Assembly: GCF_014203155.1 (NCBI RefSeq)
Contig: NZ_JACHIK010000004.1
Location: forward strand, 310,001 to 374,000
Length of the DNA stretch: 64,000 bases
From: Shinella fusca
GTDB taxonomy: Bacteria > Pseudomonadota > Alphaproteobacteria > Rhizobiales > Rhizobiaceae
Reading direction: 5' to 3'
Shown here: one piece after another, positions 1-64,000 of the stretch
How positions within the stretch are numbered: the first letter of the stretch is position 1
Layout of the letters: each line of letters opens with the position of its first letter
Made by a program: the position numbers and the translations under genes
The notes under the pieces: generated by a model
What the model saw: only the letters and a program-made list of their open reading frames with translations
Told to the model about the DNA's origin: nothing
Database searches by the model: none

Positions 1-455
1 ATGGCGAGGAAGAAGCGGTCGGCGCTCGCGCGGTGGAAATCCGTGACCCCGAAGACCGGATGGTGCAGGCGCGGCAGGTGGTTCAGCACCAGCATGCCGG
101 CAATCGCGAAGCCGACCGCGAACAGCACCATCAGCTCGAAGGTGATCAGCATGAAGGGCTGCCAGGCAAAGAGCGGCCGCCCGCCGATGGCGATCGGATA
201 GGCGTCGTTCGTGTAGAGCTGCAACCCGTAGCCTGCCGCCGCGCCCAGCACGCCGCCGGTGAGGCAGAGCCAGGGTACGACGTTCCCGGTCATTCCGAGC
301 GCTTGCCGCATCTCCTCGAGCGGATAGGGCGAATAGGCATCGAGCGAGCGGTAGCCGGCCTCGCGGCTCCGGCGGACCGCATCGACCAGTTGCTCCGGCG
401 CGCGGAATTCCGCCATCAGCCCGAAGGGTTCCTTGTCGGCGGAGGGCTCACGCAT
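1..455 (-). CDS. actD: Alternative complex III subunit ActD (DUF3341), partial
   Basis: DUF3341 membrane subunit of alternative complex III, a quinol:electron-acceptor oxidoreductase of the inner membrane. About 151 residues are visible from the start; the C-terminus lies beyond the left edge. The ATG at 455 overlaps the actC stop by 8 bases, which supports translational coupling. The soluble N-terminus begins MREPSADKEPFGLMAEF and contains a conserved-looking GYRSLDAYSPYP stretch, followed by two hydrophobic segments (around residues 62-80 and 100-125) separated by a short loop. In this family the N-terminal part is peripheral and the two helices sit beside the NrfD-like subunits. Identification rests on the residue pattern plus position directly after the NrfD-like gene. 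An actE cytochrome and actF would be expected just outside the window. Confidence 0.88.
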   Translation of the reverse strand, partial: MREPSADKEPFGLMAEFRAPEQLVDAVRRSREAGYRSLDAYSPYPLEEMRQALGMTGNVVPWLCLTGGVLGAAAGYGLQLYTNDAYPIAIGGRPLFAWQPFMLITFELMVLFAVGFAIAGMLVLNHLPRLHHPVFGVTDFHRASADRFFLA

Positions 456-1779
456 GGCGGAGATCCCCCGTTTCGCGCAGCGCTTCCTTCACCTCGAAGG
501 CCGAGATCACCGGCAGGAAGCGGACGAAGAGCAGGAAGGGCGCAAGGAAGACGCCGATCATGCCGGCAAACAGCAGCCATTCCCACAAGCTCGCGTGGTA
601 CTCGCCCCAGGAGGAAACGAGATAGTCCCGGTAGAGCGCCGTCATCAGCAGCATGTAGCGCTCGTACCACATGCCGACGACGACGGAGGTGGCGATGAGG
701 AAGAGCACGGCCGGCCTTGCACGGATGCCGCGGAACCACAGCAGTTGCAGCGGCACGAAATTGAAGATCACCGCGCCCCAGTAGCTATAGGCGTAAAGGC
801 CGGTGAAACGGTCGTGCAGCGTGGCGAGGTCCTGCTTTTCCCCGCCGTAGAGCGCGTCGAACACCTCGTAGACGTAGCCGTAGGCCGTCATCAGGCCGGT
901 GGCCAGCAGGAAGCGGGCGAGCAGGTCGAGATGCCGTTCGGTGACGATATCCCGGAGCGACAGCGCATGGCGCAGCGTTACCGCGATCATCAGCACGACG
1001 GCAAAGCCGGAAAAGGCGGCGCCCATGACGAAATAGGCCGGGAAGACCGTGGAGGTCCAGCCGGGAATGGGCCCGGCGGCAAAGAGCAGCGAGATTTCCG
1101 AATGCACCGAGACGACGAGCGGCACGGCGATCGCCGCCGTCAGCCGATAGGCCTGCTGCCAGCGCGCCCAATGCCGGCCCGAGCCGCGCCAGCCGAGCGC
1201 CGCAAGCCCGTAGAGGACCTGGGCGCGGCGGGTCTTCGCCCGGTCACGCACGGAAGCGAGATCGGGCACGATGCCGATATACCAGAAGAGCAGCGACACG
1301 GTGAGATAGGTCAGCACCGCGAAGAAATCCCAGCTCAGGGGGCTCTTGAACTGCGGATAGAGCGTCATCGTGTTGGGATAGGGCGCCATCCAGTAGAACA
1401 GCCAGGGACGCCCGAGATGCAGGATCGGATAGAGCCCGGCGCAGACGACGGCAAACAGCGTCATCGCCTCGGCGAAGCGGTTGAGGGAATTGCGCCAATG
1501 GGCATTGGTGATCAGGAGCAGCGCGGAGATCAGCGTTCCGGCATGGCCGATGCCGAGGAACCAGACATAGTGAGAGATCGCCAGTCCCCAATTGACCGGA
1601 ATATTGTTGCCCCACATGCCGACGCCGTTGAGGAAGAGCGCGCCGGCCGCGACGAAGAAACAGCCGAGCAGGAGCAGGGACAGGCCGAAGAGCAGCCACC
1701 AGTTGCGCATATGCGGATGGTGAAGCGGGATGCGCGTGATCTCGGCGGTGATGCGGGTATCGGAGGCGGTCTCGCTCAT
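448..1779 (-). CDS. actC: Alternative complex III subunit ActC (NrfD/PsrC family)
   Basis: Polytopic quinol-interacting subunit of alternative complex III. It has 443 residues with about ten hydrophobic segments and almost no soluble domain, the usual size for ActC. Recognisable NrfD features are the early NWWLLFGLSLLLLG helix and the WGNNIPVNWGLAISHYVWFLG stretch near residues 56-76, with later polar residues in helices (HSEISLLFA, MWYERYMLL). The ATG at 1779 forms an ATGA overlap with the actB stop; an upstream in-frame extension is just read-through of the actB region. In the family this subunit oxidises membrane quinol and passes electrons to the iron-sulfur protein ActB. Confidence 0.92.
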   Translation of the reverse strand: MSETASDTRITAEITRIPLHHPHMRNWWLLFGLSLLLLGCFFVAAGALFLNGVGMWGNNIPVNWGLAISHYVWFLGIGHAGTLISALLLITNAHWRNSLNRFAEAMTLFAVVCAGLYPILHLGRPWLFYWMAPYPNTMTLYPQFKSPLSWDFFAVLTYLTVSLLFWYIGIVPDLASVRDRAKTRRAQVLYGLAALGWRGSGRHWARWQQAYRLTAAIAVPLVVSVHSEISLLFAAGPIPGWTSTVFPAYFVMGAAFSGFAVVLMIAVTLRHALSLRDIVTERHLDLLARFLLATGLMTAYGYVYEVFDALYGGEKQDLATLHDRFTGLYAYSYWGAVIFNFVPLQLLWFRGIRARPAVLFLIATSVVVGMWYERYMLLMTALYRDYLVSSWGEYHASLWEWLLFAGMIGVFLAPFLLFVRFLPVISAFEVKEALRETGDLRHA

Positions 1780-4600
1780 CCCTTCTCCTCCGCAGGATCG
1801 GATATCCGCGCCAGGTAGGTGGTGCGCGGCCGGGTGTTCGCCTCGGCAAGCAGGGTGTAGTTGCGCGGATCGGCCTTGCCTTTCGAGACGGCGGAGGCGT
1901 TGTCGGCGATATTGCCGAACACGATCGCCTTCGTCGGGCAGGCCTGCTGGCAGGCGGTGACCACCTCGCCCTCGCGGATATCGCGGCCTTCCCTGTCGGC
2001 CGCGATGCGCGCGCCGGCGATGCGCTGGACGCAGTAGGTGCACTTCTCCATCACGCCGCGGCTGCGCACCGTCACATCGGGATTGCGCATGGCCCGGACG
2101 GTCTCCGGATCGTTGCCGGTGAAATCGAACCAGTTGAATCGCCGCACCTTGTAGGGACAGTAGGACGAGCAGGTGCGGGTGCCGATGCAGCGGTTATAAA
2201 TCTGCAGATTGAGCCCGTCGGCGCTGTGGACGGCGGCATTGACCGGGCAGCCCATCTCGCAGGGCGCATCCTCGCAATGCATGCAGGGCACCGGCTGGAA
2301 ATGGTGTTTCGGGTCGGCGACATCGCCTTCGTGGTAGTGATCGATGCGCAGCCAGTGCATCTCGCGCCCCTCGGCGACGAGGTCCTTGCCGACGACGGGA
2401 ATGTTGTTTTCCGCCTGGCAGGCGGTCACGCAGGCATTGCAGCCGATGCAGAGGTCGAGGTCGATCACCATGCCCCAGGACGGATCCTGCACCGGCGCCT
2501 TGGGATAGAAGGACGCGTTCTCCTCCGCCTGCTTCCCGTCAGGCACGGCGCCGCCGGGCAGGACCGTGCGGACGAAATCGAAGCCGTCCATCGCCTGATG
2601 CGGCTGCGTCGTCGCAATCGCCTCGCGCCGGCCCGCCGGCTCCAGCCGCACGCCGCCGCGCTGCCAGCGATTGGCGCCCTGCTGCAGGGCATAGGCATCG
2701 TGGCCGAGGCCTTCGGCCAACCCGCCTTCATGCCGCCGGCCATAGCCGAGCGTCACGGAAACGACCCCGTCGTGCTGGCCGGGCGTGACCCGGACCGGGC
2801 CGGCGACCGAGGCGCTTCCCACGGAAACGGTGACGACATCGCCGGTCTCAAGTCCGCGTTCCAGCGCCAGTCCCGGCCCGATGCCGATGACATTGCCCCA
2901 GGTGACCTTGCTCAGCGGGCGCGGCGTTTCCTGCGCCCAGGCATTGTCGGAAAGGGAGCCGTCCCACACGCCGGCATCGGGGCGGATCACCAGCGTAAGG
3001 CCTTCGGCCGCAGTTTCCGGCGCGATGGCCGGCGCAGCCCCGGCCGGGGTCGGCAAGACGGCGGGCGGCACCGTATCCACCACCCGGCCCTCCAGCAGGG
3101 CTTGCTGCCAGCGGGCGGAAAAATCCGCGCCCCAGCGCTCCCGCCAGGTCTCCTCGACCAGGGTGCGGTCCGAGACGTTCCGCCCCATCAGCCCGGCCAG
3201 CAGGACCGGGGCGGTCCGCACGTCGTAAAACGGCCGCACCAGCGGCTGGAGGATAGAGGCGCTCCCGTCGACGGCGCGGGCATCGCCCCAGCTTTCGAGA
3301 TCGTGCTGCAGGGGCAGGTGCCATTGGCACAGCGCCGCCGTTTCATCCCGGTGGGTGCCTGCATGGACGGTCGTCGCGACCGCCTTCAGGCGCCGGGCAA
3401 GATCGAGGTCGCCCGGCGCGGCATAGACGGGATTGGCGCCGACGATCATCAGCGTCGAGACCGCGCCGGCATCGATATCCCGCGCCAGCACCGAAAGGCT
3501 CTCCTCGCCATCCGGCGGCGCGGCAAGCACCGGCGCGGAAAACCGCATCGTCTCGCCGAAGCTGCCGAGATGGTGGTTCATCCGCATGGCAAGCGCCTGC
3601 CAGTCGGCCGGCAGGCAGTCGCCGGCGATCACGAGGCCGCGCGGGCCTGCGGCCTTCAAGGCCTTTACGGCATCGGAAAGCCAATCGCTCTGCGTGCGGG
3701 AGAGGCCGGCGACCGGCACCGTCCCGCTTTCCAGTCCCTCCGCCAGCGCCGTCAGCAGACGGCTGATCCGCCCGGGGCTTGCCACCAGCCGCCGGTCGGC
3801 CGCAACGCCGGTCGCCGACGGCACCGGCTCGGCCGCCAGAAGCCCTTACCTGCCTGCCGCCTGCGCCGCGCTTCGGCGAATTTCCGCGCATTCGGCGTCT
3901 GCCGCGGCCCCGGCCCCAGGAAATCGCCGTCGAAGCTCACCACGACCTCCGCCGCGTCGAAGGCCGGCTGGCGATCGAGGACGCGGCCGAAAAGCTGCCG
4001 CGAGGCGCGGCGCCATTCCGCCGGTCCCGCCGGGTCGCTCACATGCCAGCGCGCCTGCGGCCAGCGCCGCATCATCGCGGCGATCTGCGCCAGCATGGTC
4101 GGCGACGAGAGAGGCCCCGTCAGAAGGCGCAGGCCCCTGCCCTTTTCCTGATCGAGCCGGACGGCAAGGTCGTCGGCGAACCGCTCGAACAGGCTCCAGG
4201 CGACGGGCCGCCCTTCCCGGCGGGGCGCCTGCGAGCGGGCGGGATCGTAGAGGCCGAGCAAGGCGGCCTGGGTAAAGGCATCCGTCGCGCCGCCGCAGAC
4301 CGGGTGATCGGGATTGCCTTCCAGCTTGATCGGCCGGCCGGAGACGGTCTTGCCGAGAACCGGCTGGGCATAGCCCTCGAAGAGGGCCGCCGTCGCATAC
4401 CAGCGAACCGCGCCGTCCGCAAAGCCCTCCGGCTCGCGCACATAGGGCAGCGCCTTTTCATCCGCCTGCGCGCCGCAGCCGGAAAGCCCGGCCAGCGCCA
4501 GGCTCGCGGCCATGGCCTTGAGCAAGGTCCTCCGATCGACACCCTCCGGGCGGCCCGCCGCCGCTCTTTCCCACCTTTCGCGTTGCCGATCCGCTGTCAT
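1776..4600 (-). pseudogene. actB: Alternative complex III subunit ActB, broken by a one-base frameshift
   Basis: Molybdopterin-oxidoreductase-like and iron-sulfur subunit of alternative complex III. The first frame starts at ATG 4600 with a twin-arginine signal (DRRTLLKAMAASLALAG) and reads about 252 residues of family-like sequence before diverging. The second frame carries the remaining roughly 688 residues to the stop at 1776. These include the C-terminal four-cluster ferredoxin region (CIGCNACVTAC, CMHCEDAPCEMGCP, CIGTRTCSSYCP, CTYCVQRI). The break maps to the C3 run at 3843-3845 (G3 on the coding strand). One extra G there would read GKGLLAAEPVPSATG and give an intact protein of about 941 residues, normal for ActB. 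No other lesions are seen, so this is either a very recent mutation, a homopolymer sequencing error, or a slippage site. Neighbours actA and actC are intact and tightly spaced. Confidence 0.85.
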
Positions 4601-4604
4601 GACA

Positions 4605-5273
4605 TCACCTGTGACAGATATTGCATTGGGTGAGCTTGGCCGGCTCGATCCCGTAGACCTTGGTCATCAACTCACCGTAGACGGCATGGATGCCGGGCTC
4701 TTCGTCCCAATTGCTCCAGTCCATGCGGGTGATTTCGGCGGGCGGGCGCAGATGCGGGGCGGGATTGCGATGGCAATCGAGGCACCATTGCATCTGGAAG
4801 GGCTGCGCCCGGCTCATCAGCGGCATGCGGTCGACCCGGCCGTGGCAGGTGACGCAGGGCACGCCCCGGGAAAGATGGATCGAATGGTCGAAATAGACAT
4901 AGTCCGGCAGGCGCGCCACGCGCTGCCATTCGAGCGGCTTGCCTGAAGCAAGGCTCGCCCGCACCGGCGCCAGCATCGGCGCACCGGTCCAGACCTGCGA
5001 ATGACAGGTCATGCAGGTGAAGGTCGAGGGCAGGCCGGCATGGGCGCCGGTTTCGGCCGCCGCGTGGCAGTAGCGGCAATCGATGCCGAGTTCGCCCACA
5101 TGATGCTGGTGGCTGAACGGCACCGGCTGGTGCTCGACCCAGCCGACGAGCGTGGCATAGCTCGAATCCGCGTAACCGCCGAGAACGACTAGCGCCATCA
5201 CAAGGGCCACCACCCCGAGCAATGCCGCCGCCCGCAGCCGGGTGTCCGCCGATGCTGTGAAGATCTGCGCCAC
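4605..5273 (-). CDS. actA: Alternative complex III pentahaem cytochrome c ActA
   Basis: Membrane-anchored pentahaem cytochrome c of alternative complex III. Five CxxCH motifs are visible in order: CRYCH, CMTCH, CVTCH, CLDCH and CNICH, the last at the extreme C-terminus. An N-terminal hydrophobic helix (LRAAALLGVVALVMALVVLG) anchors it. The start chosen is GTG 5273, giving 222 residues, because a strong Shine-Dalgarno (GGAGGGGAG) lies just upstream; the longer open frame to 5456 runs into the promoter region shared with gcd. It is the first gene of the act operon, with a 4-bp gap to actB. The haems are expected on the periplasmic side, passing electrons to a soluble cytochrome c or an oxidase. 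Confidence 0.9.
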   Translation of the reverse strand: MAQIFTASADTRLRAAALLGVVALVMALVVLGGYADSSYATLVGWVEHQPVPFSHQHHVGELGIDCRYCHAAAETGAHAGLPSTFTCMTCHSQVWTGAPMLAPVRASLASGKPLEWQRVARLPDYVYFDHSIHLSRGVPCVTCHGRVDRMPLMSRAQPFQMQWCLDCHRNPAPHLRPPAEITRMDWSNWDEEPGIHAVYGELMTKVYGIEPAKLTQCNICHR

Positions 5274-5406
5274 GCTCTCCCCTCCAATGCACGCAACGAT
5301 CGGCAGCGGCTTTGGTTCCACGCCTCGATGGCCACGGGCGGCGGGAACATCGACCCGGCAGGAAAGTTTGGTCGTAGATCCAGCATCTTTCCGGCGAGGA
5401 GGCATC

Positions 5407-7836
5407 ATGACCCGGCAATCGATCGCGGGCGGGCGGGCCCGGCCCTGGTGGACCATCGTGACCGGGGTTGCCGCCGGCCTTCTCGGGCTCGGGCTTCTCG
5501 GCCTCGGCGCATGGCTGCTTCTTCTCGGCGGAAGCCCCTATTATGCGGCCGCCGGCCTGTTGCTGCTTGCTGCCGGCATCCTCATCGTCCTCGGCCGGCC
5601 CGCCGGCATCTGGCTCTATGCGGCCCTGCTCGTCGGCACGGTCCTGTGGTCGCTCTACGAGGTGGGCCTCGACGGGTGGGCGTTGATCCCGCGGCTCGTC
5701 GCGCCGGCCGTCCTCGGCATCTGGCTGTTCTCGCCGCTGGTGGCGGGCCGGCTACAGGTTTTCCGGCAAAGCACCGTCTGGCCCTGTTATGCGGCAATGG
5801 CCGCGTGCGCGATCCTGATCGGACTGGTCTTCCTCGCCGGCTACCGCATCACCGAGCGGCGCACGATCGAGGCCGCCGCGGCGCCGGCAAACACCGTGGC
5901 TGGAATCGCGGCCGGGGATGACGACGGCGTCGCTCCGGAAAACTGGAATTTCTACGGCCGCACCCCGGCCGGCGACCGCTATTCGCCGCTCGACCGCATC
6001 ACGCCGGAAAACGTCTCGCATCTCACGCAGGCCTGGTCCTTCTCGACCGGCGACCTGCCGAAGGAGGGCGAGAACGGCAACGGCCGCGAATTCAGCTTCG
6101 AGGCGACGCCGATCAAGGTCGGCGACAGCCTTTATTTCTGCACGCCGCACCGGGACGTCGTGGCGCTCGATGCGACGACCGGCCAGCAGAAATGGCGCTA
6201 CAGCCCCGGCGGCGACATGTCGAAGAACGTCTATCAGGCCTGCCGCGGCGTTTCCTATTTCGAGGCGCCGCAGACGTCCTGCCCGCACCGGATCATCTCC
6301 ACCGCATCGGACCTGCCGCGGCTTTTCGCGCTCGATGCGGAGACGGGCAAGCCCTGCGAAACCTTCGGAAGCAATGGCCAGGTCGACCTGCGCGAGCATA
6401 TGGGCCCGGTTCCGCCGGGCTTTCACTTCATCTCCTCGCCGCCGATGATCGTCAACGGCAAGATCATCCTCGGCGGCTGGGTCTACGACAACCAGACGGT
6501 GGGCGAGCCGTCCGGCGTCGTGCGCGCCTTCGACGCGGTCTCCGGCGCGCCCGCCTGGTCCTGGGATATCGGCAAGACGCCCGCCAACAGGAAGCCCGCG
6601 CCCGATGAGACCTATACGCGCGGCACGCCGAACGGCTGGGGCGTCTATACGGCCGATCCCGGGCTGAACCTCGTCTATGTCCCGCTCGGCTCGCCGACGC
6701 CGGATTATTTCGGCGGCAAGCGCCGGCCGTTCGACGATGCCTATTCCAGTTCGCTCGTCGCCCTCGATATCGCGACCGGCGCGGAGCGCTGGCATTTCCA
6801 GACCGTTCATCACGATCTGTGGGATTTCGACCTGCCGGCCGGCCCGGCGCTCGTCGACCTGCCGGACCGGAACGGCAGCGTCGTTCCCGCCCTGATCCAG
6901 ACGACGAAACAGGGCGAGATCTTCGTCCTCGACCGCCGCAGCGGCCAGCCGGTCTTCCCGGTCGAGGAAAAGCCGGTCCCAAGCGGCGACATCCCCGGCG
7001 AGCGCTATTCGCCGACCCAGCCCTTCTCGACCGGCATGCCCTCCCTACGGGCACCGAAGCTCACGGAAAAGGACATGTGGGGCGCAACCCCGGTCGACCA
7101 GTTGCTCTGCCGTATTGAATTCCGCCGGATGCATGACGAAGGCCTGTTCACGCCGCCGGGCCTCAGGCCCACCATCGGCTGGCCGGCCTTCGACGGCACG
7201 TCCGACTGGTATGGCGCGACCGTCGACCCGGCCCGACGCACGATGTATATCAACACCACCTTCATGCCCTTCAAGCTGCGCATGCTTCCCTATGGAAAGG
7301 CCCTCGAAAAGGGCCTGTTCCAGGCGTGGTCGGGCTGGAACGAGCCCTATCCGCAGCCGCCTTTCAAGAACAATCCGCAGCACGGGACGCCGTTTTCGAT
7401 CGTCGTCGAACCCTGGCTCAGCCCTCTGGAAATCCCTTGCGTCCAGCCGCCATGGGGCCAGATGCAGGCAATCGACCTTGCGAGCCGCAAGGTCCTCTGG
7501 CAGCGCCCGTTCGGCACGACCCGCGACATGGGGCCGTTCGGCCTGCGCCTGCCCGTCGGCCTGCCGACCGGCGTGTTCAGCATGGGCGGCAGCATCGCGA
7601 CGAAAAGCGGCCTCCTGTTCATCGGCGCGACGACGGACCAATATATCCGCGCCCTCGATGCGAAGAGCGGCAAGACCCTCTGGAGCGACCATCTTCCCGC
7701 CGGCGGCAACGCCACGCCCCTGACCTATCTCGGCCGCGACGGCCGTCAATACGTCGTCATCGCGGCCGGGGGACACGGGGGCCTGAGGTCGAGGAACGGC
7801 GACCGGATCGTGGCCTACGCCCTGCCGGGGCCGTAG
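5407..7836 (+). CDS. gcd: Membrane-bound PQQ-dependent glucose dehydrogenase
   Basis: Quinoprotein that oxidises D-glucose to gluconolactone in the periplasm and passes electrons to ubiquinone. It has 809 residues, close to the roughly 800 of E. coli Gcd. About five hydrophobic helices fill residues 15-150, then a PQQ beta-propeller begins at NWNFYGRTPAGDRYSPLDRI. Propeller features include the W-motif-like repeats and HHDLWDFDLPAGPALVDL, typical of this family. The ATG at 5407 follows GAGGAGG. It is divergent from actA across a 133-bp spacer that must hold both promoters. Gluconate secretion by this enzyme is known in mineral-phosphate-solubilising bacteria; PQQ synthesis genes are not in this window. 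Confidence 0.95.
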   Translation: MTRQSIAGGRARPWWTIVTGVAAGLLGLGLLGLGAWLLLLGGSPYYAAAGLLLLAAGILIVLGRPAGIWLYAALLVGTVLWSLYEVGLDGWALIPRLVAPAVLGIWLFSPLVAGRLQVFRQSTVWPCYAAMAACAILIGLVFLAGYRITERRTIEAAAAPANTVAGIAAGDDDGVAPENWNFYGRTPAGDRYSPLDRITPENVSHLTQAWSFSTGDLPKEGENGNGREFSFEATPIKVGDSLYFCTPHRDVVALDATTGQQKWRYSPGGDMSKNVYQACRGVSYFEAPQTSCPHRIISTASDLPRLFALDAETGKPCETFGSNGQVDLREHMGPVPPGFHFISSPPMIVNGKIILGGWVYDNQTVGEPSGVVRAFDAVSGAPAWSWDIGKTPANRKPAPDETYTRGTPNGWGVYTADPGLNLVYVPLGSPTPDYFGGKRRPFDDAYSSSLVALDIATGAERWHFQTVHHDLWDFDLPAGPALVDLPDRNGSVVPALIQTTKQGEIFVLDRRSGQPVFPVEEKPVPSGDIPGERYSPTQPFSTGMPSLRAPKLTEKDMWGATPVDQLLCRIEFRRMHDEGLFTPPGLRPTIGWPAFDGTSDWYGATVDPARRTMYINTTFMPFKLRMLPYGKALEKGLFQAWSGWNEPYPQPPFKNNPQHGTPFSIVVEPWLSPLEIPCVQPPWGQMQAIDLASRKVLWQRPFGTTRDMGPFGLRLPVGLPTGVFSMGGSIATKSGLLFIGATTDQYIRALDAKSGKTLWSDHLPAGGNATPLTYLGRDGRQYVVIAAGGHGGLRSRNGDRIVAYALPGP

Positions 7837-7965
7837 CGCGCCTCTCCCCGTGGAAACGGGCAGCCTTGCCCCGGAACAAAAATATGATAGTTCTAGTCAT
7901 CTTACGGCCCTGCCAGACTTGGGGCCGTTCAGCCAGGCCCCATCCAACGAGGAGCGTCCCGGGCG

Positions 7966-8859
7966 GTGAGCTATCTGCACTCGATGACCTGCTATACCGA
8001 AGGCATCAAGGTCCTTGCGCCGGTGAAATGGCGCAGCCTCGACGGCCTCGTCGGCGTCTTCTGGGATGCGGAGGGCCAGCCGGGCGCGAAGGGCTACTAT
8101 CTTTCGCCCGATCCCCGCATCGTGATCTTCTTCAACGACGTGTCGCCCTTCATCCGGATGACCAACCGCGAAGGCGGGATGGGAGACCATGCGCGCCCCA
8201 TGACGCGGGCGATCTACGTGCCGGCCGGCGTGCCGCTGTGGACGGGCTTTACCGCCGCGCACCGCTTTTCCCATCTCGACCTGCACATGCACAAGGACCG
8301 GCTCTCGCGGTTCCTCACCCCCTCGGTCGGCGCATCGGCCGCGCTGGCCGCACAGCGCCGGCCGGTCGAGCTGCAGGATGCCGGGGCGATCGAGACTTTG
8401 GCCGGCCTGCTGGTCGACGAGGTCGCGACGCCGACGCGGCACGCGGTCTATGCGGAAAGCCTCGTCGCGGGCATCGTCACGGGCCTGCTCGATATTCCCG
8501 AGCAGGGCAGCGAACAGTCCAACGGCCGGCTCACCCAGGCGCAGATGAACAGGCTGACCGCCCGCATCAGGGCCTGCGGCGGCCGGCCCCTCAGCGTCGC
8601 CGACATGGCCGAGACCGTCGGCCTTTCCGAAAGCTGGTTCGCCAACGTCTTCAAGCAGACCACCGGCAAGACGCCGCTGCAATGGCAGCTCGGCAAGCGC
8701 ATCGACCTCGCGCAGGCGCTGCTCGTGGAAAACGAACTGACCATCGCCGACATCGCCGCCCAGCTCGGCTTTTCCGACCAGGCGCACCTCACCAAGGCCT
8801 TCCGCCAGGTCGTGGGCGGAACACCCGCCGCCTGGCGGCGGATGCAGCAGGCGCGCTGA
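7966..8859 (+). CDS. AraC-family transcriptional regulator
   Basis: About 297 residues if the GTG at 7966 is used; an in-frame ATG at 7984 is possible. The C-terminal 100 residues form the two-helix-turn-helix AraC DNA-binding domain (PLSVADMAETVGLSESWFANVFKQ, then IADIAAQLGFSDQAHLTKAFR). The N-terminal part looks like a small cupin-like sensing domain with no recognised ligand motif. It sits convergent to the TonB-dependent receptor gene and next to the siderophore ABC operon, so control of siderophore uptake is the likely role; AraC-type activators of siderophore receptors are well known. A pair of direct repeats at 11233-11266 is a candidate target. The ligand is unknown. Confidence 0.85.
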   Translation: MSYLHSMTCYTEGIKVLAPVKWRSLDGLVGVFWDAEGQPGAKGYYLSPDPRIVIFFNDVSPFIRMTNREGGMGDHARPMTRAIYVPAGVPLWTGFTAAHRFSHLDLHMHKDRLSRFLTPSVGASAALAAQRRPVELQDAGAIETLAGLLVDEVATPTRHAVYAESLVAGIVTGLLDIPEQGSEQSNGRLTQAQMNRLTARIRACGGRPLSVADMAETVGLSESWFANVFKQTTGKTPLQWQLGKRIDLAQALLVENELTIADIAAQLGFSDQAHLTKAFRQVVGGTPAAWRRMQQAR

Positions 8860-8870
8860 AGGCCGGAGCC

Positions 8871-8895
8871 CCACCCGGAGAAAAAACCCGGGCGG
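8871..8895. terminator. Hairpin between convergent araC and receptor genes
   Basis: Arms CCACCCGG (8871-8878) and CCGGGCGG (8888-8895) can pair over 8 bp with one G-T pair. The loop is A-rich. It lies in the 45-bp gap between two convergent stop codons, so it may end transcription in both directions. No clear U-tract. Confidence 0.35.
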
Positions 8896-8904
8896 GACGC
8901 ATGC

Positions 8905-11058
8905 TCACCAGGTCTGGCGCAGGGTCGCGTAGATCGCGCGGCCCGGATTGTAGTAGTAGGCGCCGCCGTCGTCGTTGGCGATGTGCTTCTCGTCGAACAG
9001 GTTGCTGACGTTGAGCTGGAGCGTCGTGTTCTCCTGGATCTTGTAGGTGAAGGCCGCATCGAAGACGATCGCCGGGTCCGACTTGCGGGTGTTGGCGTTA
9101 TCGAAATAGTACGACCCCGTATAGCGCGCGCCCAGCCCGAAGGTCATGTCGCCGCGGCGCCCGTCACCCTCCAGCGTATAGGTGCCCCAGATCGAGGCCA
9201 GATGCTCGGGGACCTGCGCGAAGCTGTTGCCGTCCAGCTTGCCGCCTTCCTCGACGATCCGGGAATCGACGTAGGAATAGGCGGCGATCAGGTTGATATT
9301 GTTCGGCATCTCGACCTTGGCTTCGAGATCGAGACCGCGATGGCGGATCTTGTCCACCGTGGCAGGCAGGTATATGGGCGCGTCGCGGGTCGTGATGTTC
9401 TCCAGCGTCAGATCGTAGATGGAGGCGCTGAGCAAGGCCGGGAATGCGTCCGGGCGATATTTGACCCCGACTTCATACTGCTTGCCGGTGGTGGGCTCGA
9501 TTCCCACGCTCGGCGGCGCAACGGATTCGGCGTAGCTGACATAGGCGGCGACTTCGTCCGTGATCTTGTAGTTCAGGCCAAGCCGCTTGGTGAACTCGCT
9601 GTAGTCGTCCCTCGTCGTGGCACCGCTCGCCAGATCCGTTTCGCTGAGATCGAGCCAGTCGTTGCGCAGACCGATGCTCGCGGTCAGCCTGTCGAAGAAG
9701 GTCAGATCCTGCTGGAAGTAGATGGCCTTGGTCTTCTGGTCGTTCTCCTGCCATGCGCGGTTTGCAAACGAACCGGATGGGCCGGAAAAGACCGGGTTCT
9801 GCCAGTTGATGCCCGCCGCCGAACCGCCCCAGACCGGGGGATATTCATAGCGCGTGTCGCCTTCCGATTCGAATTTGCTGTATTCGACGCCGGCAAGCGT
9901 GCGGCTGTCCACCTGGTCCAGGCTCGCCTCGTAGAGCATATGCGCATCGAGGACGAACTGCTGGTTGGACCCTTCGCTCTTGAAGAAAATACGATCCGCC
10001 TCGGTGTCCGCCGGATCGAACGCGCCCTTTTCATCGAAGATGTAAGCATAGCCGAAGCCGGTGTTCGCCTTGCTGTAGCGGGCGCTGGAATTGAAGGTCA
10101 GGCCGTTGCCGAAATCGTGGTCGAGCATGACGCTGTAGGTGTTCCGGTTCGTCGTGTCGTAGTTGAAGTCCGGTTCGCCGAAGAAGCGGTCCCTGTCGAA
10201 ATCCGTGCCGCGCGGGTGGCCGCCGCCGCTCGGCGTGCCGTCCCTGTCCAGATGGTCGAAGGTGAAGGTCAGGCTGGTCGTATCGGTCGGGCGCCAGGTC
10301 AGGCCGCCCAGGATGAAGTTCTCATCGTCCTGGGAATAATCGTATTCGGCGTCGGAGCGCTGGAACTTGCCGGTCAGGCGGTAGGAAAGCGTATCGTCCT
10401 CGGTGATGTTGTCGCCGAAGTCGAAGCCCGTCTCCTTGTGCGCGAACGAGCCGCCCGTGCCGTAGACCTCGCCGAAGCGCTCGCTCTTCGGGGTCTTGGT
10501 GACGTAGTTCACCGAACCGCCCGGGTCGGATACGCCGAAGCCGGTGGAATTGGCGCCCTTCAGGATTTCGATGCGCTCGAAGGCATAAGGTTCCTCGAGA
10601 ATGCCGCTCCAGGTCCGGCCGACGACCAGCCCGTCGCGGTAGGTGAAGGGCGTGAAGCCGCGGATCTTGAAGTAGTCGTAGCGGTCGTCCGAACCGTAAT
10701 AGTCCGTGACGACGCCCGCGGTATATTGCACGACCTGCTCGACGCTGCTCGCGGCGCGCTCCTGAATTTCCCTGGAGGTGATGACGGAGACCGTGGCAGG
10801 CGTTTCCAGGATATCCGACGGCATCTTGCCGACAGCGGTGGTCTTCCTGGCGACGATCGTCTTGGAATCGTTGTCGGCACCCGTACCCTCGCCGTCGACG
10901 GTGATCGTCTCCAGAACCGTGGCGGAAGCCCCGTTCGCCTCCTGCGCGCGCAGCGAAGCCGGCGCGAAGGCAACAAGCGCCGTGCATCCCAGAAGAAGCG
11001 CATTCCTGTAGCGGATGAAGGATTGCCTGCCGGCGCTGCCTGTCTTTTCGATGTGCAT
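8905..11058 (-). CDS. TonB-dependent siderophore receptor
   Basis: Outer-membrane gated channel that imports a ferric siderophore using TonB energy. About 717 residues from ATG 11058. A signal peptide (LLLGCTALVAFAPASLRAQ) is followed by the plug domain (ETPATVSVITSREIQERAASS, then GANSTGFGVSDPGGSVNYVTK) and a 22-strand barrel ending in a terminal aromatic residue (LRQTW). The plug sequence resembles the FhuE/FpvA/ferrichrome class, suggesting a hydroxamate-type ligand, but the substrate cannot be read from sequence. An alternative ATG lies at 11088, and the open frame continues further upstream. It is divergent from the substrate-binding protein gene, with a 310-bp control region between them. 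Confidence 0.92.
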   Translation of the reverse strand: MHIEKTGSAGRQSFIRYRNALLLGCTALVAFAPASLRAQEANGASATVLETITVDGEGTGADNDSKTIVARKTTAVGKMPSDILETPATVSVITSREIQERAASSVEQVVQYTAGVVTDYYGSDDRYDYFKIRGFTPFTYRDGLVVGRTWSGILEEPYAFERIEILKGANSTGFGVSDPGGSVNYVTKTPKSERFGEVYGTGGSFAHKETGFDFGDNITEDDTLSYRLTGKFQRSDAEYDYSQDDENFILGGLTWRPTDTTSLTFTFDHLDRDGTPSGGGHPRGTDFDRDRFFGEPDFNYDTTNRNTYSVMLDHDFGNGLTFNSSARYSKANTGFGYAYIFDEKGAFDPADTEADRIFFKSEGSNQQFVLDAHMLYEASLDQVDSRTLAGVEYSKFESEGDTRYEYPPVWGGSAAGINWQNPVFSGPSGSFANRAWQENDQKTKAIYFQQDLTFFDRLTASIGLRNDWLDLSETDLASGATTRDDYSEFTKRLGLNYKITDEVAAYVSYAESVAPPSVGIEPTTGKQYEVGVKYRPDAFPALLSASIYDLTLENITTRDAPIYLPATVDKIRHRGLDLEAKVEMPNNINLIAAYSYVDSRIVEEGGKLDGNSFAQVPEHLASIWGTYTLEGDGRRGDMTFGLGARYTGSYYFDNANTRKSDPAIVFDAAFTYKIQENTTLQLNVSNLFDEKHIANDDGGAYYYNPGRAIYATLRQTW

Positions 11059-11232
11059 TGGTTCCGTTCCGAAAGCCGGTGTTTCCATTGCCGTCCCGGC
11101 AGGCAAAGCCCCCATGCCGAAGTCCAGCCCGGACACACGACCCCTTCCGGACCGGATCCTTTCGGCCCGGTCGTCGGCAGCGATACGCGATGTCCCCTGA
11201 GACGCCAATAACTTGAGACATTTACTCCGGTA

Positions 11233-11266
11233 TTGTAGAATCCTGCGGTTTTGTAGAAACCCGCGG
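11233..11266. promoter_or_regulatory. Tandem direct repeat, candidate AraC-type operator
   Basis: TTGTAGAATCCTGCGG (11233-11248) and TTGTAGAAACCCGCGG (11251-11266) match at 14 of 16 positions with an 18-bp period. They lie between the divergent receptor and transporter genes. AraC-family proteins bind direct repeats about two helical turns apart, and an AraC gene is the near neighbour. The assignment is inference. I do not see a clear Fur or RirA-type box in this spacer. Confidence 0.4.
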
Positions 11267-11368
11267 AAACTTCGCAGCTACCGCAAGGAGGGGCCGGCAT
11301 CCGCCTTGACGGCGCCGGCTGAACCTGAAACGGAAACTCCACTTTAAACAGCCTGGAAGGTTTCGCCA

Positions 11369-12361
11369 ATGCCGCGGCTTTTCCGCTTTCCCCTGGCCCT
11401 TTTCGCCGCCTGCCTCTGGATCGCGGCGGGCGCCCTTGCCGCCGATGGCACCGCCTATCCCATCGTCATCGAGCATGCCTTCGGCACGACGGTCATCCCG
11501 AAAAAGCCCGTGCGCGTGGCGACCGTCGCCTGGGCGAACCACGAGGTTCCGCTGGCGCTCGGCATCGTTCCGGTCGGCTTTGCCGCCGCCAATTTCGGCG
11601 ACGACGACGGCGACGGGCTGCTGCCGTGGGTCGCCGAGAAGCTGAAGGAGCTGGGCGGGGAAAAGCCGGTCCTCTTCGACGAGGGCGACGGCATCGATTT
11701 CGAGGCGGTCGCCGCCACGAAGCCGGACGTCATCCTCGCCGCCTATTCCGGCCTCAGCCGGTCGGACTACGAGACGCTGAGCCAGATCGCCCCCGTCGTC
11801 GCCTATCCGCAATCGCCCTGGTCGACCGACTGGCGCGAGACGATCCGCCTCGACAGCGCAGGGCTCGGCATGGCCGCCGAGGGCGAAGCGCTGATTTCCC
11901 GCATCGAGAAGGAGATCGCCGATACGGTCGCGGGCTATCCGATCCTCAAGGGCAAGTCGGCAATCTTCGTCACCCATCTCGACGTGACGAACCTCAGCAC
12001 CGTCAACTTCTACACGGCCAACGATACCCGCGTGAAGTTCTTCGCCGACCTTGGCCTCACCTCGCCGAAAAGCGTGCTGGAGGCGACGAAGCCGGGCCAG
12101 TTCGCCGCCAGCGTCAGCGCCGAGAAGGTCGATGCCTTCGACGACGTCGACATCGTCGTCGCCTATGGCGGCACGCCGCTGCTCGATGCGGTGAAGGCCG
12201 ACCTCCTTCTCTCGCGCATGCCCGCCGTCGGCAAGGATGCCCTCGTCATGCTGGGCCGCGGCCCGACAGGCACCGCCGCCAATCCAACGCCGCTCTCCAT
12301 CTCTTGGGTGCTGAAGGACTATGTCGCGCTGCTTGCCGAAGCCGCCGGGAAGGCGAAATGA
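11369..12361 (+). CDS. Iron-siderophore ABC transporter substrate-binding protein
   Basis: Periplasmic binding protein of the FhuD/FepB (cluster A-II) type, 330 residues. The N-terminal signal peptide (LALFAACLWIAAGALA) is cleaved near residue 24. The body shows the family pattern IPKKPVRVATVAWANHEVPLALGI and KPDVILAAYSGLSRSDYETL, followed by LSQIAPVVAYP. The ATG at 11369 has GGAAGG upstream. It opens a five-gene unit in which every junction is an ATGA overlap or a few bases. It should capture the ferric siderophore released by the receptor and hand it to the permease pair. Confidence 0.92.
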   Translation: MPRLFRFPLALFAACLWIAAGALAADGTAYPIVIEHAFGTTVIPKKPVRVATVAWANHEVPLALGIVPVGFAAANFGDDDGDGLLPWVAEKLKELGGEKPVLFDEGDGIDFEAVAATKPDVILAAYSGLSRSDYETLSQIAPVVAYPQSPWSTDWRETIRLDSAGLGMAAEGEALISRIEKEIADTVAGYPILKGKSAIFVTHLDVTNLSTVNFYTANDTRVKFFADLGLTSPKSVLEATKPGQFAASVSAEKVDAFDDVDIVVAYGGTPLLDAVKADLLLSRMPAVGKDALVMLGRGPTGTAANPTPLSISWVLKDYVALLAEAAGKAK

Positions 12362-13368
12362 CGGCCACCGCCACGGCATCGAACCTGCGCGGCCTCTGGC
12401 TCTTGCTGGCGGCGGCCGCGCTCGTCGTGGTGGCCGCGCTGTCGGTGGCCATAGGCACGCGGGATGTCGGCCTCAACGATATCGTTTCAGCCCTTTCCGG
12501 CCGGGTCGGGACGATCGGCGAGGCCGCCGTCGCCATGCGCATCCCGCGCACCCTCCTGGCGCTGCTGGCCGGCGCCGCCCTCGGCCTTTCCGGGGCGATC
12601 ATGCAGGGTGTGACGCGCAACCCGCTCGCCGATCCCGGCATTCTCGGCGTCAACATGGGCGCCTCGCTCGCCGTCGTGGTCGGCATCGCCTGGTTCGACA
12701 TGGCCTCGGCCTATGCCTATATCTTCACCGCCATCCTCGGCGCCGGAGCGGCGGCGGTCTTCGTCTATGCCATCGGCTCGATGGGACGCGGCGGGGCGAC
12801 GCCGCTGAAGCTCGCCCTTGCGGGAGCGGCCACCTCCATCGCCTTCTCCTCGCTGGTCATTGCCGTCGTGCTGCCGCGCGCCGACATTGCCGGCGGCATC
12901 CGCGCCTGGCAGATCGGCGGCGTCGGCGGGGCGACCTTCGAGCGTATCGGCCCGGTGCTGCCGTTCCTCGCCGCCGGCTTCGTCCTCGCGCTTTTCTCCG
13001 CCCGCAGGCTGAACGCGCTGGCGCTCGGCGACGAGCTTGCCGCCGGCCTCGGCGAGAACGTCGCCGTTGCCCGGGCGCTCGCCGCCTTCGCCGCAATCCT
13101 TCTATGCGGCGCGACGACGGCGGTGTGCGGGCCCATCGGCTTCCTCGGCCTCGTCGTGCCGCATCTTTGCCGGCTGCTCACCGGCAGCGATCACCGCTGG
13201 CTGCTGCCCTTTTCCGCCCTCGGCGGGGCCGGCCTGCTGGTCGTCGCCGATATCGCCGGGCGCATCCTCGCAAGGCCCGCCGAGCTCGACGTCGGCATCG
13301 TGACGGCGCTCGTCGGCGCGCCGGTCTTCATCTGGATCGTCCGGCGCCAGCGGGTGCGGGACCTGTGA
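12358..13368 (+). CDS. FecCD-family iron-siderophore permease, subunit 1
   Basis: Inner-membrane permease of 336 residues with about nine to ten helices. Family signatures include RIPRTLLALLAGAALGLSGAIMQGVTRNPLADPGILGVN and the C-terminal GPIGFLGLVVPHLCRLLTGSDHRWLLP coupling region (each read in pieces across residues 61-100 and 258-285). Its start overlaps the binding-protein stop (ATGA). It pairs with the next gene product to form the heterodimeric channel. Confidence 0.93.
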   Translation: MTATATASNLRGLWLLLAAAALVVVAALSVAIGTRDVGLNDIVSALSGRVGTIGEAAVAMRIPRTLLALLAGAALGLSGAIMQGVTRNPLADPGILGVNMGASLAVVVGIAWFDMASAYAYIFTAILGAGAAAVFVYAIGSMGRGGATPLKLALAGAATSIAFSSLVIAVVLPRADIAGGIRAWQIGGVGGATFERIGPVLPFLAAGFVLALFSARRLNALALGDELAAGLGENVAVARALAAFAAILLCGATTAVCGPIGFLGLVVPHLCRLLTGSDHRWLLPFSALGGAGLLVVADIAGRILARPAELDVGIVTALVGAPVFIWIVRRQRVRDL

Positions 13369-13370
13369 CC

Positions 13371-14405
13371 ATGCCCCTGTCCCTCACCGCGCGCGTTGCC
13401 GAAAACCGCCATCGGCGCGCCCGCCGGCACCGCCGCCTCATCGGCCTTTTGCTTGCCCTTATCGCCGCGGCCTTCGTGCTGACCCTCCTTCTCGGCCAGT
13501 CCTTCACGCCGCCGCGCGATATCTTGCGCACGCTGATGGGCGAGGACGTGCCGGGCGTCGCCTTCACGGTCGGCCAGCTCCGCCTGCCGCGCGCCGTCCT
13601 TGCCGTTCTCGCAGGCGTCAGCTTCGGCCTCGGCGGCGTCGCCTTCCAGATCATGCTGCGCAATCCGCTGGCAAGCCCGGACATCATCGGCATAAGCTGG
13701 GGGGCAAGCGCGGCGGCCGTCTTCGCCATCGTCGTGCTCGGCCTCAAGGGGCCTTCGGTCTCGATCCTCGCCGTTGCCGCCGGCCTCGGGGTAGCGCTTC
13801 TCGTCTACGGCCTTTCCTTCCGCAACGGCGTCGCGGGCACGCGGCTCATTCTTGTCGGCATCGGCGTTTCGGCCATGCTGGAAAGCGTCATCGCCTATAT
13901 CCTCTCCACCGCCCCGGCCTGGACCCTGCAGGAGGCGCTGCGCTGGCTCACCGGTAGCGTCAACGGTGCGCAGCTTGCCGAGACGCTGCCGCTTCTGGCC
14001 GCCCTTGGCGTCTTCGGCGGGCTGCTTCTCTCGCGCGGCCGCGATCTCGAGGCGCTGAGGCTCGGCGACGACACGGCCGCCGCGCTCGGCGTATCGGTCG
14101 GGCGCACGCGCGTGCTCGTCATCGTCGCCGCCGTCGGCCTCATCGCCAGCGCCACCGCCATTTCCGGGCCCATCGCCTTCGTCGCCTTCCTCTCCGGGCC
14201 CATCGCCGCCCGGATCGTCGGCAACAACGGCTCGCTCCTTGTCCCGGCGGCCCTCGTCGGCGCGGCGCTCGTGCTCGTCGGCGACTATTGCGGCCAGTTC
14301 CTGCTGCCGAGCCGCTATCCCGTCGGCGTCGTCACCGGGGCGCTCGGCGCGCCCTACCTGATATTCCTGATCGTACGGGTCAACCGATCCGGAGGTTCGC
14401 TATGA
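13371..14405 (+). CDS. FecCD-family iron-siderophore permease, subunit 2
   Basis: Second permease, 344 residues from ATG 13371; a GTG two codons earlier (13365) overlaps the previous stop and could be used. It has an Arg-rich cytoplasmic N-terminus (ENRHRRARRHRRL) before the first helix. The family pattern RLPRAVLAVLAGVSFGLGG and IMLRNPLASPDIIGISWGA is present, and GPIAFVAFLSGPIAARIVG is the ATPase-coupling region. It is sister to the preceding gene rather than a duplicate: the two share only family-level similarity. Confidence 0.93.
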   Translation: MPLSLTARVAENRHRRARRHRRLIGLLLALIAAAFVLTLLLGQSFTPPRDILRTLMGEDVPGVAFTVGQLRLPRAVLAVLAGVSFGLGGVAFQIMLRNPLASPDIIGISWGASAAAVFAIVVLGLKGPSVSILAVAAGLGVALLVYGLSFRNGVAGTRLILVGIGVSAMLESVIAYILSTAPAWTLQEALRWLTGSVNGAQLAETLPLLAALGVFGGLLLSRGRDLEALRLGDDTAAALGVSVGRTRVLVIVAAVGLIASATAISGPIAFVAFLSGPIAARIVGNNGSLLVPAALVGAALVLVGDYCGQFLLPSRYPVGVVTGALGAPYLIFLIVRVNRSGGSL

Positions 14406-15235
14406 AACCCCATACCCTGATTGCGGACGGGCTTTCGGCCGGCTATGGCGAGGCCGTCATTCTCGACGGGCTCGACCTCGCCATCCCGCCCGAAAAGATC
14501 ACCGTCATCGTCGGCGCCAATGCCTGCGGCAAGTCCACGCTGCTGCGCACGCTTTCGCGGCTCCTGCCGGCGCGACGCGGCAAGGTGCTGCTCGACGGCA
14601 AGTCAATCCACCACCTGCCTTCGCGCGAGCTTGCGCGCACGCTGGGCCTGCTTCCCCAGTCGCCCATCGCGCCGGAGGGCATCGCCGTCGCCGACCTCGT
14701 CAGCCGCGGGCGGCATCCGCACCAGGGTGTCTTTTCCCGCTGGCGGCGCGAGGACGACGAGGCGGTCGCAGCCGCGCTTGCCGCAACAAAGACGGAGGAC
14801 CTTGCCGAGCGGCCGGTCGACGAGCTTTCCGGCGGCCAGCGCCAGCGGGTCTGGATCGCCATGGCGCTCGCCCAGGAAACGGACCTCCTGCTGCTCGACG
14901 AGCCGACGACCTTCCTCGACATCAGCCACCAGATCGAGGTCCTCGACCTTCTGACCGACCTCAACCAGACGCGCGGCACCACCGTCGTCATGGTGCTGCA
15001 CGACCTCAACCTTGCCGCCCGCTACGCCGATCACCTCGTCGCCATGGCGAACGGGCGGCTGCATGTCGCAGGGCCGCCGGAAGCCGTGCTGACGGAGGAG
15101 AACGTGCGGCAGGTCTTCGGCCTTCAAAGCCGCATCGTCACCGACCCCACTTCCGGCCGGCCGGCCATGCTGCCCATCGGCCGGCACCGCATGATCGCAG
15201 AAGGCCTGTCCGCCACGAACGAGGATCCCGCATGA
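14402..15235 (+). CDS. Iron-siderophore ABC transporter ATPase
   Basis: FepC/FecE-type ATP-binding subunit, 277 residues. Walker A is GANACGKST (about residues 39-47), signature LSGGQRQR, Walker B LLLLDEPTTFLD, and the switch histidine follows in VMVLHDLN. Start overlaps the permease stop (ATGA). It powers import of the ferric siderophore through the two preceding permeases. Confidence 0.94.
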   Translation: MKPHTLIADGLSAGYGEAVILDGLDLAIPPEKITVIVGANACGKSTLLRTLSRLLPARRGKVLLDGKSIHHLPSRELARTLGLLPQSPIAPEGIAVADLVSRGRHPHQGVFSRWRREDDEAVAAALAATKTEDLAERPVDELSGGQRQRVWIAMALAQETDLLLLDEPTTFLDISHQIEVLDLLTDLNQTRGTTVVMVLHDLNLAARYADHLVAMANGRLHVAGPPEAVLTEENVRQVFGLQSRIVTDPTSGRPAMLPIGRHRMIAEGLSATNEDPA

Positions 15236-16302
15236 CCGCCGCTTTCACCTTCACACTCTCCGGCATCGCGCTGCCGGCAAGCGCCACGACCATGGTCGAC
15301 GAAATCTGCGAGCATTTCGTCGAGCATGCCGAAGTGCGGCGCGACGGCGATGCCGCGGTGCTGAAGAGCGAGGCGGGAACCGCCCATATGCGCATCGATG
15401 AAGGCCGCCTCCTGATCGACCTTGCCTGTCCGAGCGAGGAGGCGCTTCAGATGAGCCGTACGATGCTCGCCGAGCACCTGTTCTATTTCGCCGGGGACGA
15501 TCCCTTCGAGCTCACATGGTCGAAGCCCGCCCCGCAGGCGCGGCTCGCCAATCTCCATGAGGCGACCGTCGTTTCCGCCGGGGACGTGACGGCGAACATG
15601 CGGCGGGTGATCGTCGCCTGCGCCGACGTCACGCCGTTCATCGGCGGCGACATGCATGTGCGCCTGCTCGTGCCGCCGAGGGGCCGGCCGCCGGTCTGGC
15701 CGGGCTTGCGCGACGACGGGCGCATCGCCTGGCCGGAGGGCGACGATGCGCTTGTGGTGCGGGTCTACACGATCCGCGCCGTCGACGCCGACCGCAAGGA
15801 ACTGTGGATCGACTTCCTGCAGCATCCCGCCCCGGGCGTTGCGACCCCCGGCGCGGATTTCGCGCGGGATGCGCGGCCCGGCGACCGGATCGCCCTCATC
15901 GGTCCCGGCGGCGGAGACCTGCCGCAGGCGGAAAGGATCCTGCTTGCCGGAGACGAGAGCGCCCTGCCCGCCATTGCCCGCATCGCCGCCGAAGTGCCGG
16001 CGCAAACGCGCCTCACCGCGATCATCGAGGTCGCGGATGCGGCCGAGGAACAGCCGCTGCCGACGGCCGGATCGCTGGAGGTGCGCTGGCTGCACCGCAA
16101 GACCTATCCGCCCGGCGCCCGGAACGGGCTCGCGCAGGCAGCCATCGACGCCATCAAGACCGTCGACGGCGAGACCTTCGTATGGGCGGCCTGCGAGCGG
16201 GAGGACATCCGCCTCATCCGCAGCGCCCTGAAGAACCGCCACCATGACAGGAAGCGCATGTATGTCGCCTGGTACTGGGAGCGGGACAAGGCGGGCTACT
16301 AA
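15232..16302 (+). CDS. DUF2218 / siderophore-interacting protein (ferric reductase) fusion
   Basis: Cytoplasmic flavoprotein of 356 residues that most likely releases iron by reducing the ferric siderophore. The N-terminal 95 residues look like a DUF2218 domain. The rest is a FAD-binding/SIP reductase (ViuB/YqjH type): NMRRVIVACADVTPF, the FAD-binding region VVRVYTIRAVDADRKELWID, GDRIALIGPGG, and the C-terminal RKRMYVAWYWERDKAGY typical of SIP proteins. Its ATGA overlap with the ATPase gene makes it the last gene of the uptake operon. Confidence 0.92.
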   Translation: MTAAFTFTLSGIALPASATTMVDEICEHFVEHAEVRRDGDAAVLKSEAGTAHMRIDEGRLLIDLACPSEEALQMSRTMLAEHLFYFAGDDPFELTWSKPAPQARLANLHEATVVSAGDVTANMRRVIVACADVTPFIGGDMHVRLLVPPRGRPPVWPGLRDDGRIAWPEGDDALVVRVYTIRAVDADRKELWIDFLQHPAPGVATPGADFARDARPGDRIALIGPGGGDLPQAERILLAGDESALPAIARIAAEVPAQTRLTAIIEVADAAEEQPLPTAGSLEVRWLHRKTYPPGARNGLAQAAIDAIKTVDGETFVWAACEREDIRLIRSALKNRHHDRKRMYVAWYWERDKAGY

Positions 16303-16622
16303 GCCGGGCCGGTGAGGCGCTTTCGTCCCGTCCTCGACCCACCCGCTTTCCGGCCGGCATAGTGCTCCAGCAGGATGTTCAGGAACAAAAGCCCGGTGTG
16401 CCGGTTAAAGGGGCGCCGACGTCAAAGGGACATCGGAACGACCGGAAATGAAGGCAGACCGATACCCGCGACGGCGGCATCCCATCGCACCCGTCCCCAC
16501 CCCTTGCGGGCTTGCGGCGACCGTCCCGCGACGGCAACGGCAACGCCCGCGAGCGTTCTTGAAGTCGCAAATGCATTGCCCATATCGAATGGGCCAGATG
16601 TCCAATTGAAAGGAGGAACCCG
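16303..16622. other. 320-bp gene-free stretch upstream of the DUF982 gene
   Basis: No convincing gene is seen on either strand. A possible EcfG (RpoE2-type) promoter reads GGAAC at 16382-16386 and GGTT at 16403-16406 with a 16-base spacer, pointing right; the -10 differs by one base from CGTT and it lies about 215 bp from the next start. A strong ribosome site AAAGGAGG sits just before the ATG at 16623. Confidence 0.35.
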
Positions 16623-16925
16623 ATGCTGGCTGACATATTCTTCGCAACGCCCCTGCATGTACACCTGTCCAACGGCCTCAGCCGCACCTTCGACAGTGTC
16701 AACGACACCCTCGACTTCCTGGAAAACGAATGGCCGCTCCGGCACGGCGAGCGCTACAAGCGCGCCTGCGAGAAATGCCGCGCCGCGCTCCGCAGGCAGA
16801 CGCCGGTCGCCGTCGCCCGCGAAGCCTTCGTCGCCGCATGCCTCGAAGCGGGCCTGCCCGTTCAGGCTCTGCCCCCGGCCTGGCAGCGCTCCGGCCCCTC
16901 GACGCCGCCTCGCATGAGCGCCTGA
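16623..16925 (+). CDS. DUF982 domain protein
   Basis: 100-residue protein of the DUF982 family, small proteins found mainly in Rhizobiales and of unknown function. The core pattern is visible: a predicted strand with PLHVHLSNGLSRTFDSVNDTLDFLENEWP, then an alpha-helical part (ERYKRACEKCRAALRR and VAREAFVAACLEAGL). AAAGGAGG lies 7 bases before the ATG. It heads a run of small genes that look like general-stress proteins. It is followed immediately by a strong hairpin. Confidence 0.85.
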   Translation: MLADIFFATPLHVHLSNGLSRTFDSVNDTLDFLENEWPLRHGERYKRACEKCRAALRRQTPVAVAREAFVAACLEAGLPVQALPPAWQRSGPSTPPRMSA

Positions 16926-16932
16926 ACGCAGA

Positions 16933-16960
16933 GGCCGCCCGGCCGGTAAACCGGGCGGCC
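16933..16960 (+). terminator. Strong GC hairpin after the DUF982 gene
   Basis: Perfect 10-bp arms GGCCGCCCGG (16933-16942) and CCGGGCGGCC (16951-16960) with an 8-base loop, starting 8 bases after the stop codon. There is no U-run, so it may be a Rho-dependent or RNA-stabilising end. Confidence 0.5.
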
Positions 16961-16998
16961 CCGGCCGCCGGTCGCGAGGCCGCATCGATCTGCGGGAT

Positions 16999-17023
16999 GG
17001 AACAAGCGGCGGTCGGGGAAGTT
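16999..17023 (+). promoter_or_regulatory. Candidate EcfG/RpoE2-type promoter for the DUF4142 gene
   Basis: GGAAC at 16999-17003 and GTT at 17021-17023 with 17 bases between them, matching the alphaproteobacterial general-stress sigma pattern GGAAC-N16/17-(C)GTT except for the first base of the -10. The predicted start point lies about 17 bases before the ATG, just ahead of the AAAGGAG ribosome site. Confidence 0.4.
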
Positions 17024-17046
17024 GGGTCCTCCAAAGGAGAACCCTC

Positions 17047-17577
17047 ATGAAGAAACTTTCCGCAGCCCTCGCCATGTTCATGATCCCGGCCGCCGCTTTC
17101 GCCCAGTCGGCGGCGGAAACCACCGGCATCAACTCCACGCTCGGCATTCCGCCGAAGACCGGGGACTTCGTGAAGGAGGCCTCGATGAGCGACATATTCG
17201 AGATCGAATCCAGCAAGCTCGCACTTCAGAACGGCAATGCCGCAACCAAGGCCTTCGCCCGGCAGATGATCGACGACCACCAGAAGACGACGAGCGAACT
17301 GAAGGCGCTCCTCGACAGCGGCAAGGTACAGGCCAAGGCGGCCACGGGCATGTCCGACGCGCAGAAGGCATCCTTCGACAAGCTCAAGGACCTCTCGGGC
17401 AAGGACTTCGACGAGGTCTATCAGGACGATCAGGAAGACGCACATGAAGATGCCGTCGATCTTTTCAAGCGCTATGCTTCGGAGGGCGACAATCCAGACC
17501 TCAAGGCCTGGGCCGCAAAGACGGTTCCCGCGCTCGAACATCACCTGAAAATGGCCGAAGACCTCGAAGGCAAATGA
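17047..17577 (+). CDS. DUF4142 periplasmic protein
   Basis: 176 residues with a cleavable signal peptide (LSAALAMFMIPAAAFAQS). The mature part is a helical, ferritin-like bundle of the DUF4142 family: KEASMSDIFEIESSKLAL, NAATKAFARQMIDDHQKTT, then FDEVYQDDQEDAHEDAVDLFKRYA. The function is unknown; members are commonly stress-induced in rhizobia. AAAGGAG is placed well before ATG 17047. Confidence 0.88.
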   Translation: MKKLSAALAMFMIPAAAFAQSAAETTGINSTLGIPPKTGDFVKEASMSDIFEIESSKLALQNGNAATKAFARQMIDDHQKTTSELKALLDSGKVQAKAATGMSDAQKASFDKLKDLSGKDFDEVYQDDQEDAHEDAVDLFKRYASEGDNPDLKAWAAKTVPALEHHLKMAEDLEGK

Positions 17578-17598
17578 CGGTATCCCAAGGAGACGGAT

Positions 17599-17823
17599 AT
17601 GACATCGCGTAAAACGGACAAACGGCCGTCAGCGGCCAAGCAGGATGCGCGCGGCCAGTTCGCGCCGTCCCAGGCGGACCGGCACGCCGACGGCGTGGTG
17701 AGCGCCAAGCCGACCGTCATCACCGGATCGCAAGACGCGACCGCCCACCGGAGCCCGCCCGGCAGGAAGCGCGGGAAGGACTGGGAAGCCGGCTTCGACG
17801 AGCGCCAGCCCGACCGATCCTGA
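17599..17823 (+). CDS. Small hydrophilic protein, unknown
   Basis: 74 residues, very polar and low-complexity (rich in K, R, D, A, P), with no recognised domain and probably disordered. AAGGAG lies 6-7 bases before the ATG, and it sits 21 bp after the DUF4142 gene, so it is probably co-transcribed. The ribosome site and spacing are the main support. Confidence 0.6.
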   Translation: MTSRKTDKRPSAAKQDARGQFAPSQADRHADGVVSAKPTVITGSQDATAHRSPPGRKRGKDWEAGFDERQPDRS

Positions 17824-17836
17824 GGAGGAACAGATC

Positions 17837-18019
17837 ATGCAGGAAAGAACCGCAAACGCCGGGGAAGACCGCAAGGAACGCCCGGCGCCGCCGCGAACGC
17901 CGGGAGAGGACGTTTCGGATCCGCATCCCGGAAGCGTCTCGGACGGCACGCATCCGGAGGCCTCAGAAGTCAAACGGCCCGATGGCGACCCCGGCCAAGC
18001 TAGGAGGCGTCCGTCATGA
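17837..18019 (+). CDS. Small hydrophilic protein, unknown
   Basis: 60 residues, charged and Pro-rich, with no recognised domain. A strong TGAGGAGG ribosome site precedes ATG 17837, and its stop overlaps the start of the GFA gene (ATGA). Probably a disordered protein or a translational-coupling leader for the next gene. Confidence 0.55.
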   Translation: MQERTANAGEDRKERPAPPRTPGEDVSDPHPGSVSDGTHPEASEVKRPDGDPGQARRRPS

Positions 18020-18402
18020 CATCCTTTGCCGGATCCTGCCTTTGCGGGCGCGTGAGCTTCACCGTCGGGGGCCTGCCGAAGAGGATCGGCATCTGCCACT
18101 GTACGGATTGCCGTCAGGAAAGCGGCTCCGCCTTCACCTTCTACGGCATCTGGCCGGCAGGGCAGTTCGAAGCCGCGGGCGAGACCGCCGCCTTTTCGGG
18201 GCGCTGCTTCTGCCCGCATTGCGGCTCCCGGCTCTTCTCGCTCGATGCGGACGAGGCCGAGATCAAGCTCGGCGCGCTCTCCGAAGCACCCACGCCGTTC
18301 ACCCCGACCTACGAGCTCTGGATCAAGCGCCGCGAACCCTGGCTTCGGCCCATCGAGGGAGCCGAACAATACGAAGAGGACAGGCCCGCCAGCCCGACGT
18401 GA
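18016..18402 (+). CDS. GFA-family zinc protein (DUF636)
   Basis: 128-residue protein of the glutathione-dependent formaldehyde-activating (GFA/CENP-V) family. Zinc-binding cysteines are visible in CLCG (residues 8-11), CHCTDC and CFCPHCGSRLF. The family fold is a small beta-barrel with structural zinc; most members do not have a proven formaldehyde role, so a general thiol or S-hydroxymethylglutathione function is only possible. TAGGAGG precedes the ATG. Confidence 0.85.
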   Translation: MTSFAGSCLCGRVSFTVGGLPKRIGICHCTDCRQESGSAFTFYGIWPAGQFEAAGETAAFSGRCFCPHCGSRLFSLDADEAEIKLGALSEAPTPFTPTYELWIKRREPWLRPIEGAEQYEEDRPASPT

Positions 18403-18525
18403 CGGCCGGCTTCCCCCGGTCTATCGCGCCAGCACGTTGCGCGCGCCGGCCTCGCGGAAGGCGCGTTCGGCCCCGAGGACATCCGCGTCGGCATGGCCGC
18501 GGCTCTCCGGTCAAGGTCAGGGGGA

Positions 18526-18560
18526 CCTCCATCGGTTGCCATTGCGTCAACCGATGGAGG
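18526..18560. terminator. Perfect 13-bp inverted repeat between convergent genes
   Basis: CCTCCATCGGTTG (18526-18538) and CAACCGATGGAGG (18548-18560) pair perfectly around a 9-base loop. It lies in the 180-bp gap between the GFA gene and the stop of the molybdopterin oxidoreductase, so a bidirectional terminator is most likely. No U-run is seen on either side. Confidence 0.5.
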
Positions 18561-18582
18561 GCGCCTCAGGTTCCGGGAAGGC

Positions 18583-21423
18583 TCATGACGGCACCGCCAA
18601 TGTCTGCGGCGCGGCCTGCCGGAGGCGGGTCAGCAGCCAGGTGCGCTGGCGTTCGTTCCGGCTTTCGATGCCTTGCAGGTCCTTCTCCAGCGCGCGGTCG
18701 CCGAGCGCGCGGGCACCCTGGATGAGCACCGCCGTGGACACGAAGCTCTCGTTGACCATCAGCCATAGCCCCTGCAGGTCGCGCATCAGGCCGAAGCCGG
18801 TCTGGGGCCGGCCGATCGCCAATGCCTTGTCGAGCGCGGCCGCCTCGCCCTCGCGCCCTGCGCCATAGGCCGCCGCATGCGGGCGCAGGGCGGCGGCGCT
18901 CTCCTCGGACCAGCCCATGAACAGCGCGCTCTGCTGGCCGATATCCGGCGTCATCGGGTGAGCCTTGCGCAACGTCTCCCAGCCGCGAACCAGGCATTCC
19001 TCGCTCGCCAGCAGCAGCCCGATATAATCGGCGAGACAGGGCCGGCTCGCCGCCCCGCCGTCCAGCGCCGCGGCCTCCCGCTTCGTTTCGGCCGGCTGCG
19101 GCAGCGGTGAGAGGCCCGCCGCCTTCTCCAGCCTGACGGCCGCATATTTGAAATGCGGCTGCTTGCTCACCGGGTCCCATTCGTAGAGCGTCAGTTCGTT
19201 GGCCGCGCGTTGCCGTCCGGGGTCGTCCCAGTAGCCGTAGTGGAACGGCATGAACAGCGTGCCGGGCTCGATGTCGCCGATCCGCGCCGGAGCCTCCGCC
19301 ATGCCGCGCCGCGAGGTGACGCGCAGCATCTCGCCTTCGGCTATGCCGAGGCGGCTCGCATCCTCCTCGCTGACCTGGATGAAGGCATCGGGCGCGGCAT
19401 CGCGAAGCGCCTTCGACCGCCCGGTCTTGGTGCGGGTGTGGAAATGGAACACGACGCGCCCGGTGGAGAGATAGAAGGGATAGTCCGCATCCGGCTCCTC
19501 CGTCGGCGGCACGTATTCGGCAGCGCGCAGGAAGGCGCGGCCGTCCGGCCGTTTCGCACGGTAGTCCTCCTCCGTGACCGCCGCCCCGGTGAGAAGGTCG
19601 TGGCCGTAGCTCTCGCAATAATCGGGATCCGTCGGGAAATGGAGATCGGCATAGTAGCGCTCCGAGCCGTCGGGGTGCCGGTCGTTGCACGGCCAGGGAA
19701 TGCCCGAGCCGCCGGTCAGCTTCGCATAGGAAAGTCCCGAATAGTCGCAGGGCCGGCCGCGCGAACATTCCCGCCATGCGTCGAACGCGCCCTCGGCATC
19801 GGTCCATTTGATGAGGGGCGCGCCGTCCTTGTCGCGGAAATCCATGCGGCGGGCGAAATCGAGGAAGATGTCGAGGTCGGACCGGGCCTGCCCCGGCGGC
19901 TCGACGGCCTTGCGGTTGAGATGGACGACGCGGTCGACATTGGTGGAACAGCCCGTCTTCTCGCCCCAGATGGCGGCAGGCAGGACCACGTCCGCCATCT
20001 CCGTCGTCTCGGTCATGAAGGCGTCCTGCGCGATGACGAACACGCCCCGCCGGCCGAGGTCCCCGCGCAGCCGGGCAAGGTCCGGCATGGAGACGGCCGG
20101 ATTGGTGCCGACGATCCACAGCACCCGGATCGAGCCGTCCCGGACATAGTCGAAGATCTGCAGGGCATGGGTCGGCGGCCCCCAGTCCGGCAGGGTGGCC
20201 GGATCGACGTTCCAGAGCCGCGCCATCTCCTCGACATGGCGCGGATTGCCGAAGTTGCGGAAGGCCGACAAGTCGCCGCCCGATCCGGTCTCGCGGCTGT
20301 TCTCGGCGGTCGGCTGGCCGTTCATCTGCAGGATGCCGCAGCCGGGCCGGCCGATCCGGCCCAGCACCAGGTTGACGTTGTTGACCTGCACGGCCGCCGC
20401 CGTGCCCTGGTTGGACTGGTAGACGCCCTGCAAGCAGGTCGACAGCAGCATGGTCGAGCCGCCGATCATCGCGGCGGCCTCGCGGATCTGGTCGGCGGGG
20501 ATACGCGCGATCTCCGCGACCTTCCCGGGCGTGTAGCTTGCGACGGTGCGGGAAAGTTCGTCATAGCCCAGCGTATGCGCCTCGATAAAGGCGCGGTCGG
20601 CATGGCCCTGTTCGATCAGTTCCCGGATCAGCCCGTTCAGCACCGCGACATTGGTGCCGAGGCGCGGCTTGATGTGGAGGTCGGCCTCGGCGGCCGTCGC
20701 CGTGCGGCGGGGATCGACGACGATCATCTTCGAGGGCCGGTCGGCCCGCCGCCGGTCGAGCACCCGCGACCAGAGCACGGTGGCCGTCGCCGCCATGTCA
20801 TGGCCGACGAGGAGGAAGCAATCCGTGGCCTCCACGTCCGAATAGGTGCCGGGTTGCCCGTCCGCGCCGAAGGTCTCCTTCAGCGCCGCGCCGGCGGTTG
20901 CCGTACAGAGCCGCGTGTTGCCGTCGATGTGGAGGGTGCCGATCCCGGCCGTGCGAATGACGCTCAGCGTGTAGTTCGCCTCCGCGAAGAGCTGGCCCGA
21001 CGTGTAGAAGCCGATGGAGCCGGCGGTGTACTTCTCCTTCGCCGCCTTCATGCGGGCGACGATCAGGTCCATCGCCTCGTCCCAGCTTGCCGGCTCCAGC
21101 CGGCCGCCGCGGCGGACGAGGGGCTGGGTCAGCCGGTCGACGCTGGCATTGGCGACCCAGCCGTGCAGGCCCTTGGGGCCGAGCCGGCCGCGGTTGACGA
21201 TATCCGCCTCGCGCCCGCGCACGCCGACGATGCGCCCGCCCGGCCGGTCGTCCTTGACGGCGATGTCGATGCCGCAGCCGTTCGAGCACAGGAAGCAGGA
21301 GGCCTGCACCCAGCGGTCCGGCTCCTCCTCGACATTCTGGTCGACGCGGATCGGCCAGTGCGACCCGAGGGACGGCGTTCGCGGCCCCCAGATATCGGTG
21401 ATGCTGTCGCGCGTGCTGACCAT
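18583..21423 (-). CDS. Molybdopterin oxidoreductase with C-terminal helical extension
   Basis: 946-residue enzyme of the bis-MGD family (nitrate reductase/formate dehydrogenase-like). Three N-terminal cysteines C43, C46 and C50 (ASCFLCSNGC) should bind an Fe-S cluster, but the fourth ligand position in RGRLGPKG (about residue 82) is Gly. A Cys at about 173 (GNTRLCTATAG) sits where the Mo ligand of NapA/NasA-type enzymes lies. The MGD-binding C-terminal domain (FHYGYWDDPGRQRAANELT) is followed by about 170 extra residues, rich in helix and reminiscent of a ferritin-like bundle. No signal peptide is seen, so it is probably cytoplasmic. Start ATG 21423 has GGGAGGTC. It is the last gene of the clpB-led operon, 89 bp after cls. 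The substrate cannot be assigned. Confidence 0.85.
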   Translation of the reverse strand: MVSTRDSITDIWGPRTPSLGSHWPIRVDQNVEEEPDRWVQASCFLCSNGCGIDIAVKDDRPGGRIVGVRGREADIVNRGRLGPKGLHGWVANASVDRLTQPLVRRGGRLEPASWDEAMDLIVARMKAAKEKYTAGSIGFYTSGQLFAEANYTLSVIRTAGIGTLHIDGNTRLCTATAGAALKETFGADGQPGTYSDVEATDCFLLVGHDMAATATVLWSRVLDRRRADRPSKMIVVDPRRTATAAEADLHIKPRLGTNVAVLNGLIRELIEQGHADRAFIEAHTLGYDELSRTVASYTPGKVAEIARIPADQIREAAAMIGGSTMLLSTCLQGVYQSNQGTAAAVQVNNVNLVLGRIGRPGCGILQMNGQPTAENSRETGSGGDLSAFRNFGNPRHVEEMARLWNVDPATLPDWGPPTHALQIFDYVRDGSIRVLWIVGTNPAVSMPDLARLRGDLGRRGVFVIAQDAFMTETTEMADVVLPAAIWGEKTGCSTNVDRVVHLNRKAVEPPGQARSDLDIFLDFARRMDFRDKDGAPLIKWTDAEGAFDAWRECSRGRPCDYSGLSYAKLTGGSGIPWPCNDRHPDGSERYYADLHFPTDPDYCESYGHDLLTGAAVTEEDYRAKRPDGRAFLRAAEYVPPTEEPDADYPFYLSTGRVVFHFHTRTKTGRSKALRDAAPDAFIQVSEEDASRLGIAEGEMLRVTSRRGMAEAPARIGDIEPGTLFMPFHYGYWDDPGRQRAANELTLYEWDPVSKQPHFKYAAVRLEKAAGLSPLPQPAETKREAAALDGGAASRPCLADYIGLLLASEECLVRGWETLRKAHPMTPDIGQQSALFMGWSEESAAALRPHAAAYGAGREGEAAALDKALAIGRPQTGFGLMRDLQGLWLMVNESFVSTAVLIQGARALGDRALEKDLQGIESRNERQRTWLLTRLRQAAPQTLAVPS

Positions 21424-21512
21424 CTTGACCTCCCTTTCATGGCCCGGTCATGCCCGAAGGGGCAGATCCGATTTCTTTTCCGCCGGCAGGCGCCGCGCGC
21501 GGGAAGGCGGGC

Positions 21513-22949
21513 CTACAGAACGGGCCCGACGATCGCGAGCGCGTTGTTCCAGAGGCGCCGGCCGACCGGCCACCGCTCGACCTCCTGCGGCAGGATCCGT
21601 CGGCATTGCGCAAGGTAGCTTTCCTGCCGCGCGCGCATGGCGATGGTCGTTTCGGCATCCTCGAGGAGGATGTTGTTCTCGTAGTTGAGGTCGAAGCTGC
21701 GCCGGTCCATGTTCGCCGAGCCGATCAGCGTCACCTGCCCGTCCATGGTCAATGTCTTGGCGTGGAGCAGCCCGGCTCCGTATTCGTAGATCGTCACGCC
21801 GGCGCGAAGAAGATCGGGATAGTAGCTGCGGCTTGCCGCGGCGACCGCGAAATCGTCGTTGCGCGCGGGAAAGACGATGGTGGTGTCGACGCCCCGGTTG
21901 GCGCAGGCGCAGAGCGCGGCCTGCATGGCAGCGTCCGGCACGTAGTAGGGCGTCGTGACGAACAGCGAGCGCCGCGCGGCATAGACCAGCGTCTCGAACA
22001 TCTCCGGCATGGCCGAATTGCGGAATGTCGGGCCGGTCGCGACCACCTGGGCGGTAAAGCCCGGCCTTGCCGCCGGCATCGGGCGGCGCAGCAGGTCGCC
22101 GATGTCCTCGCCGCCGTTGCCCATCCAGTCGCTGGCGAAAAGATGCTGGTTCTGCCGCACGACCGGCCCCTCGAAGCGCATCAGCACATCGACCCAGGGC
22201 GCGTATTTCGCCTTGGGCAGGAACTGCGGATCGGCACAGTTCTGGCTGCCGCAATAGGTGATCCGGTTGTCGATGACGGCGACCTTGCGGTGGTTGCGCA
22301 GGTCGACGCGGCCGGTAAGCGCCCTCAGGAGCGGATTGCCGATCGTCAGCGCCCGGCGCACCTTCACGCCCGCCGCCGCCATGTCCTGCCAGAGCGGGCC
22401 GCACACGAGATCGCGCGAGCCGAGATCGTCGACGAGGGCCCGGCAGGCGACCCCGCGCCGTGCGGCCCGCTGCATCGCCTCGGCGACCTTCGTGCCGTTG
22501 CGGTCGGCAAGCCAGATGTAGAACAGGAGATGGACGTGATCGCTCGCCGCGTCGATATCGGCAACCATCGCGTCGATGGCCGCATCGGAATTCTCCATCA
22601 GGACGGCGCTGTTGCCGCCGACCGGCTCATAGCCGCTGATCGACCGGCCGACCGCGAAAAGCGCCTCGTGCCTGTCGGCCGTCTCCAGCGCCGCCGGCCA
22701 GCCCGGCGCGTCCTGCGGGCGCGGAAGGTCGTGAAAGGCCGCCTTCAGCCGTTCCACCCGCTTGCGCCCGACATTGGTCTGCCCGACGAGAAGGTAGGCG
22801 AGCGCCCCGACATAGGGCAGCGTCAGGACGAGGACGAGCCAGGCGGCGCGCGATTCCGGCTGCCGGTGCGCCCGAAGCAGGATATGCGCGGCGGTGACCG
22901 CGACGACGGCGATGTGCAGGACCACGAATGTGCCACCGCCGCCCGTCAT
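21513..22949 (-). CDS. cls: Cardiolipin synthase (ClsA type, phospholipase D superfamily)
   Basis: 478-residue membrane enzyme that makes cardiolipin from phosphatidylglycerol. Two N-terminal hydrophobic helices (residues about 5-25 and 36-55) precede two HKD motifs: HRKVAVID...GSQN and HAKTLTMD...GSANMD. The length is as expected for ClsA. Start ATG 22949 overlaps the stop of the 130-residue gene (ATGA). Its place in a stress operon fits the known role of cardiolipin in membrane stress, and it also supports respiratory complexes. Confidence 0.93.
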   Translation of the reverse strand: MTGGGGTFVVLHIAVVAVTAAHILLRAHRQPESRAAWLVLVLTLPYVGALAYLLVGQTNVGRKRVERLKAAFHDLPRPQDAPGWPAALETADRHEALFAVGRSISGYEPVGGNSAVLMENSDAAIDAMVADIDAASDHVHLLFYIWLADRNGTKVAEAMQRAARRGVACRALVDDLGSRDLVCGPLWQDMAAAGVKVRRALTIGNPLLRALTGRVDLRNHRKVAVIDNRITYCGSQNCADPQFLPKAKYAPWVDVLMRFEGPVVRQNQHLFASDWMGNGGEDIGDLLRRPMPAARPGFTAQVVATGPTFRNSAMPEMFETLVYAARRSLFVTTPYYVPDAAMQAALCACANRGVDTTIVFPARNDDFAVAAASRSYYPDLLRAGVTIYEYGAGLLHAKTLTMDGQVTLIGSANMDRRSFDLNYENNILLEDAETTIAMRARQESYLAQCRRILPQEVERWPVGRRLWNNALAIVGPVL

Positions 22950-23338
22950 GCGGCCGGCCCATAGAGAAGATCGAGCGCGGCGAGCACGATGAGGAGATAG
23001 GTCCCGTTGCCGGAGGCATCCTCGTCCTCGGAAAGGTCGAAGCGCTTCCACGTATCCCGCCGGTCGCCGGCCTCGTATTCGCGGATCACCGCCTCGGCGA
23101 TATCGCGGATCTCGGCGAACCGGGAACGGTCGAAATGCAGCCCCTCGCCGTCGACGAAGAGGCCTTCGCCCTTCAGGAAGTCCGCCATCGGCATGGAGGT
23201 CTGCGACAGATAGAACAGGAGGTCGCCTGCCTCCATCGGCTGATCCACGGATTGCGGCACGAGGCCGGCGCGATCGACCAGCAGGCCGGCTTTCGCCTGC
23301 ATGTCCTGCGTCAGCCGCTTCGTCGTCACGAGGGTCAT
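22946..23338 (-). CDS. Conserved-looking protein of unknown function (130 aa)
   Basis: 130 residues, acidic and soluble, with no domain I recognise. It is held between DUF2945 and cls by ATGA overlaps on both sides, so it is certainly translated as part of the operon. The C-terminus is hydrophobic (TYLLIVLAALDLLYG) and may form a helix that packs against a partner or membrane. Confidence 0.75.
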   Translation of the reverse strand: MTLVTTKRLTQDMQAKAGLLVDRAGLVPQSVDQPMEAGDLLFYLSQTSMPMADFLKGEGLFVDGEGLHFDRSRFAEIRDIAEAVIREYEAGDRRDTWKRFDLSEDEDASGNGTYLLIVLAALDLLYGPAA

Positions 23339-23559
23339 GACGCATCTCCATCCAGAAGCGTGAGGGCGGCGCCCTTGTGGGCGGCGACATGGTCGGTCCT
23401 GTCGCTCCTGATCTCGTATTGCGGCACGTCGGGCGATGCGCGGTGGGTATGGCCCTTGTAGTCGAAATCGCTGGTATGGATGGCGATGATCGTGCCCGAT
23501 ACCCGGCCGGCTTCCGAATTCCAGGCGACATGGTCGCCGATGGCGAAACGCTTGCTCAT
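23335..23559 (-). CDS. DUF2945 (TUDOR-like) small protein
   Basis: 74-residue protein with the DUF2945 pattern: FAIGDHVAWNSEAGRVSGTI, then FDYKGHTHRASPDVPQYEI and HKGAALTLL. The family, also called hypervirulence-associated TUDOR domain, is a small beta-barrel of unknown role, common in stress islands. It overlaps both neighbours by four bases. Confidence 0.85.
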   Translation of the reverse strand: MSKRFAIGDHVAWNSEAGRVSGTIIAIHTSDFDYKGHTHRASPDVPQYEIRSDRTDHVAAHKGAALTLLDGDAS

Positions 23560-24839
23560 TGCGATCTCCTTTCCCGAAGTTGGGTATCCGCCCCGGTGAT
23601 GAGGCGGGCGCTGCGCTGGCCGGTCGAGTAGATCCACAGCCAGCTCAAGGCGACGGCGAGGCGGTTGCGCAGGCCGATCAGGAAGTAGACATGGGCGATG
23701 CCCCAGGTCCACCAGGCAAGCCGCCCCTTGAGCCTGATCCAGCCGAGATCGACGATGGCGGCCCGTTTGCCGATGGTCGCGAGGTTGCCGTCGTTGCGAT
23801 AGGCGAAAGGCACCGGCACCGGCTTCCTTTCGCAGCGCGCACGGATCACGCCGGCGACATAGCGCCCCTCCTGCTTTGCCGCCGGGGCGATGCCGGGCAC
23901 GGTCCTGCCCTCGCCCATCGCGACATGGGCCGTGTCGCCGATCGCGAAGATGTCCGTAAAGCCGGGAACGGAAAGGTCGGGTTCGACGACGATCCGCCCG
24001 GCGCGGTCGGCCGGCGCCTTCAGCCATTCGGCGGCCGGCGAGGCGGCGACGCCCGCCGCCCAGAGGATCGTCGCGGCCGGCAGGAATTCGCCGCCAAGCG
24101 CGATGCCTGCCGCGCTGCATTCGGAGACCGCCTGGCCGGTGCGTACCTCGACACCGAGGCGCGAAAGCGCCCGCTCGGCATAGGCCGAAAGGTCCTCGGT
24201 GAAGGCCGAGAGGATGCGCGGGCCGGCTTCGACCAGCACCACCTTCGCCTCGCGCGTGTCGATGTTGCGGAAATCGCGGCGCAGCGTCTCGTGGGCGAGT
24301 TCGGCGATGGTGCCGGCAAGCTCCACGCCGGTCGGCCCGGCGCCGATGATGGCGAAGGTCAGCAGCCGGCGGCGCTCGGCGGGATCCGGCTGCCATTCCG
24401 CCCGCTCAAAGGCGGAGAGGATATGGCGGCGGATCGTCGTCGCATCCTCCAGCGTCTTCAAGCCCGGCGCGTAAGGCTCCCATTCGTCATGGCCGAAATA
24501 GGCATGGCGCGCGCCGGTGGCGAGGATCAGCGTGTCGTAGGGGACCCGCCTCCCGTCCTCCAGCAGCACGGCCTTTCCCGCCGTGTCCACGCCGCTTGCC
24601 GCGCCCAGAAGCGTCGTCGCGTTCTCGTGGCGCCGCAGCAGGGAGCGGATCGGCCAGGCGATCTCGGAAGGAGCGAGCGAGGCCGTCGCCGCCTGGTAGA
24701 GCAGGGGCTGGAACAGGTGATGGTTGCGCCGGTCGAGCACCGTGATGCGGAAAGGTCCCGAGGCAAGATGGCGGGCCGCCTCCAGCCCGCCGAAACCGCC
24801 GCCGACGATGACGACGTGATGATCGTCCTTTTCCGTCAT
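23556..24839 (-). CDS. ndh: Type II NADH dehydrogenase (NDH-2)
   Basis: Single-subunit, non-proton-pumping NADH:quinone oxidoreductase, 427 residues. The FAD-binding motif is VVIVGGGFGGLEAARHLA at the N-terminus, and the NADH-binding motif is FAIIGAGPTGVELAGTIAEL near residue 165. The C-terminal FAD contact is FTDIFAIGDTAHV, and the C-terminal region (WWTWGIAHVYFLIGLRNRL) is amphipathic for membrane attachment. Start ATG 24839. In the operon it would keep NADH turning over without a proton gradient, which fits with the bd oxidase genes nearby. Confidence 0.9.
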   Translation of the reverse strand: MTEKDDHHVVIVGGGFGGLEAARHLASGPFRITVLDRRNHHLFQPLLYQAATASLAPSEIAWPIRSLLRRHENATTLLGAASGVDTAGKAVLLEDGRRVPYDTLILATGARHAYFGHDEWEPYAPGLKTLEDATTIRRHILSAFERAEWQPDPAERRRLLTFAIIGAGPTGVELAGTIAELAHETLRRDFRNIDTREAKVVLVEAGPRILSAFTEDLSAYAERALSRLGVEVRTGQAVSECSAAGIALGGEFLPAATILWAAGVAASPAAEWLKAPADRAGRIVVEPDLSVPGFTDIFAIGDTAHVAMGEGRTVPGIAPAAKQEGRYVAGVIRARCERKPVPVPFAYRNDGNLATIGKRAAIVDLGWIRLKGRLAWWTWGIAHVYFLIGLRNRLAVALSWLWIYSTGQRSARLITGADTQLRERRSQ

Positions 24840-24860
24840 GACGGCCTCCAGCCGCTGGTG

Positions 24861-25661
24861 TTACTCCGCCGTAAGCGCGACCGCCGCTTCCGTCGTCAGC
24901 GTGCGGAAGGTGAAGCTCTCCTCGACGTAGAGATCGACGGTGGTGGCGGTGTGGCCGAGATAGCCGATGGAGAAGTCCTCGCCGACGGTCAGCTCGAAAT
25001 CGCCGCCGCGCAGCGACAGGACGAGCCCGCCCTCGATGGCCGGCGCCCAGATGACGCCGCCGTCGACGATCCGCTCGATATGGTGGAGGACGGGATAGCC
25101 GTCGTCGCTGCCGCCGCTCGCCGCCGTATAGGCCTCGGCGCCGAGGACCAGCGCATAGGGCCCTTCGACACCGGCAAGACGAAGCTGGCCGACCGCCCGC
25201 GCCACCGCGTCCGAATAGCGCTTCGCCCCGGGTGGCAACGGCATGGCCGGGTTGCTCGCCGCGGCGCGGATGCCCTCGATGCCGGCGGCCGCATAGCCGT
25301 CGAACACGGCCCGGTCCTCGGCGAAGGCGATCTTGCGCATGGCCTCCTTGACCGGCGACCAGTCGCTGTCGAGCGCACCGCGCTCCACGTCGTCGATGGC
25401 GCGGCGCGAAAGCTGGAAGGGCACGCGCACTTCGACGAGCGCCTTGACCTCGCGCGCCAGCGCCTGCACGCCCTCCTCGGGCGGCGCGATGGAAGCGACA
25501 TGGCCCGTGCCGACCGCCGAAAGGCCGGGACCGGACGGGCCGACCATGTCGACGACCCGGCGGGCGGCGAGGTGGCGCTTGAGCGTGCGCTTCGCCTCTT
25601 CCTCGATCTCCGCCCAGGCGGCCTCGGAAACGGGCGCGAGTTCACGGTGCAGGTTATTCAT
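24861..25661 (-). CDS. Encapsulin shell protein (family 1)
   Basis: 266-residue HK97-fold shell protein that self-assembles into a protein nanocompartment, the size expected of T=1 family 1 encapsulins. Family patterns include the N-terminal LHRELAPVSEAAWAEIEEEA helix that binds cargo peptides, VDMVGPSGPGLSAVGTG, the E-loop region with VPFQLSRRAIDDVERG, and the C-terminal LGHTATTVDLYVEESFTFR. Its ATG at 25661 overlaps the DyP stop by 8 bases, and the cargo gene is immediately upstream, the classic encapsulin arrangement. Confidence 0.95.
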   Translation of the reverse strand: MNNLHRELAPVSEAAWAEIEEEAKRTLKRHLAARRVVDMVGPSGPGLSAVGTGHVASIAPPEEGVQALAREVKALVEVRVPFQLSRRAIDDVERGALDSDWSPVKEAMRKIAFAEDRAVFDGYAAAGIEGIRAAASNPAMPLPPGAKRYSDAVARAVGQLRLAGVEGPYALVLGAEAYTAASGGSDDGYPVLHHIERIVDGGVIWAPAIEGGLVLSLRGGDFELTVGEDFSIGYLGHTATTVDLYVEESFTFRTLTTEAAVALTAE

Positions 25662-26718
25662 GGGAAGCCCCTTTCCTGAGCGAGCCTATGCCGAGCGATC
25701 CATCGCCGCGCGGCGCGGACGGTTGCGAAGGTTCCTCCGCCGCCAGCGGGGGCGCCGGCGCAGGTGCCGGAGCCGCATCCGGCGCGACCGCGTCGAGGAA
25801 CGAAGCGGAAGGAACGAAGAACAGCGACCCCGTGACGGCGCGGCTGAAATCGAGCAGCCGGTCGTAATTGCCGGGCGGCAGGCCGATGAACATGTTCTCC
25901 AGCATGCGCTCGATGCGATCCGGCGAGCGCGCATAGCCGATGAAATAGGTGCCGAACTCGCCCTTGCCGATATCGCCGAACGGCATGTTGTCGCGCAGGA
26001 TCTCCAGCGGCTCGCCGTTCTCCTCGATGGAGGTGAGGACGTTGTGGGCGTAGCTCGGCTTGGCGGCGTCGTCGAGCTCGATGTCGGAGAGCTTTTCGCG
26101 GCCGATGATCCGCTCCTGGTCGGCAACCGGCACGCGGTTCCAGGCGACGAGGTCGTGCAGGTACTTCTGCACGATCACATAGCTGCCGCCGGCAAAATCC
26201 GGGTCTTCCGCACCGATGATCGTGGCGGCGACGGCGGCCGCGTCGACGGGGTTTTCCGTGCCGTCGACGAAGCCGATCAGATCCCGGTCGTCGAAATAGC
26301 TGAAGCCGTGCACCTCGTCCTGGGTCGTAACGAAGCCCGAAAGCCGGCTCATGACCTGGCTTGCCAGCTCGAAGCAGAGGTCCATGCGCGTGGCGCGGAT
26401 GTGGAACAGGAGGTCGCCGGGCGTCGCGACCGCATGGTGGCGCCCACGGATCTCGCGGAAGGGGTGCAGGCCCTTGGGGCGCGGCGCGCCGAAGAGGCGC
26501 TCCCAGGCATCCGAACCGATGCCGAGCACGCAGGAAAGCCCGCCTTCAAGGTCGCGGAAGCCGACGGCGCGCAGCAGGCCGGAAAGATCGGCGCAGAGCT
26601 TGCGCACGGCCCTTTCGGCATCGTCGCCGGGCTCGAGCGTCACGACCAGGAAGATGGCGGCGCGGGTCAACCGCGCCGCGACCGGCTGCGGGACTACGGA
26701 GGGGAGGACTGCATCCAT
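25654..26718 (-). CDS. Dye-decolorizing peroxidase (DyP), encapsulin cargo
   Basis: Haem peroxidase of about 354 residues from ATG 26718 (an upstream TTG at 26736 is less likely). It carries the DyP signature GFVDGTENP with the catalytic Asp, a proximal His in PSYAHNVLTSI, and the distal Arg region FIGYARSPDRIERML. After the catalytic domain a Pro/Ala-rich linker leads to the C-terminal targeting peptide DGSLGIGSLRKG, which matches the known encapsulin-loading consensus (GSLGIGSLKR). It should be packed inside the shell encoded by the next gene. No secretion signal is seen. Physiological substrates of DyP cargo are not known for certain; oxidative-stress defence is the usual proposal. Confidence 0.95.
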   Translation of the reverse strand: MDAVLPSVVPQPVAARLTRAAIFLVVTLEPGDDAERAVRKLCADLSGLLRAVGFRDLEGGLSCVLGIGSDAWERLFGAPRPKGLHPFREIRGRHHAVATPGDLLFHIRATRMDLCFELASQVMSRLSGFVTTQDEVHGFSYFDDRDLIGFVDGTENPVDAAAVAATIIGAEDPDFAGGSYVIVQKYLHDLVAWNRVPVADQERIIGREKLSDIELDDAAKPSYAHNVLTSIEENGEPLEILRDNMPFGDIGKGEFGTYFIGYARSPDRIERMLENMFIGLPPGNYDRLLDFSRAVTGSLFFVPSASFLDAVAPDAAPAPAPAPPLAAEEPSQPSAPRGDGSLGIGSLRKGASHE

Positions 26719-26769
26719 GCGTGATCCATTCGGCAATAGCAGAAGAGACGAAACCGGCGGAAGGCCGGC

Positions 26770-26964
26770 TCAATCCATGTCGCGGAAGGCGTGTCCGTTC
26801 GCCTCGACCGCCTTCACCACGTCGGAAGGTAGCGAGTCTTTTTCCACCGTGCCATCGAAAATCCAGTCCTTTCCATCGGCGATGTCGGGCAGGCCGGCGC
26901 CGGCACGCACATAAAGGCCGATCGAAGGTTTTGCGGGGTTCAGGTAGAGGTCGTAGTTTTCCAT
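26770..26964 (-). CDS. 64-residue protein of unknown function
   Basis: Small soluble protein beginning MENYDLYLNPAKPSIGLYVR and ending with GHAFRDMD. I do not recognise the family. AAGGTGC precedes ATG 26964. It lies between DUF2171 and DyP in the clpB-led operon with about 50-bp gaps on each side. Its sequence is ordered-looking (Trp, Tyr, Gly at regular places) rather than disordered, which supports a real protein. Confidence 0.7.
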   Translation of the reverse strand: MENYDLYLNPAKPSIGLYVRAGAGLPDIADGKDWIFDGTVEKDSLPSDVVKAVEANGHAFRDMD

Positions 26965-27021
26965 GGGAGCACCTTGCATCGAAGGGGAACGGGCCGGCTG
27001 GAGGGGCCGGCCCGCAGCTGG

Positions 27022-27276
27022 TCAGAGGTCGACCGGACGACCCGATTTTTCCTCTTCCAGCGTCACGGCGATGTCGGCATTCGCCGAAAGGCGCACCTTG
27101 TCGCCCTCGACGCCCGCCACGAAGCCCATCTCGATATAGTGGTGATGGCCCTCGTGGTGGCCGAAGCTGTCGCTCTTCTTCAGCTTGATGCGGCCGTCCT
27201 CGACGCGGTCGACGGTTCCCACATGCACGCCGTCGGCGCCGATGACTTCCATGTTCCCGGTGATCTTGTGGCTCAT
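27022..27276 (-). CDS. DUF2171 domain protein
   Basis: 84 residues with the DUF2171 pattern: MEVIGADGVHVGTVDRVEDG, then IKLKKSDS, a His-rich loop GHHEGHHHYI, and VEGDKVRLSANA. The fold resembles a PRC-barrel; the His cluster could bind metal, but that is only a possibility. It follows clpB by 29 bp and is probably co-transcribed. Confidence 0.85.
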   Translation of the reverse strand: MSHKITGNMEVIGADGVHVGTVDRVEDGRIKLKKSDSFGHHEGHHHYIEMGFVAGVEGDKVRLSANADIAVTLEEEKSGRPVDL

Positions 27277-27305
27277 GCGCGTTCTCCTTGTTGAAATGAA
27301 ATCGG

Positions 27306-29915
<2,610 letters not shown>

Positions 29916-29952
29916 CGACCTACCTCTTCCCATGGCCAATCGGAAGAGAACC

Positions 29953-29968
29953 TGCAACCGCCGTGCCA
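29953..29968 (-). promoter_or_regulatory. Sigma-54 promoter of the clpB operon
   Basis: On the minus strand the sequence reads TGGCACGGCGGTTGCA, a perfect match to TGGCAC-N5-TTGCA. The predicted start point is about 12 bases further, leaving a leader of roughly 25 nt before the clpB ATG. It lies in the 150-bp gap between the sensor kinase stop and clpB. Confidence 0.85.
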
Positions 29969-30021
29969 ATCGCACCCCATCGGGAATCCGGCAGCTTTGC
30001 CGGCTCCCTCCGCCCGACCCG

Positions 30022-30059
30022 GGACAGATTGTCGGAAAGGCCGCGGACATTCTGTCCGC
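30022..30059. promoter_or_regulatory. Paired palindromic enhancer sites upstream of clpB
   Basis: Two GGACA-N3-TGTCC sites: GGACAGATTGTCG at 30022-30034 (one mismatch) and GGACATTCTGTCC at 30045-30057 (perfect, extending to 7-bp arms at 30043-30059). Centres are 23 bp apart, and 75 and 98 bp upstream of the end of the -12 element. This is the layout of tandem sites for an NtrC-class activator. Confidence 0.75.
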
Positions 30060-30065
30060 CGCCCG

Positions 30066-32087
30066 TCAGAAGGCGTCGTCGGAGGCCGGCAGCCAGAGCG
30101 TGAATGTCGTGCCCTCGCCCCGCTGGCTGCGCACCGCGATGCTGCCGCCGTGCTGGGCCATCAGCATCCGGCTGATCGACAGGCCGAGGCCGGTGCCCTC
30201 GCGGGCCTTCGTGGTGAAGAAGGGATCGAAGATGCGCGCCGCCACCTCGGCCGTCATGCCCTCGCCCGTGTCGCTGACCTCGATGGCGACGCCGCTGCCC
30301 GAATCGAAGGTGCGCAGGCCGAGGCGCCCGCCTTCCGGCATGGCGTGGATGGCATTGACGACGAGGTTGACGAGGACCTGCTGCAGCTCCGTCCGGTTCA
30401 TCTGGACGAAGCGCGTGGCGCGGTCCTCCCGCTCGACGGCGATCATCGTCTTGCGGAGAAGGTGCTGGACGAGCGGCAGCGTGTCGGCGATCACGCCGGC
30501 CGGGTCGTATTCCTCGGCAAGGCGCGCATATTCCTGCGGCTTGGCGAACTGGAGCAGCTTCGTGACGATCTCGGTGATGCGGTGCATCTGCTGGTCGATC
30601 AGGCGGAACTCCGTGCGCGCCTCCTCGGCCGCCGGCCCCATGAGGTCGCGGATGATCTCCAGATTGCCCTGCATGACGGCGATGGGATTGTTGATCTCGT
30701 GGGCGACGCCTGCGGTGATCTCGCCGATGGCGGCCAGCTTCTCCGACATGACGAGCTGGCGCGTCGTCGTCTCAAGGCGCTCGGCGGTATCGCGCAGCTC
30801 GAGCGTGCGCTGCTCGGCTTTTTCGCTCAGTTGCGCGTTCCACAGCCGCAACTCGGCGTCGCGCGCCTGGATGCCGTCGAGCAGCCGGTCGAGCTCCGAG
30901 GCGACGAGGCCGATCTCGTCGCGGTTCTCCACCGGCCCCGTCCGCGCGGCAAGATCGCCTCCATCGACCCGCGCGATGGTGCGCGTCATGCGTTCGAGCG
31001 GCTTGAAGATGCCGCGGGCCCAGCGCAGGAAGAGCGGCACCGTGGCCGCGACGGCGATGAGGAAGGCCGCGGCGATGGTCAGCCACGTCTCCTCCTTGGC
31101 TTCGAGGAATGGCGCTTCGAGGAAACCAGCATAGAGCATGCCGACCCGGCGCCCGCCGCTGTCAAGGATCGGTTCATAGGCCGAGACGTACCAGTCGTTG
31201 ACGACGAAGGCGCTGTCGAGCCAGGTCCGGCCCTCGTCCAGCACCGCGTTGCGCACCTCCTGCGAGACGCGCGTGCCGATGGCGCGGCGCTCGCCGAAGA
31301 GGCGCACATTCGTGCTGATGCGGATATCGTCGAGGAAGAGCGTCGTCGTGCCCTGCCGGCCTTCCGCCGATGCGGCGCCGTGAAAGATGAGGTCGTTGAT
31401 CGCATCGACGAAAGCAAGGTTGCGATTGAGCAGGATGCCGCCGACAAGCGCGCCGCGGCGCCCGCCGGGCAGGAGCAGCGGAGCGGCCGACTGGAGGACG
31501 AGGCCCCGCGTCTCGACCATGCCGTCCGGGGCGGCGTTGCCGGCGGTCGGCACGATGTCGATGCGCGCGCGCTCGGCAAGCTGCGGCGAGATAGCGGCAA
31601 GCTCCGAGCCGGCGAACACGTCGATGCCCGTCCGCGCCTGCCCGGCGAGCGCCGAGACGATCACCGGCCAGTCCCAGCGCGGCGCCCTGGCAAGGTCCTC
31701 GCGGCCGGACGTCACCACCGTCCCATCGTCGTCGACGACATAGAGGAAATCGAACCCGCCCTGCCGCCCCGTCGCATCGAGATAGAGGGGAAAGGTCTTG
31801 CGGGCATCCGCCCCCTGCCGCAGCAATTGCCGGAAGCGCTCGGATTCGCTGACGGCGACGAGCCTGCTTCCGGTGTTTTCCAAAATGCGGGAGAAATATT
31901 GCCGGGCAATCGTCAGGTCGTCGTTGACCTTGGCGATCGTCACCGCATCGAAACGGGCGTTCCAGCGATGGATGCCGATGGCAAGAAGAAGCGGCAGGAC
32001 GACGAGCATGGGCACGAGCGCGATCACCAGCAGCCGGTAGCGCACCGACCGTCGCAGGGTGCCCGCCTGTTCGCCCCCCTCAGCCAT
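30066..32087 (-). CDS. Membrane sensor histidine kinase with periplasmic Cache-like domain
   Basis: 673 residues. A first membrane helix (residues about 16-40) is followed by a large extracytoplasmic region (about 41-330) resembling a double-Cache sensor (FDFLYVVDDDGTVVTSG; WYVSAYEPILDSGGRRVGMLYAG), a second helix (about 335-355) and HAMP (about 356-405). After a coiled coil come HisKA with H463 (GVAHEINNP) and the HATPase (NAIHAMPEGG, DTGEGM, GTGLGLSI). It is the NtrB/DctB-like type that partners sigma-54 regulators. Its ATG at 32087 overlaps the regulator stop by 8 bp. The ligand is unknown; Cache domains usually bind small metabolites. Confidence 0.9.
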   Translation of the reverse strand: MAEGGEQAGTLRRSVRYRLLVIALVPMLVVLPLLLAIGIHRWNARFDAVTIAKVNDDLTIARQYFSRILENTGSRLVAVSESERFRQLLRQGADARKTFPLYLDATGRQGGFDFLYVVDDDGTVVTSGREDLARAPRWDWPVIVSALAGQARTGIDVFAGSELAAISPQLAERARIDIVPTAGNAAPDGMVETRGLVLQSAAPLLLPGGRRGALVGGILLNRNLAFVDAINDLIFHGAASAEGRQGTTTLFLDDIRISTNVRLFGERRAIGTRVSQEVRNAVLDEGRTWLDSAFVVNDWYVSAYEPILDSGGRRVGMLYAGFLEAPFLEAKEETWLTIAAAFLIAVAATVPLFLRWARGIFKPLERMTRTIARVDGGDLAARTGPVENRDEIGLVASELDRLLDGIQARDAELRLWNAQLSEKAEQRTLELRDTAERLETTTRQLVMSEKLAAIGEITAGVAHEINNPIAVMQGNLEIIRDLMGPAAEEARTEFRLIDQQMHRITEIVTKLLQFAKPQEYARLAEEYDPAGVIADTLPLVQHLLRKTMIAVEREDRATRFVQMNRTELQQVLVNLVVNAIHAMPEGGRLGLRTFDSGSGVAIEVSDTGEGMTAEVAARIFDPFFTTKAREGTGLGLSISRMLMAQHGGSIAVRSQRGEGTTFTLWLPASDDAF

Positions 32088-33465
32088 GCCAGTTCGCATA
32101 TTTGCGGTCGATCGTCTTGCGCGAGATGCCGAGGCGGCGCGCGGCCTCCTCCCGGTCGCCGCGCGTCTCGCGCAGCACCGCGAGGATGTGGCGCCGCTCC
32201 ACTTCCGCAAGACTTTCGCTGCGCGGCGCTTCCTCCTCCGGCGCCGTCCCCTCCATCCTCTCCGGGAAGGCGCCGAGGATGACGGTCCGCTCGATGAGGT
32301 TGCGCAACTCGCGGATATTGCCCGGCCAGTCGTAGCGCAGGAGAAACGCCTCCACCTTCAGATCGATGGCGACCGGCGGCATGCCGAGCTGGCGGGAAAT
32401 CTCCTCCATGAAGAGCCGGGCGAGTTCCAGCACGTCCTCGCCCCTTTCGCGAAGCGGCGGCAGGCGGATCTGCATCACGTTGATGCGGAAATAGAGGTCG
32501 GCCCGGAAGGTGCCCGCGTCCACCCGCCGGGCAAGATCGGCATTGGTGGCGAAGACGAAGCGCGCGTCGAACGGCACTTCCCGTTCCGAGCCGACAGGGC
32601 GCACCCGGCGGTCTTCGAGGACGCGCAGCAGCCTCGTCTGCAGAGGCGGCGGCAGTTCGCCCACCTCGTCGAGGAACACGGTCCCGCCCTCGGCATGCAT
32701 GAGCAGGCCTTCGCGGCTGCGCATGGCGCCCGTGAACGCGCCCTTCACATGCCCGAAAAGCTCGCTCTCGATCATGTCGGCAGGAATGGCGCCGCAGTTG
32801 ATCGGCACGAACAGCTTGTCCGCCCGGCCGGAAAGAAGATGCAGGGAGCGCGCCGCCACCTCCTTGCCGGTGCCCGACGGGCCGGTGAGGAGCACCGAGG
32901 TCGGCAGCGGCGCGACGCGGGCGAGGGCATCGCGGACCTGCTGGATGGTCTTCGACGAGCCGATCAGCCTGTCGCGCAGGAATATCTGGTGCGAGGGCGA
33001 GGTCAATTCGTGGCGCAGGACGTCGTTTTCCCGCTGCAGCCGCTTGCGGTCGAGGCAGCGGGCGATGGCGTTCAGGAGCTGGTTGGAGCGGAACGGCTTC
33101 AGGATGAAATCGACCACGCCGACCCGCAGCGCGTCGATCGCGGTATCGAGATCGGCATAGGCGGTCATCAGGATGACGTCGGCGAAGAAGCCGAGCGCCC
33201 GCTGCTCGGCCAGCCATTCGAGCCCGGTCTTGCCGGGCATGATATTGTCCATGATGACGACGTCGAAATTCTGCCCGTCCACCTTGCGCGAGGCCTCGGC
33301 GGCATTGCTTGCCACGTCGATCAGCCGGCACCGCGGCCGCAGCGTCTTGATCAGGAAGTTGCAGATGCCGGGCTCGTCGTCGACGACGAGGATCGCCGCC
33401 TGCGCGAGCCACGGCCCGAACTCCGCCTGCCCGGGCAATTCCGCCGCGCTCCGCCCCTCGACCAT
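32080..33465 (-). CDS. Sigma-54-dependent response regulator (NtrC class)
   Basis: 461 residues with three domains. The receiver (about 23-140) has acid pocket D29/D30, phospho-acceptor D73 (VIMDNIMPG) and K123. The AAA+ sigma-54 activation domain has Walker A GPSGTGKE (about 195-202), the sigma-54-contacting GAFTGA loop (about 242-247) and Walker B GGTVFLDE. The C-terminal Fis-type helix-turn-helix is REEAARRLGISRKTIDRKY. ATG 33465 has GAGGAGG. All elements needed for an activator are intact. It probably binds the GGACA-N3-TGTCC pairs found upstream of dnaK, clpB and the bestrophin gene, and so controls its own operon. Confidence 0.95.
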   Translation of the reverse strand: MVEGRSAAELPGQAEFGPWLAQAAILVVDDEPGICNFLIKTLRPRCRLIDVASNAAEASRKVDGQNFDVVIMDNIMPGKTGLEWLAEQRALGFFADVILMTAYADLDTAIDALRVGVVDFILKPFRSNQLLNAIARCLDRKRLQRENDVLRHELTSPSHQIFLRDRLIGSSKTIQQVRDALARVAPLPTSVLLTGPSGTGKEVAARSLHLLSGRADKLFVPINCGAIPADMIESELFGHVKGAFTGAMRSREGLLMHAEGGTVFLDEVGELPPPLQTRLLRVLEDRRVRPVGSEREVPFDARFVFATNADLARRVDAGTFRADLYFRINVMQIRLPPLRERGEDVLELARLFMEEISRQLGMPPVAIDLKVEAFLLRYDWPGNIRELRNLIERTVILGAFPERMEGTAPEEEAPRSESLAEVERRHILAVLRETRGDREEAARRLGISRKTIDRKYANWHG

Positions 33466-33494
33466 GCCGTCCTCCTCTGTTTGCCGCCTGCCGC

Positions 33495-33776
33495 TCAGGC
33501 CTGCGGGCCGCCCATATCGCGCCTGAGCTCTGCCATGGCGCGGCGCATGCCGTGGAGCTGGTCCATCAGGTGCAGGATCACGTCGATCCCCGCGTCATTC
33601 GCACCGATCCGCGACTGCAGCTCCCGGATCAGCCGGACCCGCGCCACATCGATCTCCTCGAAGAACACACCCGACGCCGTCTGCTGCGGCACAAGCCATT
33701 CCTGCTCGATCCACAGCTCCAGGACCTTCACCTGCAGGCCCGACGTCTTCAGGAACGTCTGCTTGTCCATCCTCAT
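33495..33776 (-). CDS. cbpM: CbpM-like chaperone modulator
   Basis: 93-residue MerR-like winged-helix protein of the CbpM family, which binds the J-domain of CbpA and tunes its co-chaperone activity. It has an N-terminal HTH-like part (TFLKTSGLQVKVLELWIEQEWL), then FFEEIDVARVRLIRELQ and a C-terminal helix. AAGGAGG precedes ATG 33776. It starts 2 bp after the cbpA stop, the standard cbpA-cbpM arrangement. It is 29 bp ahead of the response regulator. Confidence 0.85.
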   Translation of the reverse strand: MRMDKQTFLKTSGLQVKVLELWIEQEWLVPQQTASGVFFEEIDVARVRLIRELQSRIGANDAGIDVILHLMDQLHGMRRAMAELRRDMGGPQA

Positions 33777-33778
33777 CG

Positions 33779-34684
33779 TCAGCCCTCCTTGCGCGGGTCG
33801 AACGCCTTGCCCTTCGCCCAGCCCGAAACGAACGCCTCGAGCTCCGCATCCGGCGGGCTCGGCAGCACCACCTTCAGCTTCACGAACTGGTCGCCGGACC
33901 CGCCGCCGCGCTTCGGCGCGCCCTTGCCCTTCAGCCGCAGCACCGTGCCCGTGTTCGACCCCTTCGGCACCGCCATCGTCACCGCCCCCGTCGCCGTCGG
34001 AACGCGGATGCGACCGCCAAGCACCGCCTCGCTCAGCGAGACGGCAAGCTCGATCGTGATGTCGTCGCCCTCCCGTTCGAAGCGCGGGTCGGGCAGCACC
34101 TCCACCTCGATCAGCGCATCGCCCGGTCCCCCGGTTCCCGCGCCCGGTGCGCCCTTGCCCTTCAGCCGAAGCGTCTGGCCGCTGACGAGGCCCGGCGGGA
34201 TCTTCACGTCCAGCGTCCCGCCGTCCGGCAGCGTGATGCGCTTGCTCGCACCGGCGATCGATTCGGAAAAGTCGATCGCCAGCCGGTAGTGCAGGTCCTG
34301 ACCGCGCCGGTTGGCCTGCGCCCGCTGGCCGCGCCGCAGGAGATCGGCGAAGATGTCGTCGCTGTCCATGAAGTCGGAGAAGCCCGACGTATTGGCATAG
34401 GGATGGCCGGTATCGGCGCCGGCATAGTCGCGGTAGTAGTTCTGGCGCGGCGGCGGCCGCTCGGCGCCCGACGCGTCGATCTCGCCGGCGTCGAAGCGCC
34501 TGCGCTTGTCGGCATCGCCAAGAAGGTCGTAGGCGGCCGCCACCTCCTTGAACTTCTCCTCCGCCGACTTGTCGCCCGGATTGAGGTCGGGGTGCAGCTT
34601 CTTGGCAAGCTTGCGATAGGCACTCTGGATCTCGGCCGGCGAGGCGCTCGCCGAAACGCCAAGAACCTCATACGGATTGCTCAC
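33779..34684 (-). CDS. cbpA: DnaJ-type co-chaperone CbpA
   Basis: 301 residues. The J-domain with the HPD motif ([18 protein letters not shown]) covers residues 1-70, followed by a Gly/Phe-type linker ([19 protein letters not shown]) and two beta-sandwich C-terminal substrate-binding domains ([20 protein letters not shown]; a similar motif, [20 protein letters not shown], near the end). It lacks the Cys-rich zinc domain of DnaJ proper, so it is the CbpA class. The start is GTG 34684 with a GGAG site. It works with the DnaK encoded just upstream. Confidence 0.92.
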
Positions 34685-34715
34685 GGGTACGCTCCGGTTG
34701 GGGTGAAGCTGAACG

Positions 34716-34745
34716 ACTATAGGAGGCCGCAGGCGCTTCCGGCAA
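34716..34745 (-). promoter_or_regulatory. Possible sigma-70-type promoter for cbpA
   Basis: On the minus strand, TTGCCG (34745-34740) and TATAGT (34721-34716) are 18 bases apart in the 109-bp gap between dnaK and cbpA. It could give basal expression of cbpA, cbpM and the two-component genes independently of the sigma-54 promoter. Confidence 0.35.
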
Positions 34746-34793
34746 CGAGGCAGGCGCGCCCCGCCGCCGGATTTTTCTTCAGGACCTTACGCC

Positions 34794-36671
<1,878 letters not shown>

Positions 36672-36734
36672 CGCGAGTCCTCCTTGCTGCTGTTGATCAT
36701 CGATCGGCATGGGCCGACCCTTCACGTTCAGGCG

Positions 36735-36750
36735 AGCAACCCGCATGCCA
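36735..36750 (-). promoter_or_regulatory. Sigma-54 promoter of the dnaK operon
   Basis: On the minus strand it reads TGGCATGCGGGTTGCT, an exact match to TGGCAYR-N4-TTGCW. The predicted transcription start is about 50 bases before the dnaK ATG. Confidence 0.82.
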
Positions 36751-36803
36751 GGTGGCAGGTTCCGGGTTTCCAGCCATTTGGCAACCGCGGCGGCTTAAAG
36801 GAC

Positions 36804-36838
36804 GGACAAGTTGTCCGGGCGGGCCGGACAATCTGTCA
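36804..36838. promoter_or_regulatory. Paired palindromic enhancer sites upstream of dnaK
   Basis: GGACAAGTTGTCC (36804-36816, perfect, with a further flanking pair) and GGACAATCTGTCA (36826-36838, one mismatch). Centres are 22 bp apart, and 75 and 97 bp upstream of the end of the -12 element. The distal site includes the stop codon of the DUF2474 gene. Confidence 0.75.
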
Positions 36839-36952
36839 GGCCCTCAGCCAGAACCGCAGGATCGCGGCGACGACGCCGAGCGCGACAACGCTCATCGCCC
36901 AGATGGCGACCATCCAGCCGAACTGCTTCAGTCGGCGCATCGCGGCCGGCAT
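36836..36952 (-). CDS. DUF2474 single-helix protein of the bd oxidase operon
   Basis: 38-residue membrane protein MPAAMRRLKQFGWMVAIW... with one helix (about residues 12-34) and a positively charged N-terminus. The DUF2474 family follows cydB of cyanide-insensitive oxidases, the position where CydX is found in other operons, so an accessory-subunit role is likely. Its ATG shares one base with the cydB stop (TGATG), proving coupling. Confidence 0.8.
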   Translation of the reverse strand: MPAAMRRLKQFGWMVAIWAMSVVALGVVAAILRFWLRA

Positions 36953-37956
36953 CAGTGATATCCGTGCGTGCCGACCTTGCCGCGGAACACCCAGTAGGCC
37001 CAGGCGGTATAGGCAAGGATCAGCGGGATGATGACGATCGCGCCGGCAAGCAGGAAGCTGAGGCTTTCTTCCGGCGCGGCGGCGTCGCGGATCGTCACCG
37101 CGGGCGGCACGATATAAGGATAGAGGCTGACGCCGAGGCCGACGAAGCCGAGCAGGAAGAGCCCGAGCGCCATCAGGAAGGGCAGACGCTCGTGGCCGCG
37201 CCTGAGGCTCCAGAAGAGCGTCACCGCACAGACGACGACGAGCAGCGGCACCTGCGCGGTCAGGAGCACGCCGGGCATCTCGAACCAGCGGCGCCAGTAT
37301 TCATAGGCAAGGTAGGGCGTCGCGGCGCTGACGGCGGCGAGCGCCACGAGCGTGGCGAGGGCGAGGCGGAAGGCCATCGCCTGCGCGTGGCGCAGGCTCG
37401 AGCCCTCCGTCTTCCAGATCAGCCAGGTCGCGCCGAGCAGCGCATAGCCCACGACGACGGCGATGCCCGTCAGCAGGCTGAACGGGCTCAGCCAGTCGAG
37501 CCAGCCGCCGGCATAGGCGTTGTTCTCGACGGTGATGCCTTGCAGGATCGCGCCCAGCGTCATGCCCTGCGCAAGGGCCGCGACGACCGAGCCGACGGTG
37601 AAGGCGACGTCCCAGAAGGCGCGGTGGCCCGGATCGCGCCAGCGGAACTCGAAGGCGACGCCGCGGAAGATGAGCCCGAGCAGCATGGCGATCATCAGCG
37701 GATAGGTCGCCGGCAGGATGATGGCGTAGGCGAGCGGGAAGGCGGCGAGCAGCCCGCCGCCGCCCATGACGAGCCAGGTCTCGTTGCCGTCCCAGACCGG
37801 GGCGATGGAATTCATCGCCTGGTCGCGCTCCTCGCCGACCTTGAAGGTCGGGAAGAGGATGCCGATGCCGAGGTCGAAGCCGTCCATGACCACATAGGCC
37901 ATGACGGCGAAACCGATGATCGCCGCCCAGACGAGGGTCAGGTCGAAGCCCATCAT
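36952..37956 (-). CDS. cydB: Cytochrome bd-type quinol oxidase subunit II
   Basis: 334 residues, polytopic (about eight to nine helices). The family start MGFDLTLVWAAIIGFAVMAYVVMDGFDLGIGIL is seen in the first helix, with PVWDGNETWLVMGGGGLLAAFP following. The start is ATG 37956 (a second Met follows); GAAGGAG overlaps the end of cydA. It forms the bd-type terminal oxidase with CydA. The operon layout and short CydA Q-loop point to the CIO (cyanide-insensitive) branch. Confidence 0.94.
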   Translation of the reverse strand: MMGFDLTLVWAAIIGFAVMAYVVMDGFDLGIGILFPTFKVGEERDQAMNSIAPVWDGNETWLVMGGGGLLAAFPLAYAIILPATYPLMIAMLLGLIFRGVAFEFRWRDPGHRAFWDVAFTVGSVVAALAQGMTLGAILQGITVENNAYAGGWLDWLSPFSLLTGIAVVVGYALLGATWLIWKTEGSSLRHAQAMAFRLALATLVALAAVSAATPYLAYEYWRRWFEMPGVLLTAQVPLLVVVCAVTLFWSLRRGHERLPFLMALGLFLLGFVGLGVSLYPYIVPPAVTIRDAAAPEESLSFLLAGAIVIIPLILAYTAWAYWVFRGKVGTHGYH

Positions 37957-37960
37957 GACG

Positions 37961-39373
37961 CTACTCCTTCGTGGCAAAGGGGGCGGTAACCCCGGAGGCC
38001 GGCGTGATGCCCGCCGCGCGCTGCGGCAGGTGCGGCGGCTCGCTCTCGCCGCGCTCCGGCGGCCGGGCCATCAGCCGCGCGAGGTAGTAGGTGCCGGCGC
38101 CGAAGGCGACGAAGTAGACGACGACGAAGGCGAGGAGCGAGGCGGCGACGGCGGGCGCGGCGAGCGGCGAGACGGAATCGGCCGTCCGCAACAGGCCATA
38201 GACCGTATAGGGCTGCCGCCCCACTTCCGTCGTCACCCAGCCGGCGATGACGGCGACGAAGCCGGACGGGCCCATGACGACGGCGGCCCGGTGCAGCCAC
38301 GGCCATTCGTAAAGCCGCCGCCGGTAGCGGGCGAAAAGGCTCCACAGGCCGATGCCGAGCATGGCGAAGCCGAGCGCCACCATGATGCGGAACGACCAGA
38401 AGACGATATGGACGGGCGGCCACTCCTCCCGCGGAAAATCGGTGAGGCCCGGCAGCGGCGCGAAGGGATCGTGCTTGAGGATGAGCGAGCCGAGATGCGG
38501 CAGCGACAGCTCGTAGCGCACCTCGGCGGCCTCGCTGTCCGGCAGGCCGAAGAGGATGAGGGGCGCACCGTCGGGGCTCGGATGATAGTCGCCCTCCATG
38601 GCGAGCACCTTGACCGGCTGGTGCTCCAGCGTGTTGAGGCCGTGCGCATCGCCGGCGAGGATCTGGACCGGCGCGACGAGCGCCGCCATCCACATCGCCA
38701 TGGAGAACATCTTGCGCGCACCGGGATTGGCACGGTCCTTCAGGAGGTGCCAGGCGCCGACCGCACCGACCGCGAACGCGGTCGTCAGGTAGGCGGCGAT
38801 GACGGTATGGACAAGGCGATAGGGAAAGCTCGCGGTGAAGATGATGTCGGCCCAGGACCCGCCCGGCACGAACTGGCCGGCCGCGTTGATCGCATAGCCG
38901 GCCGGCGTCTGCATCCAGCTGTTGACCGCGATGATCCAGGTCGCCGAGATCAGCGTGCCGAGCGCCACCATCGAGGTCGCGAAGAAGTGCAGCCCCTTGC
39001 CGACCTTGTTCATGCCGAACAGCATGACGCCGAGGAAGCCCGCCTCGAGGAAGAAGGCCGTCAGCACCTCGTAGGCCATCAGCGGCCCGACCACCGGCCC
39101 GGCCTTCTCGGAGAAGACCGACCAGTTGGTGCCGAACTGGTAGGACATGACGACGCCGGAGACGACGCCCATGCCGAACACCACGGCGAAGATCTTCAGC
39201 CAGTAGCGGTAGAGATTGGCGTAGACGCCCTGCCCGGTCTTCAGCCAGAGGCCCTCCAGCACGAACAGGTAGCTGGCAAGGCCGATGGAAAAGGCCGGGA
39301 AGATGAAGTGGAAGGAGATGGTGAACGCGAACTGCGCGCGCGCCAGCACCACGGGATCGAGGCCTGCAAACAC
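37961..39373 (-). CDS. cydA: Cytochrome bd-type quinol oxidase subunit I (CIO type)
   Basis: 470-residue haem-bearing subunit that oxidises quinol and reduces oxygen. The N-terminal FAGLDPVVLARAQFAFTISF contains the haem-ligand His region of the first helix that follows, and the family motif GWVTTEVGRQPYTVYGLLRT lies near residue 390. The Q-loop between the middle helices is short, as in CIO enzymes. The start is GTG 39373 with AAGGAGTAAGGA upstream. It follows the FdhF/YdeP gene by 27 bp, so they probably form one operon. The product would pair with NDH-2 encoded nearby in an uncoupled respiratory chain. Confidence 0.94.
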   Translation of the reverse strand: MFAGLDPVVLARAQFAFTISFHFIFPAFSIGLASYLFVLEGLWLKTGQGVYANLYRYWLKIFAVVFGMGVVSGVVMSYQFGTNWSVFSEKAGPVVGPLMAYEVLTAFFLEAGFLGVMLFGMNKVGKGLHFFATSMVALGTLISATWIIAVNSWMQTPAGYAINAAGQFVPGGSWADIIFTASFPYRLVHTVIAAYLTTAFAVGAVGAWHLLKDRANPGARKMFSMAMWMAALVAPVQILAGDAHGLNTLEHQPVKVLAMEGDYHPSPDGAPLILFGLPDSEAAEVRYELSLPHLGSLILKHDPFAPLPGLTDFPREEWPPVHIVFWSFRIMVALGFAMLGIGLWSLFARYRRRLYEWPWLHRAAVVMGPSGFVAVIAGWVTTEVGRQPYTVYGLLRTADSVSPLAAPAVAASLLAFVVVYFVAFGAGTYYLARLMARPPERGESEPPHLPQRAAGITPASGVTAPFATKE

Positions 39374-39400
39374 TGTCCTTACTCCTTGCTCACGGCCGGA

Positions 39401-41668
39401 TCACCCGGCGACGACGCGCACCGGGATGGATTTGGCTGCCGGCGTGCCGCTGAGCCTGTCGTAGTAATCAAGCGGCAGGAGGGGATTGAGTTCCGGATAA
39501 TATCCCGCGACCGCCCCGCGCGGCATCGGATAATCGAGCACCGTCAGGCCGTCGACACGCCGCGCCAGCCCGTCCGTGCTGATCGTCTCGAGCGCGACGC
39601 GCGTGCCGGAGGCGAGCCCCCGCGCTGCGATATCCTCCGCGTTCATGAACAGTACCATGCGGTCGTTGTAGACGCCACGGTAGCGGTCGTTGTTGCTGTA
39701 GATCGTCGTGTTGAACTGGTCGTGCGAGCGCACGGTGGCAAGGCGCAGCATGGCCGGGTCGTCGACCACGTCGTTGACCTCCAGTCCCGGCATGGAGAGG
39801 AAATTCGCCTTGCCGTTCGCCGTCGGCCAGACGCGCCGGCGCGGCGGGATGTCGAGATGGAAGCCCTTCGGGTTTTTGACCCGTTCGGAAAAGCCGGCAT
39901 AGATTTCCGGGTAGACCTCGGCGATCTTGTCGCGGATGAGGTCGTAGTCCTCGATGTAGCGCGCCCATTCCACCTTGCTGTCGGGCAGCGCGGCCATCGC
40001 CATGCGGCAGACGATCTCCACCTCCGGCTTCACATCGGGGCTTGCCGGCGTCAGCACGCCGCGCGAGGGCGTGACGTTCGACATCGCGTCCTCGATGGTG
40101 ACGAACTGCTCGCCTGCCGCCGTGCGGATCCATTCCGAACGGGCGACGACCGGCAGGATCAGCGCCTCGCGCCCGTGCACGAGATGGCCGCGGTTGAGCT
40201 TGGTGGCGATGCCGACCGTCAGATCCAGCCGGCGCATCGCCTCGTAGGAGCGGTCGGTATCGGGGATGGCGCGCACGAAATTGCCGCCGAGGCCGATGAA
40301 GACCTTCGCCGTGCCGTTCTCCATCGCCTCGACGGATTCCACCGTGTGGTGGCCGTATTCGCGCGGCGGCTCGAAGCCGAAGACGTCGCGCACCCGGTCG
40401 AGATAGTCCTGCGCCGGCCGCTCGTCGATGCCGACCGTGCGGTCGCCCTGCACGTTGGAATGGCCGCGGATGGGCGCGATGCCGGCGCCCGGCTTGCCGA
40501 AATTGCCGCGCAGGAGCAGGAGGTTCGCCACCTGCTGCAACAGGCGCGAGCCCTGCTGGTGCTGGGTGAGCCCCATGCCGTAGCAGATGATGGTGGCGCG
40601 CGAGCGGATGTAGATTTCCGCACAGCGGCGGATCTGCGCCTCGTCGAGCCCCGAGACCCGCACGATCTCGGCCCAGTCCTGCGAGAGGGCGTCGGCGCGG
40701 ATCGCCTCCACCCCGACGGTGTGCTCGGCGATGAAATCCGCATCGAGCACCTTTTCGCCGGCCGCCTCGCGCTCGAACATGACCTTCATCATGCCCTTGA
40801 TGAGGGCAAGGTCGCCGCCGATCTTGATATGCACGAACTCGCTGGCGATCCGGGTGGAGCCGAAGGTCGCCATCTGGACGACGTCCTGCGGCTCGGTGAA
40901 GCGGATCAGCGCCCGCTCCGGCATGGGATTGACCGCGACGATCGGCGCGCCGCGTTTGCGCGCCTCGACGAGATTGGTCATCATGCGCGGCGAGTTGGTG
41001 CCGGTGTTCTGGCCGATGACGAAGATCGCCTCGGCATGCTCGAAATCCTCCAGCACCACCGTGCCCTTGCCGATGCCGATCACCGGCGGCAGGCCGCGGC
41101 TCGTCGGCTCGTGGCACATGTTCGAGCAGTCGGGGAAATTGTTGGTGCCGAACTCGCGCACGAAGATCGAATAGAGGAAGGCCGCCTCGTTGGGCGTGCG
41201 GCCGGAAGTGTAGAACTCGGCCTCGTGCGGACTGGAAAGCCCCCGCAGATGCCGGCCGATCGTCGCGAAGGCCTCGTCCCAGCCGCACGGCACATACTTG
41301 TCGCTCGCCGCGTCGTAGCGCATCGGCTCGGTCAGCCGGCCCTGCATCTCCAGCCAGTAGTCCGACTGCTCCATCAGCTCGGCGACGGTGTATTTCGCGA
41401 AGAACTCCGGCGTGACGCGGAACTTCGTCGCCTCATGGGCGAGCGCCTTGGCGCCGTTCTCGCAGAATTCCAGCGTCTTCTTGCAATCGGCATCGGGAAA
41501 GGCGCAGCTCGGGCACTTGAAGCCGCCCGGCCGGTTCATCGCCAGAAGCGCGCGCGAGCCCTTGGTGATGACGCTCTGCTCCATCAGCACCTTCGCCGTC
41601 GCGGCCGCGGCGCCCCAGCCGCCGGCGGGATGATTGTAGGTCTTGTATTGCGGCTTGCCATCGGCCAT
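39401..41668 (-). CDS. FdhF/YdeP-family molybdopterin oxidoreductase
   Basis: 755-residue bis-MGD enzyme of the FdhF/YdeP family. Cysteines at 52, 55, 62 and 69 (KCPSCAFPDADC...C) resemble the family's N-terminal Fe-S motif. The likely Mo ligand is Cys in NFPDCSNMCHEPTS. MGD-binding stretches include VIGQNTGTNSPRM and NVQGDRTVGI. No signal peptide is seen, so it is cytoplasmic. In E. coli YdeP is linked to acid resistance; the reaction is unknown. ATG 41668 has only a weak ribosome site. It heads the operon with cydAB. Confidence 0.9.
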   Translation of the reverse strand: MADGKPQYKTYNHPAGGWGAAAATAKVLMEQSVITKGSRALLAMNRPGGFKCPSCAFPDADCKKTLEFCENGAKALAHEATKFRVTPEFFAKYTVAELMEQSDYWLEMQGRLTEPMRYDAASDKYVPCGWDEAFATIGRHLRGLSSPHEAEFYTSGRTPNEAAFLYSIFVREFGTNNFPDCSNMCHEPTSRGLPPVIGIGKGTVVLEDFEHAEAIFVIGQNTGTNSPRMMTNLVEARKRGAPIVAVNPMPERALIRFTEPQDVVQMATFGSTRIASEFVHIKIGGDLALIKGMMKVMFEREAAGEKVLDADFIAEHTVGVEAIRADALSQDWAEIVRVSGLDEAQIRRCAEIYIRSRATIICYGMGLTQHQQGSRLLQQVANLLLLRGNFGKPGAGIAPIRGHSNVQGDRTVGIDERPAQDYLDRVRDVFGFEPPREYGHHTVESVEAMENGTAKVFIGLGGNFVRAIPDTDRSYEAMRRLDLTVGIATKLNRGHLVHGREALILPVVARSEWIRTAAGEQFVTIEDAMSNVTPSRGVLTPASPDVKPEVEIVCRMAMAALPDSKVEWARYIEDYDLIRDKIAEVYPEIYAGFSERVKNPKGFHLDIPPRRRVWPTANGKANFLSMPGLEVNDVVDDPAMLRLATVRSHDQFNTTIYSNNDRYRGVYNDRMVLFMNAEDIAARGLASGTRVALETISTDGLARRVDGLTVLDYPMPRGAVAGYYPELNPLLPLDYYDRLSGTPAAKSIPVRVVAG

Positions 41669-41729
41669 GATCGAGCGCTCCGAAAGGTGACAGGCCTCAA
41701 TTACATCACTTTATCCTATTGAAATCCAT

Positions 41730-41765
41730 GGACGATTTGTCTCAGTCCCGATGGACAAATTGTCC
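41730..41765. promoter_or_regulatory. Paired palindromic enhancer sites between YdeP and bestrophin genes
   Basis: GGACAAATTGTCC (41753-41765, perfect; arms extend to 9 bp over 41750-41768) and GGACGATTTGTCT (41730-41742, two mismatches). Centres are 23 bp apart, and 73 and 96 bp from the end of the -12 element of the sigma-54 promoter on the right. The sites lie in the divergent spacer, so they might also affect the YdeP-cyd operon, although I see no -24/-12 element pointing left. Confidence 0.72.
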
Positions 41766-41816
41766 ATCGTCCCCATGCGGCAACCCGCAAGGCCTTGAAA
41801 AGCCTGCCTGCCCGGC

Positions 41817-41832
41817 TGGCACGCATCCTGCA
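41817..41832 (+). promoter_or_regulatory. Sigma-54 promoter of the bestrophin gene
   Basis: TGGCACGCATCCTGCA matches TGGCAC-N5-TTGCA with one change (C for the first T of the -12 block). The predicted start is about 45 bases before ATG 41889. Confidence 0.65.
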
Positions 41833-41888
41833 AGGCAATGCCTCGTGCGTAAAAACCCCGTCCCGTCCCGACATTCGCCGACACACCG

Positions 41889-42785
41889 ATGATCCTGCGT
41901 TCCAAGCCGAGCTTCAAAGATATCGTCTCCACCTTCAACGGCTCGATCCTGCCGCGGATCGCCTGGCATCTGCTGGCGATGACGGTGCTCAGCGTCGTCG
42001 CGATCTTCGCCGCACGGGAGCATCCGGGGATTTTCGCCAAGATCAGCGCCATCCCTTTCACGCTGACGGGTATCGCGCTCTCGGTCTTCATGAGCTTCCG
42101 CAACAATGCCTGCTACACGCGCTGGTGGGAGGGACGCGTGCTGTGGGGCGAACTGATCATCGCCTGCCGCTCCTTCGCCCGCCAGACCGCGGCGCTGAAC
42201 GAGGACGATCGCCGGTTCCTCCTCCACAATCTCTGCGCCTTCTCGGCGGGCCTCGTCGCACGGCTGCGGGGCGAGGACGAACTGGAGGCGATCCGCCGCT
42301 GGTCGGCGGACGGGATCGACCCGCACAATCCCAACCCGACCAATGCGGTGCTGGACAGGATCGGCGGGCACTGTCTTGCGCTGATGCGGGCACACCGGAT
42401 CAGCGAGATCCACTATTCGGTGCTGGAGATCCAGCTTTCGGCCCTCGCCAGGGTGCAGGGCGGCTGCGAGCGCATCGCGCTGACGCCGGTGCCCTTCGCC
42501 TATTCCCTGCTGCTCCACCGCACGGCGCTCGTCTTCTGCGTGACGCTGCCCTTCGCGCTCGCCGGCTCGCTCGACTGGTGGACGCTGCTGCCGGTGCTGC
42601 TCGTCGCCTATACGTTCTTCGGCCTCGAAGCGCTCGGTCACCAGTTGGAGGAGCCCTTCGGCTTCGAGCCGAACGCACTTCCCCTCAGCGCCATGCTGCG
42701 CACCGTGGAGCGCGACATGCTCTCCCTCCTCGGCGAGGCGGACCTGCCCGCCCCGATCGAGCCGCAAGACAATGTGCTGAGGTGA
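41889..42785 (+). CDS. Bestrophin-family (UPF0187) membrane protein
   Basis: 298-residue predicted anion channel of the bestrophin family. Family signatures include SILPRIAWHLLAMTVLSV, the channel-neck region FTLTGIALSVFMSFRNNACYTRWWEGR, and the C-terminal EALGHQLEEPFGFEPNALPL (each seen in order). About four helices are predicted. Bacterial homologues form pentameric channels, some cation-selective. It is preceded by a sigma-54 promoter and enhancer pair. The ribosome site is weak. The next gene is 98 bp away on the same strand. Confidence 0.9.
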   Translation: MILRSKPSFKDIVSTFNGSILPRIAWHLLAMTVLSVVAIFAAREHPGIFAKISAIPFTLTGIALSVFMSFRNNACYTRWWEGRVLWGELIIACRSFARQTAALNEDDRRFLLHNLCAFSAGLVARLRGEDELEAIRRWSADGIDPHNPNPTNAVLDRIGGHCLALMRAHRISEIHYSVLEIQLSALARVQGGCERIALTPVPFAYSLLLHRTALVFCVTLPFALAGSLDWWTLLPVLLVAYTFFGLEALGHQLEEPFGFEPNALPLSAMLRTVERDMLSLLGEADLPAPIEPQDNVLR

Positions 42786-42883
42786 AATACGCCGGCCAGA
42801 TTCATCGCAAAGCCTCCTCGTCGATATTGAGTTTTCGAGCATGAAGGGCGAGGATCAACCTCCCACAAAGACTGGAGCCAAAC

Positions 42884-43429
42884 ATGACCAACGTCGCAGT
42901 TCTCGTCGGCAGCCTCCGCAAGGAATCGTTCAGCCGCAAAGTCGCCAAGGCCCTTGCCGCGTTGACACCGAACCTGACATTCGAGTTCCTCGACATCGGC
43001 TCGGTCTCCTATTTCAACCAGGACCTGGAAGCGGCGCCGCCGGCCGACTGGACCGCGCTGCGCGAGCGCATCGCCGCCGCCGACGCGATCCTCTTCGTGA
43101 CCGCGGAGTACAATCGCTCGGTCCCCGGCGTGCTGAAGAATGCGATCGACGTCGCCTCGCGCCCCTATGGGCAGGGCGCGCTCATGGGCAAGCCCGCGGC
43201 GATCATCTCGACCTCGATCGGCGCGATCGGCGGTTTCGGCGCCAACCATCACCTGCGCCAGTCGCTCTGCTTCCTCAACATGCCCGTTCTGGAGCAGCCG
43301 GAAGCCTATATCGGCGGCACCGGCAGCCTGTTCGACGATGCAGGACAGCTCACCAACGACGGGACGCGGGATTTCCTCGTCAATTTCGGCAAGGCGTTCG
43401 AAAAGCACATCGCACGGAACGCGCGCTGA
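42884..43429 (+). CDS. NADPH-dependent FMN reductase (ChrR/YieF type)
   Basis: 181-residue flavodoxin-fold protein. The FMN-binding motif is VLVGSLRKESFSRKVA near the start, followed by FVTAEYNRSVPGVLKNAIDV, the family signature around residues 70-90, and STSIGAIGGFGANHHLRQ. Members reduce quinones, chromate and other acceptors and protect against oxidative stress. A GGAG site precedes ATG 42884. It may be co-transcribed with the bestrophin gene, and it ends 21 bp before the convergent spoVR stop. Confidence 0.92.
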   Translation: MTNVAVLVGSLRKESFSRKVAKALAALTPNLTFEFLDIGSVSYFNQDLEAAPPADWTALRERIAAADAILFVTAEYNRSVPGVLKNAIDVASRPYGQGALMGKPAAIISTSIGAIGGFGANHHLRQSLCFLNMPVLEQPEAYIGGTGSLFDDAGQLTNDGTRDFLVNFGKAFEKHIARNAR

Positions 43430-43450
43430 TCTTCGCTCCGGCGCGCGCTT

Positions 43451-44992
43451 CTATGCATCGCCTCCCGTAGACGAGCACTCGTAGAGCACCGCGCCGCTGG
43501 CGGCATCGATCCCCGTGAGGCTCAGGCCATATCCCCAGAGACGGCGGATATGGCCGAGCGTCGCATCGCGCTCGCCCTCCTCCAGGAGAATGCCGTTCCT
43601 TACCCTGTGCTGCAGCCGGAGACGGCGGTCGCCGAGAAGGTCGACATCGACCACCTGGATATCCGGCTGGTGGGCACCGGGATCGTAGCTGCGGGCAAGG
43701 GCCGAGCGGACGGCGGAATAGCCCCGCTCGTCGTGGATGGAGGCGACCTCGCAGAAGCGGTCGGTGGCCCGGTCCGTAAGATGGAACAGGCGGAATTTGC
43801 GGATCAGCGCCGGGCTCAGATATTGCAGGATGAAGGATTCGTCGCGGTGGTTCTCCCAGGCGTCGATCAGCGTGCCCATGCCGTCGCCGCTGCCGGCGAT
43901 ATCGGGGAACCAGTCGCGATCCTCCGCCGTCGGCCGCGTCGCGATGCGCTCGATATCCTGCATCATCGCAAAGCCGAGCGCATAGGGATTGATGCCGGAA
44001 AAGCGCGGATCGTCGAAACCCGGCTGGAAGACCACGTTGGCATGGCTCGCCAGCAGCTCCAGCATGGCCCCCTCCCCCATCCGGCCCAGGTCGAACAGGC
44101 GGTTGATGATCGTGTAATGCACGAAGGTCGCGCAGCCCTCGTTCATCACCTTGGTCTGGCCCTGCGGGTAGAAATATTGCGCGATCACGCGGACGATCCT
44201 CAGGATCTCGCGCTGCCACGGCTCCAGGATCAGGCTGTGCTTTTCGAGGAAATAAAGCAGGTTCTCCTCGGGAAGGTGCAGGGCGTTCTTGCGCTCCAGC
44301 GCCTCCTGCTCCGCTTCCTCGATATCGGCGGTTCCGGCCGTTGCCGGCAGGGTGCGCCAGAGATCGCTATAGACCTGCTCCTCGTATTCCAGCCGTTCGC
44401 GCGCGCGCTCCGTCACCTTGGCGGGGGAAAGCCGCGGCGGCCGGCGATAGTGGAAGACGCCCTGGTTCATCAGCGCATGGGCCGAATCGAGGATTTCCTC
44501 CACCGCCGCGACCCCGTGCCGCTCCTCGCATCTGGCGATGTATTTCTTGGCGAAGTCCATATAGCCGAGGATCGCCCCGGCATCCGTCCACTGGCGGAAG
44601 AGATAGTTGTTCTTGAAGAAATGGTTGTGCCCGAAGGCGGCATGCGCCGTCACCAGCGCCTGCATCGGCATGGTGTTCTCTTCCATGAGATAGGTGATGC
44701 ACGGATTGGAATTGATGACCAGTTCGTAGGCGAGGCCCCTGCGGCCCTTGCGGTAGAGATGGCTCTCGAAGGCGAAGCGCTTGCCGAAGGACCAGTGCTG
44801 GTACATCAGCGGCATGCCGATGGAGGAATAGGCATCGAGCATCTGCTCGGAGGAGATGACCTCGATCTGGTTGGGATAGACATCGAGACCCATTTCGCCG
44901 ACGGCGATCTCCTCGATGGCGTCATAGGCGCGCGACAGCGTGGCGAAATTCCATTCGGAGCTTTCAAACAGCAAGGTGGCGTCGCGTGCCAT
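43451..44992 (-). CDS. SpoVR family protein
   Basis: 513 residues, the third gene of the conserved prkA-yeaH-spoVR (ycgB) cluster. Family stretches include WNFATLSRAYDAIEEIA at the N-terminus, YPNQIEVISSEQMLDAYSS, and the HPE-type MNEGCATFVHYTIINRLFDLG. The role is unclear; the cluster is linked to stationary-phase and nitrogen-limitation stress in enterobacteria. ATG 44992 has GAGGAG and lies 9 bp after the DUF444 stop. Confidence 0.94.
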   Translation of the reverse strand: MARDATLLFESSEWNFATLSRAYDAIEEIAVGEMGLDVYPNQIEVISSEQMLDAYSSIGMPLMYQHWSFGKRFAFESHLYRKGRRGLAYELVINSNPCITYLMEENTMPMQALVTAHAAFGHNHFFKNNYLFRQWTDAGAILGYMDFAKKYIARCEERHGVAAVEEILDSAHALMNQGVFHYRRPPRLSPAKVTERARERLEYEEQVYSDLWRTLPATAGTADIEEAEQEALERKNALHLPEENLLYFLEKHSLILEPWQREILRIVRVIAQYFYPQGQTKVMNEGCATFVHYTIINRLFDLGRMGEGAMLELLASHANVVFQPGFDDPRFSGINPYALGFAMMQDIERIATRPTAEDRDWFPDIAGSGDGMGTLIDAWENHRDESFILQYLSPALIRKFRLFHLTDRATDRFCEVASIHDERGYSAVRSALARSYDPGAHQPDIQVVDVDLLGDRRLRLQHRVRNGILLEEGERDATLGHIRRLWGYGLSLTGIDAASGAVLYECSSTGGDA

Positions 44993-45001
44993 GATCGCTC
45001 C

Positions 45002-46324
45002 TCATCGGCCGGGCCGCCCGGCGGCCTTGTGCCGGGCAAAGAGCTTGCGGAACACCGGGTAGATGTCGGCGGGCCTGGCGATACGGGTCATCTGGAAATT
45101 CGGTATCGCGCTCTCCACGGCGCGATAGGCGCGCCAGAGCGCGGTCCCGTTGTCCGTCGAGCCGAAGATCTCGCTTTCCCGCTCGTCGATGATCTCGACA
45201 TAGGCATAGTACTGGCAGAGCTTCATCAGCTCGTCGCGCAGGAGCTGCGCGCAGCTTTCCGAATCCCCGCTCGCATTGTCGCCGTCGGAGGCCTGCGCGG
45301 CATAGATGTTCCACAGGTTGGCGGGATAGCGGTCGAGGACGATGCGCTGCATCTCCTCGAGCGCCGTCGAAACGATGGTGCCGCCGCTTTGCCGGCTGAA
45401 GAAGAAGGTCTCCTCGTCCACCTCCCGCGCCTCGTCGGTATGGCGGATGAAGACGATGTCGATGCGCTCGTAGCGGCGCTTCAGGAAGAGGTGGAGGAGC
45501 ACGAAGAAGCGTTTGGCAAGATCCTTCTCCCGCTCGCCCATCGAGGCCGAGACGTCCATCAGGCAGAACATCACGGCGTTGGCGTTGGGAAGCGGCTGCC
45601 GCTCGAAACGGTTGAAGCGCACGTCGACCGGGTCGACATAGGCGATGCGCTTTCGCCGCCGTTCGAGGGTCTCCAGTTCCTCGCGCAGCGCGGCGAGCCG
45701 CCTGCGCTCCGGCTGGGAAAGCCCCCCCTTCGCCTCCAGCGCGGCGATCTCGTCGGCAAGGGCCCTATATTCCTTCTCGCCCGGGCGGCGTAGCGCGATG
45801 CGCCGTCCGAAGCTGTTGCGCATCGTGCGCCCGACATTGATGTTGCTTGGCGTGCCGAGGGTGGTGAAGCCGACGCGATGCGGCTTGTAGACCACCGTTT
45901 CCTTGAGGTTGAGCTTGACCATGTCGGGAAGTTCCAGATCCTCGAAGAAGAGATCGAGCACCTCCTCGCGCGAAAGCACGAAGAGGAAGTCGTCCTCCCC
46001 TTCGCCGCGCCCCGGGCCGTGGCCGGCGCCCCCGCCCCCGCCGCTTTCGGACTTGCCGATACGGTCTCCGGCCGAAAAGCTCTCGTTGCCGGGCAGGACA
46101 TATTGCCGTTCGCCGGAGGAGGCGGAATTGCGGAAGCTCGGCTCGTCGGCGCCGCGCCTGGGCACGGGCACGCCATGGGCCGCGTCGACATCGGCGATCC
46201 TGTCGGATCTGACCTGATCGTTGATCACGCGTTTCAATTCGTCATGCACGCGCTTGACGAAGCGCCGCCGGTTACCGAGGCTGCGGTCCTTGGGGTTGAG
46301 CCGTCGATCGATGAAATTCGGCAT
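45002..46324 (-). CDS. yeaH: DUF444 (YeaH) family protein with VWA-like domain
   Basis: 440 residues, the DUF444/YeaH protein that goes with PrkA. The N-terminus (FIDRRLNPKDRSLGNRRRF) is typical. A long Gly-rich, charged linker covers residues about 85-110. The C-terminal half has a von Willebrand A-type metal site in MFCLMDVSASMGEREKDLAKRF (DxSxS) and FIRHTDEAREVDEETFF. The function is unknown; it probably works as a complex with PrkA and SpoVR. It starts 24 bp after the prkA stop. Confidence 0.93.
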   Translation of the reverse strand: MPNFIDRRLNPKDRSLGNRRRFVKRVHDELKRVINDQVRSDRIADVDAAHGVPVPRRGADEPSFRNSASSGERQYVLPGNESFSAGDRIGKSESGGGGGAGHGPGRGEGEDDFLFVLSREEVLDLFFEDLELPDMVKLNLKETVVYKPHRVGFTTLGTPSNINVGRTMRNSFGRRIALRRPGEKEYRALADEIAALEAKGGLSQPERRRLAALREELETLERRRKRIAYVDPVDVRFNRFERQPLPNANAVMFCLMDVSASMGEREKDLAKRFFVLLHLFLKRRYERIDIVFIRHTDEAREVDEETFFFSRQSGGTIVSTALEEMQRIVLDRYPANLWNIYAAQASDGDNASGDSESCAQLLRDELMKLCQYYAYVEIIDERESEIFGSTDNGTALWRAYRAVESAIPNFQMTRIARPADIYPVFRKLFARHKAAGRPGR

Positions 46325-46348
46325 GGGCCAGCCCCCGCGACGGCATTG

Positions 46349-48298
46349 TCAGCCGGCCTTGTTGACGCGCATGTACCAGTCGACCAGCCGGCGCACCTGC
46401 CGCACGGTATAGCCCCGCTCGGTCATGCGCGCGACGAAGTCGGCATGCTGCTTCTCGGTGGCGCTGTCCTTCTTCGAGCCGAAGCTGATGACCGGAAGAA
46501 GATCCTCGACCTGGCCGAACATGCGCTTCTCGATGACCTCACGCAGCTTCTCATAGCTCGTCCAGGCGGGGTTGCGCCCGCCGTTGCGGGCGCGGGCGCG
46601 CAGGGTGAACTTGACCACCTCGTTGCGGAAATCCTTCGGATTGGCGATGCCGGCCGGCTTTTCGATCTGCGACAGCTCGCTGTCGAGGATATCGCGGTTA
46701 AGGATCTGGCCCGTATCCGGGTCCTTGAAGTCCTGGTCTTCCAGCCAGGCATCGGCATAGGCGATGTAGCGGTCGAACAGGTTCTGGCCGTATTCGCTGT
46801 AGGATTCCAGATACGCCTTCTGGATCTCGTGGCCGATGAATTCGGCATAGCGGGCGGCAATTTCCGAGCGGATGAAATCGAGATAGCCGGCCTCGACCTC
46901 CTTCGCAAACTGCTCGCGGCGGACCGCCTGTTCGAGAATGTACATGAGGTGGACCGGATCGGCCGCCACTTCCTTCGTGTCGTAGTTGAAGGTCTCCGAC
47001 AGGACCTTGAAGGCAAAGCGCGTGCTGATGCCGCTCATGCCCTCGTCGACGCCGCCGGCATCGCGGTATTCCTGCAGCGATTTCGCCTTGGGGTCGGTAT
47101 CTTTCAGGTTCTCGCCGTCATAGACGCGCATCTTCGTATAGGTCGGCGAATTCTCGTGCGGCGTCAGGCGCGTTGCGACGGTGAAACGGCTGAGATTCTC
47201 CAGCACCTCGGGCGCGCAGGGACTGTCGGAAAGCTCGCTCTCGCGCAGCAGCTTTTCGTAGATCAGCCGCTCCTCGGTGACGCGCAGGCAATAGGGCACC
47301 TTGACGACGAGGATACGGTCGAGGAAGGCCTCGTTGTTCTTGTTGTGCTTGAACTGCAGCCATTCCGACTCGTTGGAATGGGCGAGCACGATGCCCTGAT
47401 AGGGGAAGGCGCCGAAATTCTCCGTGCCGTTGTAGCTGCCCTCCTGCGTGGCGGTCAAAAGCGGATGCAGCACCTTGATCGGCGCCTTGAACATCTCGAC
47501 GAATTCGAGAAGGCCCTGGGTCGTGCGGTTGAGGCCGCCGCTGTAGGAATAGGCGTCGGGATCGGCCTGGCTGAAGTTTTCGAGCTGGCGGATATCCACC
47601 TTGCCGACCAGCGCCGAGACGTCCTGGTTGTTCTCGTCGCCCGGCTCCGTCTTGGCGATGGCGATCTGGCGCAGGCGCGAGGGCATCATCCTGACGACGC
47701 TGAACTTCGAGATGTCGCCGCCGATCTCATCGAGCCGCTTCGTCGCCCAGGGCGAGATGAGGCCGGTGAGGCGCCGCCTGGCGATACCGTATTTCTCCTC
47801 GAGGAGATCGCCCATGCGTTCGCGGCTGAAAAGGCCGAGGGGGGATTCGAAGACCGGGCTGATCTTGCCGTCGATGGCGAGCGTGTAGATCGGCTGCTCC
47901 TCCATCAGCTTCTTCAGCCGTTCGGCCAGCGAGGATTTGCCGCCGCCGACCGGCCCGAGGAGATAGAGGATCTGCTTGCGCTCCTCGAGGCCCTGTGCGG
48001 CATAGCGGAAATAGCCGACGATCCGCTCGATCGTGTCTTCCATGCCGAAGAAATCGGAGAAGGAGGGATAGAGCTTGATCGTGCGGTTGGCGAAGATCCG
48101 CCCCAGCCGCTCGTCCATGCTCGTGTCGACGAGCTTCGGCTCGCCGATGGCCGCGATCATCCGCTCGGGCGCGCTGGCATAGAGGCTCGCATTGTCGCGG
48201 CACGCGAGCAGATACTCCTGGAGGCTCAGCGTTTCGCGGGCTTCACTGGCATAGGCTTTGGAAAAAAGGTCGAAAACGTCACTGCCGTCGGTTCGCAT
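46349..48298 (-). CDS. prkA: PrkA serine protein kinase / AAA+ protein
   Basis: 649-residue protein of the PrkA (YeaG) family. It has an AAA+ module with Walker A LLGPVGGGKSSLAERLK near residue 110-125 and, in the C-terminal half, a region with resemblance to Hanks kinases. In Bacillus the AAA+ part has Lon-like protease activity. ATG 48298 follows GGGAGGG; an upstream open frame does not have a better start. It is the first gene of the three-gene unit. A GGAAC-N17-CGTA sequence 60-85 bp upstream is a candidate general-stress promoter. Confidence 0.94.
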   Translation of the reverse strand: MRTDGSDVFDLFSKAYASEARETLSLQEYLLACRDNASLYASAPERMIAAIGEPKLVDTSMDERLGRIFANRTIKLYPSFSDFFGMEDTIERIVGYFRYAAQGLEERKQILYLLGPVGGGKSSLAERLKKLMEEQPIYTLAIDGKISPVFESPLGLFSRERMGDLLEEKYGIARRRLTGLISPWATKRLDEIGGDISKFSVVRMMPSRLRQIAIAKTEPGDENNQDVSALVGKVDIRQLENFSQADPDAYSYSGGLNRTTQGLLEFVEMFKAPIKVLHPLLTATQEGSYNGTENFGAFPYQGIVLAHSNESEWLQFKHNKNNEAFLDRILVVKVPYCLRVTEERLIYEKLLRESELSDSPCAPEVLENLSRFTVATRLTPHENSPTYTKMRVYDGENLKDTDPKAKSLQEYRDAGGVDEGMSGISTRFAFKVLSETFNYDTKEVAADPVHLMYILEQAVRREQFAKEVEAGYLDFIRSEIAARYAEFIGHEIQKAYLESYSEYGQNLFDRYIAYADAWLEDQDFKDPDTGQILNRDILDSELSQIEKPAGIANPKDFRNEVVKFTLRARARNGGRNPAWTSYEKLREVIEKRMFGQVEDLLPVISFGSKKDSATEKQHADFVARMTERGYTVRQVRRLVDWYMRVNKAG

Positions 48299-48358
48299 GG
48301 AACCCTCCCACAGTCGCCGGACCAAGCCGCACCGGTCGGCGGCCTCTATGAAGTATAC

Positions 48359-48384
48359 TACGAAAGAGGCAGGGATTTTGTTCC
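48359..48384 (-). promoter_or_regulatory. Candidate EcfG-type promoter for prkA
   Basis: On the minus strand GGAAC (48384-48380) and CGTA (48362-48359) are 17 bases apart, one change from GGAAC-N16/17-CGTT. The predicted leader is about 55 nt. This fits with general-stress control of the prkA cluster, but is short and could be chance. Confidence 0.35.
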
Positions 48385-48502
48385 CATCATCGTGAAAGAA
48401 ATCAAATTCATGTGCGCACATACCCTGATCATGGATTCGGCGACCGCCGCCTATATTCTCGACCATATAACGACGGACCGGCGCTGACGGAGCCTCCTCT
48501 TG

Positions 48503-48835
48503 TCAGACCTCCACCCTGTTACCCGTTTCACGATCGAGAAGGTGTAGCTTGTCCGCCGCCAAGTGCACGTTGACCTTCTCCCCGACGTGATGGCCGGCGC
48601 TATCGGAGGTGCGGGCGATGGACGGCCCTCGCCCGCGCTGAGACGGACATGCTCCGGGCAGATGCCGACGGTCAGCGCTGCCGGGAGATGGCCGGCACCC
48701 GATAGGCTCAGGGCGCCGATGCGGACGCCGCCCTCTGCTCGCCCCTCGAAAAAATTCATCGGCGGCGAGCCGATGAACTTGGCGACAAAGAGATTGGCGG
48801 AGCGGTGATAGACCTCTTCGGGCGTGCCAAACTAT
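48503..48835 (-). pseudogene. 3' remnant of a sugar-type ABC ATPase (UgpC/MalK family)
   Basis: The minus strand encodes FGTPEEVYHRSANLFVAK, then FIGSPPMNFFEG and ICPEHVRLSAGEG, the end of the ATPase domain and the TOBE domain of UgpC/MsmX-type ATPases. A frameshift lies around 48600, after which DSAGHHVGEKVNVHLAADKL and LLDRETGNRVEV lead to the stop at 48503. Walker A and B are missing. It is joined at its 5' side to a fragment of a response-regulator gene. No function is expected. Confidence 0.8.
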
Positions 48836-48984
48836 ATGAGGTTCGAACGTCCGGCCTGCTTGAGGGGTGCAAGCACGGCGATGCGGTCGTCCATCATCCA
48901 GTCGACCGAATGGTTGTCGGCGGCGATGTGGTCGCGGATCGCCGCACCGAGGATCGTATCGTCTTCGATCAGAAGGATTCTCAT
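48835..48984 (-). pseudogene. 5' fragment of an OmpR-type response regulator fused to the ABC remnant
   Basis: ATG 48984 begins MRILLIEDDTILGAAIRDHI, a typical receiver-domain start with the acid pair, but after about 29 residues the reading changes to DDRIAVLAPLKQAGRSNLI, which belongs to the ABC ATPase family. An in-frame TAG follows. It looks like a recombination junction between two unrelated genes. The phospho-acceptor Asp and the DNA-binding domain are absent. Confidence 0.65.
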
Positions 48985-49097
48985 GAACACATCGTCCTGT
49001 CTGTTCTGAACCCTTGCCGGCAAACCTGTCAGCCGGCTGACGGACAAGACGCGACGGCTTCAGCTATTCGTCAGGAACGAGTGCCACCTTTCCTGCG

Positions 49098-49775
49098 CTA
49101 AGCGACACTTTTATTGATACGCAAATCCTGCCTGTGATCGGGCGGGGTCGCGGAATTCGCCATCAGTTCTCTCAGAGCCATACGCTTGTAGATTTCGACG
49201 AGCCGATCGCCTTCGGCGCGATCGACGGAGATCGCCAATCGCATCGTCGCTTCGCCGAGCTGCCAGATGAGAAATGCCGTGGCGGTGAGCCGGACGGGGT
49301 CGGCTTCCGGCTGCAAGCGTTGCCAAACGTTTGCCAAGGATTCCGCGCTTGCACGACTGTCTGCAAGCTCAAGTTCCCGCAGGGTCTTGTCGACCTGCGT
49401 ACCAGACCAGATTTCACGCATCACCGGCTCGGCCAGGCAGATCGTATAGTAGGCATCGATAAGCCGGGCAAACGCGGCAAGCAGGTCCTCCTCGCTCGAT
49501 ACGTCGGCAAGCTCTGCATCAATGCAGGCGCGGTTTTCGACAGTGAAGCGCTCGGCCAGCGCGCGGATGATGGCACTCTTGTCGGGAAAGAACTGATAGA
49601 GCGAGCCGATGGATACGCCGGCACGCTCGGCGACCTCGCTCATCCTCATCGCATCGCTGCCATATTGGGCAATCAGGTCGCGCGCAGCCGCCAGCATGCG
49701 CTCGACGCGCTCGCGGCTGCGCTGCTGTGTCGGTTCCTTGCGGATCAATGGCGCAGGTGACGTTGCAGCCGGCAT
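49098..49775 (-). CDS. TetR-family transcriptional repressor
   Basis: 225 residues from ATG 49775. The N-terminal helix-turn-helix is QQRSRERVERMLAAARDLIAQYG, then MSEVAERAGVSIGSLYQFFPDKSAI (residues about 15-65), and the C-terminal domain is all helical with no recognised ligand motif. It is divergent from the DUF1772 gene across 198 bp. The usual pattern, that a TetR protein represses the neighbouring divergent gene and itself, is likely here. The ligand is unknown. Confidence 0.9.
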   Translation of the reverse strand: MPAATSPAPLIRKEPTQQRSRERVERMLAAARDLIAQYGSDAMRMSEVAERAGVSIGSLYQFFPDKSAIIRALAERFTVENRACIDAELADVSSEEDLLAAFARLIDAYYTICLAEPVMREIWSGTQVDKTLRELELADSRASAESLANVWQRLQPEADPVRLTATAFLIWQLGEATMRLAISVDRAEGDRLVEIYKRMALRELMANSATPPDHRQDLRINKSVA

Positions 49776-49973
49776 ATATGAGTATCCTTCACATTTTTCT
49801 TGACGGGCAGAATATGAGTACTTATCACGTTTATCAATATGAGGAATCCTCTTGGGGCATCGGTTCTGGAAGGCATGCCCACTGATACCGATGAAACTGC
49901 CGCGAGCGGTCACTGGAACCCGGCAAAGCCTGCGTAAATCGCCATTCAACTCTTGATATGAAGGGAAGCAGAC
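49776..49973. promoter_or_regulatory. Divergent control region with ATATGAG repeats
   Basis: The motif ATATGAG occurs three times in the first 75 bases next to tetR, twice as ATATGAGTA. One copy continues as TGAGTACTTA, which is nearly self-complementary, as TetR operators are. AT-rich compared with its surroundings. The operator assignment is inference. Confidence 0.35.
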
Positions 49974-50447
49974 ATGCTTTCAATGCTCGTTCCCGTGATC
50001 ACCCTGCTGGCCCTGCTTGGCAGCGGGATGATGGCCGGCCTGTTCTTTGCCTATTCCAATTCGGTGATGCCGGCGCTGGCGAAATTGCCCGCCCCACAAG
50101 GCATTGCGGCAATGAACCATATCAACGTGGTGATCCAGAACCCGCTCTTTCTCACGATTTTCATGGGTACGGCGCTGCTTGCGCTGATCTTGGTCGCTGC
50201 TGGGCTGTTGGGCTGGTCGGCCAAGCCTTCCTGGGTGCTGATCGGCGCCGGGCTCTATCTCGCCGGCAACATCGTTGTCACCGTCACCATCAACGTGCCG
50301 ATGAACGAGGCCCTCGCCGCAAGCGGCGAGGGGCCAGACGGCATTGCATTCTGGGCGACTTTTCTCGACCGATGGGTGTTCTGGAACCATGTGCGAGCGG
50401 CGGCTTGCACAGGAGCGCTGGCCGCGTTCGCCATGGCGATAAGATAG
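49974..50447 (+). CDS. DUF1772 membrane protein (anthrone oxygenase-like)
   Basis: 157 residues with four hydrophobic helices (about 5-25, 55-77, 82-105, 133-155) and the family pattern GLFFAYSNSVMPALAKL, NHINVVIQNPLFL and NVPMNEALA. DUF1772 is related to fungal anthrone oxygenases, but the bacterial role is not established. A GGGAAG site precedes ATG 49974. Probably controlled by the divergent TetR protein. Confidence 0.88.
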   Translation: MLSMLVPVITLLALLGSGMMAGLFFAYSNSVMPALAKLPAPQGIAAMNHINVVIQNPLFLTIFMGTALLALILVAAGLLGWSAKPSWVLIGAGLYLAGNIVVTVTINVPMNEALAASGEGPDGIAFWATFLDRWVFWNHVRAAACTGALAAFAMAIR

Positions 50448-50487
50448 CAGCAGTCGTCAGCCTCACACATGCGCAAGATGGCAGGCA

Positions 50488-50987
50488 ATGACGGGGCACG
50501 AACTCGCTGACCAGCTCGAGGTTTCAATCCGCACGCTCTTATGGCGACATTGCCGAACTGATGGCCCAGCGTGTGCCCGTGCGCGGCGAGGCAAGTACCG
50601 GATACATCTCGACAAGGGCTACGACTTGCCGCCGCTGATGCTGGCGCCGGACGAGCTCGAGACGGCTGTTCTTGGCGCGAGCTGGGTGGCGCGCAACTGG
50701 CGCAGGGGGGCGCTTGATCTGATCGCCAGGCTGACCGCGGTCGCACCCCGGTGTTGCAACCGATCGTGCTGGATTTCGGCCTGAAGTTCATCCGCACGAT
50801 CAAGCAGCCGGTCGCAACCATCGACATCGCTGAACTGCGCCGGCTATTCGCGACCGGAGGAAGGTTGCGATCACCTATGTCGATGCCTGCAGCATATCGC
50901 ACCGACAGCTTCAACCTTCACGTCCACCAGGCGCGAACCGCTTCGGACTGGAAGGCGCGGCGGACGCAATGCGGGCCGCAAGGGTAA
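50488..50987 (+). pseudogene. Decayed YafY-type HTH/WYL transcriptional regulator
   Basis: Fragments of a DeoR-like regulator with a WYL domain are spread over frames: MTGHELADQLEVSIRTL, then (shifted) DIAELMAQRVPVRGEAS, then LDKGYDLPPLMLAPDELE, LDLIARLTAVAP, LQPIVLDFGL and VAITYVDA. At least four frameshifts or losses are needed to connect them, and the start of the HTH and the C-terminal WYL part are missing. Clearly non-functional. Adjacent DUF1772 genes are often found with such regulators. Confidence 0.8.
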
Positions 50988-51214
50988 CGCCCGCTGGGCA
51001 TCTGGATGCCTCCGACATGGGTTGTAGCCGCTGCACTCACAACCATGCCACTCCCTGCACAAGCCGCACCAAATACAGCGCCCCACTACTAGCGATACAA
51101 ATCGTTACTGCTCGAATCATCGCGAACATGTCGGTGGAAAATTAATTCCTATAAGAAATAATCCCGTATCTCTCGAAAATTCTCGGTCCCTTATAGCTAC
51201 AAGGTACGACTTCA

Positions 51215-52177
51215 ATGAAAAAGAGGGTTCAGATTAGCCATATCTGCGTCGGTATGTACATAGAAGAGCTTGAGGATCGCTCTCATAGCCGCCTTGATAA
51301 TCGTCAATTCCTGATTACTTCGGAGACTGAACTTAAAGTCGTCTTGGCCAGCAAAGCCATGAGTGCCGTTATCAACACGTCGAAGGGCAAGGATGTCGTT
51401 GAAGAGACCGCTCCAGCCTGGAATGTTGTACGCTCTCGGTTCGAGGTCGAACTTGATGCCACATTTCCCGCTAGCGAACTCCAGCAGGCGCGCAAATGCA
51501 TCGAAACAACCCGACCATTGATAAAGCGCGTCTTTTGCGATGCGCAGCGGAATGGGACATTCGATTTCGACAGCGCGCAAGCCGTTGTCGAGACAATCAT
51601 GTCGGATGCCCTCCAATGCGCCAGTGCGTTGATTGCCACAACCAAGCTCAAGGAGCACGACGAAGGCACTTTCCTGCATTGCCTGGCCGTAAGCGCACTG
51701 ATGATCGCCTTTGGACGGAGCCTTGAGCTTGAGGAGGAGATGATCCGCGACCTGGGGCTTGGCGGCCTCGTTCACGACATTGGCAAGGCAACGATCCCTC
51801 TCGCCATTCTGAACAAGCCGGGCAAGCTGACCGCAGCGGAGTTTGCCTTGGTACGGGAACACCCTGTACGCGGAGCGGCATTATTGCGCGGCGTCCCTGG
51901 CATATCGCAAACCGTGACGGGTATCTGTCTATACCACCATGAGAAACATGATGGCGCCGGCTATCCATTCGGATTGAAGGATGAGGCCATTCCGCTGGCA
52001 GCACGCATCGCCGCAATCTGCGATGTCTACGATGCGATGGTGACGGACAGGCCCTATAAACGCGGCTGGTCGCAATCGCAGGCAATTGCCATGATGCTCG
52101 ACTCGCATGGGCACTTCGACCGTAGTTTGCTGAAACGATTTGTTTCGCAGCTCGTCGTCGGCGGAAGCCTCCGATAG
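51215..52177 (+). CDS. HD-GYP domain c-di-GMP phosphodiesterase with DUF3391
   Basis: 320 residues. The N-terminal part (VQISHICVGMYIEEL) is a DUF3391 domain, and the C-terminal HD-GYP domain has GLVHDIGKATIP for the HD metal ligands and YHHEKHDGAGYPFGL as the HHExxDGxGYP signature; all key residues are intact. It should hydrolyse cyclic di-GMP, lowering the signal that favours a sessile life. The base composition is less GC-rich than the neighbours, and upstream is a 227-bp AT-rich spacer without another gene, so acquisition by transfer is possible. Start ATG 51215 has only a distant AAGG. Confidence 0.92.
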   Translation: MKKRVQISHICVGMYIEELEDRSHSRLDNRQFLITSETELKVVLASKAMSAVINTSKGKDVVEETAPAWNVVRSRFEVELDATFPASELQQARKCIETTRPLIKRVFCDAQRNGTFDFDSAQAVVETIMSDALQCASALIATTKLKEHDEGTFLHCLAVSALMIAFGRSLELEEEMIRDLGLGGLVHDIGKATIPLAILNKPGKLTAAEFALVREHPVRGAALLRGVPGISQTVTGICLYHHEKHDGAGYPFGLKDEAIPLAARIAAICDVYDAMVTDRPYKRGWSQSQAIAMMLDSHGHFDRSLLKRFVSQLVVGGSLR

Positions 52178-52189
52178 CCCAGGCCAAGG

Positions 52190-52444
52190 CTTGTCCTCGC
52201 CAACAGCATCGTCCCGGCGCGGTTTGCACAAGCACAGCATATCCAGGCAAATGCGCGCCACCACGGTCCTCAGCCAACCGTCATGGTTCCCGATGCCGCC
52301 AACGTCTGTTCGGTCCAGTCGCAGCCATGCTTCTTATACAGCATCTTCCGCCTCTGTGCGGGGGCCAAGCCTTCGGAAGGCGACGGCTCTCGGATAAGCG
52401 CGGTTGCCTCGAATTGTCCCCGCCAGAATCTTTTCTCCCTCCAT
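52190..52444 (-). pseudogene. Decayed ECF sigma factor (region 2 only)
   Basis: From ATG 52444 the minus strand reads NRAYPRAVAFRRLGPRTEAE, then DAV, an in-frame TAA at 52336-52334, and EAWLRLDRTD, GWLRTVVARICLDMLC and PRRDDAVGED. This is the conserved region 2 of ECF sigma factors of the SigJ/ECF41 type. A one-base loss may also lie near 52408. Region 4 and the usual C-terminal extension are missing. It is divergent from a carboxymuconolactone-decarboxylase remnant, the partner known for ECF41 sigma factors. Confidence 0.7.
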
Positions 52445-52472
52445 CGGTCACATTCCCAGTCTGCCGCGCGTC

Positions 52473-52770
52473 ATGCCTGTGACGAACGAAATCCGGTCGA
52501 TGTGACCAACAGGCGCTATCCCCGAGGCGATGCAAGCGCTGATGGCGCTGAACAAGGCAACGGGAAAGAGCGGCCTTTCGGAGGTCACCATCAAGCTGGT
52601 CCATCTCCGGCCAGCCAGATCAATGGGTGCAGCGTATGCGTAGACATGCATGCACAGGAACCGATGAAGGCAGGTGAAACAGACCGACGCATCTTCGCTG
52701 TTGCCGCCTGGCGCGACACGCCGTTCTTCACCGAGGCCGGGCGGGCGGCACTTGAGCGAGCGCTACAATT
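52473..52770 (+). pseudogene. Decayed carboxymuconolactone decarboxylase/AhpD-like protein
   Basis: From ATG 52473 the frame reads ten codons, a TGA at 52503, then AIPEAMQALMALNKATGKSG and LSEVTIKLVHLR. A one-base loss at about 52610 moves the reading to ASQINGCSVCVDMHAQ, EPMKAGETDRRIFAVAAWRD and TPFFTEAGRAALE. The CxxC active site of AhpD-like proteins is visible in the second half (NGCSVCVDMHA). The 3' end is cut where the luxR gene abuts. Two lesions make it non-functional. Confidence 0.78.
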
Positions 52771-53851
52771 TGAAGGACGAGAGGCGCGCGATGAATTCCG
52801 TTTGTCGGCTGGACCCCGTTTTGGCGAGCAGGCTTTTAACATGGGTTCGCACCGTCTCTATACCTACTCCCCCAATTGCAGCGATGTCTTTCGGCGATAG
52901 GCCTTGCAGAAGTCCTTCGGCAACCTTCGCCTCAGCCTGTGTGATATCATAGAGGATTTGGAGCAACGGTTTGATGGGAAGGCCGGGGAGATTTATCGGC
53001 GCCAGAACAACGATAGCGTCCATGCCGGAGAAGACATCCCGCGCATTCAACGAAATGGGGATGACGTGCAGCACCACCGGGTTGTTATCGCTTGCAACGA
53101 ATGGAATCGACTTGGGCGTGCCCGGATCATGAAGGGCTTGCAACGCATCCCTTAACATCATGTCCGCGCGGCGATCCGCTATGCGGAGGATATCGAAGGC
53201 CATGACATCGAGGCTCTCCGTGGCACGCTCGAACTGGCGGTTGTGCAGACGAACTCTTCCGCGGCGATCGCAGGCGACGGCCGGCACACCGAGATGTGAA
53301 AGGCTTTCAAGCGTACCGTTCACGCGCTCCAACCTGAAACGGGCTGCCAACATCGATGCCCGGGCGATATGGGGACGCAGCTCGTTCAAGAAGGCTTTTG
53401 TTTCATCCGCAATCGGGCCACGCTCATAAAGCTGATCAATCGAGAAAATGACGATATCGTCGTCGATACCGGTAACGTGCGTGGCAGCGCTCCAACCAAT
53501 TCCGCGAGGACGCAAGAACTCCGTATATATCGGATGGTTCTCAATTTCCTCTTCTGAGCAGACGTCGTGATCGGTTACAAATTCCTGTCTCGCGAATTCA
53601 AGCACTCGCTTCGCGCGGATGTTTCGCTCAGCCCACCCTTCCTGCATCATCGCCGTCAAATGCGGTTGACAGCTTTGCGTCGCACACGATGCCGAACCAT
53701 ACTTTCCTAAAGTGAAAAGGGCCCCACCATAACAGTCAGTTGCCTCAGAAACACGTTCCAGCACTCTCGGCCAGAACTCGGGCAGAACGGCGGCCTCATA
53801 GATTTCATCGATGATTGATCGGTCGTGGTACAATCGGCCCCCTATACACAA
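52763..53851 (-). CDS. LuxR-family transcriptional regulator
   Basis: Up to 362 residues. The C-terminal LuxR-type helix-turn-helix is LTQ-like AEAKVAEGLLQGLSPKDIAA followed by ETVRTHVKSLLAKTGSSRQTE. The long N-terminal part resembles the sensor region of rhizobial LuxR orphans (SIIDEIYEAAVLPEFWPRVL) with a PAS-like section, but has no autoinducer-binding pattern. The start is uncertain: TTG at 53851, or TTG 53833 with AGGGGG just upstream. The base composition is lower in GC than the core. Its 3' end truncates the decarboxylase remnant, which suggests arrival by recombination. The target is unknown. Confidence 0.85.
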   Translation of the reverse strand: MCIGGRLYHDRSIIDEIYEAAVLPEFWPRVLERVSEATDCYGGALFTLGKYGSASCATQSCQPHLTAMMQEGWAERNIRAKRVLEFARQEFVTDHDVCSEEEIENHPIYTEFLRPRGIGWSAATHVTGIDDDIVIFSIDQLYERGPIADETKAFLNELRPHIARASMLAARFRLERVNGTLESLSHLGVPAVACDRRGRVRLHNRQFERATESLDVMAFDILRIADRRADMMLRDALQALHDPGTPKSIPFVASDNNPVVLHVIPISLNARDVFSGMDAIVVLAPINLPGLPIKPLLQILYDITQAEAKVAEGLLQGLSPKDIAAIGGVGIETVRTHVKSLLAKTGSSRQTEFIARLSSFKL

Positions 53852-54270
53852 GCAATGCCTGAATTAACGCAATGCGCTTGCACGAGCAATCACTATGGGT
53901 TGCAATGGTTAAATCCGAGCCTGTTGGGCCGAGATCATCAGTTTTGCCGGGTACCAAGGACGTAACCTTCAGACAGGTGTAACGCAGCAACTTTTGCATC
54001 TTGGGAAGATCGATCGGCGAGGATCAAGACGTCGATCTCTTTCGTCCATTCTTGCGTTGCCGCGGCCAGCTTGGCTTGTCGAAGGATCGCCGAAGGCGGC
54101 ACGCCTTAGACTGAAATGCAGTAACAGCCATCGACGGCTTCGACTGTCTCGAGCCGAAGAAAAATGCGGTGCAACGACGGTTTTATGCCTTTATTCCTGC
54201 ACCGCAGGTTGCTTGTTTTACCGGCGGTTAACCATGCCGGTTTACAAACGGGTAACTTCTGGAGGAACCC
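53852..54270. other. 419-bp gene-free stretch upstream of the tolC-like gene
   Basis: No believable gene on either strand. It must contain the promoters of both luxR and the tolC-like gene. Just before the tolC start there is GGTTAACC (about 54224) and later GGGTAAC, an imperfect inverted pair. TGGAGGAA is the ribosome site for GTG 54271. Nothing else is recognised. Confidence 0.5.
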
Positions 54271-55683
54271 GTGCGTCGGCAAACTATTCTTCTTACCGTT
54301 TGCTGTTTCACCATGCTCGCGGGTTGCTCCACGACGCGTCCGCAGGCAGGCAAGTGCGATAACGGGGAAGCTGCGAAGGTCTGTTCGACAACCAGGACCG
54401 GTGTGGAGGCTTTGCGCCGTTCGGCGACCAACGACGTCCCGATGCCGCCGAGCGCCATTTCCGATGTCATACGCAACGCGGCCGTGGTCAGGGCGTCCGA
54501 AGCGCGCATTGCAGCGGCTGATGCCGATATCGGCAAGGCACGGGCCATGTATATGCCAACGGCCTCTTTCGATGCCTCCGGCACGCTAAGGGCCAGCGAT
54601 CGCCATCCCGCTTTCGCAAATGATCCGAACAATCCCTATTCCTACGCACTGACCGTTCGCGTTCCGATCTACCAGGGCGGCCGTGCCGAGAGCGCCGTGA
54701 CCGTCGCCGAGGCCAGCAAGCGTGTCGCGATCGAAAATGCACGGGACGTCAGCCTTTCGACGACCTATGAGCTCGCACTGGCCCTGGTTGATACGGAGCG
54801 CTTCCGCGCAACGCTCGCGATCCTCTCCCGCCATGAAAAGCGCCTGCGCGCGCTGCAGCGCGACGTGAAAGGCGAGCGCGAGGCCGGCGGCGCCACGGGT
54901 GTCGATGTGAGCGATGTCGAGCGGCAACTGGCAAGCCTTGCAGTCAATCGCCAGCAGACCGCACTGCAACTGGCGCAGAGCGAGGAGACCTTGCTGCGCC
55001 TCGACGCCGGCCACGGCCTGAAGATGACCGCAGTCTCGAACCTTTCCGCACGGCTGCCATCCGATGAAAACGCGCTCCTTCAACTGGCGCTCGACCACAA
55101 CCCGCGCCTCAGCGAGCGCGCGGCGCGGATCGACGTGGCGGAGGCCCGCATCCAGCAGGCCAAGAGCGCCTACAATCCGAACCTGGCACTCGATCTTTCT
55201 GCCGGCGGCGACGGCCACGCGAATAGCTATAACCGCCAATACGAAGCAAGCGCGGTCCTGAAGCTTTCCGTTCCACTCTTCACCGGCGGCGCGCGCAGCG
55301 CCGAAATCCAGGGAAGCCGCGAAGAGTTGCTCGCCACTACCCTCGACCGCGATGCGGCCCTCAGCGGCGTGCGGGCAGCCTTGCTTACGGCGCGCGCACG
55401 CCTGGACCAGGCACGCCAGATGCTGGCGGCTGCACGCCGCGAACAAGGCGCGGCCAATCGGCTGCTCGATGGCATAAGGTCCGAGCGCAAACTCGGCGAA
55501 CGTTCCGTCTTCGACGAAATCCGCACGATCGGCGACGTCGCCAATGCCGAACTGAACATGAATACGGCGCATGCCAATGTGCTGGCCGCCGAAGTGACCC
55601 TCGCCGCCGAAACCGGCATGCTTGCCGATTTCCTCGGCATAGCCCAGCCATCGGGCGCGGAAGAAGTCGCTTCGCTGAAGTGA
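54271..55683 (+). CDS. TolC-family outer-membrane lipoprotein
   Basis: 470 residues from GTG 54271. A lipoprotein signal with lipobox (TMLAGC, Cys19) is followed by two long helical repeats typical of the TolC/outer-membrane efflux family (ASEARIAAADADIGKARAMYMPTASFDASG and DVAEARIQQAKSAYNPNLAL, each read within the two halves). It should supply the outer-membrane tunnel for the type I secretion genes that converge on it. Its stop is 14 bp from the hlyD stop on the opposite strand. The TGGAGGA ribosome site fixes the start. Confidence 0.9.
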   Translation: MRRQTILLTVCCFTMLAGCSTTRPQAGKCDNGEAAKVCSTTRTGVEALRRSATNDVPMPPSAISDVIRNAAVVRASEARIAAADADIGKARAMYMPTASFDASGTLRASDRHPAFANDPNNPYSYALTVRVPIYQGGRAESAVTVAEASKRVAIENARDVSLSTTYELALALVDTERFRATLAILSRHEKRLRALQRDVKGEREAGGATGVDVSDVERQLASLAVNRQQTALQLAQSEETLLRLDAGHGLKMTAVSNLSARLPSDENALLQLALDHNPRLSERAARIDVAEARIQQAKSAYNPNLALDLSAGGDGHANSYNRQYEASAVLKLSVPLFTGGARSAEIQGSREELLATTLDRDAALSGVRAALLTARARLDQARQMLAAARREQGAANRLLDGIRSERKLGERSVFDEIRTIGDVANAELNMNTAHANVLAAEVTLAAETGMLADFLGIAQPSGAEEVASLK

Positions 55684-55697
55684 CGCCGGTTACGCCC

Positions 55698-57020
55698 CTA
55701 CTGACGGAAAGCGCGCTGGAAGCTCTGGATGAAGGGTTCCGCGATATAATCGGCGAAGGTCCGCTCGTGCGTCACGAGATAGACTTCGCTCGGCATGCCG
55801 GGGAGGATCTCGGGAAGCCTGGCGCGCTCGGCCTCATCGACGGACAGGCGGATAGTGTAATAGGCGGGCTGGTCGGCGCGCTCCTGACGGGCGTCCGCGC
55901 CGACGAACGTGACCTTCGCATCGACAGGGTCGTAGAGGCGGCGGTTGAAGGCCGACAGTACCGTCTGCGCTTTCTGGCCCGGATAGACATCGTCGATGTC
56001 GCCGGGGAAAACCTTCGCCTCGATCAGCAGGGGCTGGTCGTTCGCGACGATCTCGAAGAGCGGCGCGAAGGGTTCTACAGCGCTACCCACCGTGTTGACG
56101 TGCAGCTTGTTGACGACGCCGTCGACCGGAGAGCGCACCTCGATGCGCGCCACGGCATCCGCCTTGCCGGAAAGCGCCTCCAACGCCTCGATACGCTCGG
56201 AGCGAACCCTCGACAGCTCGTCACCCACCTTCTGCAGGAAGGCGGAACGCTCGGCTGCGATACGGCTCTCCGTCTCGGCGATCTGGTGGCTGAGAGCGGC
56301 GATACTCGCCTCCGCCTTGGCGATACCGCCGGTCACGCCGTCCGCCTGCCGTTCCAGTTCCCGCAGGACATTTTCACGCCCGAGCCCCTTGGCCACGCCT
56401 TCGCGCCGTAGCGCGATGTCTTTGCCGAGGCTTTTGCGCTGCTCCTCCAGCGCATGAAGCTCACCTTTGATACCTTCCCTCTGCACTGCAAGGCCCTCGC
56501 GTTGCGCCGCCAGCACCTGAACGGCATCGCCAAGCTGCCTGCGCCGGGAGTCGAACTCCTGCTCCTGGTCGGTCACGAGCTGCAAGAACAGGGCGGGCGC
56601 TACGTCTCCACCGACAGAAGGCAGGTCGCCCGGCGTGACGTCGAAGTCCTCCTCGCCCTGCTGCTCGGCCGAAAGACGCGCCTGCTTGACCGTCAGGCTC
56701 GCCACGCGCGCTTTCAGTTCCTCGGCGGATGCCCGGTCTTCCGCACGGGTCAGCGTGGCCAGCACCGCGCCCTTGCGCACCGCTTCGCCTTCGCGGATGG
56801 CGAGCGCGGCCAAAACGCCGCCGCGCTCGTGACGAACGACCTGCACACTGCCGTCGGTTATGACGGTGCCCTGCGCGATGATCGCCCCGGAAAGCGGCAC
56901 GCTGAAGGCCCAGGCGGAAAAGCCGCCAAGAAACAGCACGCACGCGCTCGCGCCCGCAAGCAGCGTCCCGCGAATGGATGTGACCCGGCGAACCGTCTTT
57001 ACGCTCTCGATACTGGTCAT
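55698..57020 (-). CDS. Type I secretion membrane fusion protein (HlyD family)
   Basis: 440 residues. One N-terminal membrane helix (LLAGASACVLFLGGFSAWAF) is followed by a lipoyl/beta-barrel segment (VVRHERGGVLAALAIREGEAV), a long coiled coil (about residues 90-290), and the second half of the lipoyl domain (VRSPVDGVVNKLHV), ending with the beta-barrel and a C-terminal TFADYIAEPFIQSFQRAFRQ stretch. The start is ATG 57020 with TGAGGAG. It is 10 bp after the ABC gene and forms the periplasmic bridge of the secretion system. Confidence 0.94.
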   Translation of the reverse strand: MTSIESVKTVRRVTSIRGTLLAGASACVLFLGGFSAWAFSVPLSGAIIAQGTVITDGSVQVVRHERGGVLAALAIREGEAVRKGAVLATLTRAEDRASAEELKARVASLTVKQARLSAEQQGEEDFDVTPGDLPSVGGDVAPALFLQLVTDQEQEFDSRRRQLGDAVQVLAAQREGLAVQREGIKGELHALEEQRKSLGKDIALRREGVAKGLGRENVLRELERQADGVTGGIAKAEASIAALSHQIAETESRIAAERSAFLQKVGDELSRVRSERIEALEALSGKADAVARIEVRSPVDGVVNKLHVNTVGSAVEPFAPLFEIVANDQPLLIEAKVFPGDIDDVYPGQKAQTVLSAFNRRLYDPVDAKVTFVGADARQERADQPAYYTIRLSVDEAERARLPEILPGMPSEVYLVTHERTFADYIAEPFIQSFQRAFRQ

Positions 57021-57030
57021 GGCGTTCTCC

Positions 57031-58752
57031 TCAGGCCGCCGTCGTCGGGACGCCGTTGCCGGCAAGCGGAAGCACCTGCCCGCGCCCCGGGACTGGTTTG
57101 GCCTGCATCGGCAGGGGCCGCAGCCGCCCGCCCTCCATCAGGTACACCGAATCGGCGATGGCGAGCAGGCTTGTGCGGTGCGTGGCGACGACTACCGCCC
57201 TCCCCTTTGCCCGCTGGTCGGCAAGCGTACAGATCAACGCCTCCTCCCCGGTGCTGTCGAGATGCGCGTTGGGCTCGTCGAGAACAAGCACGGCCGGTTC
57301 GGTATGCAGCGCCCGCGCCAGCGCGATGCGCTGCACTTGCCCACCGGAAAGGCGAACGCCGCCGGGGCCGATCGGCGTGTTGTAGCCCTGCGGCAGGGTA
57401 GCGATGAAGTCATGCGCCTGCGCCCGCTCGGCCGCCGCGATGATTGAGGCATCCGTCGCCGTTGCATCGAACCGGGCGATGTTCTGCGCCACCGTTCCCT
57501 CGAAAAGCATCGTCTGCTGCGCCATGTAGCCGAGCGCGCGGCCGCGCTGGACCGAAGGCCAGTCGGAAAGCTTGAAACGGTCGAGCCGCACTTCACCGGA
57601 CGACGGCGCCAGCGCGCCGCTGAGAAGACGCAGCAGCGTCGACTTGCCGGACCCGGAGGGACCGATGACAGCCGCAATCTGCCCCGGCTGCACGGAGAAG
57701 CTCAAATCGTCGACGAGAACAGGCGCGTCCGCCGAATTGCCAGCCGCATATCGCAACCCCTTTGCCGCCAGATGCCCCGCCGGAACAGGAAGGTCGATCC
57801 GCGTCCGCCCGGCCTCCGCGCGTGTCACAAGCGCAAGCGCCTGCCGCACGTCCCGCACGGCACGCCGGGCTTCGGCGATCGCCTTCCACGCGCCGACGAC
57901 CTGCTCGATGGGCATCAGCGCGCGCGCCGAGACGATGGAGGCCGCGAAGATGAGGCTGGCCGCCATGTCGCCATGGATGACCAGGAAAGCGCCAAGCCCG
58001 AGCACGGCCGTCTGCAGTCCTTGCCGCACGAAGCGCGTCAGCCCGTAGAAGCGCGCATTGACGCGGCCGGCGCTTTCGCCGGCATCGGCCGCAGCAAGCG
58101 CGTGCTGCGTCCAGCGCGCCGCCATCGCCCGGCCCATGCCCATGGCCCGCACGTCCTCGCGCGCGCCGAGCGCATCCTGGCCGGTGCGGGCGGCAAGGGC
58201 CTGTGCCCGCGCCATCGCCTCGCCCGCCCGGCGTGAGCCCCACTCGTTGAGCAGCGTTACTACGACGAGCAGCACCATGCCGGCGGCCGTCGCCCAGCCG
58301 AGCAGCGGATGGGCGAGGAACATCAGGCCGAGGAACAGCGGCAGGAACGGCAGGTCGAACAGGTTGATGAAGGCGGAAGAGGCAAGGAACCGCTTCACGG
58401 TCTGCGCCTTGGCGGCCACCTGCGGTTCGATGCCGAGCGCGCCGTCGTCATCCGCCGCGATCAGCCTAGGCATGACGGCAAGCTCGTAGCGGGCGGCAAG
58501 CTTGCGCGCCAGCGTCTGGCGCACCGTCTCCACGAGACCGAGCACCGCCAGCGCGACCAGCGCGATGAGGCTCAGTGCCGCGAGCGTCTCGAAGCTGCGC
58601 GTCGGCAGGATGCGGTCATAGACCTGGGTCATGTAGATGGGCGAAACCAGCATGAGCACATTCGCCACCGCGCTGAAGGCGGCGAGCGCGATGACCGGTC
58701 CCTTCAAGGATATCCCGGATGCTTTGCCCGTTTCCTGCATGCTGTCATCCAT
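57031..58752 (-). CDS. Type I secretion ABC transporter (PrtD/LipB-type)
   Basis: 573 residues. It has five to six membrane helices (residues about 15-290) and an ATPase with Walker A GPSGSGKST, signature LSGGQVQR, Walker B VLVLDEPNAHLD, and the switch His in VVVATHRTS. It lacks the C39-peptidase domain of some transporters, like PrtD, so cargo is recognised through a C-terminal signal. The start is ATG 58752 (a later ATG at 58740 is possible). It lies 167 bp after the giant RTX gene, whose product is the obvious cargo. Confidence 0.94.
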   Translation of the reverse strand: MDDSMQETGKASGISLKGPVIALAAFSAVANVLMLVSPIYMTQVYDRILPTRSFETLAALSLIALVALAVLGLVETVRQTLARKLAARYELAVMPRLIAADDDGALGIEPQVAAKAQTVKRFLASSAFINLFDLPFLPLFLGLMFLAHPLLGWATAAGMVLLVVVTLLNEWGSRRAGEAMARAQALAARTGQDALGAREDVRAMGMGRAMAARWTQHALAAADAGESAGRVNARFYGLTRFVRQGLQTAVLGLGAFLVIHGDMAASLIFAASIVSARALMPIEQVVGAWKAIAEARRAVRDVRQALALVTRAEAGRTRIDLPVPAGHLAAKGLRYAAGNSADAPVLVDDLSFSVQPGQIAAVIGPSGSGKSTLLRLLSGALAPSSGEVRLDRFKLSDWPSVQRGRALGYMAQQTMLFEGTVAQNIARFDATATDASIIAAAERAQAHDFIATLPQGYNTPIGPGGVRLSGGQVQRIALARALHTEPAVLVLDEPNAHLDSTGEEALICTLADQRAKGRAVVVATHRTSLLAIADSVYLMEGGRLRPLPMQAKPVPGRGQVLPLAGNGVPTTAA

Positions 58753-58887
58753 TGCCGGTCCGTTCCAACGAGAGCAATTCCGGCAAGGGTGCGAGACGGC
58801 TGCGCCCGGAATTGCATGAAAACTGGGAGAGAAAGCATTCCCGCTTGGCGGGCGTTAACGCTACAACTTCTCCGGTTTATCCTTAAT

Positions 58888-58913
58888 GCCGCGCCCCCGG
58901 TGGGAGGCGCGGC
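58888..58913 (-). terminator. Hairpin after the RTX gene
   Basis: Minus-strand arms GCCGCGCC and GGCGCGGC (58913-58906 and 58895-58888) pair perfectly around a 10-base loop, beginning 7 bases after the RTX stop. It is followed by ATTAAGG, so it is a weak intrinsic terminator or an attenuator that lowers transport-gene expression relative to the cargo. Confidence 0.5.
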
Positions 58914-58919
58914 GCAGGT

Positions 58920-61900
58920 TCAGGCCACGACGTTGAAGTCGGAAGCCTGCAGCAGGTTCACGTTGGAAAGCTCGGCGATCTTGATCGCATCGCTCGCCGA
59001 CCCGCCATTCGCGTCCCAATAGAGCGAGCCGGCATCCGGCCCGTTCATGTCGTAGAAGAAGTAGCCGCTCGTGCCGCCGGACACGGCCGACAAGGGATCG
59101 GCGGTGTTCGTGACGGTGACGCTCCCGCCGGCGGCCAGCCCGCCGCCGAAGCCCGAGGCGGAAATCTCGAAGCTATCCTCGCCCCGGACGAAATCGTCGA
59201 TCCGGTCCATCCCCTCGGATGCGGCGGTGAAGACGACGGTATCGCTGCCGCCGCCGAGCCGGATACGGTCATTGCCCGCACCGCCGATGACGCGATCCGC
59301 CCCGTTGCCGCCGATCAGCAGATCGTCGCCGTCACCGCCGGACAGCACGTCGTCGCCGATGCCGCCATGCAGGGTTTCGGAGGCTGCGGTGCCCGTCAGC
59401 GTCTTCGGCGTGGCGGATGCGCCGAAGGCATTGCCGTAGATGACATAGGACGAACCGGCATCCGTCTTGCCGGAAGCGTCGGAACCATAGGCCCCGACGA
59501 TAAGGTCGTCATAGCCGTCGCCGTTCACATCCCCCGCAGACGAGACGGAATAGCCGCTCAGGTCATTGGCCGCCGCACCGTCGATGCGGAAGCCGGCGCT
59601 GCCGAGATTGGCCAGATCGACCGTGCCGAAGCCGGAGGCCTTACCGAACACCACATAGGACGAACCGGCATCCGTCTTGCCGGAGGAGGGATCGGCATAA
59701 GGAGCCCCGACGATGAGGTCGTCATAGCCGTCGCCGTTCACATCGCCCGCAGACGAGACGGAAATGCCGCTGTAGTCATCCGCCGCCGCGCCGTCGATGC
59801 GGAAGCCGGCGCTGCCGAGATTGGCCAGGTCAACCGTGCCCGTGCGCGATGCTCCGCCGAACACCACATAGGACGAACCGGCCCCCGCCTTGCCAGAAGG
59901 ATCGGCGCCATAGGTACCGACGATGAGATCATCATAGCCGTCGCCGTTCACATCGCCCGCAGACGAGACGGAAATGCCGCTGTAGTCACCCGCCGCCGCA
60001 CCGTCGATGCGGAAGCCGGCGTTGCCGGGATTGGCGAGGTCGAGCACGCCCGTTCCGGTGGTGGAGATACCGGACTGGACGCGCACTTCGGCGGCGCCGT
60101 TGACGTAGCGGCTGAAGGATGTGCTGCCGATGAAGACCTGGCCGGCACTCGTCCACAGGCCGGAGTCGAACTCGACGACATCGCCGTATTTGCCGCGGAC
60201 CGTCAGCACCGCCATGCCGCCGCTGCGCTCTTCCGTCAGGTCGAACACCGCCTGCTGGTCGAGCCGCAGCGTCTTGCTGGCGGACGATCCGCTGAAGTCG
60301 ATCTCCTCGATGCTGCGAAGGGACGAGCCGCGCTGCGCCGTAAGGTCCAGCACCATAGGCCCGCTGTTGAGCAGGAGTGTATCGTACCCCGTGCCCCCGT
60401 CCACCTGCTGGAACGTCAGGTCCGCAACGGCGATACGATCGTTCCCGGCCCCCGCCTTGATGACATCAGCCCCGCCATTGCCGAAGAGAATGTCATTCCC
60501 GCGCCCCCCATGCAAAACCTCCGCCGCCCCGCCACCATAAAGATAAACCGGCGTCGTCGCCTCACCGAACGCTCCGCCATAGATCACATAGGACGACCCG
60601 GCATCCGTCTTGCCGGAAGGATCGGCACCAAAGGCCCCGACGATAAGGTCATCATAGCCGTCGCCGTTCACATCGCCCGCAGACGAGACGGACCGGCCGC
60701 TGTAGTCATACGCCGCCGTACCGTCGATGCGGAAGCCGGCGCTGCCGAGATCGGCCAGATCGACCGTGCCCGTGCGCGATGGCCCGCCGAACACCACATA
60801 GGACGAACCGGCATCCGTCTTGCCGGAGGAGGGATCGGCAGAATGAGCCCCGACGATGAGGTCGTCATAGCCGTCGCCGTTCACATCGCCCGCAGACGAG
60901 ACGAAATTGCCACTGTAGTCATTATCTACTGCACCGTCGATGCGGAATCCGGCGCTGCCGAGATCGGCCAGATCGACCGTGCCCGTGCGCGATGCCCCGC
61001 CATAGACCACATAGGACGCCCCAGCCAAGTACCTTCCATAAGGGCTGGTTGTATACGCTCCGATAATCACGTCGTCATAGCCATCGCCGTTCACATCGCC
61101 AGCTGCCGAGACGGACACGCCGCTTCTGTCCCCGCTGGCGGCACCGTCAACACGGAAGCCCGCGCTACCGAGATTGGCTAGATTGATGTCACTAAAGCCA
61201 TCACTCTTACCGAACACTATATAGGACGAACCGGCTTCGGACTTATCCGCCAGATTTGCGCGATAGGCACCGACAATGATGTCATCATATCCATCGCCGT
61301 TCACATCGCCGGCCGAGGAGACGGAATAGCCGCTGTAGTTACCCCACGCCGCACCATCGATGCGGAAGCCGGTGCTGCCAAGGTTGTCGAGGTTAACGGT
61401 TCCGAAGCCGGATGCCTTGCCGAACACCACATAAGATGAACCGGCAGTGCCGTTGCTATATTCAACTCCGACAATGATGTCGTCATAACCATCGCCGTTC
61501 ACATCGCCAGCTGAAGATACGAATTTGCCACCCTTCGCCGTGCTTTCAATGCGGAAACCATCGGCGTCGGTTAGAGTGGCAAGATTGACCGTGGTGAAAC
61601 CGGACCCTTTGCCAAAAACAACATACGACGGGGATTTCGTTGTCCGAGATGGATCTGAATAAGTTCCGACGATAATGTCATTATATCCGTCACCATTCAC
61701 ATCCCCAGCCGATGAAACGGAATATCCACTCTGTCCTTCAGTGATCTCGCCTTCGATGCGGAAGCCGGCGCTGCCAAGATCGGCCAGATTGAGCGTGCCG
61801 AAGTCGGATGCCGAGCCGAATACGACGTAAGAAGAGCCGGCAGAGGACGTATTCGAAGACTCAGCGTAACGAGCTCCCACGATGACGTCATCATAGCCAT

Positions 61901-64000
61901 CGCCGTTTACATCGCCCGCCGAGGAGACGGAATAGCCGCTGGCATCTCCAGCCGCCGCACCATCGATGCGGAAGCCCAGACTACCAAGATTACCGAGGTC
62001 GATCGTCGCAAGGCCATCACTGGTGCCGGTCACCTGCCAGCTCACCGTCGCCGCAGTCGTCGCCCTGCCGTCGGAGATGCCGTAGTTCACCGTCACCGTC
62101 GTCGTCTGGCCTTCGGCGAGCGCCTGGAAGGCCGCATGGGACGGATCGAGGACGAAGCTCTTCGCAGCCGCATCGTAGCTGACGCCGTCGGGAAGCGTGG
62201 CGGGCAGCACGACGGACAGCGCGTCGCCGTCGATATCGGACGCATTGGCAAGGGCGGAAAGCGCGACCGCCGCCCCATCCTCCACGGCCGCGCCGAGCAC
62301 CGGCCCGGAGACCACCGGCACATCGTTCTTGCCGCTGATGGTCACGGTCACGCTCTGCGTCGTCGTTGCGCCATGTTCATCGGCAACGGTGACTGCGAAA
62401 GTTTCCTGCTGCGTCGTGCCTTCGCCAAGCGCCTGCGCGACGGCATTGTTCAGCGCAAAGGTCCAATTGCCCGTCGCCGGATCGATGGAGAAGTCGCCAT
62501 AGACTCCCGCCGCATTGCCCGTGAAGGTCAGCGTATCTCCAAGATCGGCATCGCTGGCCTTCACCGTACCTGTAGCGATCAGGGTCGCATCCTCGACCAC
62601 CGCGCCTTCCTGCACCCCGGATGTGATCATCGGTGCGTCGTTCGTGCCGGTGATCGTCACGATGATCGCCTGGCTCGCGGTACCGTCGAGCGAGGTGACC
62701 GTCAGCCTTTCCGTGACGGTCTGGCCTCCTTTCAGCGCCTCAGCACGGGTATCGAGCGCATAAGTCCATGCGCCGGATACCGGATCAAAGGTGAAGCTTC
62801 CGTAGGAGCCTTGCAAATCGGAAACTGGCGCGAAGGAAGCCTGTCCGGCATCCGGATCGACAACCGTTAGCTGGCCGGACGCCGTCGTCACGTCACCTCC
62901 CTCCGTTAGCGCAGCATCTGCCGCGCCGTGGATCGAGGCTGCATCATTGACGGGACGGACGACCACCATGAAAGACTTGGTCGTCGTTGCGCTGTCTACG
63001 GCCTGCCCGGTGGAAAGTGTGGCCGTATCCACCGACACCGCGGTTACGGACAACTCGAACGCGCCGTTATAGTTCACTGGCGGCAGAACCGTGAGGTTCG
63101 CGAGATTCCAGCCAAGAACGGAAACCTTTCCATCGGCGTCGATCTGGACGCTGTTCACACCATCGCTCACGATGGCGCCTTCAGGCAGATTGGAAAGGGC
63201 GAGCGTCGCCAGGCTTTCCGATCCGTCCAGATCGGCAACGGCGGCCGAAATGCCCGGCAGCCTGATCGCCGTGTCCTCCGCCCCATCAACCTGCTGGACC
63301 GGGCCGGTGACACCCAGCCGGATCACGGTCCCCTTGGAGTAGGGCAGCGACTCGAAGTTGATGAAGATGCCGTCCTCTGTCCAACTGATTCGTGAGGCAT
63401 CCAAGCCGGCCATGTTGCTGGAGAGGATCGAAACGTTGCCAATGGCCGAAAGATCGTTCGAGCCGGTATCGAGAATCCTGAGGCCGTTGAATATCGCATT
63501 CGAGAAGAACGCCGTTCCCGTTCCACTGAAATTGTTATCGGCAAAGCTGAAGGTGATTTCCCCGTCCGTGAAATCAACGGTGAAGTAATCCGTGTAGGTC
63601 CAGTCGATGCCATCGCCTGCGACGATGGCGCCAGGGTTGGACGGCTGTCCGGGGCCGTAGATGTTGGAGGCGGTGGGAAAAAGATAAGCGACCTGAAGTG
63701 TCGCACCTTCAAACACGACCGGCATCAGGCCGAAGTTGAGAACCGGCTGATCAGCATGAGGCTGCACATCGACATGCACGCTCGCCAGGTCGGACAACTG
63801 GCTGCCATTGCTCGCGCGGTAGGTGATTTCCGCTTGGCCGGAGAAATTGGCATTTGGCTGAAAGTGGATTTGGTTGCCGACTAGGGTGACGGTACCGTTT
63901 GTCGAAGAAACCGATGCCGGATCGATGGAAAGCGGCAGACCGTTCGGGTCGCTGTCGTTTAGCAGCACATCGATAATGATTGGCGTGTCTTCGGTGCCGG
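58920..64000 (-). CDS. Giant secreted RTX protein with VCBS and FG-GAP repeats, partial
   Basis: At least 1690 residues are visible; the N-terminus lies past the right edge (the frame stays open to 64000). From the N-terminal side: cadherin/Ig-like segments ending in NDSDPNGLPLS and later; two VCBS repeats (GQLTVVDPDAG...TITGTNDAP and GTVKASDADLG...TISGKNDVP) and a third, diverged one; then seven FG-GAP (integrin-alpha-like) repeats with the Ca-binding core GDVNGDGYDD; a first RTX block (GGRGNDILFGNGGADVI); three more FG-GAP repeats; and a terminal RTX block (GGIGDDVLSGGDGDDLLIGG) before a C-terminal tail ending SDFNVVA, consistent with a type I signal. The product is probably an extracellular adhesin or matrix protein exported by the adjacent system. 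No enzymatic domain is seen in this part. Confidence 0.9.
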   Translation of the reverse strand, partial: GTEDTPIIIDVLLNDSDPNGLPLSIDPASVSSTNGTVTLVGNQIHFQPNANFSGQAEITYRASNGSQLSDLASVHVDVQPHADQPVLNFGLMPVVFEGATLQVAYLFPTASNIYGPGQPSNPGAIVAGDGIDWTYTDYFTVDFTDGEITFSFADNNFSGTGTAFFSNAIFNGLRILDTGSNDLSAIGNVSILSSNMAGLDASRISWTEDGIFINFESLPYSKGTVIRLGVTGPVQQVDGAEDTAIRLPGISAAVADLDGSESLATLALSNLPEGAIVSDGVNSVQIDADGKVSVLGWNLANLTVLPPVNYNGAFELSVTAVSVDTATLSTGQAVDSATTTKSFMVVVRPVNDAASIHGAADAALTEGGDVTTASGQLTVVDPDAGQASFAPVSDLQGSYGSFTFDPVSGAWTYALDTRAEALKGGQTVTERLTVTSLDGTASQAIIVTITGTNDAPMITSGVQEGAVVEDATLIATGTVKASDADLGDTLTFTGNAAGVYGDFSIDPATGNWTFALNNAVAQALGEGTTQQETFAVTVADEHGATTTQSVTVTISGKNDVPVVSGPVLGAAVEDGAAVALSALANASDIDGDALSVVLPATLPDGVSYDAAAKSFVLDPSHAAFQALAEGQTTTVTVNYGISDGRATTAATVSWQVTGTSDGLATIDLGNLGSLGFRIDGAAAGDASGYSVSSAGDVNGDGYDDVIVGARYAESSNTSSAGSSYVVFGSASDFGTLNLADLGSAGFRIEGEITEGQSGYSVSSAGDVNGDGYNDIIVGTYSDPSRTTKSPSYVVFGKGSGFTTVNLATLTDADGFRIESTAKGGKFVSSAGDVNGDGYDDIIVGVEYSNGTAGSSYVVFGKASGFGTVNLDNLGSTGFRIDGAAWGNYSGYSVSSAGDVNGDGYDDIIVGAYRANLADKSEAGSSYIVFGKSDGFSDINLANLGSAGFRVDGAASGDRSGVSVSAAGDVNGDGYDDVIIGAYTTSPYGRYLAGASYVVYGGASRTGTVDLADLGSAGFRIDGAVDNDYSGNFVSSAGDVNGDGYDDLIVGAHSADPSSGKTDAGSSYVVFGGPSRTGTVDLADLGSAGFRIDGTAAYDYSGRSVSSAGDVNGDGYDDLIVGAFGADPSGKTDAGSSYVIYGGAFGEATTPVYLYGGGAAEVLHGGRGNDILFGNGGADVIKAGAGNDRIAVADLTFQQVDGGTGYDTLLLNSGPMVLDLTAQRGSSLRSIEEIDFSGSSASKTLRLDQQAVFDLTEERSGGMAVLTVRGKYGDVVEFDSGLWTSAGQVFIGSTSFSRYVNGAAEVRVQSGISTTGTGVLDLANPGNAGFRIDGAAAGDYSGISVSSAGDVNGDGYDDLIVGTYGADPSGKAGAGSSYVVFGGASRTGTVDLANLGSAGFRIDGAAADDYSGISVSSAGDVNGDGYDDLIVGAPYADPSSGKTDAGSSYVVFGKASGFGTVDLANLGSAGFRIDGAAANDLSGYSVSSAGDVNGDGYDDLIVGAYGSDASGKTDAGSSYVIYGNAFGASATPKTLTGTAASETLHGGIGDDVLSGGDGDDLLIGGNGADRVIGGAGNDRIRLGGGSDTVVFTAASEGMDRIDDFVRGEDSFEISASGFGGGLAAGGSVTVTNTADPLSAVSGGTSGYFFYDMNGPDAGSLYWDANGGSASDAIKIAELSNVNLLQASDFNVVA
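59480..61990 (-). repeat. Ten FG-GAP repeats, near-identical at DNA level
   Basis: The unit is about 64-72 codons and carries GFRIDGAA...SGYSVSSAGDVNGDGYDDIIVGA...GSSYVVFG-type sequence. Copies near 59524, 59734, 59946, 60666 and 60876 are almost the same base for base over long stretches; those near 61086, 61302, 61494, 61692 and 61908 are more diverged. The pattern suggests recent expansion by slippage or recombination within the gene. Confidence 0.85.

What the first reader, a model, noticed from the sequence alone, without database searches (positions are those of the whole stretch)
29953..41832. A compact two-component/sigma-54 regulon linking DnaK, ClpB and a bestrophin through paired GGACA-N3-TGTCC sites
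Three separate promoters carry the -24/-12 pattern: TGGCACGGCGGTTGCA (clpB), TGGCATGCGGGTTGCT (dnaK) and TGGCACGCATCCTGCA (bestrophin). Each has two copies of the palindrome GGACA-N3-TGTCC upstream. Centre-to-centre spacings within a pair are 23, 22 and 23 bp. Distances from the proximal centre to the end of the -12 element are 75, 75 and 73 bp; the distal ones are 98, 97 and 96 bp. Such fixed geometry at three places within 12 kb is very unlikely by chance. An NtrC-class activator with an intact GAFTGA loop and a Cache-domain kinase are encoded between two of the promoters, and would be autoregulated. Heat-shock chaperones under sigma-54 and a dedicated two-component system, instead of sigma-32 or HrcA, are unusual, and I know of no described system with this composition.
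Basis: partly seen in the sequence, partly recalled or inferred. Interest (0 to 1): 0.88.

Follow-up and report, generated by a model that had tools for sequence, protein, structure and literature searches.

The report
Sigma-54 stress island with spare chaperones
A soil-type bacterium carries an extra set of protein-repair chaperones on a gene island switched by its own two-component sensor, which looks built to sense formate; the same switch and its paired DNA sites recur in relatives, where it usually runs a transporter instead.

Summary
Three promoters (clpB, dnaK, bestrophin) each have two GGACA-N3-TGTCC-type sites, 22-23 bp apart, at a fixed distance from a -24/-12 element. The pair pattern searched occurs nowhere else in the 4.85 Mb genome; no site-site-promoter combination arose in 300 shuffles of the window. 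The strict combination occurs in 10 of 397 genomes of the order, all among the 42 with an orthologue of the adjacent NtrC-type regulator, none among the 355 without.

The chaperones are spare copies: a separate dnaK-dnaJ and a second clpB exist. Outside the islands, 35 of 37 such promoters precede an OFA-family transporter, often near formate dehydrogenase genes. Island-type regulators group together in alpha- and gamma-proteobacteria; their islands variously hold bd oxidase, YdeP, encapsulin/DyP, HSP20, SOD and formate dehydrogenase. The sensor matches a formate-bound Cache structure, and three residues reported for formate binding are invariant in 90 of 90 kinases. I infer a formate- or weak-acid-responsive proteostasis island. 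Regulator binding and formate sensing are untested.

The parts
27306..29915 (-). clpB, extra copy (869 aa)
   Evidence: TIGR03346 1384 bits, cut-off 1232; second clpB elsewhere at 71% identity
29953..29968 (-). sigma-54 -24/-12 element TGGCACGGCGGTTGCA of clpB
   Evidence: geometry
30022..30034 (-). proximal regulator site CGACAATCTGTCC (clpB)
30045..30057 (-). distal regulator site GGACAGAATGTCC (clpB)
30066..32087 (-). sensor histidine kinase, 673 aa: Cache sensor, HAMP, HisKA, HATPase
   Evidence: Pfam sCache_3_3, HAMP, HisKA, HATPase_c; R256/T259/T272 invariant in 90 of 90 homologues
32080..33465 (-). NtrC-type response regulator, 461 aa: receiver, AAA+ with GAFTGA, Fis-type HTH
   Evidence: GAFTGA and Asp73
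33495..33776 (-). CbpM-like MerR_2 protein
   Evidence: Pfam MerR_2; name given by its position behind cbpA
33779..34684 (-). CbpA-type DnaJ co-chaperone
   Evidence: DnaJ and DnaJ_C, no zinc-finger domain listed; below the cut-off of the NCBIfam cbpA model (167.8 of 403 bits)
34794..36671 (-). dnaK, extra copy (625 aa)
   Evidence: TIGR02350 above cut-off; second dnaK at 78%
36735..36750 (-). sigma-54 -24/-12 element TGGCATGCGGGTTGCT of dnaK
36804..36816 (-). proximal regulator site GGACAACTTGTCC (dnaK)
36826..36838 (-). distal regulator site TGACAGATTGTCC (dnaK)
36952..37953 (-). cydB, bd oxidase subunit II; neighbour, no paired promoter of its own seen
37961..39373 (-). cydA, bd oxidase subunit I; neighbour
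39401..41668 (-). FdhF/YdeP-family molybdoenzyme; neighbour
   Evidence: TIGR01701 905 bits, cut-off 582
41730..41742 (+). distal regulator site GGACGATTTGTCT (bestrophin), weakest of six
41753..41765 (+). proximal regulator site GGACAAATTGTCC (bestrophin)
41817..41832 (+). sigma-54 -24/-12 element TGGCACGCATCCTGCA of bestrophin
41889..42785 (+). bestrophin-type channel
   Evidence: Pfam Bestrophin_2
27022..27276 (-). DUF2171 protein behind clpB
25654..26736 (-). DyP-type peroxidase next to encapsulin
24861..25661 (-). family 1 encapsulin shell
   Evidence: in B. uaiense a paired promoter stands before small protein-DyP-encapsulin
23556..24839 (-). NDH-2-like NADH dehydrogenase; probable island member
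   Evidence: related islands

Best explanation
This is an accessory stress island run by one dedicated two-component system. A membrane kinase with a Cache sensor phosphorylates an NtrC-type activator. The activator binds two GGACA-N3-TGTCC palindromes about 74 and 97 bp upstream of -24/-12 promoters, IHF bends the DNA at most promoters of the family, and sigma-54 polymerase is activated. In this genome the targets are dnaK-cbpA-cbpM-RR-HK (hence positive autoregulation), clpB with the genes behind it, and bestrophin. Shown computationally: sites, geometry, their rarity in the genome, co-distribution with the regulator, conservation, and that the chaperones are extra copies. Inferred: that the regulator itself binds the sites, that IHF acts, that transcription follows, and that the signal is formate (about 0.65). 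The proposed physiology is resistance to formic or weak-acid stress: chaperones and ClpB repair protein, bd oxidase and NDH-2 offer a bypass respiratory chain, formate dehydrogenases and OFA transporters in relatives handle the acid, and channels move anions. The chaperone regulon was probably recruited from an older OFA/formate-dehydrogenase circuit and then spread horizontally.
For: Pair pattern only at these three places in the own genome; combination 0 in 300 shuffles. Strict pattern in 10 of 397 order genomes, all within the 42 with RR; 0 of 355 without; reversed control 0 (Fisher 6e-11, by genus 3.5e-5). Phylum sample: 9 of 398, all within the 20 with RR. 93 promoters from 110 loci: 92 have the proximal site at 72-76 bp and 91 a spacing of 21-23; IHF consensus with at most 1 mismatch in 72 of 93, against 84 of 1860 shuffles. 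Non-island promoters: 35 of 37 in front of OFA; island promoters: dnaK 9, bestrophin 6, clpB 5 and others of 56. RR tree: 16 island-type rows form one group with one OFA-type row at its base, SH-aLRT 99. Sensor: profile hits 8py1 and 8py0, PDB title of 8py1 'in complex with formate'; R/T/T spacing as PacF R142/T145/T158 (PMC12501870, passages), invariant in 90 of 90; an sCache_3_3 domain with the reported formate residues binds formate (PMC12415202, passages). Sensor identity 37-68% across types, close to the kinase core. Molybdoenzymes near the regulator in 43 of 80 loci; 7 of these 43 plus L176 tested: formate dehydrogenase alpha is the top family in 8 of 8, above cut-off in 5. NAD-formate dehydrogenase in two island loci (L166; L046).
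Against: No binding, expression or ligand data. The window's own clpB and dnaK promoters have poor IHF matches (4 and 3 mismatches; bestrophin 1). The looser pair pattern also occurs in 8 of 90 family genomes without a close regulator, in one as a repeated element. Of 29 loci with 56-61% regulators only 1 has the full promoter layout (40 of 51 at 62% or more), though several show single sites near promoter-like words. 45 columns of the sensor alignment are invariant, so invariance of three residues is not specific by itself. In the model the formate-type module is the C-terminal of two, while PacF uses its membrane-distal module. 36 structures rank above 8py1 in the fold search, among them amino-acid and dicarboxylate sensors. 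OFA scores nearest an L-lactate transporter model, below its cut-off, so the transported acid is uncertain. 3 of the 16 island-type rows (L046, L050, L098) show no dnaK, cbpA or clpB in the stretch held (two are short contigs). No sigma-54 promoter was found for ydeP-cydAB in the window.
Confidence: 0.8

Rival explanations
1. The two-component regulon is real but the sensor sees something else: lactate or another small carboxylate, external acid, or low oxygen.
For: OFA transporter scores nearest an L-lactate transporter model. Island genes (HdeD-like, YdeP, bd oxidase) fit acid or low-oxygen stress. Best structural matches are amino-acid and dicarboxylate sensors.
Against: Formate-bound 8py1 is the best sequence-profile hit and its residue triad is invariant; formate dehydrogenase genes lie near many family members.
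Confidence: 0.33
2. The chaperone genes are mainly read from ordinary promoters, and the sigma-54 promoters are minor or decayed.
For: IHF site poor at two of three window promoters and one weak regulator site.
Against: Promoters of dnaK (9) and clpB (5) in the islands, window included, keep the geometry; -24/-12 elements in the window are exact.
Confidence: 0.12
3. The paired sites belong to another regulator, and the neighbouring kinase and regulator are incidental.
For: No binding data; the distant orthologues mostly lack the pair.
Against: In the two samples the strict pattern is not found without the regulator (0 of 355 and 0 of 378 genomes), and in the order sample every place lies within 10 kb of it.
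Confidence: 0.04
4. Chance arrangement of palindromes and promoter-like words.
For: Single palindromes are only mildly enriched in the window, and three promoter-like words arise in 4 of 100 shuffles.
Confidence: 0.005

Closest known systems
NtrC-class two-component/sigma-54 systems (NtrC, ZraSR, AtoSC, DctBD)
   Same: Receiver-AAA+-Fis regulator with GAFTGA, paired upstream sites, IHF-like site in the family, -24/-12 promoters
   Different: Below the cut-off of all 25 NCBIfam models shown of 106 hit (NtrC, AtoC, ZraR and others); targets are Hsp70/Hsp100 chaperones and stress genes
HsfA-HsfB of Myxococcus xanthus activating lonD (recalled, not read here)
   Same: NtrC-type two-component control of a heat-shock gene
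   Different: As recalled, a single protease gene and another sensor
Formate-specific Cache sensors: PacF, Atu0526, 8py0/8py1 chemoreceptors
   Same: Homologous sensor module with R-x2-T-x12-T
   Different: Those are chemoreceptors; here the module is in a histidine kinase, with a second Cache-like module
Low-oxygen-activated (lxa) locus of Burkholderia cenocepacia (PMC6127331, passages)
   Same: Clustered stress genes including a heat-shock protein, raised together
   Different: Discussed in that paper with a FixK/FixLJ-type oxygen regulation and universal stress proteins; no NtrC-type regulator in the passages seen
TLQC/LHR heat-resistance islands with ClpG/ClpK (recalled)
   Same: Extra protein-quality-control genes on an island
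   Different: The window disaggregase is ClpB, far below the ClpG/ClpK cut-offs (802 and 788 of 1900 bits)

Membership tests
NtrC-class sigma-54 response regulators | Receiver, AAA+ with GAFTGA, Fis-type HTH, phospho-acceptor Asp | tested here: met
NtrC-class sigma-54 response regulators | Upstream sites at a fixed place before -24/-12 promoters | tested here: met
   sequence arrangement and conservation:
NtrC-class sigma-54 response regulators | Regulator binds the sites and activates transcription | not testable with these tools
   needs footprinting and transcript data
NtrC-class sigma-54 response regulators | IHF site between sites and promoter (common, not universal) | tested here: inconclusive
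   72 of 93 family promoters; in the window 1 of 3
Named equivalogs NtrC, AtoC, ZraR | Score above curated cut-off | tested here: not met
   360.1/558.6, 349.6/714, 324.4/760 bits
Formate-sensing Cache domains | Sequence and fold similarity to formate-bound domains | tested here: met
   E 7.8e-5; Foldseek E 1.7e-5, rank 37
Formate-sensing Cache domains | Arg and two Thr reported for formate binding (PacF R142, T145, T158) | tested here: met
   R256, T259, T272 in 90 of 90 kinases, same residues in 8py1 and 8py0; PacF residues from a PMC12501870 passage, spacing matched by me, PacF sequence not aligned
Formate-sensing Cache domains | Binds formate | not testable with these tools
   needs calorimetry or thermal shift
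Housekeeping heat-shock regulon (sigma-32/HrcA) | Island genes are the genome's only dnaK and clpB | tested here: not met
   second dnaK with dnaJ and second clpB
TLQC/LHR islands | ClpG or ClpK disaggregase | tested here: not met
lxa-type low-oxygen locus | Universal stress proteins in the cluster | not tested
   USP family not searched for

The most novel reading that the evidence does not exclude
A horizontally spread 'proteostasis and bypass-respiration' island in which a formate-sensing kinase and a sigma-54 activator drive a spare Hsp70/Hsp100 system, rewired from an older transporter/formate-dehydrogenase circuit by multiplying one fixed promoter design (nine promoters in the Bradyrhizobium uaiense island). 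Extracellular formate would act as the alarm for damage such as formic-acid or formaldehyde stress.
Probability: 0.45. Interest if true: 0.85.

Novelty: new variant of a known kind. Interest (0 to 1): 0.72.

Why it matters
Chaperone control in bacteria is usually described through sigma-32, HrcA or HspR. Here an extra DnaK-CbpA-ClpB set, with an encapsulin peroxidase and bd oxidase nearby, appears wired to a small-molecule sensor through sigma-54. It gives a clear case of a regulon growing by copying one promoter layout while the sensor stays conserved, and a testable ligand (formate). The motif is specific enough to predict the regulon in other genomes.

Tried and rejected
A sigma-54 promoter for ydeP-cydAB on the minus strand of 41668-41760: I read the printed sequence and saw none, and one search lists none, so these genes are given as neighbours, not targets. 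Signs of recent transfer in the window: GC is 0.65-0.69 across 18-44 kb, no GC anomaly, and ARAGORN found no tRNA. A TTGAW-plus-promoter scan of distant clades printed nothing; relaxing it showed single GGACAN3TGTCC-type sites near promoter-like words in Thalassospira, Marivibrio, Methylopila and Methylobacterium loci. The VIA-align library was not available. Atu0526 R115A still binds formate, more tightly than wild type, though chemotaxis is lost (PMC8698456, passages), so the arginine alone is not decisive for binding.

Rows left out or weak: L042 (42% regulator) was on the list but fell below my score limit; 93 regulators and 90 kinases came from 94 loci (L042, L104, L111, L113 gave no kinase). 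4 of 56 island promoters have no identified first gene; the two overlapping L170 hits (4808, 4815) probably count one promoter twice. Target names rest on proteins that I picked beside promoters and identified (the L175 'HSP20c' has no family hit). Gene calls are crude (GC-position heuristic). Island type was set by gene neighbourhood; 13 of the 16 island-type rows show dnaK, cbpA or clpB in the stretch held.

Literature: 10 searches of an open-access library. Searches returned no paper. The listings (1 paper; 2; 7; 10 of 611 shown; 20 of 204 shown) had no title or abstract that describes this regulon. Subscription papers were not covered. The PNAS 2025 paper on formate Cache domains is not held; I know it by recall and through papers citing it.
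Full report
What is in the sequence. The window lies in a 4.85 Mb genome of a Rhizobiaceae-group bacterium (placed by two relatives of the same family whose contig lengths and places equal those of Nitratireductor aquimarinus and Pseudohoeflea suaedae). On the minus strand, dnaK, a CbpA-type co-chaperone, a CbpM-like MerR_2 protein, an NtrC-type regulator and a Cache-domain kinase form a likely operon, followed by clpB, DUF2171, a small protein, DyP peroxidase, encapsulin and an NDH-2-like gene. cydAB and a YdeP-family molybdoenzyme lie upstream of dnaK, then a divergent bestrophin gene.

Is it more than chance? The pair pattern occurs in the whole genome only at these three places; the same pattern read backwards occurs nowhere. 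In 300 dinucleotide shuffles of the window no site-site-promoter combination arose, against three observed.

Whose sites are they? I searched 397 genomes of the order. The strict pattern was in 10 and the regulator (E up to 1e-130) in 42; all 10 are among the 42, and 0 of the other 355 have the pattern. Six of the ten are one genus; counted by genus it is 5 of 20 against 0 of 122, p about 3.5e-5. In a phylum sample 9 of 398 genomes have the pattern, all among the 20 with the regulator (eight of these nine were also in the order sample). A looser pair pattern in 101 family genomes hit 16: 8 of 11 genomes with a close regulator and 8 of 90 without one, so the loose pattern alone is not specific.

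The family. 41 of 80 have at least one promoter of the full layout: 40 of 51 with regulators of 62% identity or more, and 1 of 29 with 56-61%; some of the rest show single sites near promoter-like words. Pooling 110 loci gave 93 promoters after removal of identical stretches, with the proximal site at 72-76 bp in 92, spacing 21-23 in 91, and an IHF consensus with at most one mismatch in 72, 68 of them at -29 to -32 from the -24 element; shuffles reached one mismatch in 84 of 1860. In the window only the bestrophin promoter has a good IHF match.

What it controls. Outside the islands, 35 of 37 promoters stand before an OFA-family transporter (name from the NCBI annotation of plasmid relatives). 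In island loci, 56 promoters stand before dnaK (9), bestrophin (6), clpB (5), HdeD-like DUF308 (4), a small protein followed by DyP-encapsulin or other genes (4), MoeA, SOD, HSP20, CsbD, DUF1269, NAD-formate dehydrogenase, YdeP, FdhD, NDH-2 and others, 4 unidentified (families). A whole-genome scan of 18 genomes with one site plus promoter matched in 15, mostly in one island per genome with a few places elsewhere, reversed control 0.

Origin. In a quick maximum-likelihood tree of 93 regulators, the 16 island-type rows group together with one OFA-type row at the base (SH-aLRT 99), inside OFA-type rows. The group holds Rhizobiaceae, Nitrobacteraceae, Sphingomonadaceae and Lysobacteraceae, and island-type Bradyrhizobium regulators lie with other island-type rows, not with OFA-type Bradyrhizobium. 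This suggests horizontal spread and recruitment from an OFA circuit; the root is a midpoint, so direction is inference. The one other genome of the same genus in the sample lacks the regulator at the limit used.

Spare copies. The genome has a second dnaK (78%), followed by a full dnaJ, and a second clpB (71%); the 10 and 9 kb stretches around them have no paired promoter.

The signal. The sensor is conserved across types (37-68% identity to the window). Its profile hits two solved chemoreceptor domains, and the PDB title of one, 8py1, reads 'in complex with formate'. R256, T259 and T272 have the spacing of PacF R142, T145 and T158, which affect formate binding (PMC12501870, passages), and are invariant in 90 of 90 kinases. 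Another paper reports formate binding by an sCache_3_3 domain with the reported residues (PMC12415202, passages); Atu0526 is a further formate Cache receptor (PMC8698456, passages). Molybdoenzymes distantly like YdeP lie in 43 of 80 loci; of 7 of these and one more (L176), all 8 have formate dehydrogenase alpha as top family, 5 above its cut-off, and a plasmid relative sits behind an annotated FDH3 operon. The predicted sensor has two modules (mean pLDDT 84.8), with the triad in the C-terminal one, unlike PacF as reported. I put formate at about 0.65; it was 0.6.

Verdict. No description of it turned up in ten searches of an open-access library, two of which showed only part of their hits.

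Noticed in passing
window 24861-26736 (-): Encapsulin with DyP peroxidase behind clpB; in Bradyrhizobium uaiense (L171, promoter at 15025) a small protein, DyP and encapsulin follow their own paired-site sigma-54 promoter.
   Followed up: partly
L164 1022-3613: In a Rhizobium rhizogenes genome a paired-site promoter precedes a second two-component system (dCache kinase plus LuxR-type response regulator), suggesting a cascade.
   Followed up: partly
   Followed up: partly
G081 contig ends (L012, L019, L020): A repeated stretch, in three places at a contig end, carries a GACAN3TGTC pair in a genome without a close regulator.
   Followed up: no
window 43451-48466 (-): SpoVR, DUF444 and PrkA genes in a row next to the island; no paired promoter found there.
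   Followed up: no
window 22946-23531 (-): The PLD-like ORF at 21513-23531 probably starts near 22940; a short gene at 22946-23338 looks by eye like a small unknown protein that heads a promoter in L047/L048.
   Followed up: partly
L182 (Pseudosulfitobacter plasmid): Distant member of the regulator family directly behind a formate dehydrogenase FDH3 operon; 47 plasmid records of that genus hold a match.
   Followed up: partly
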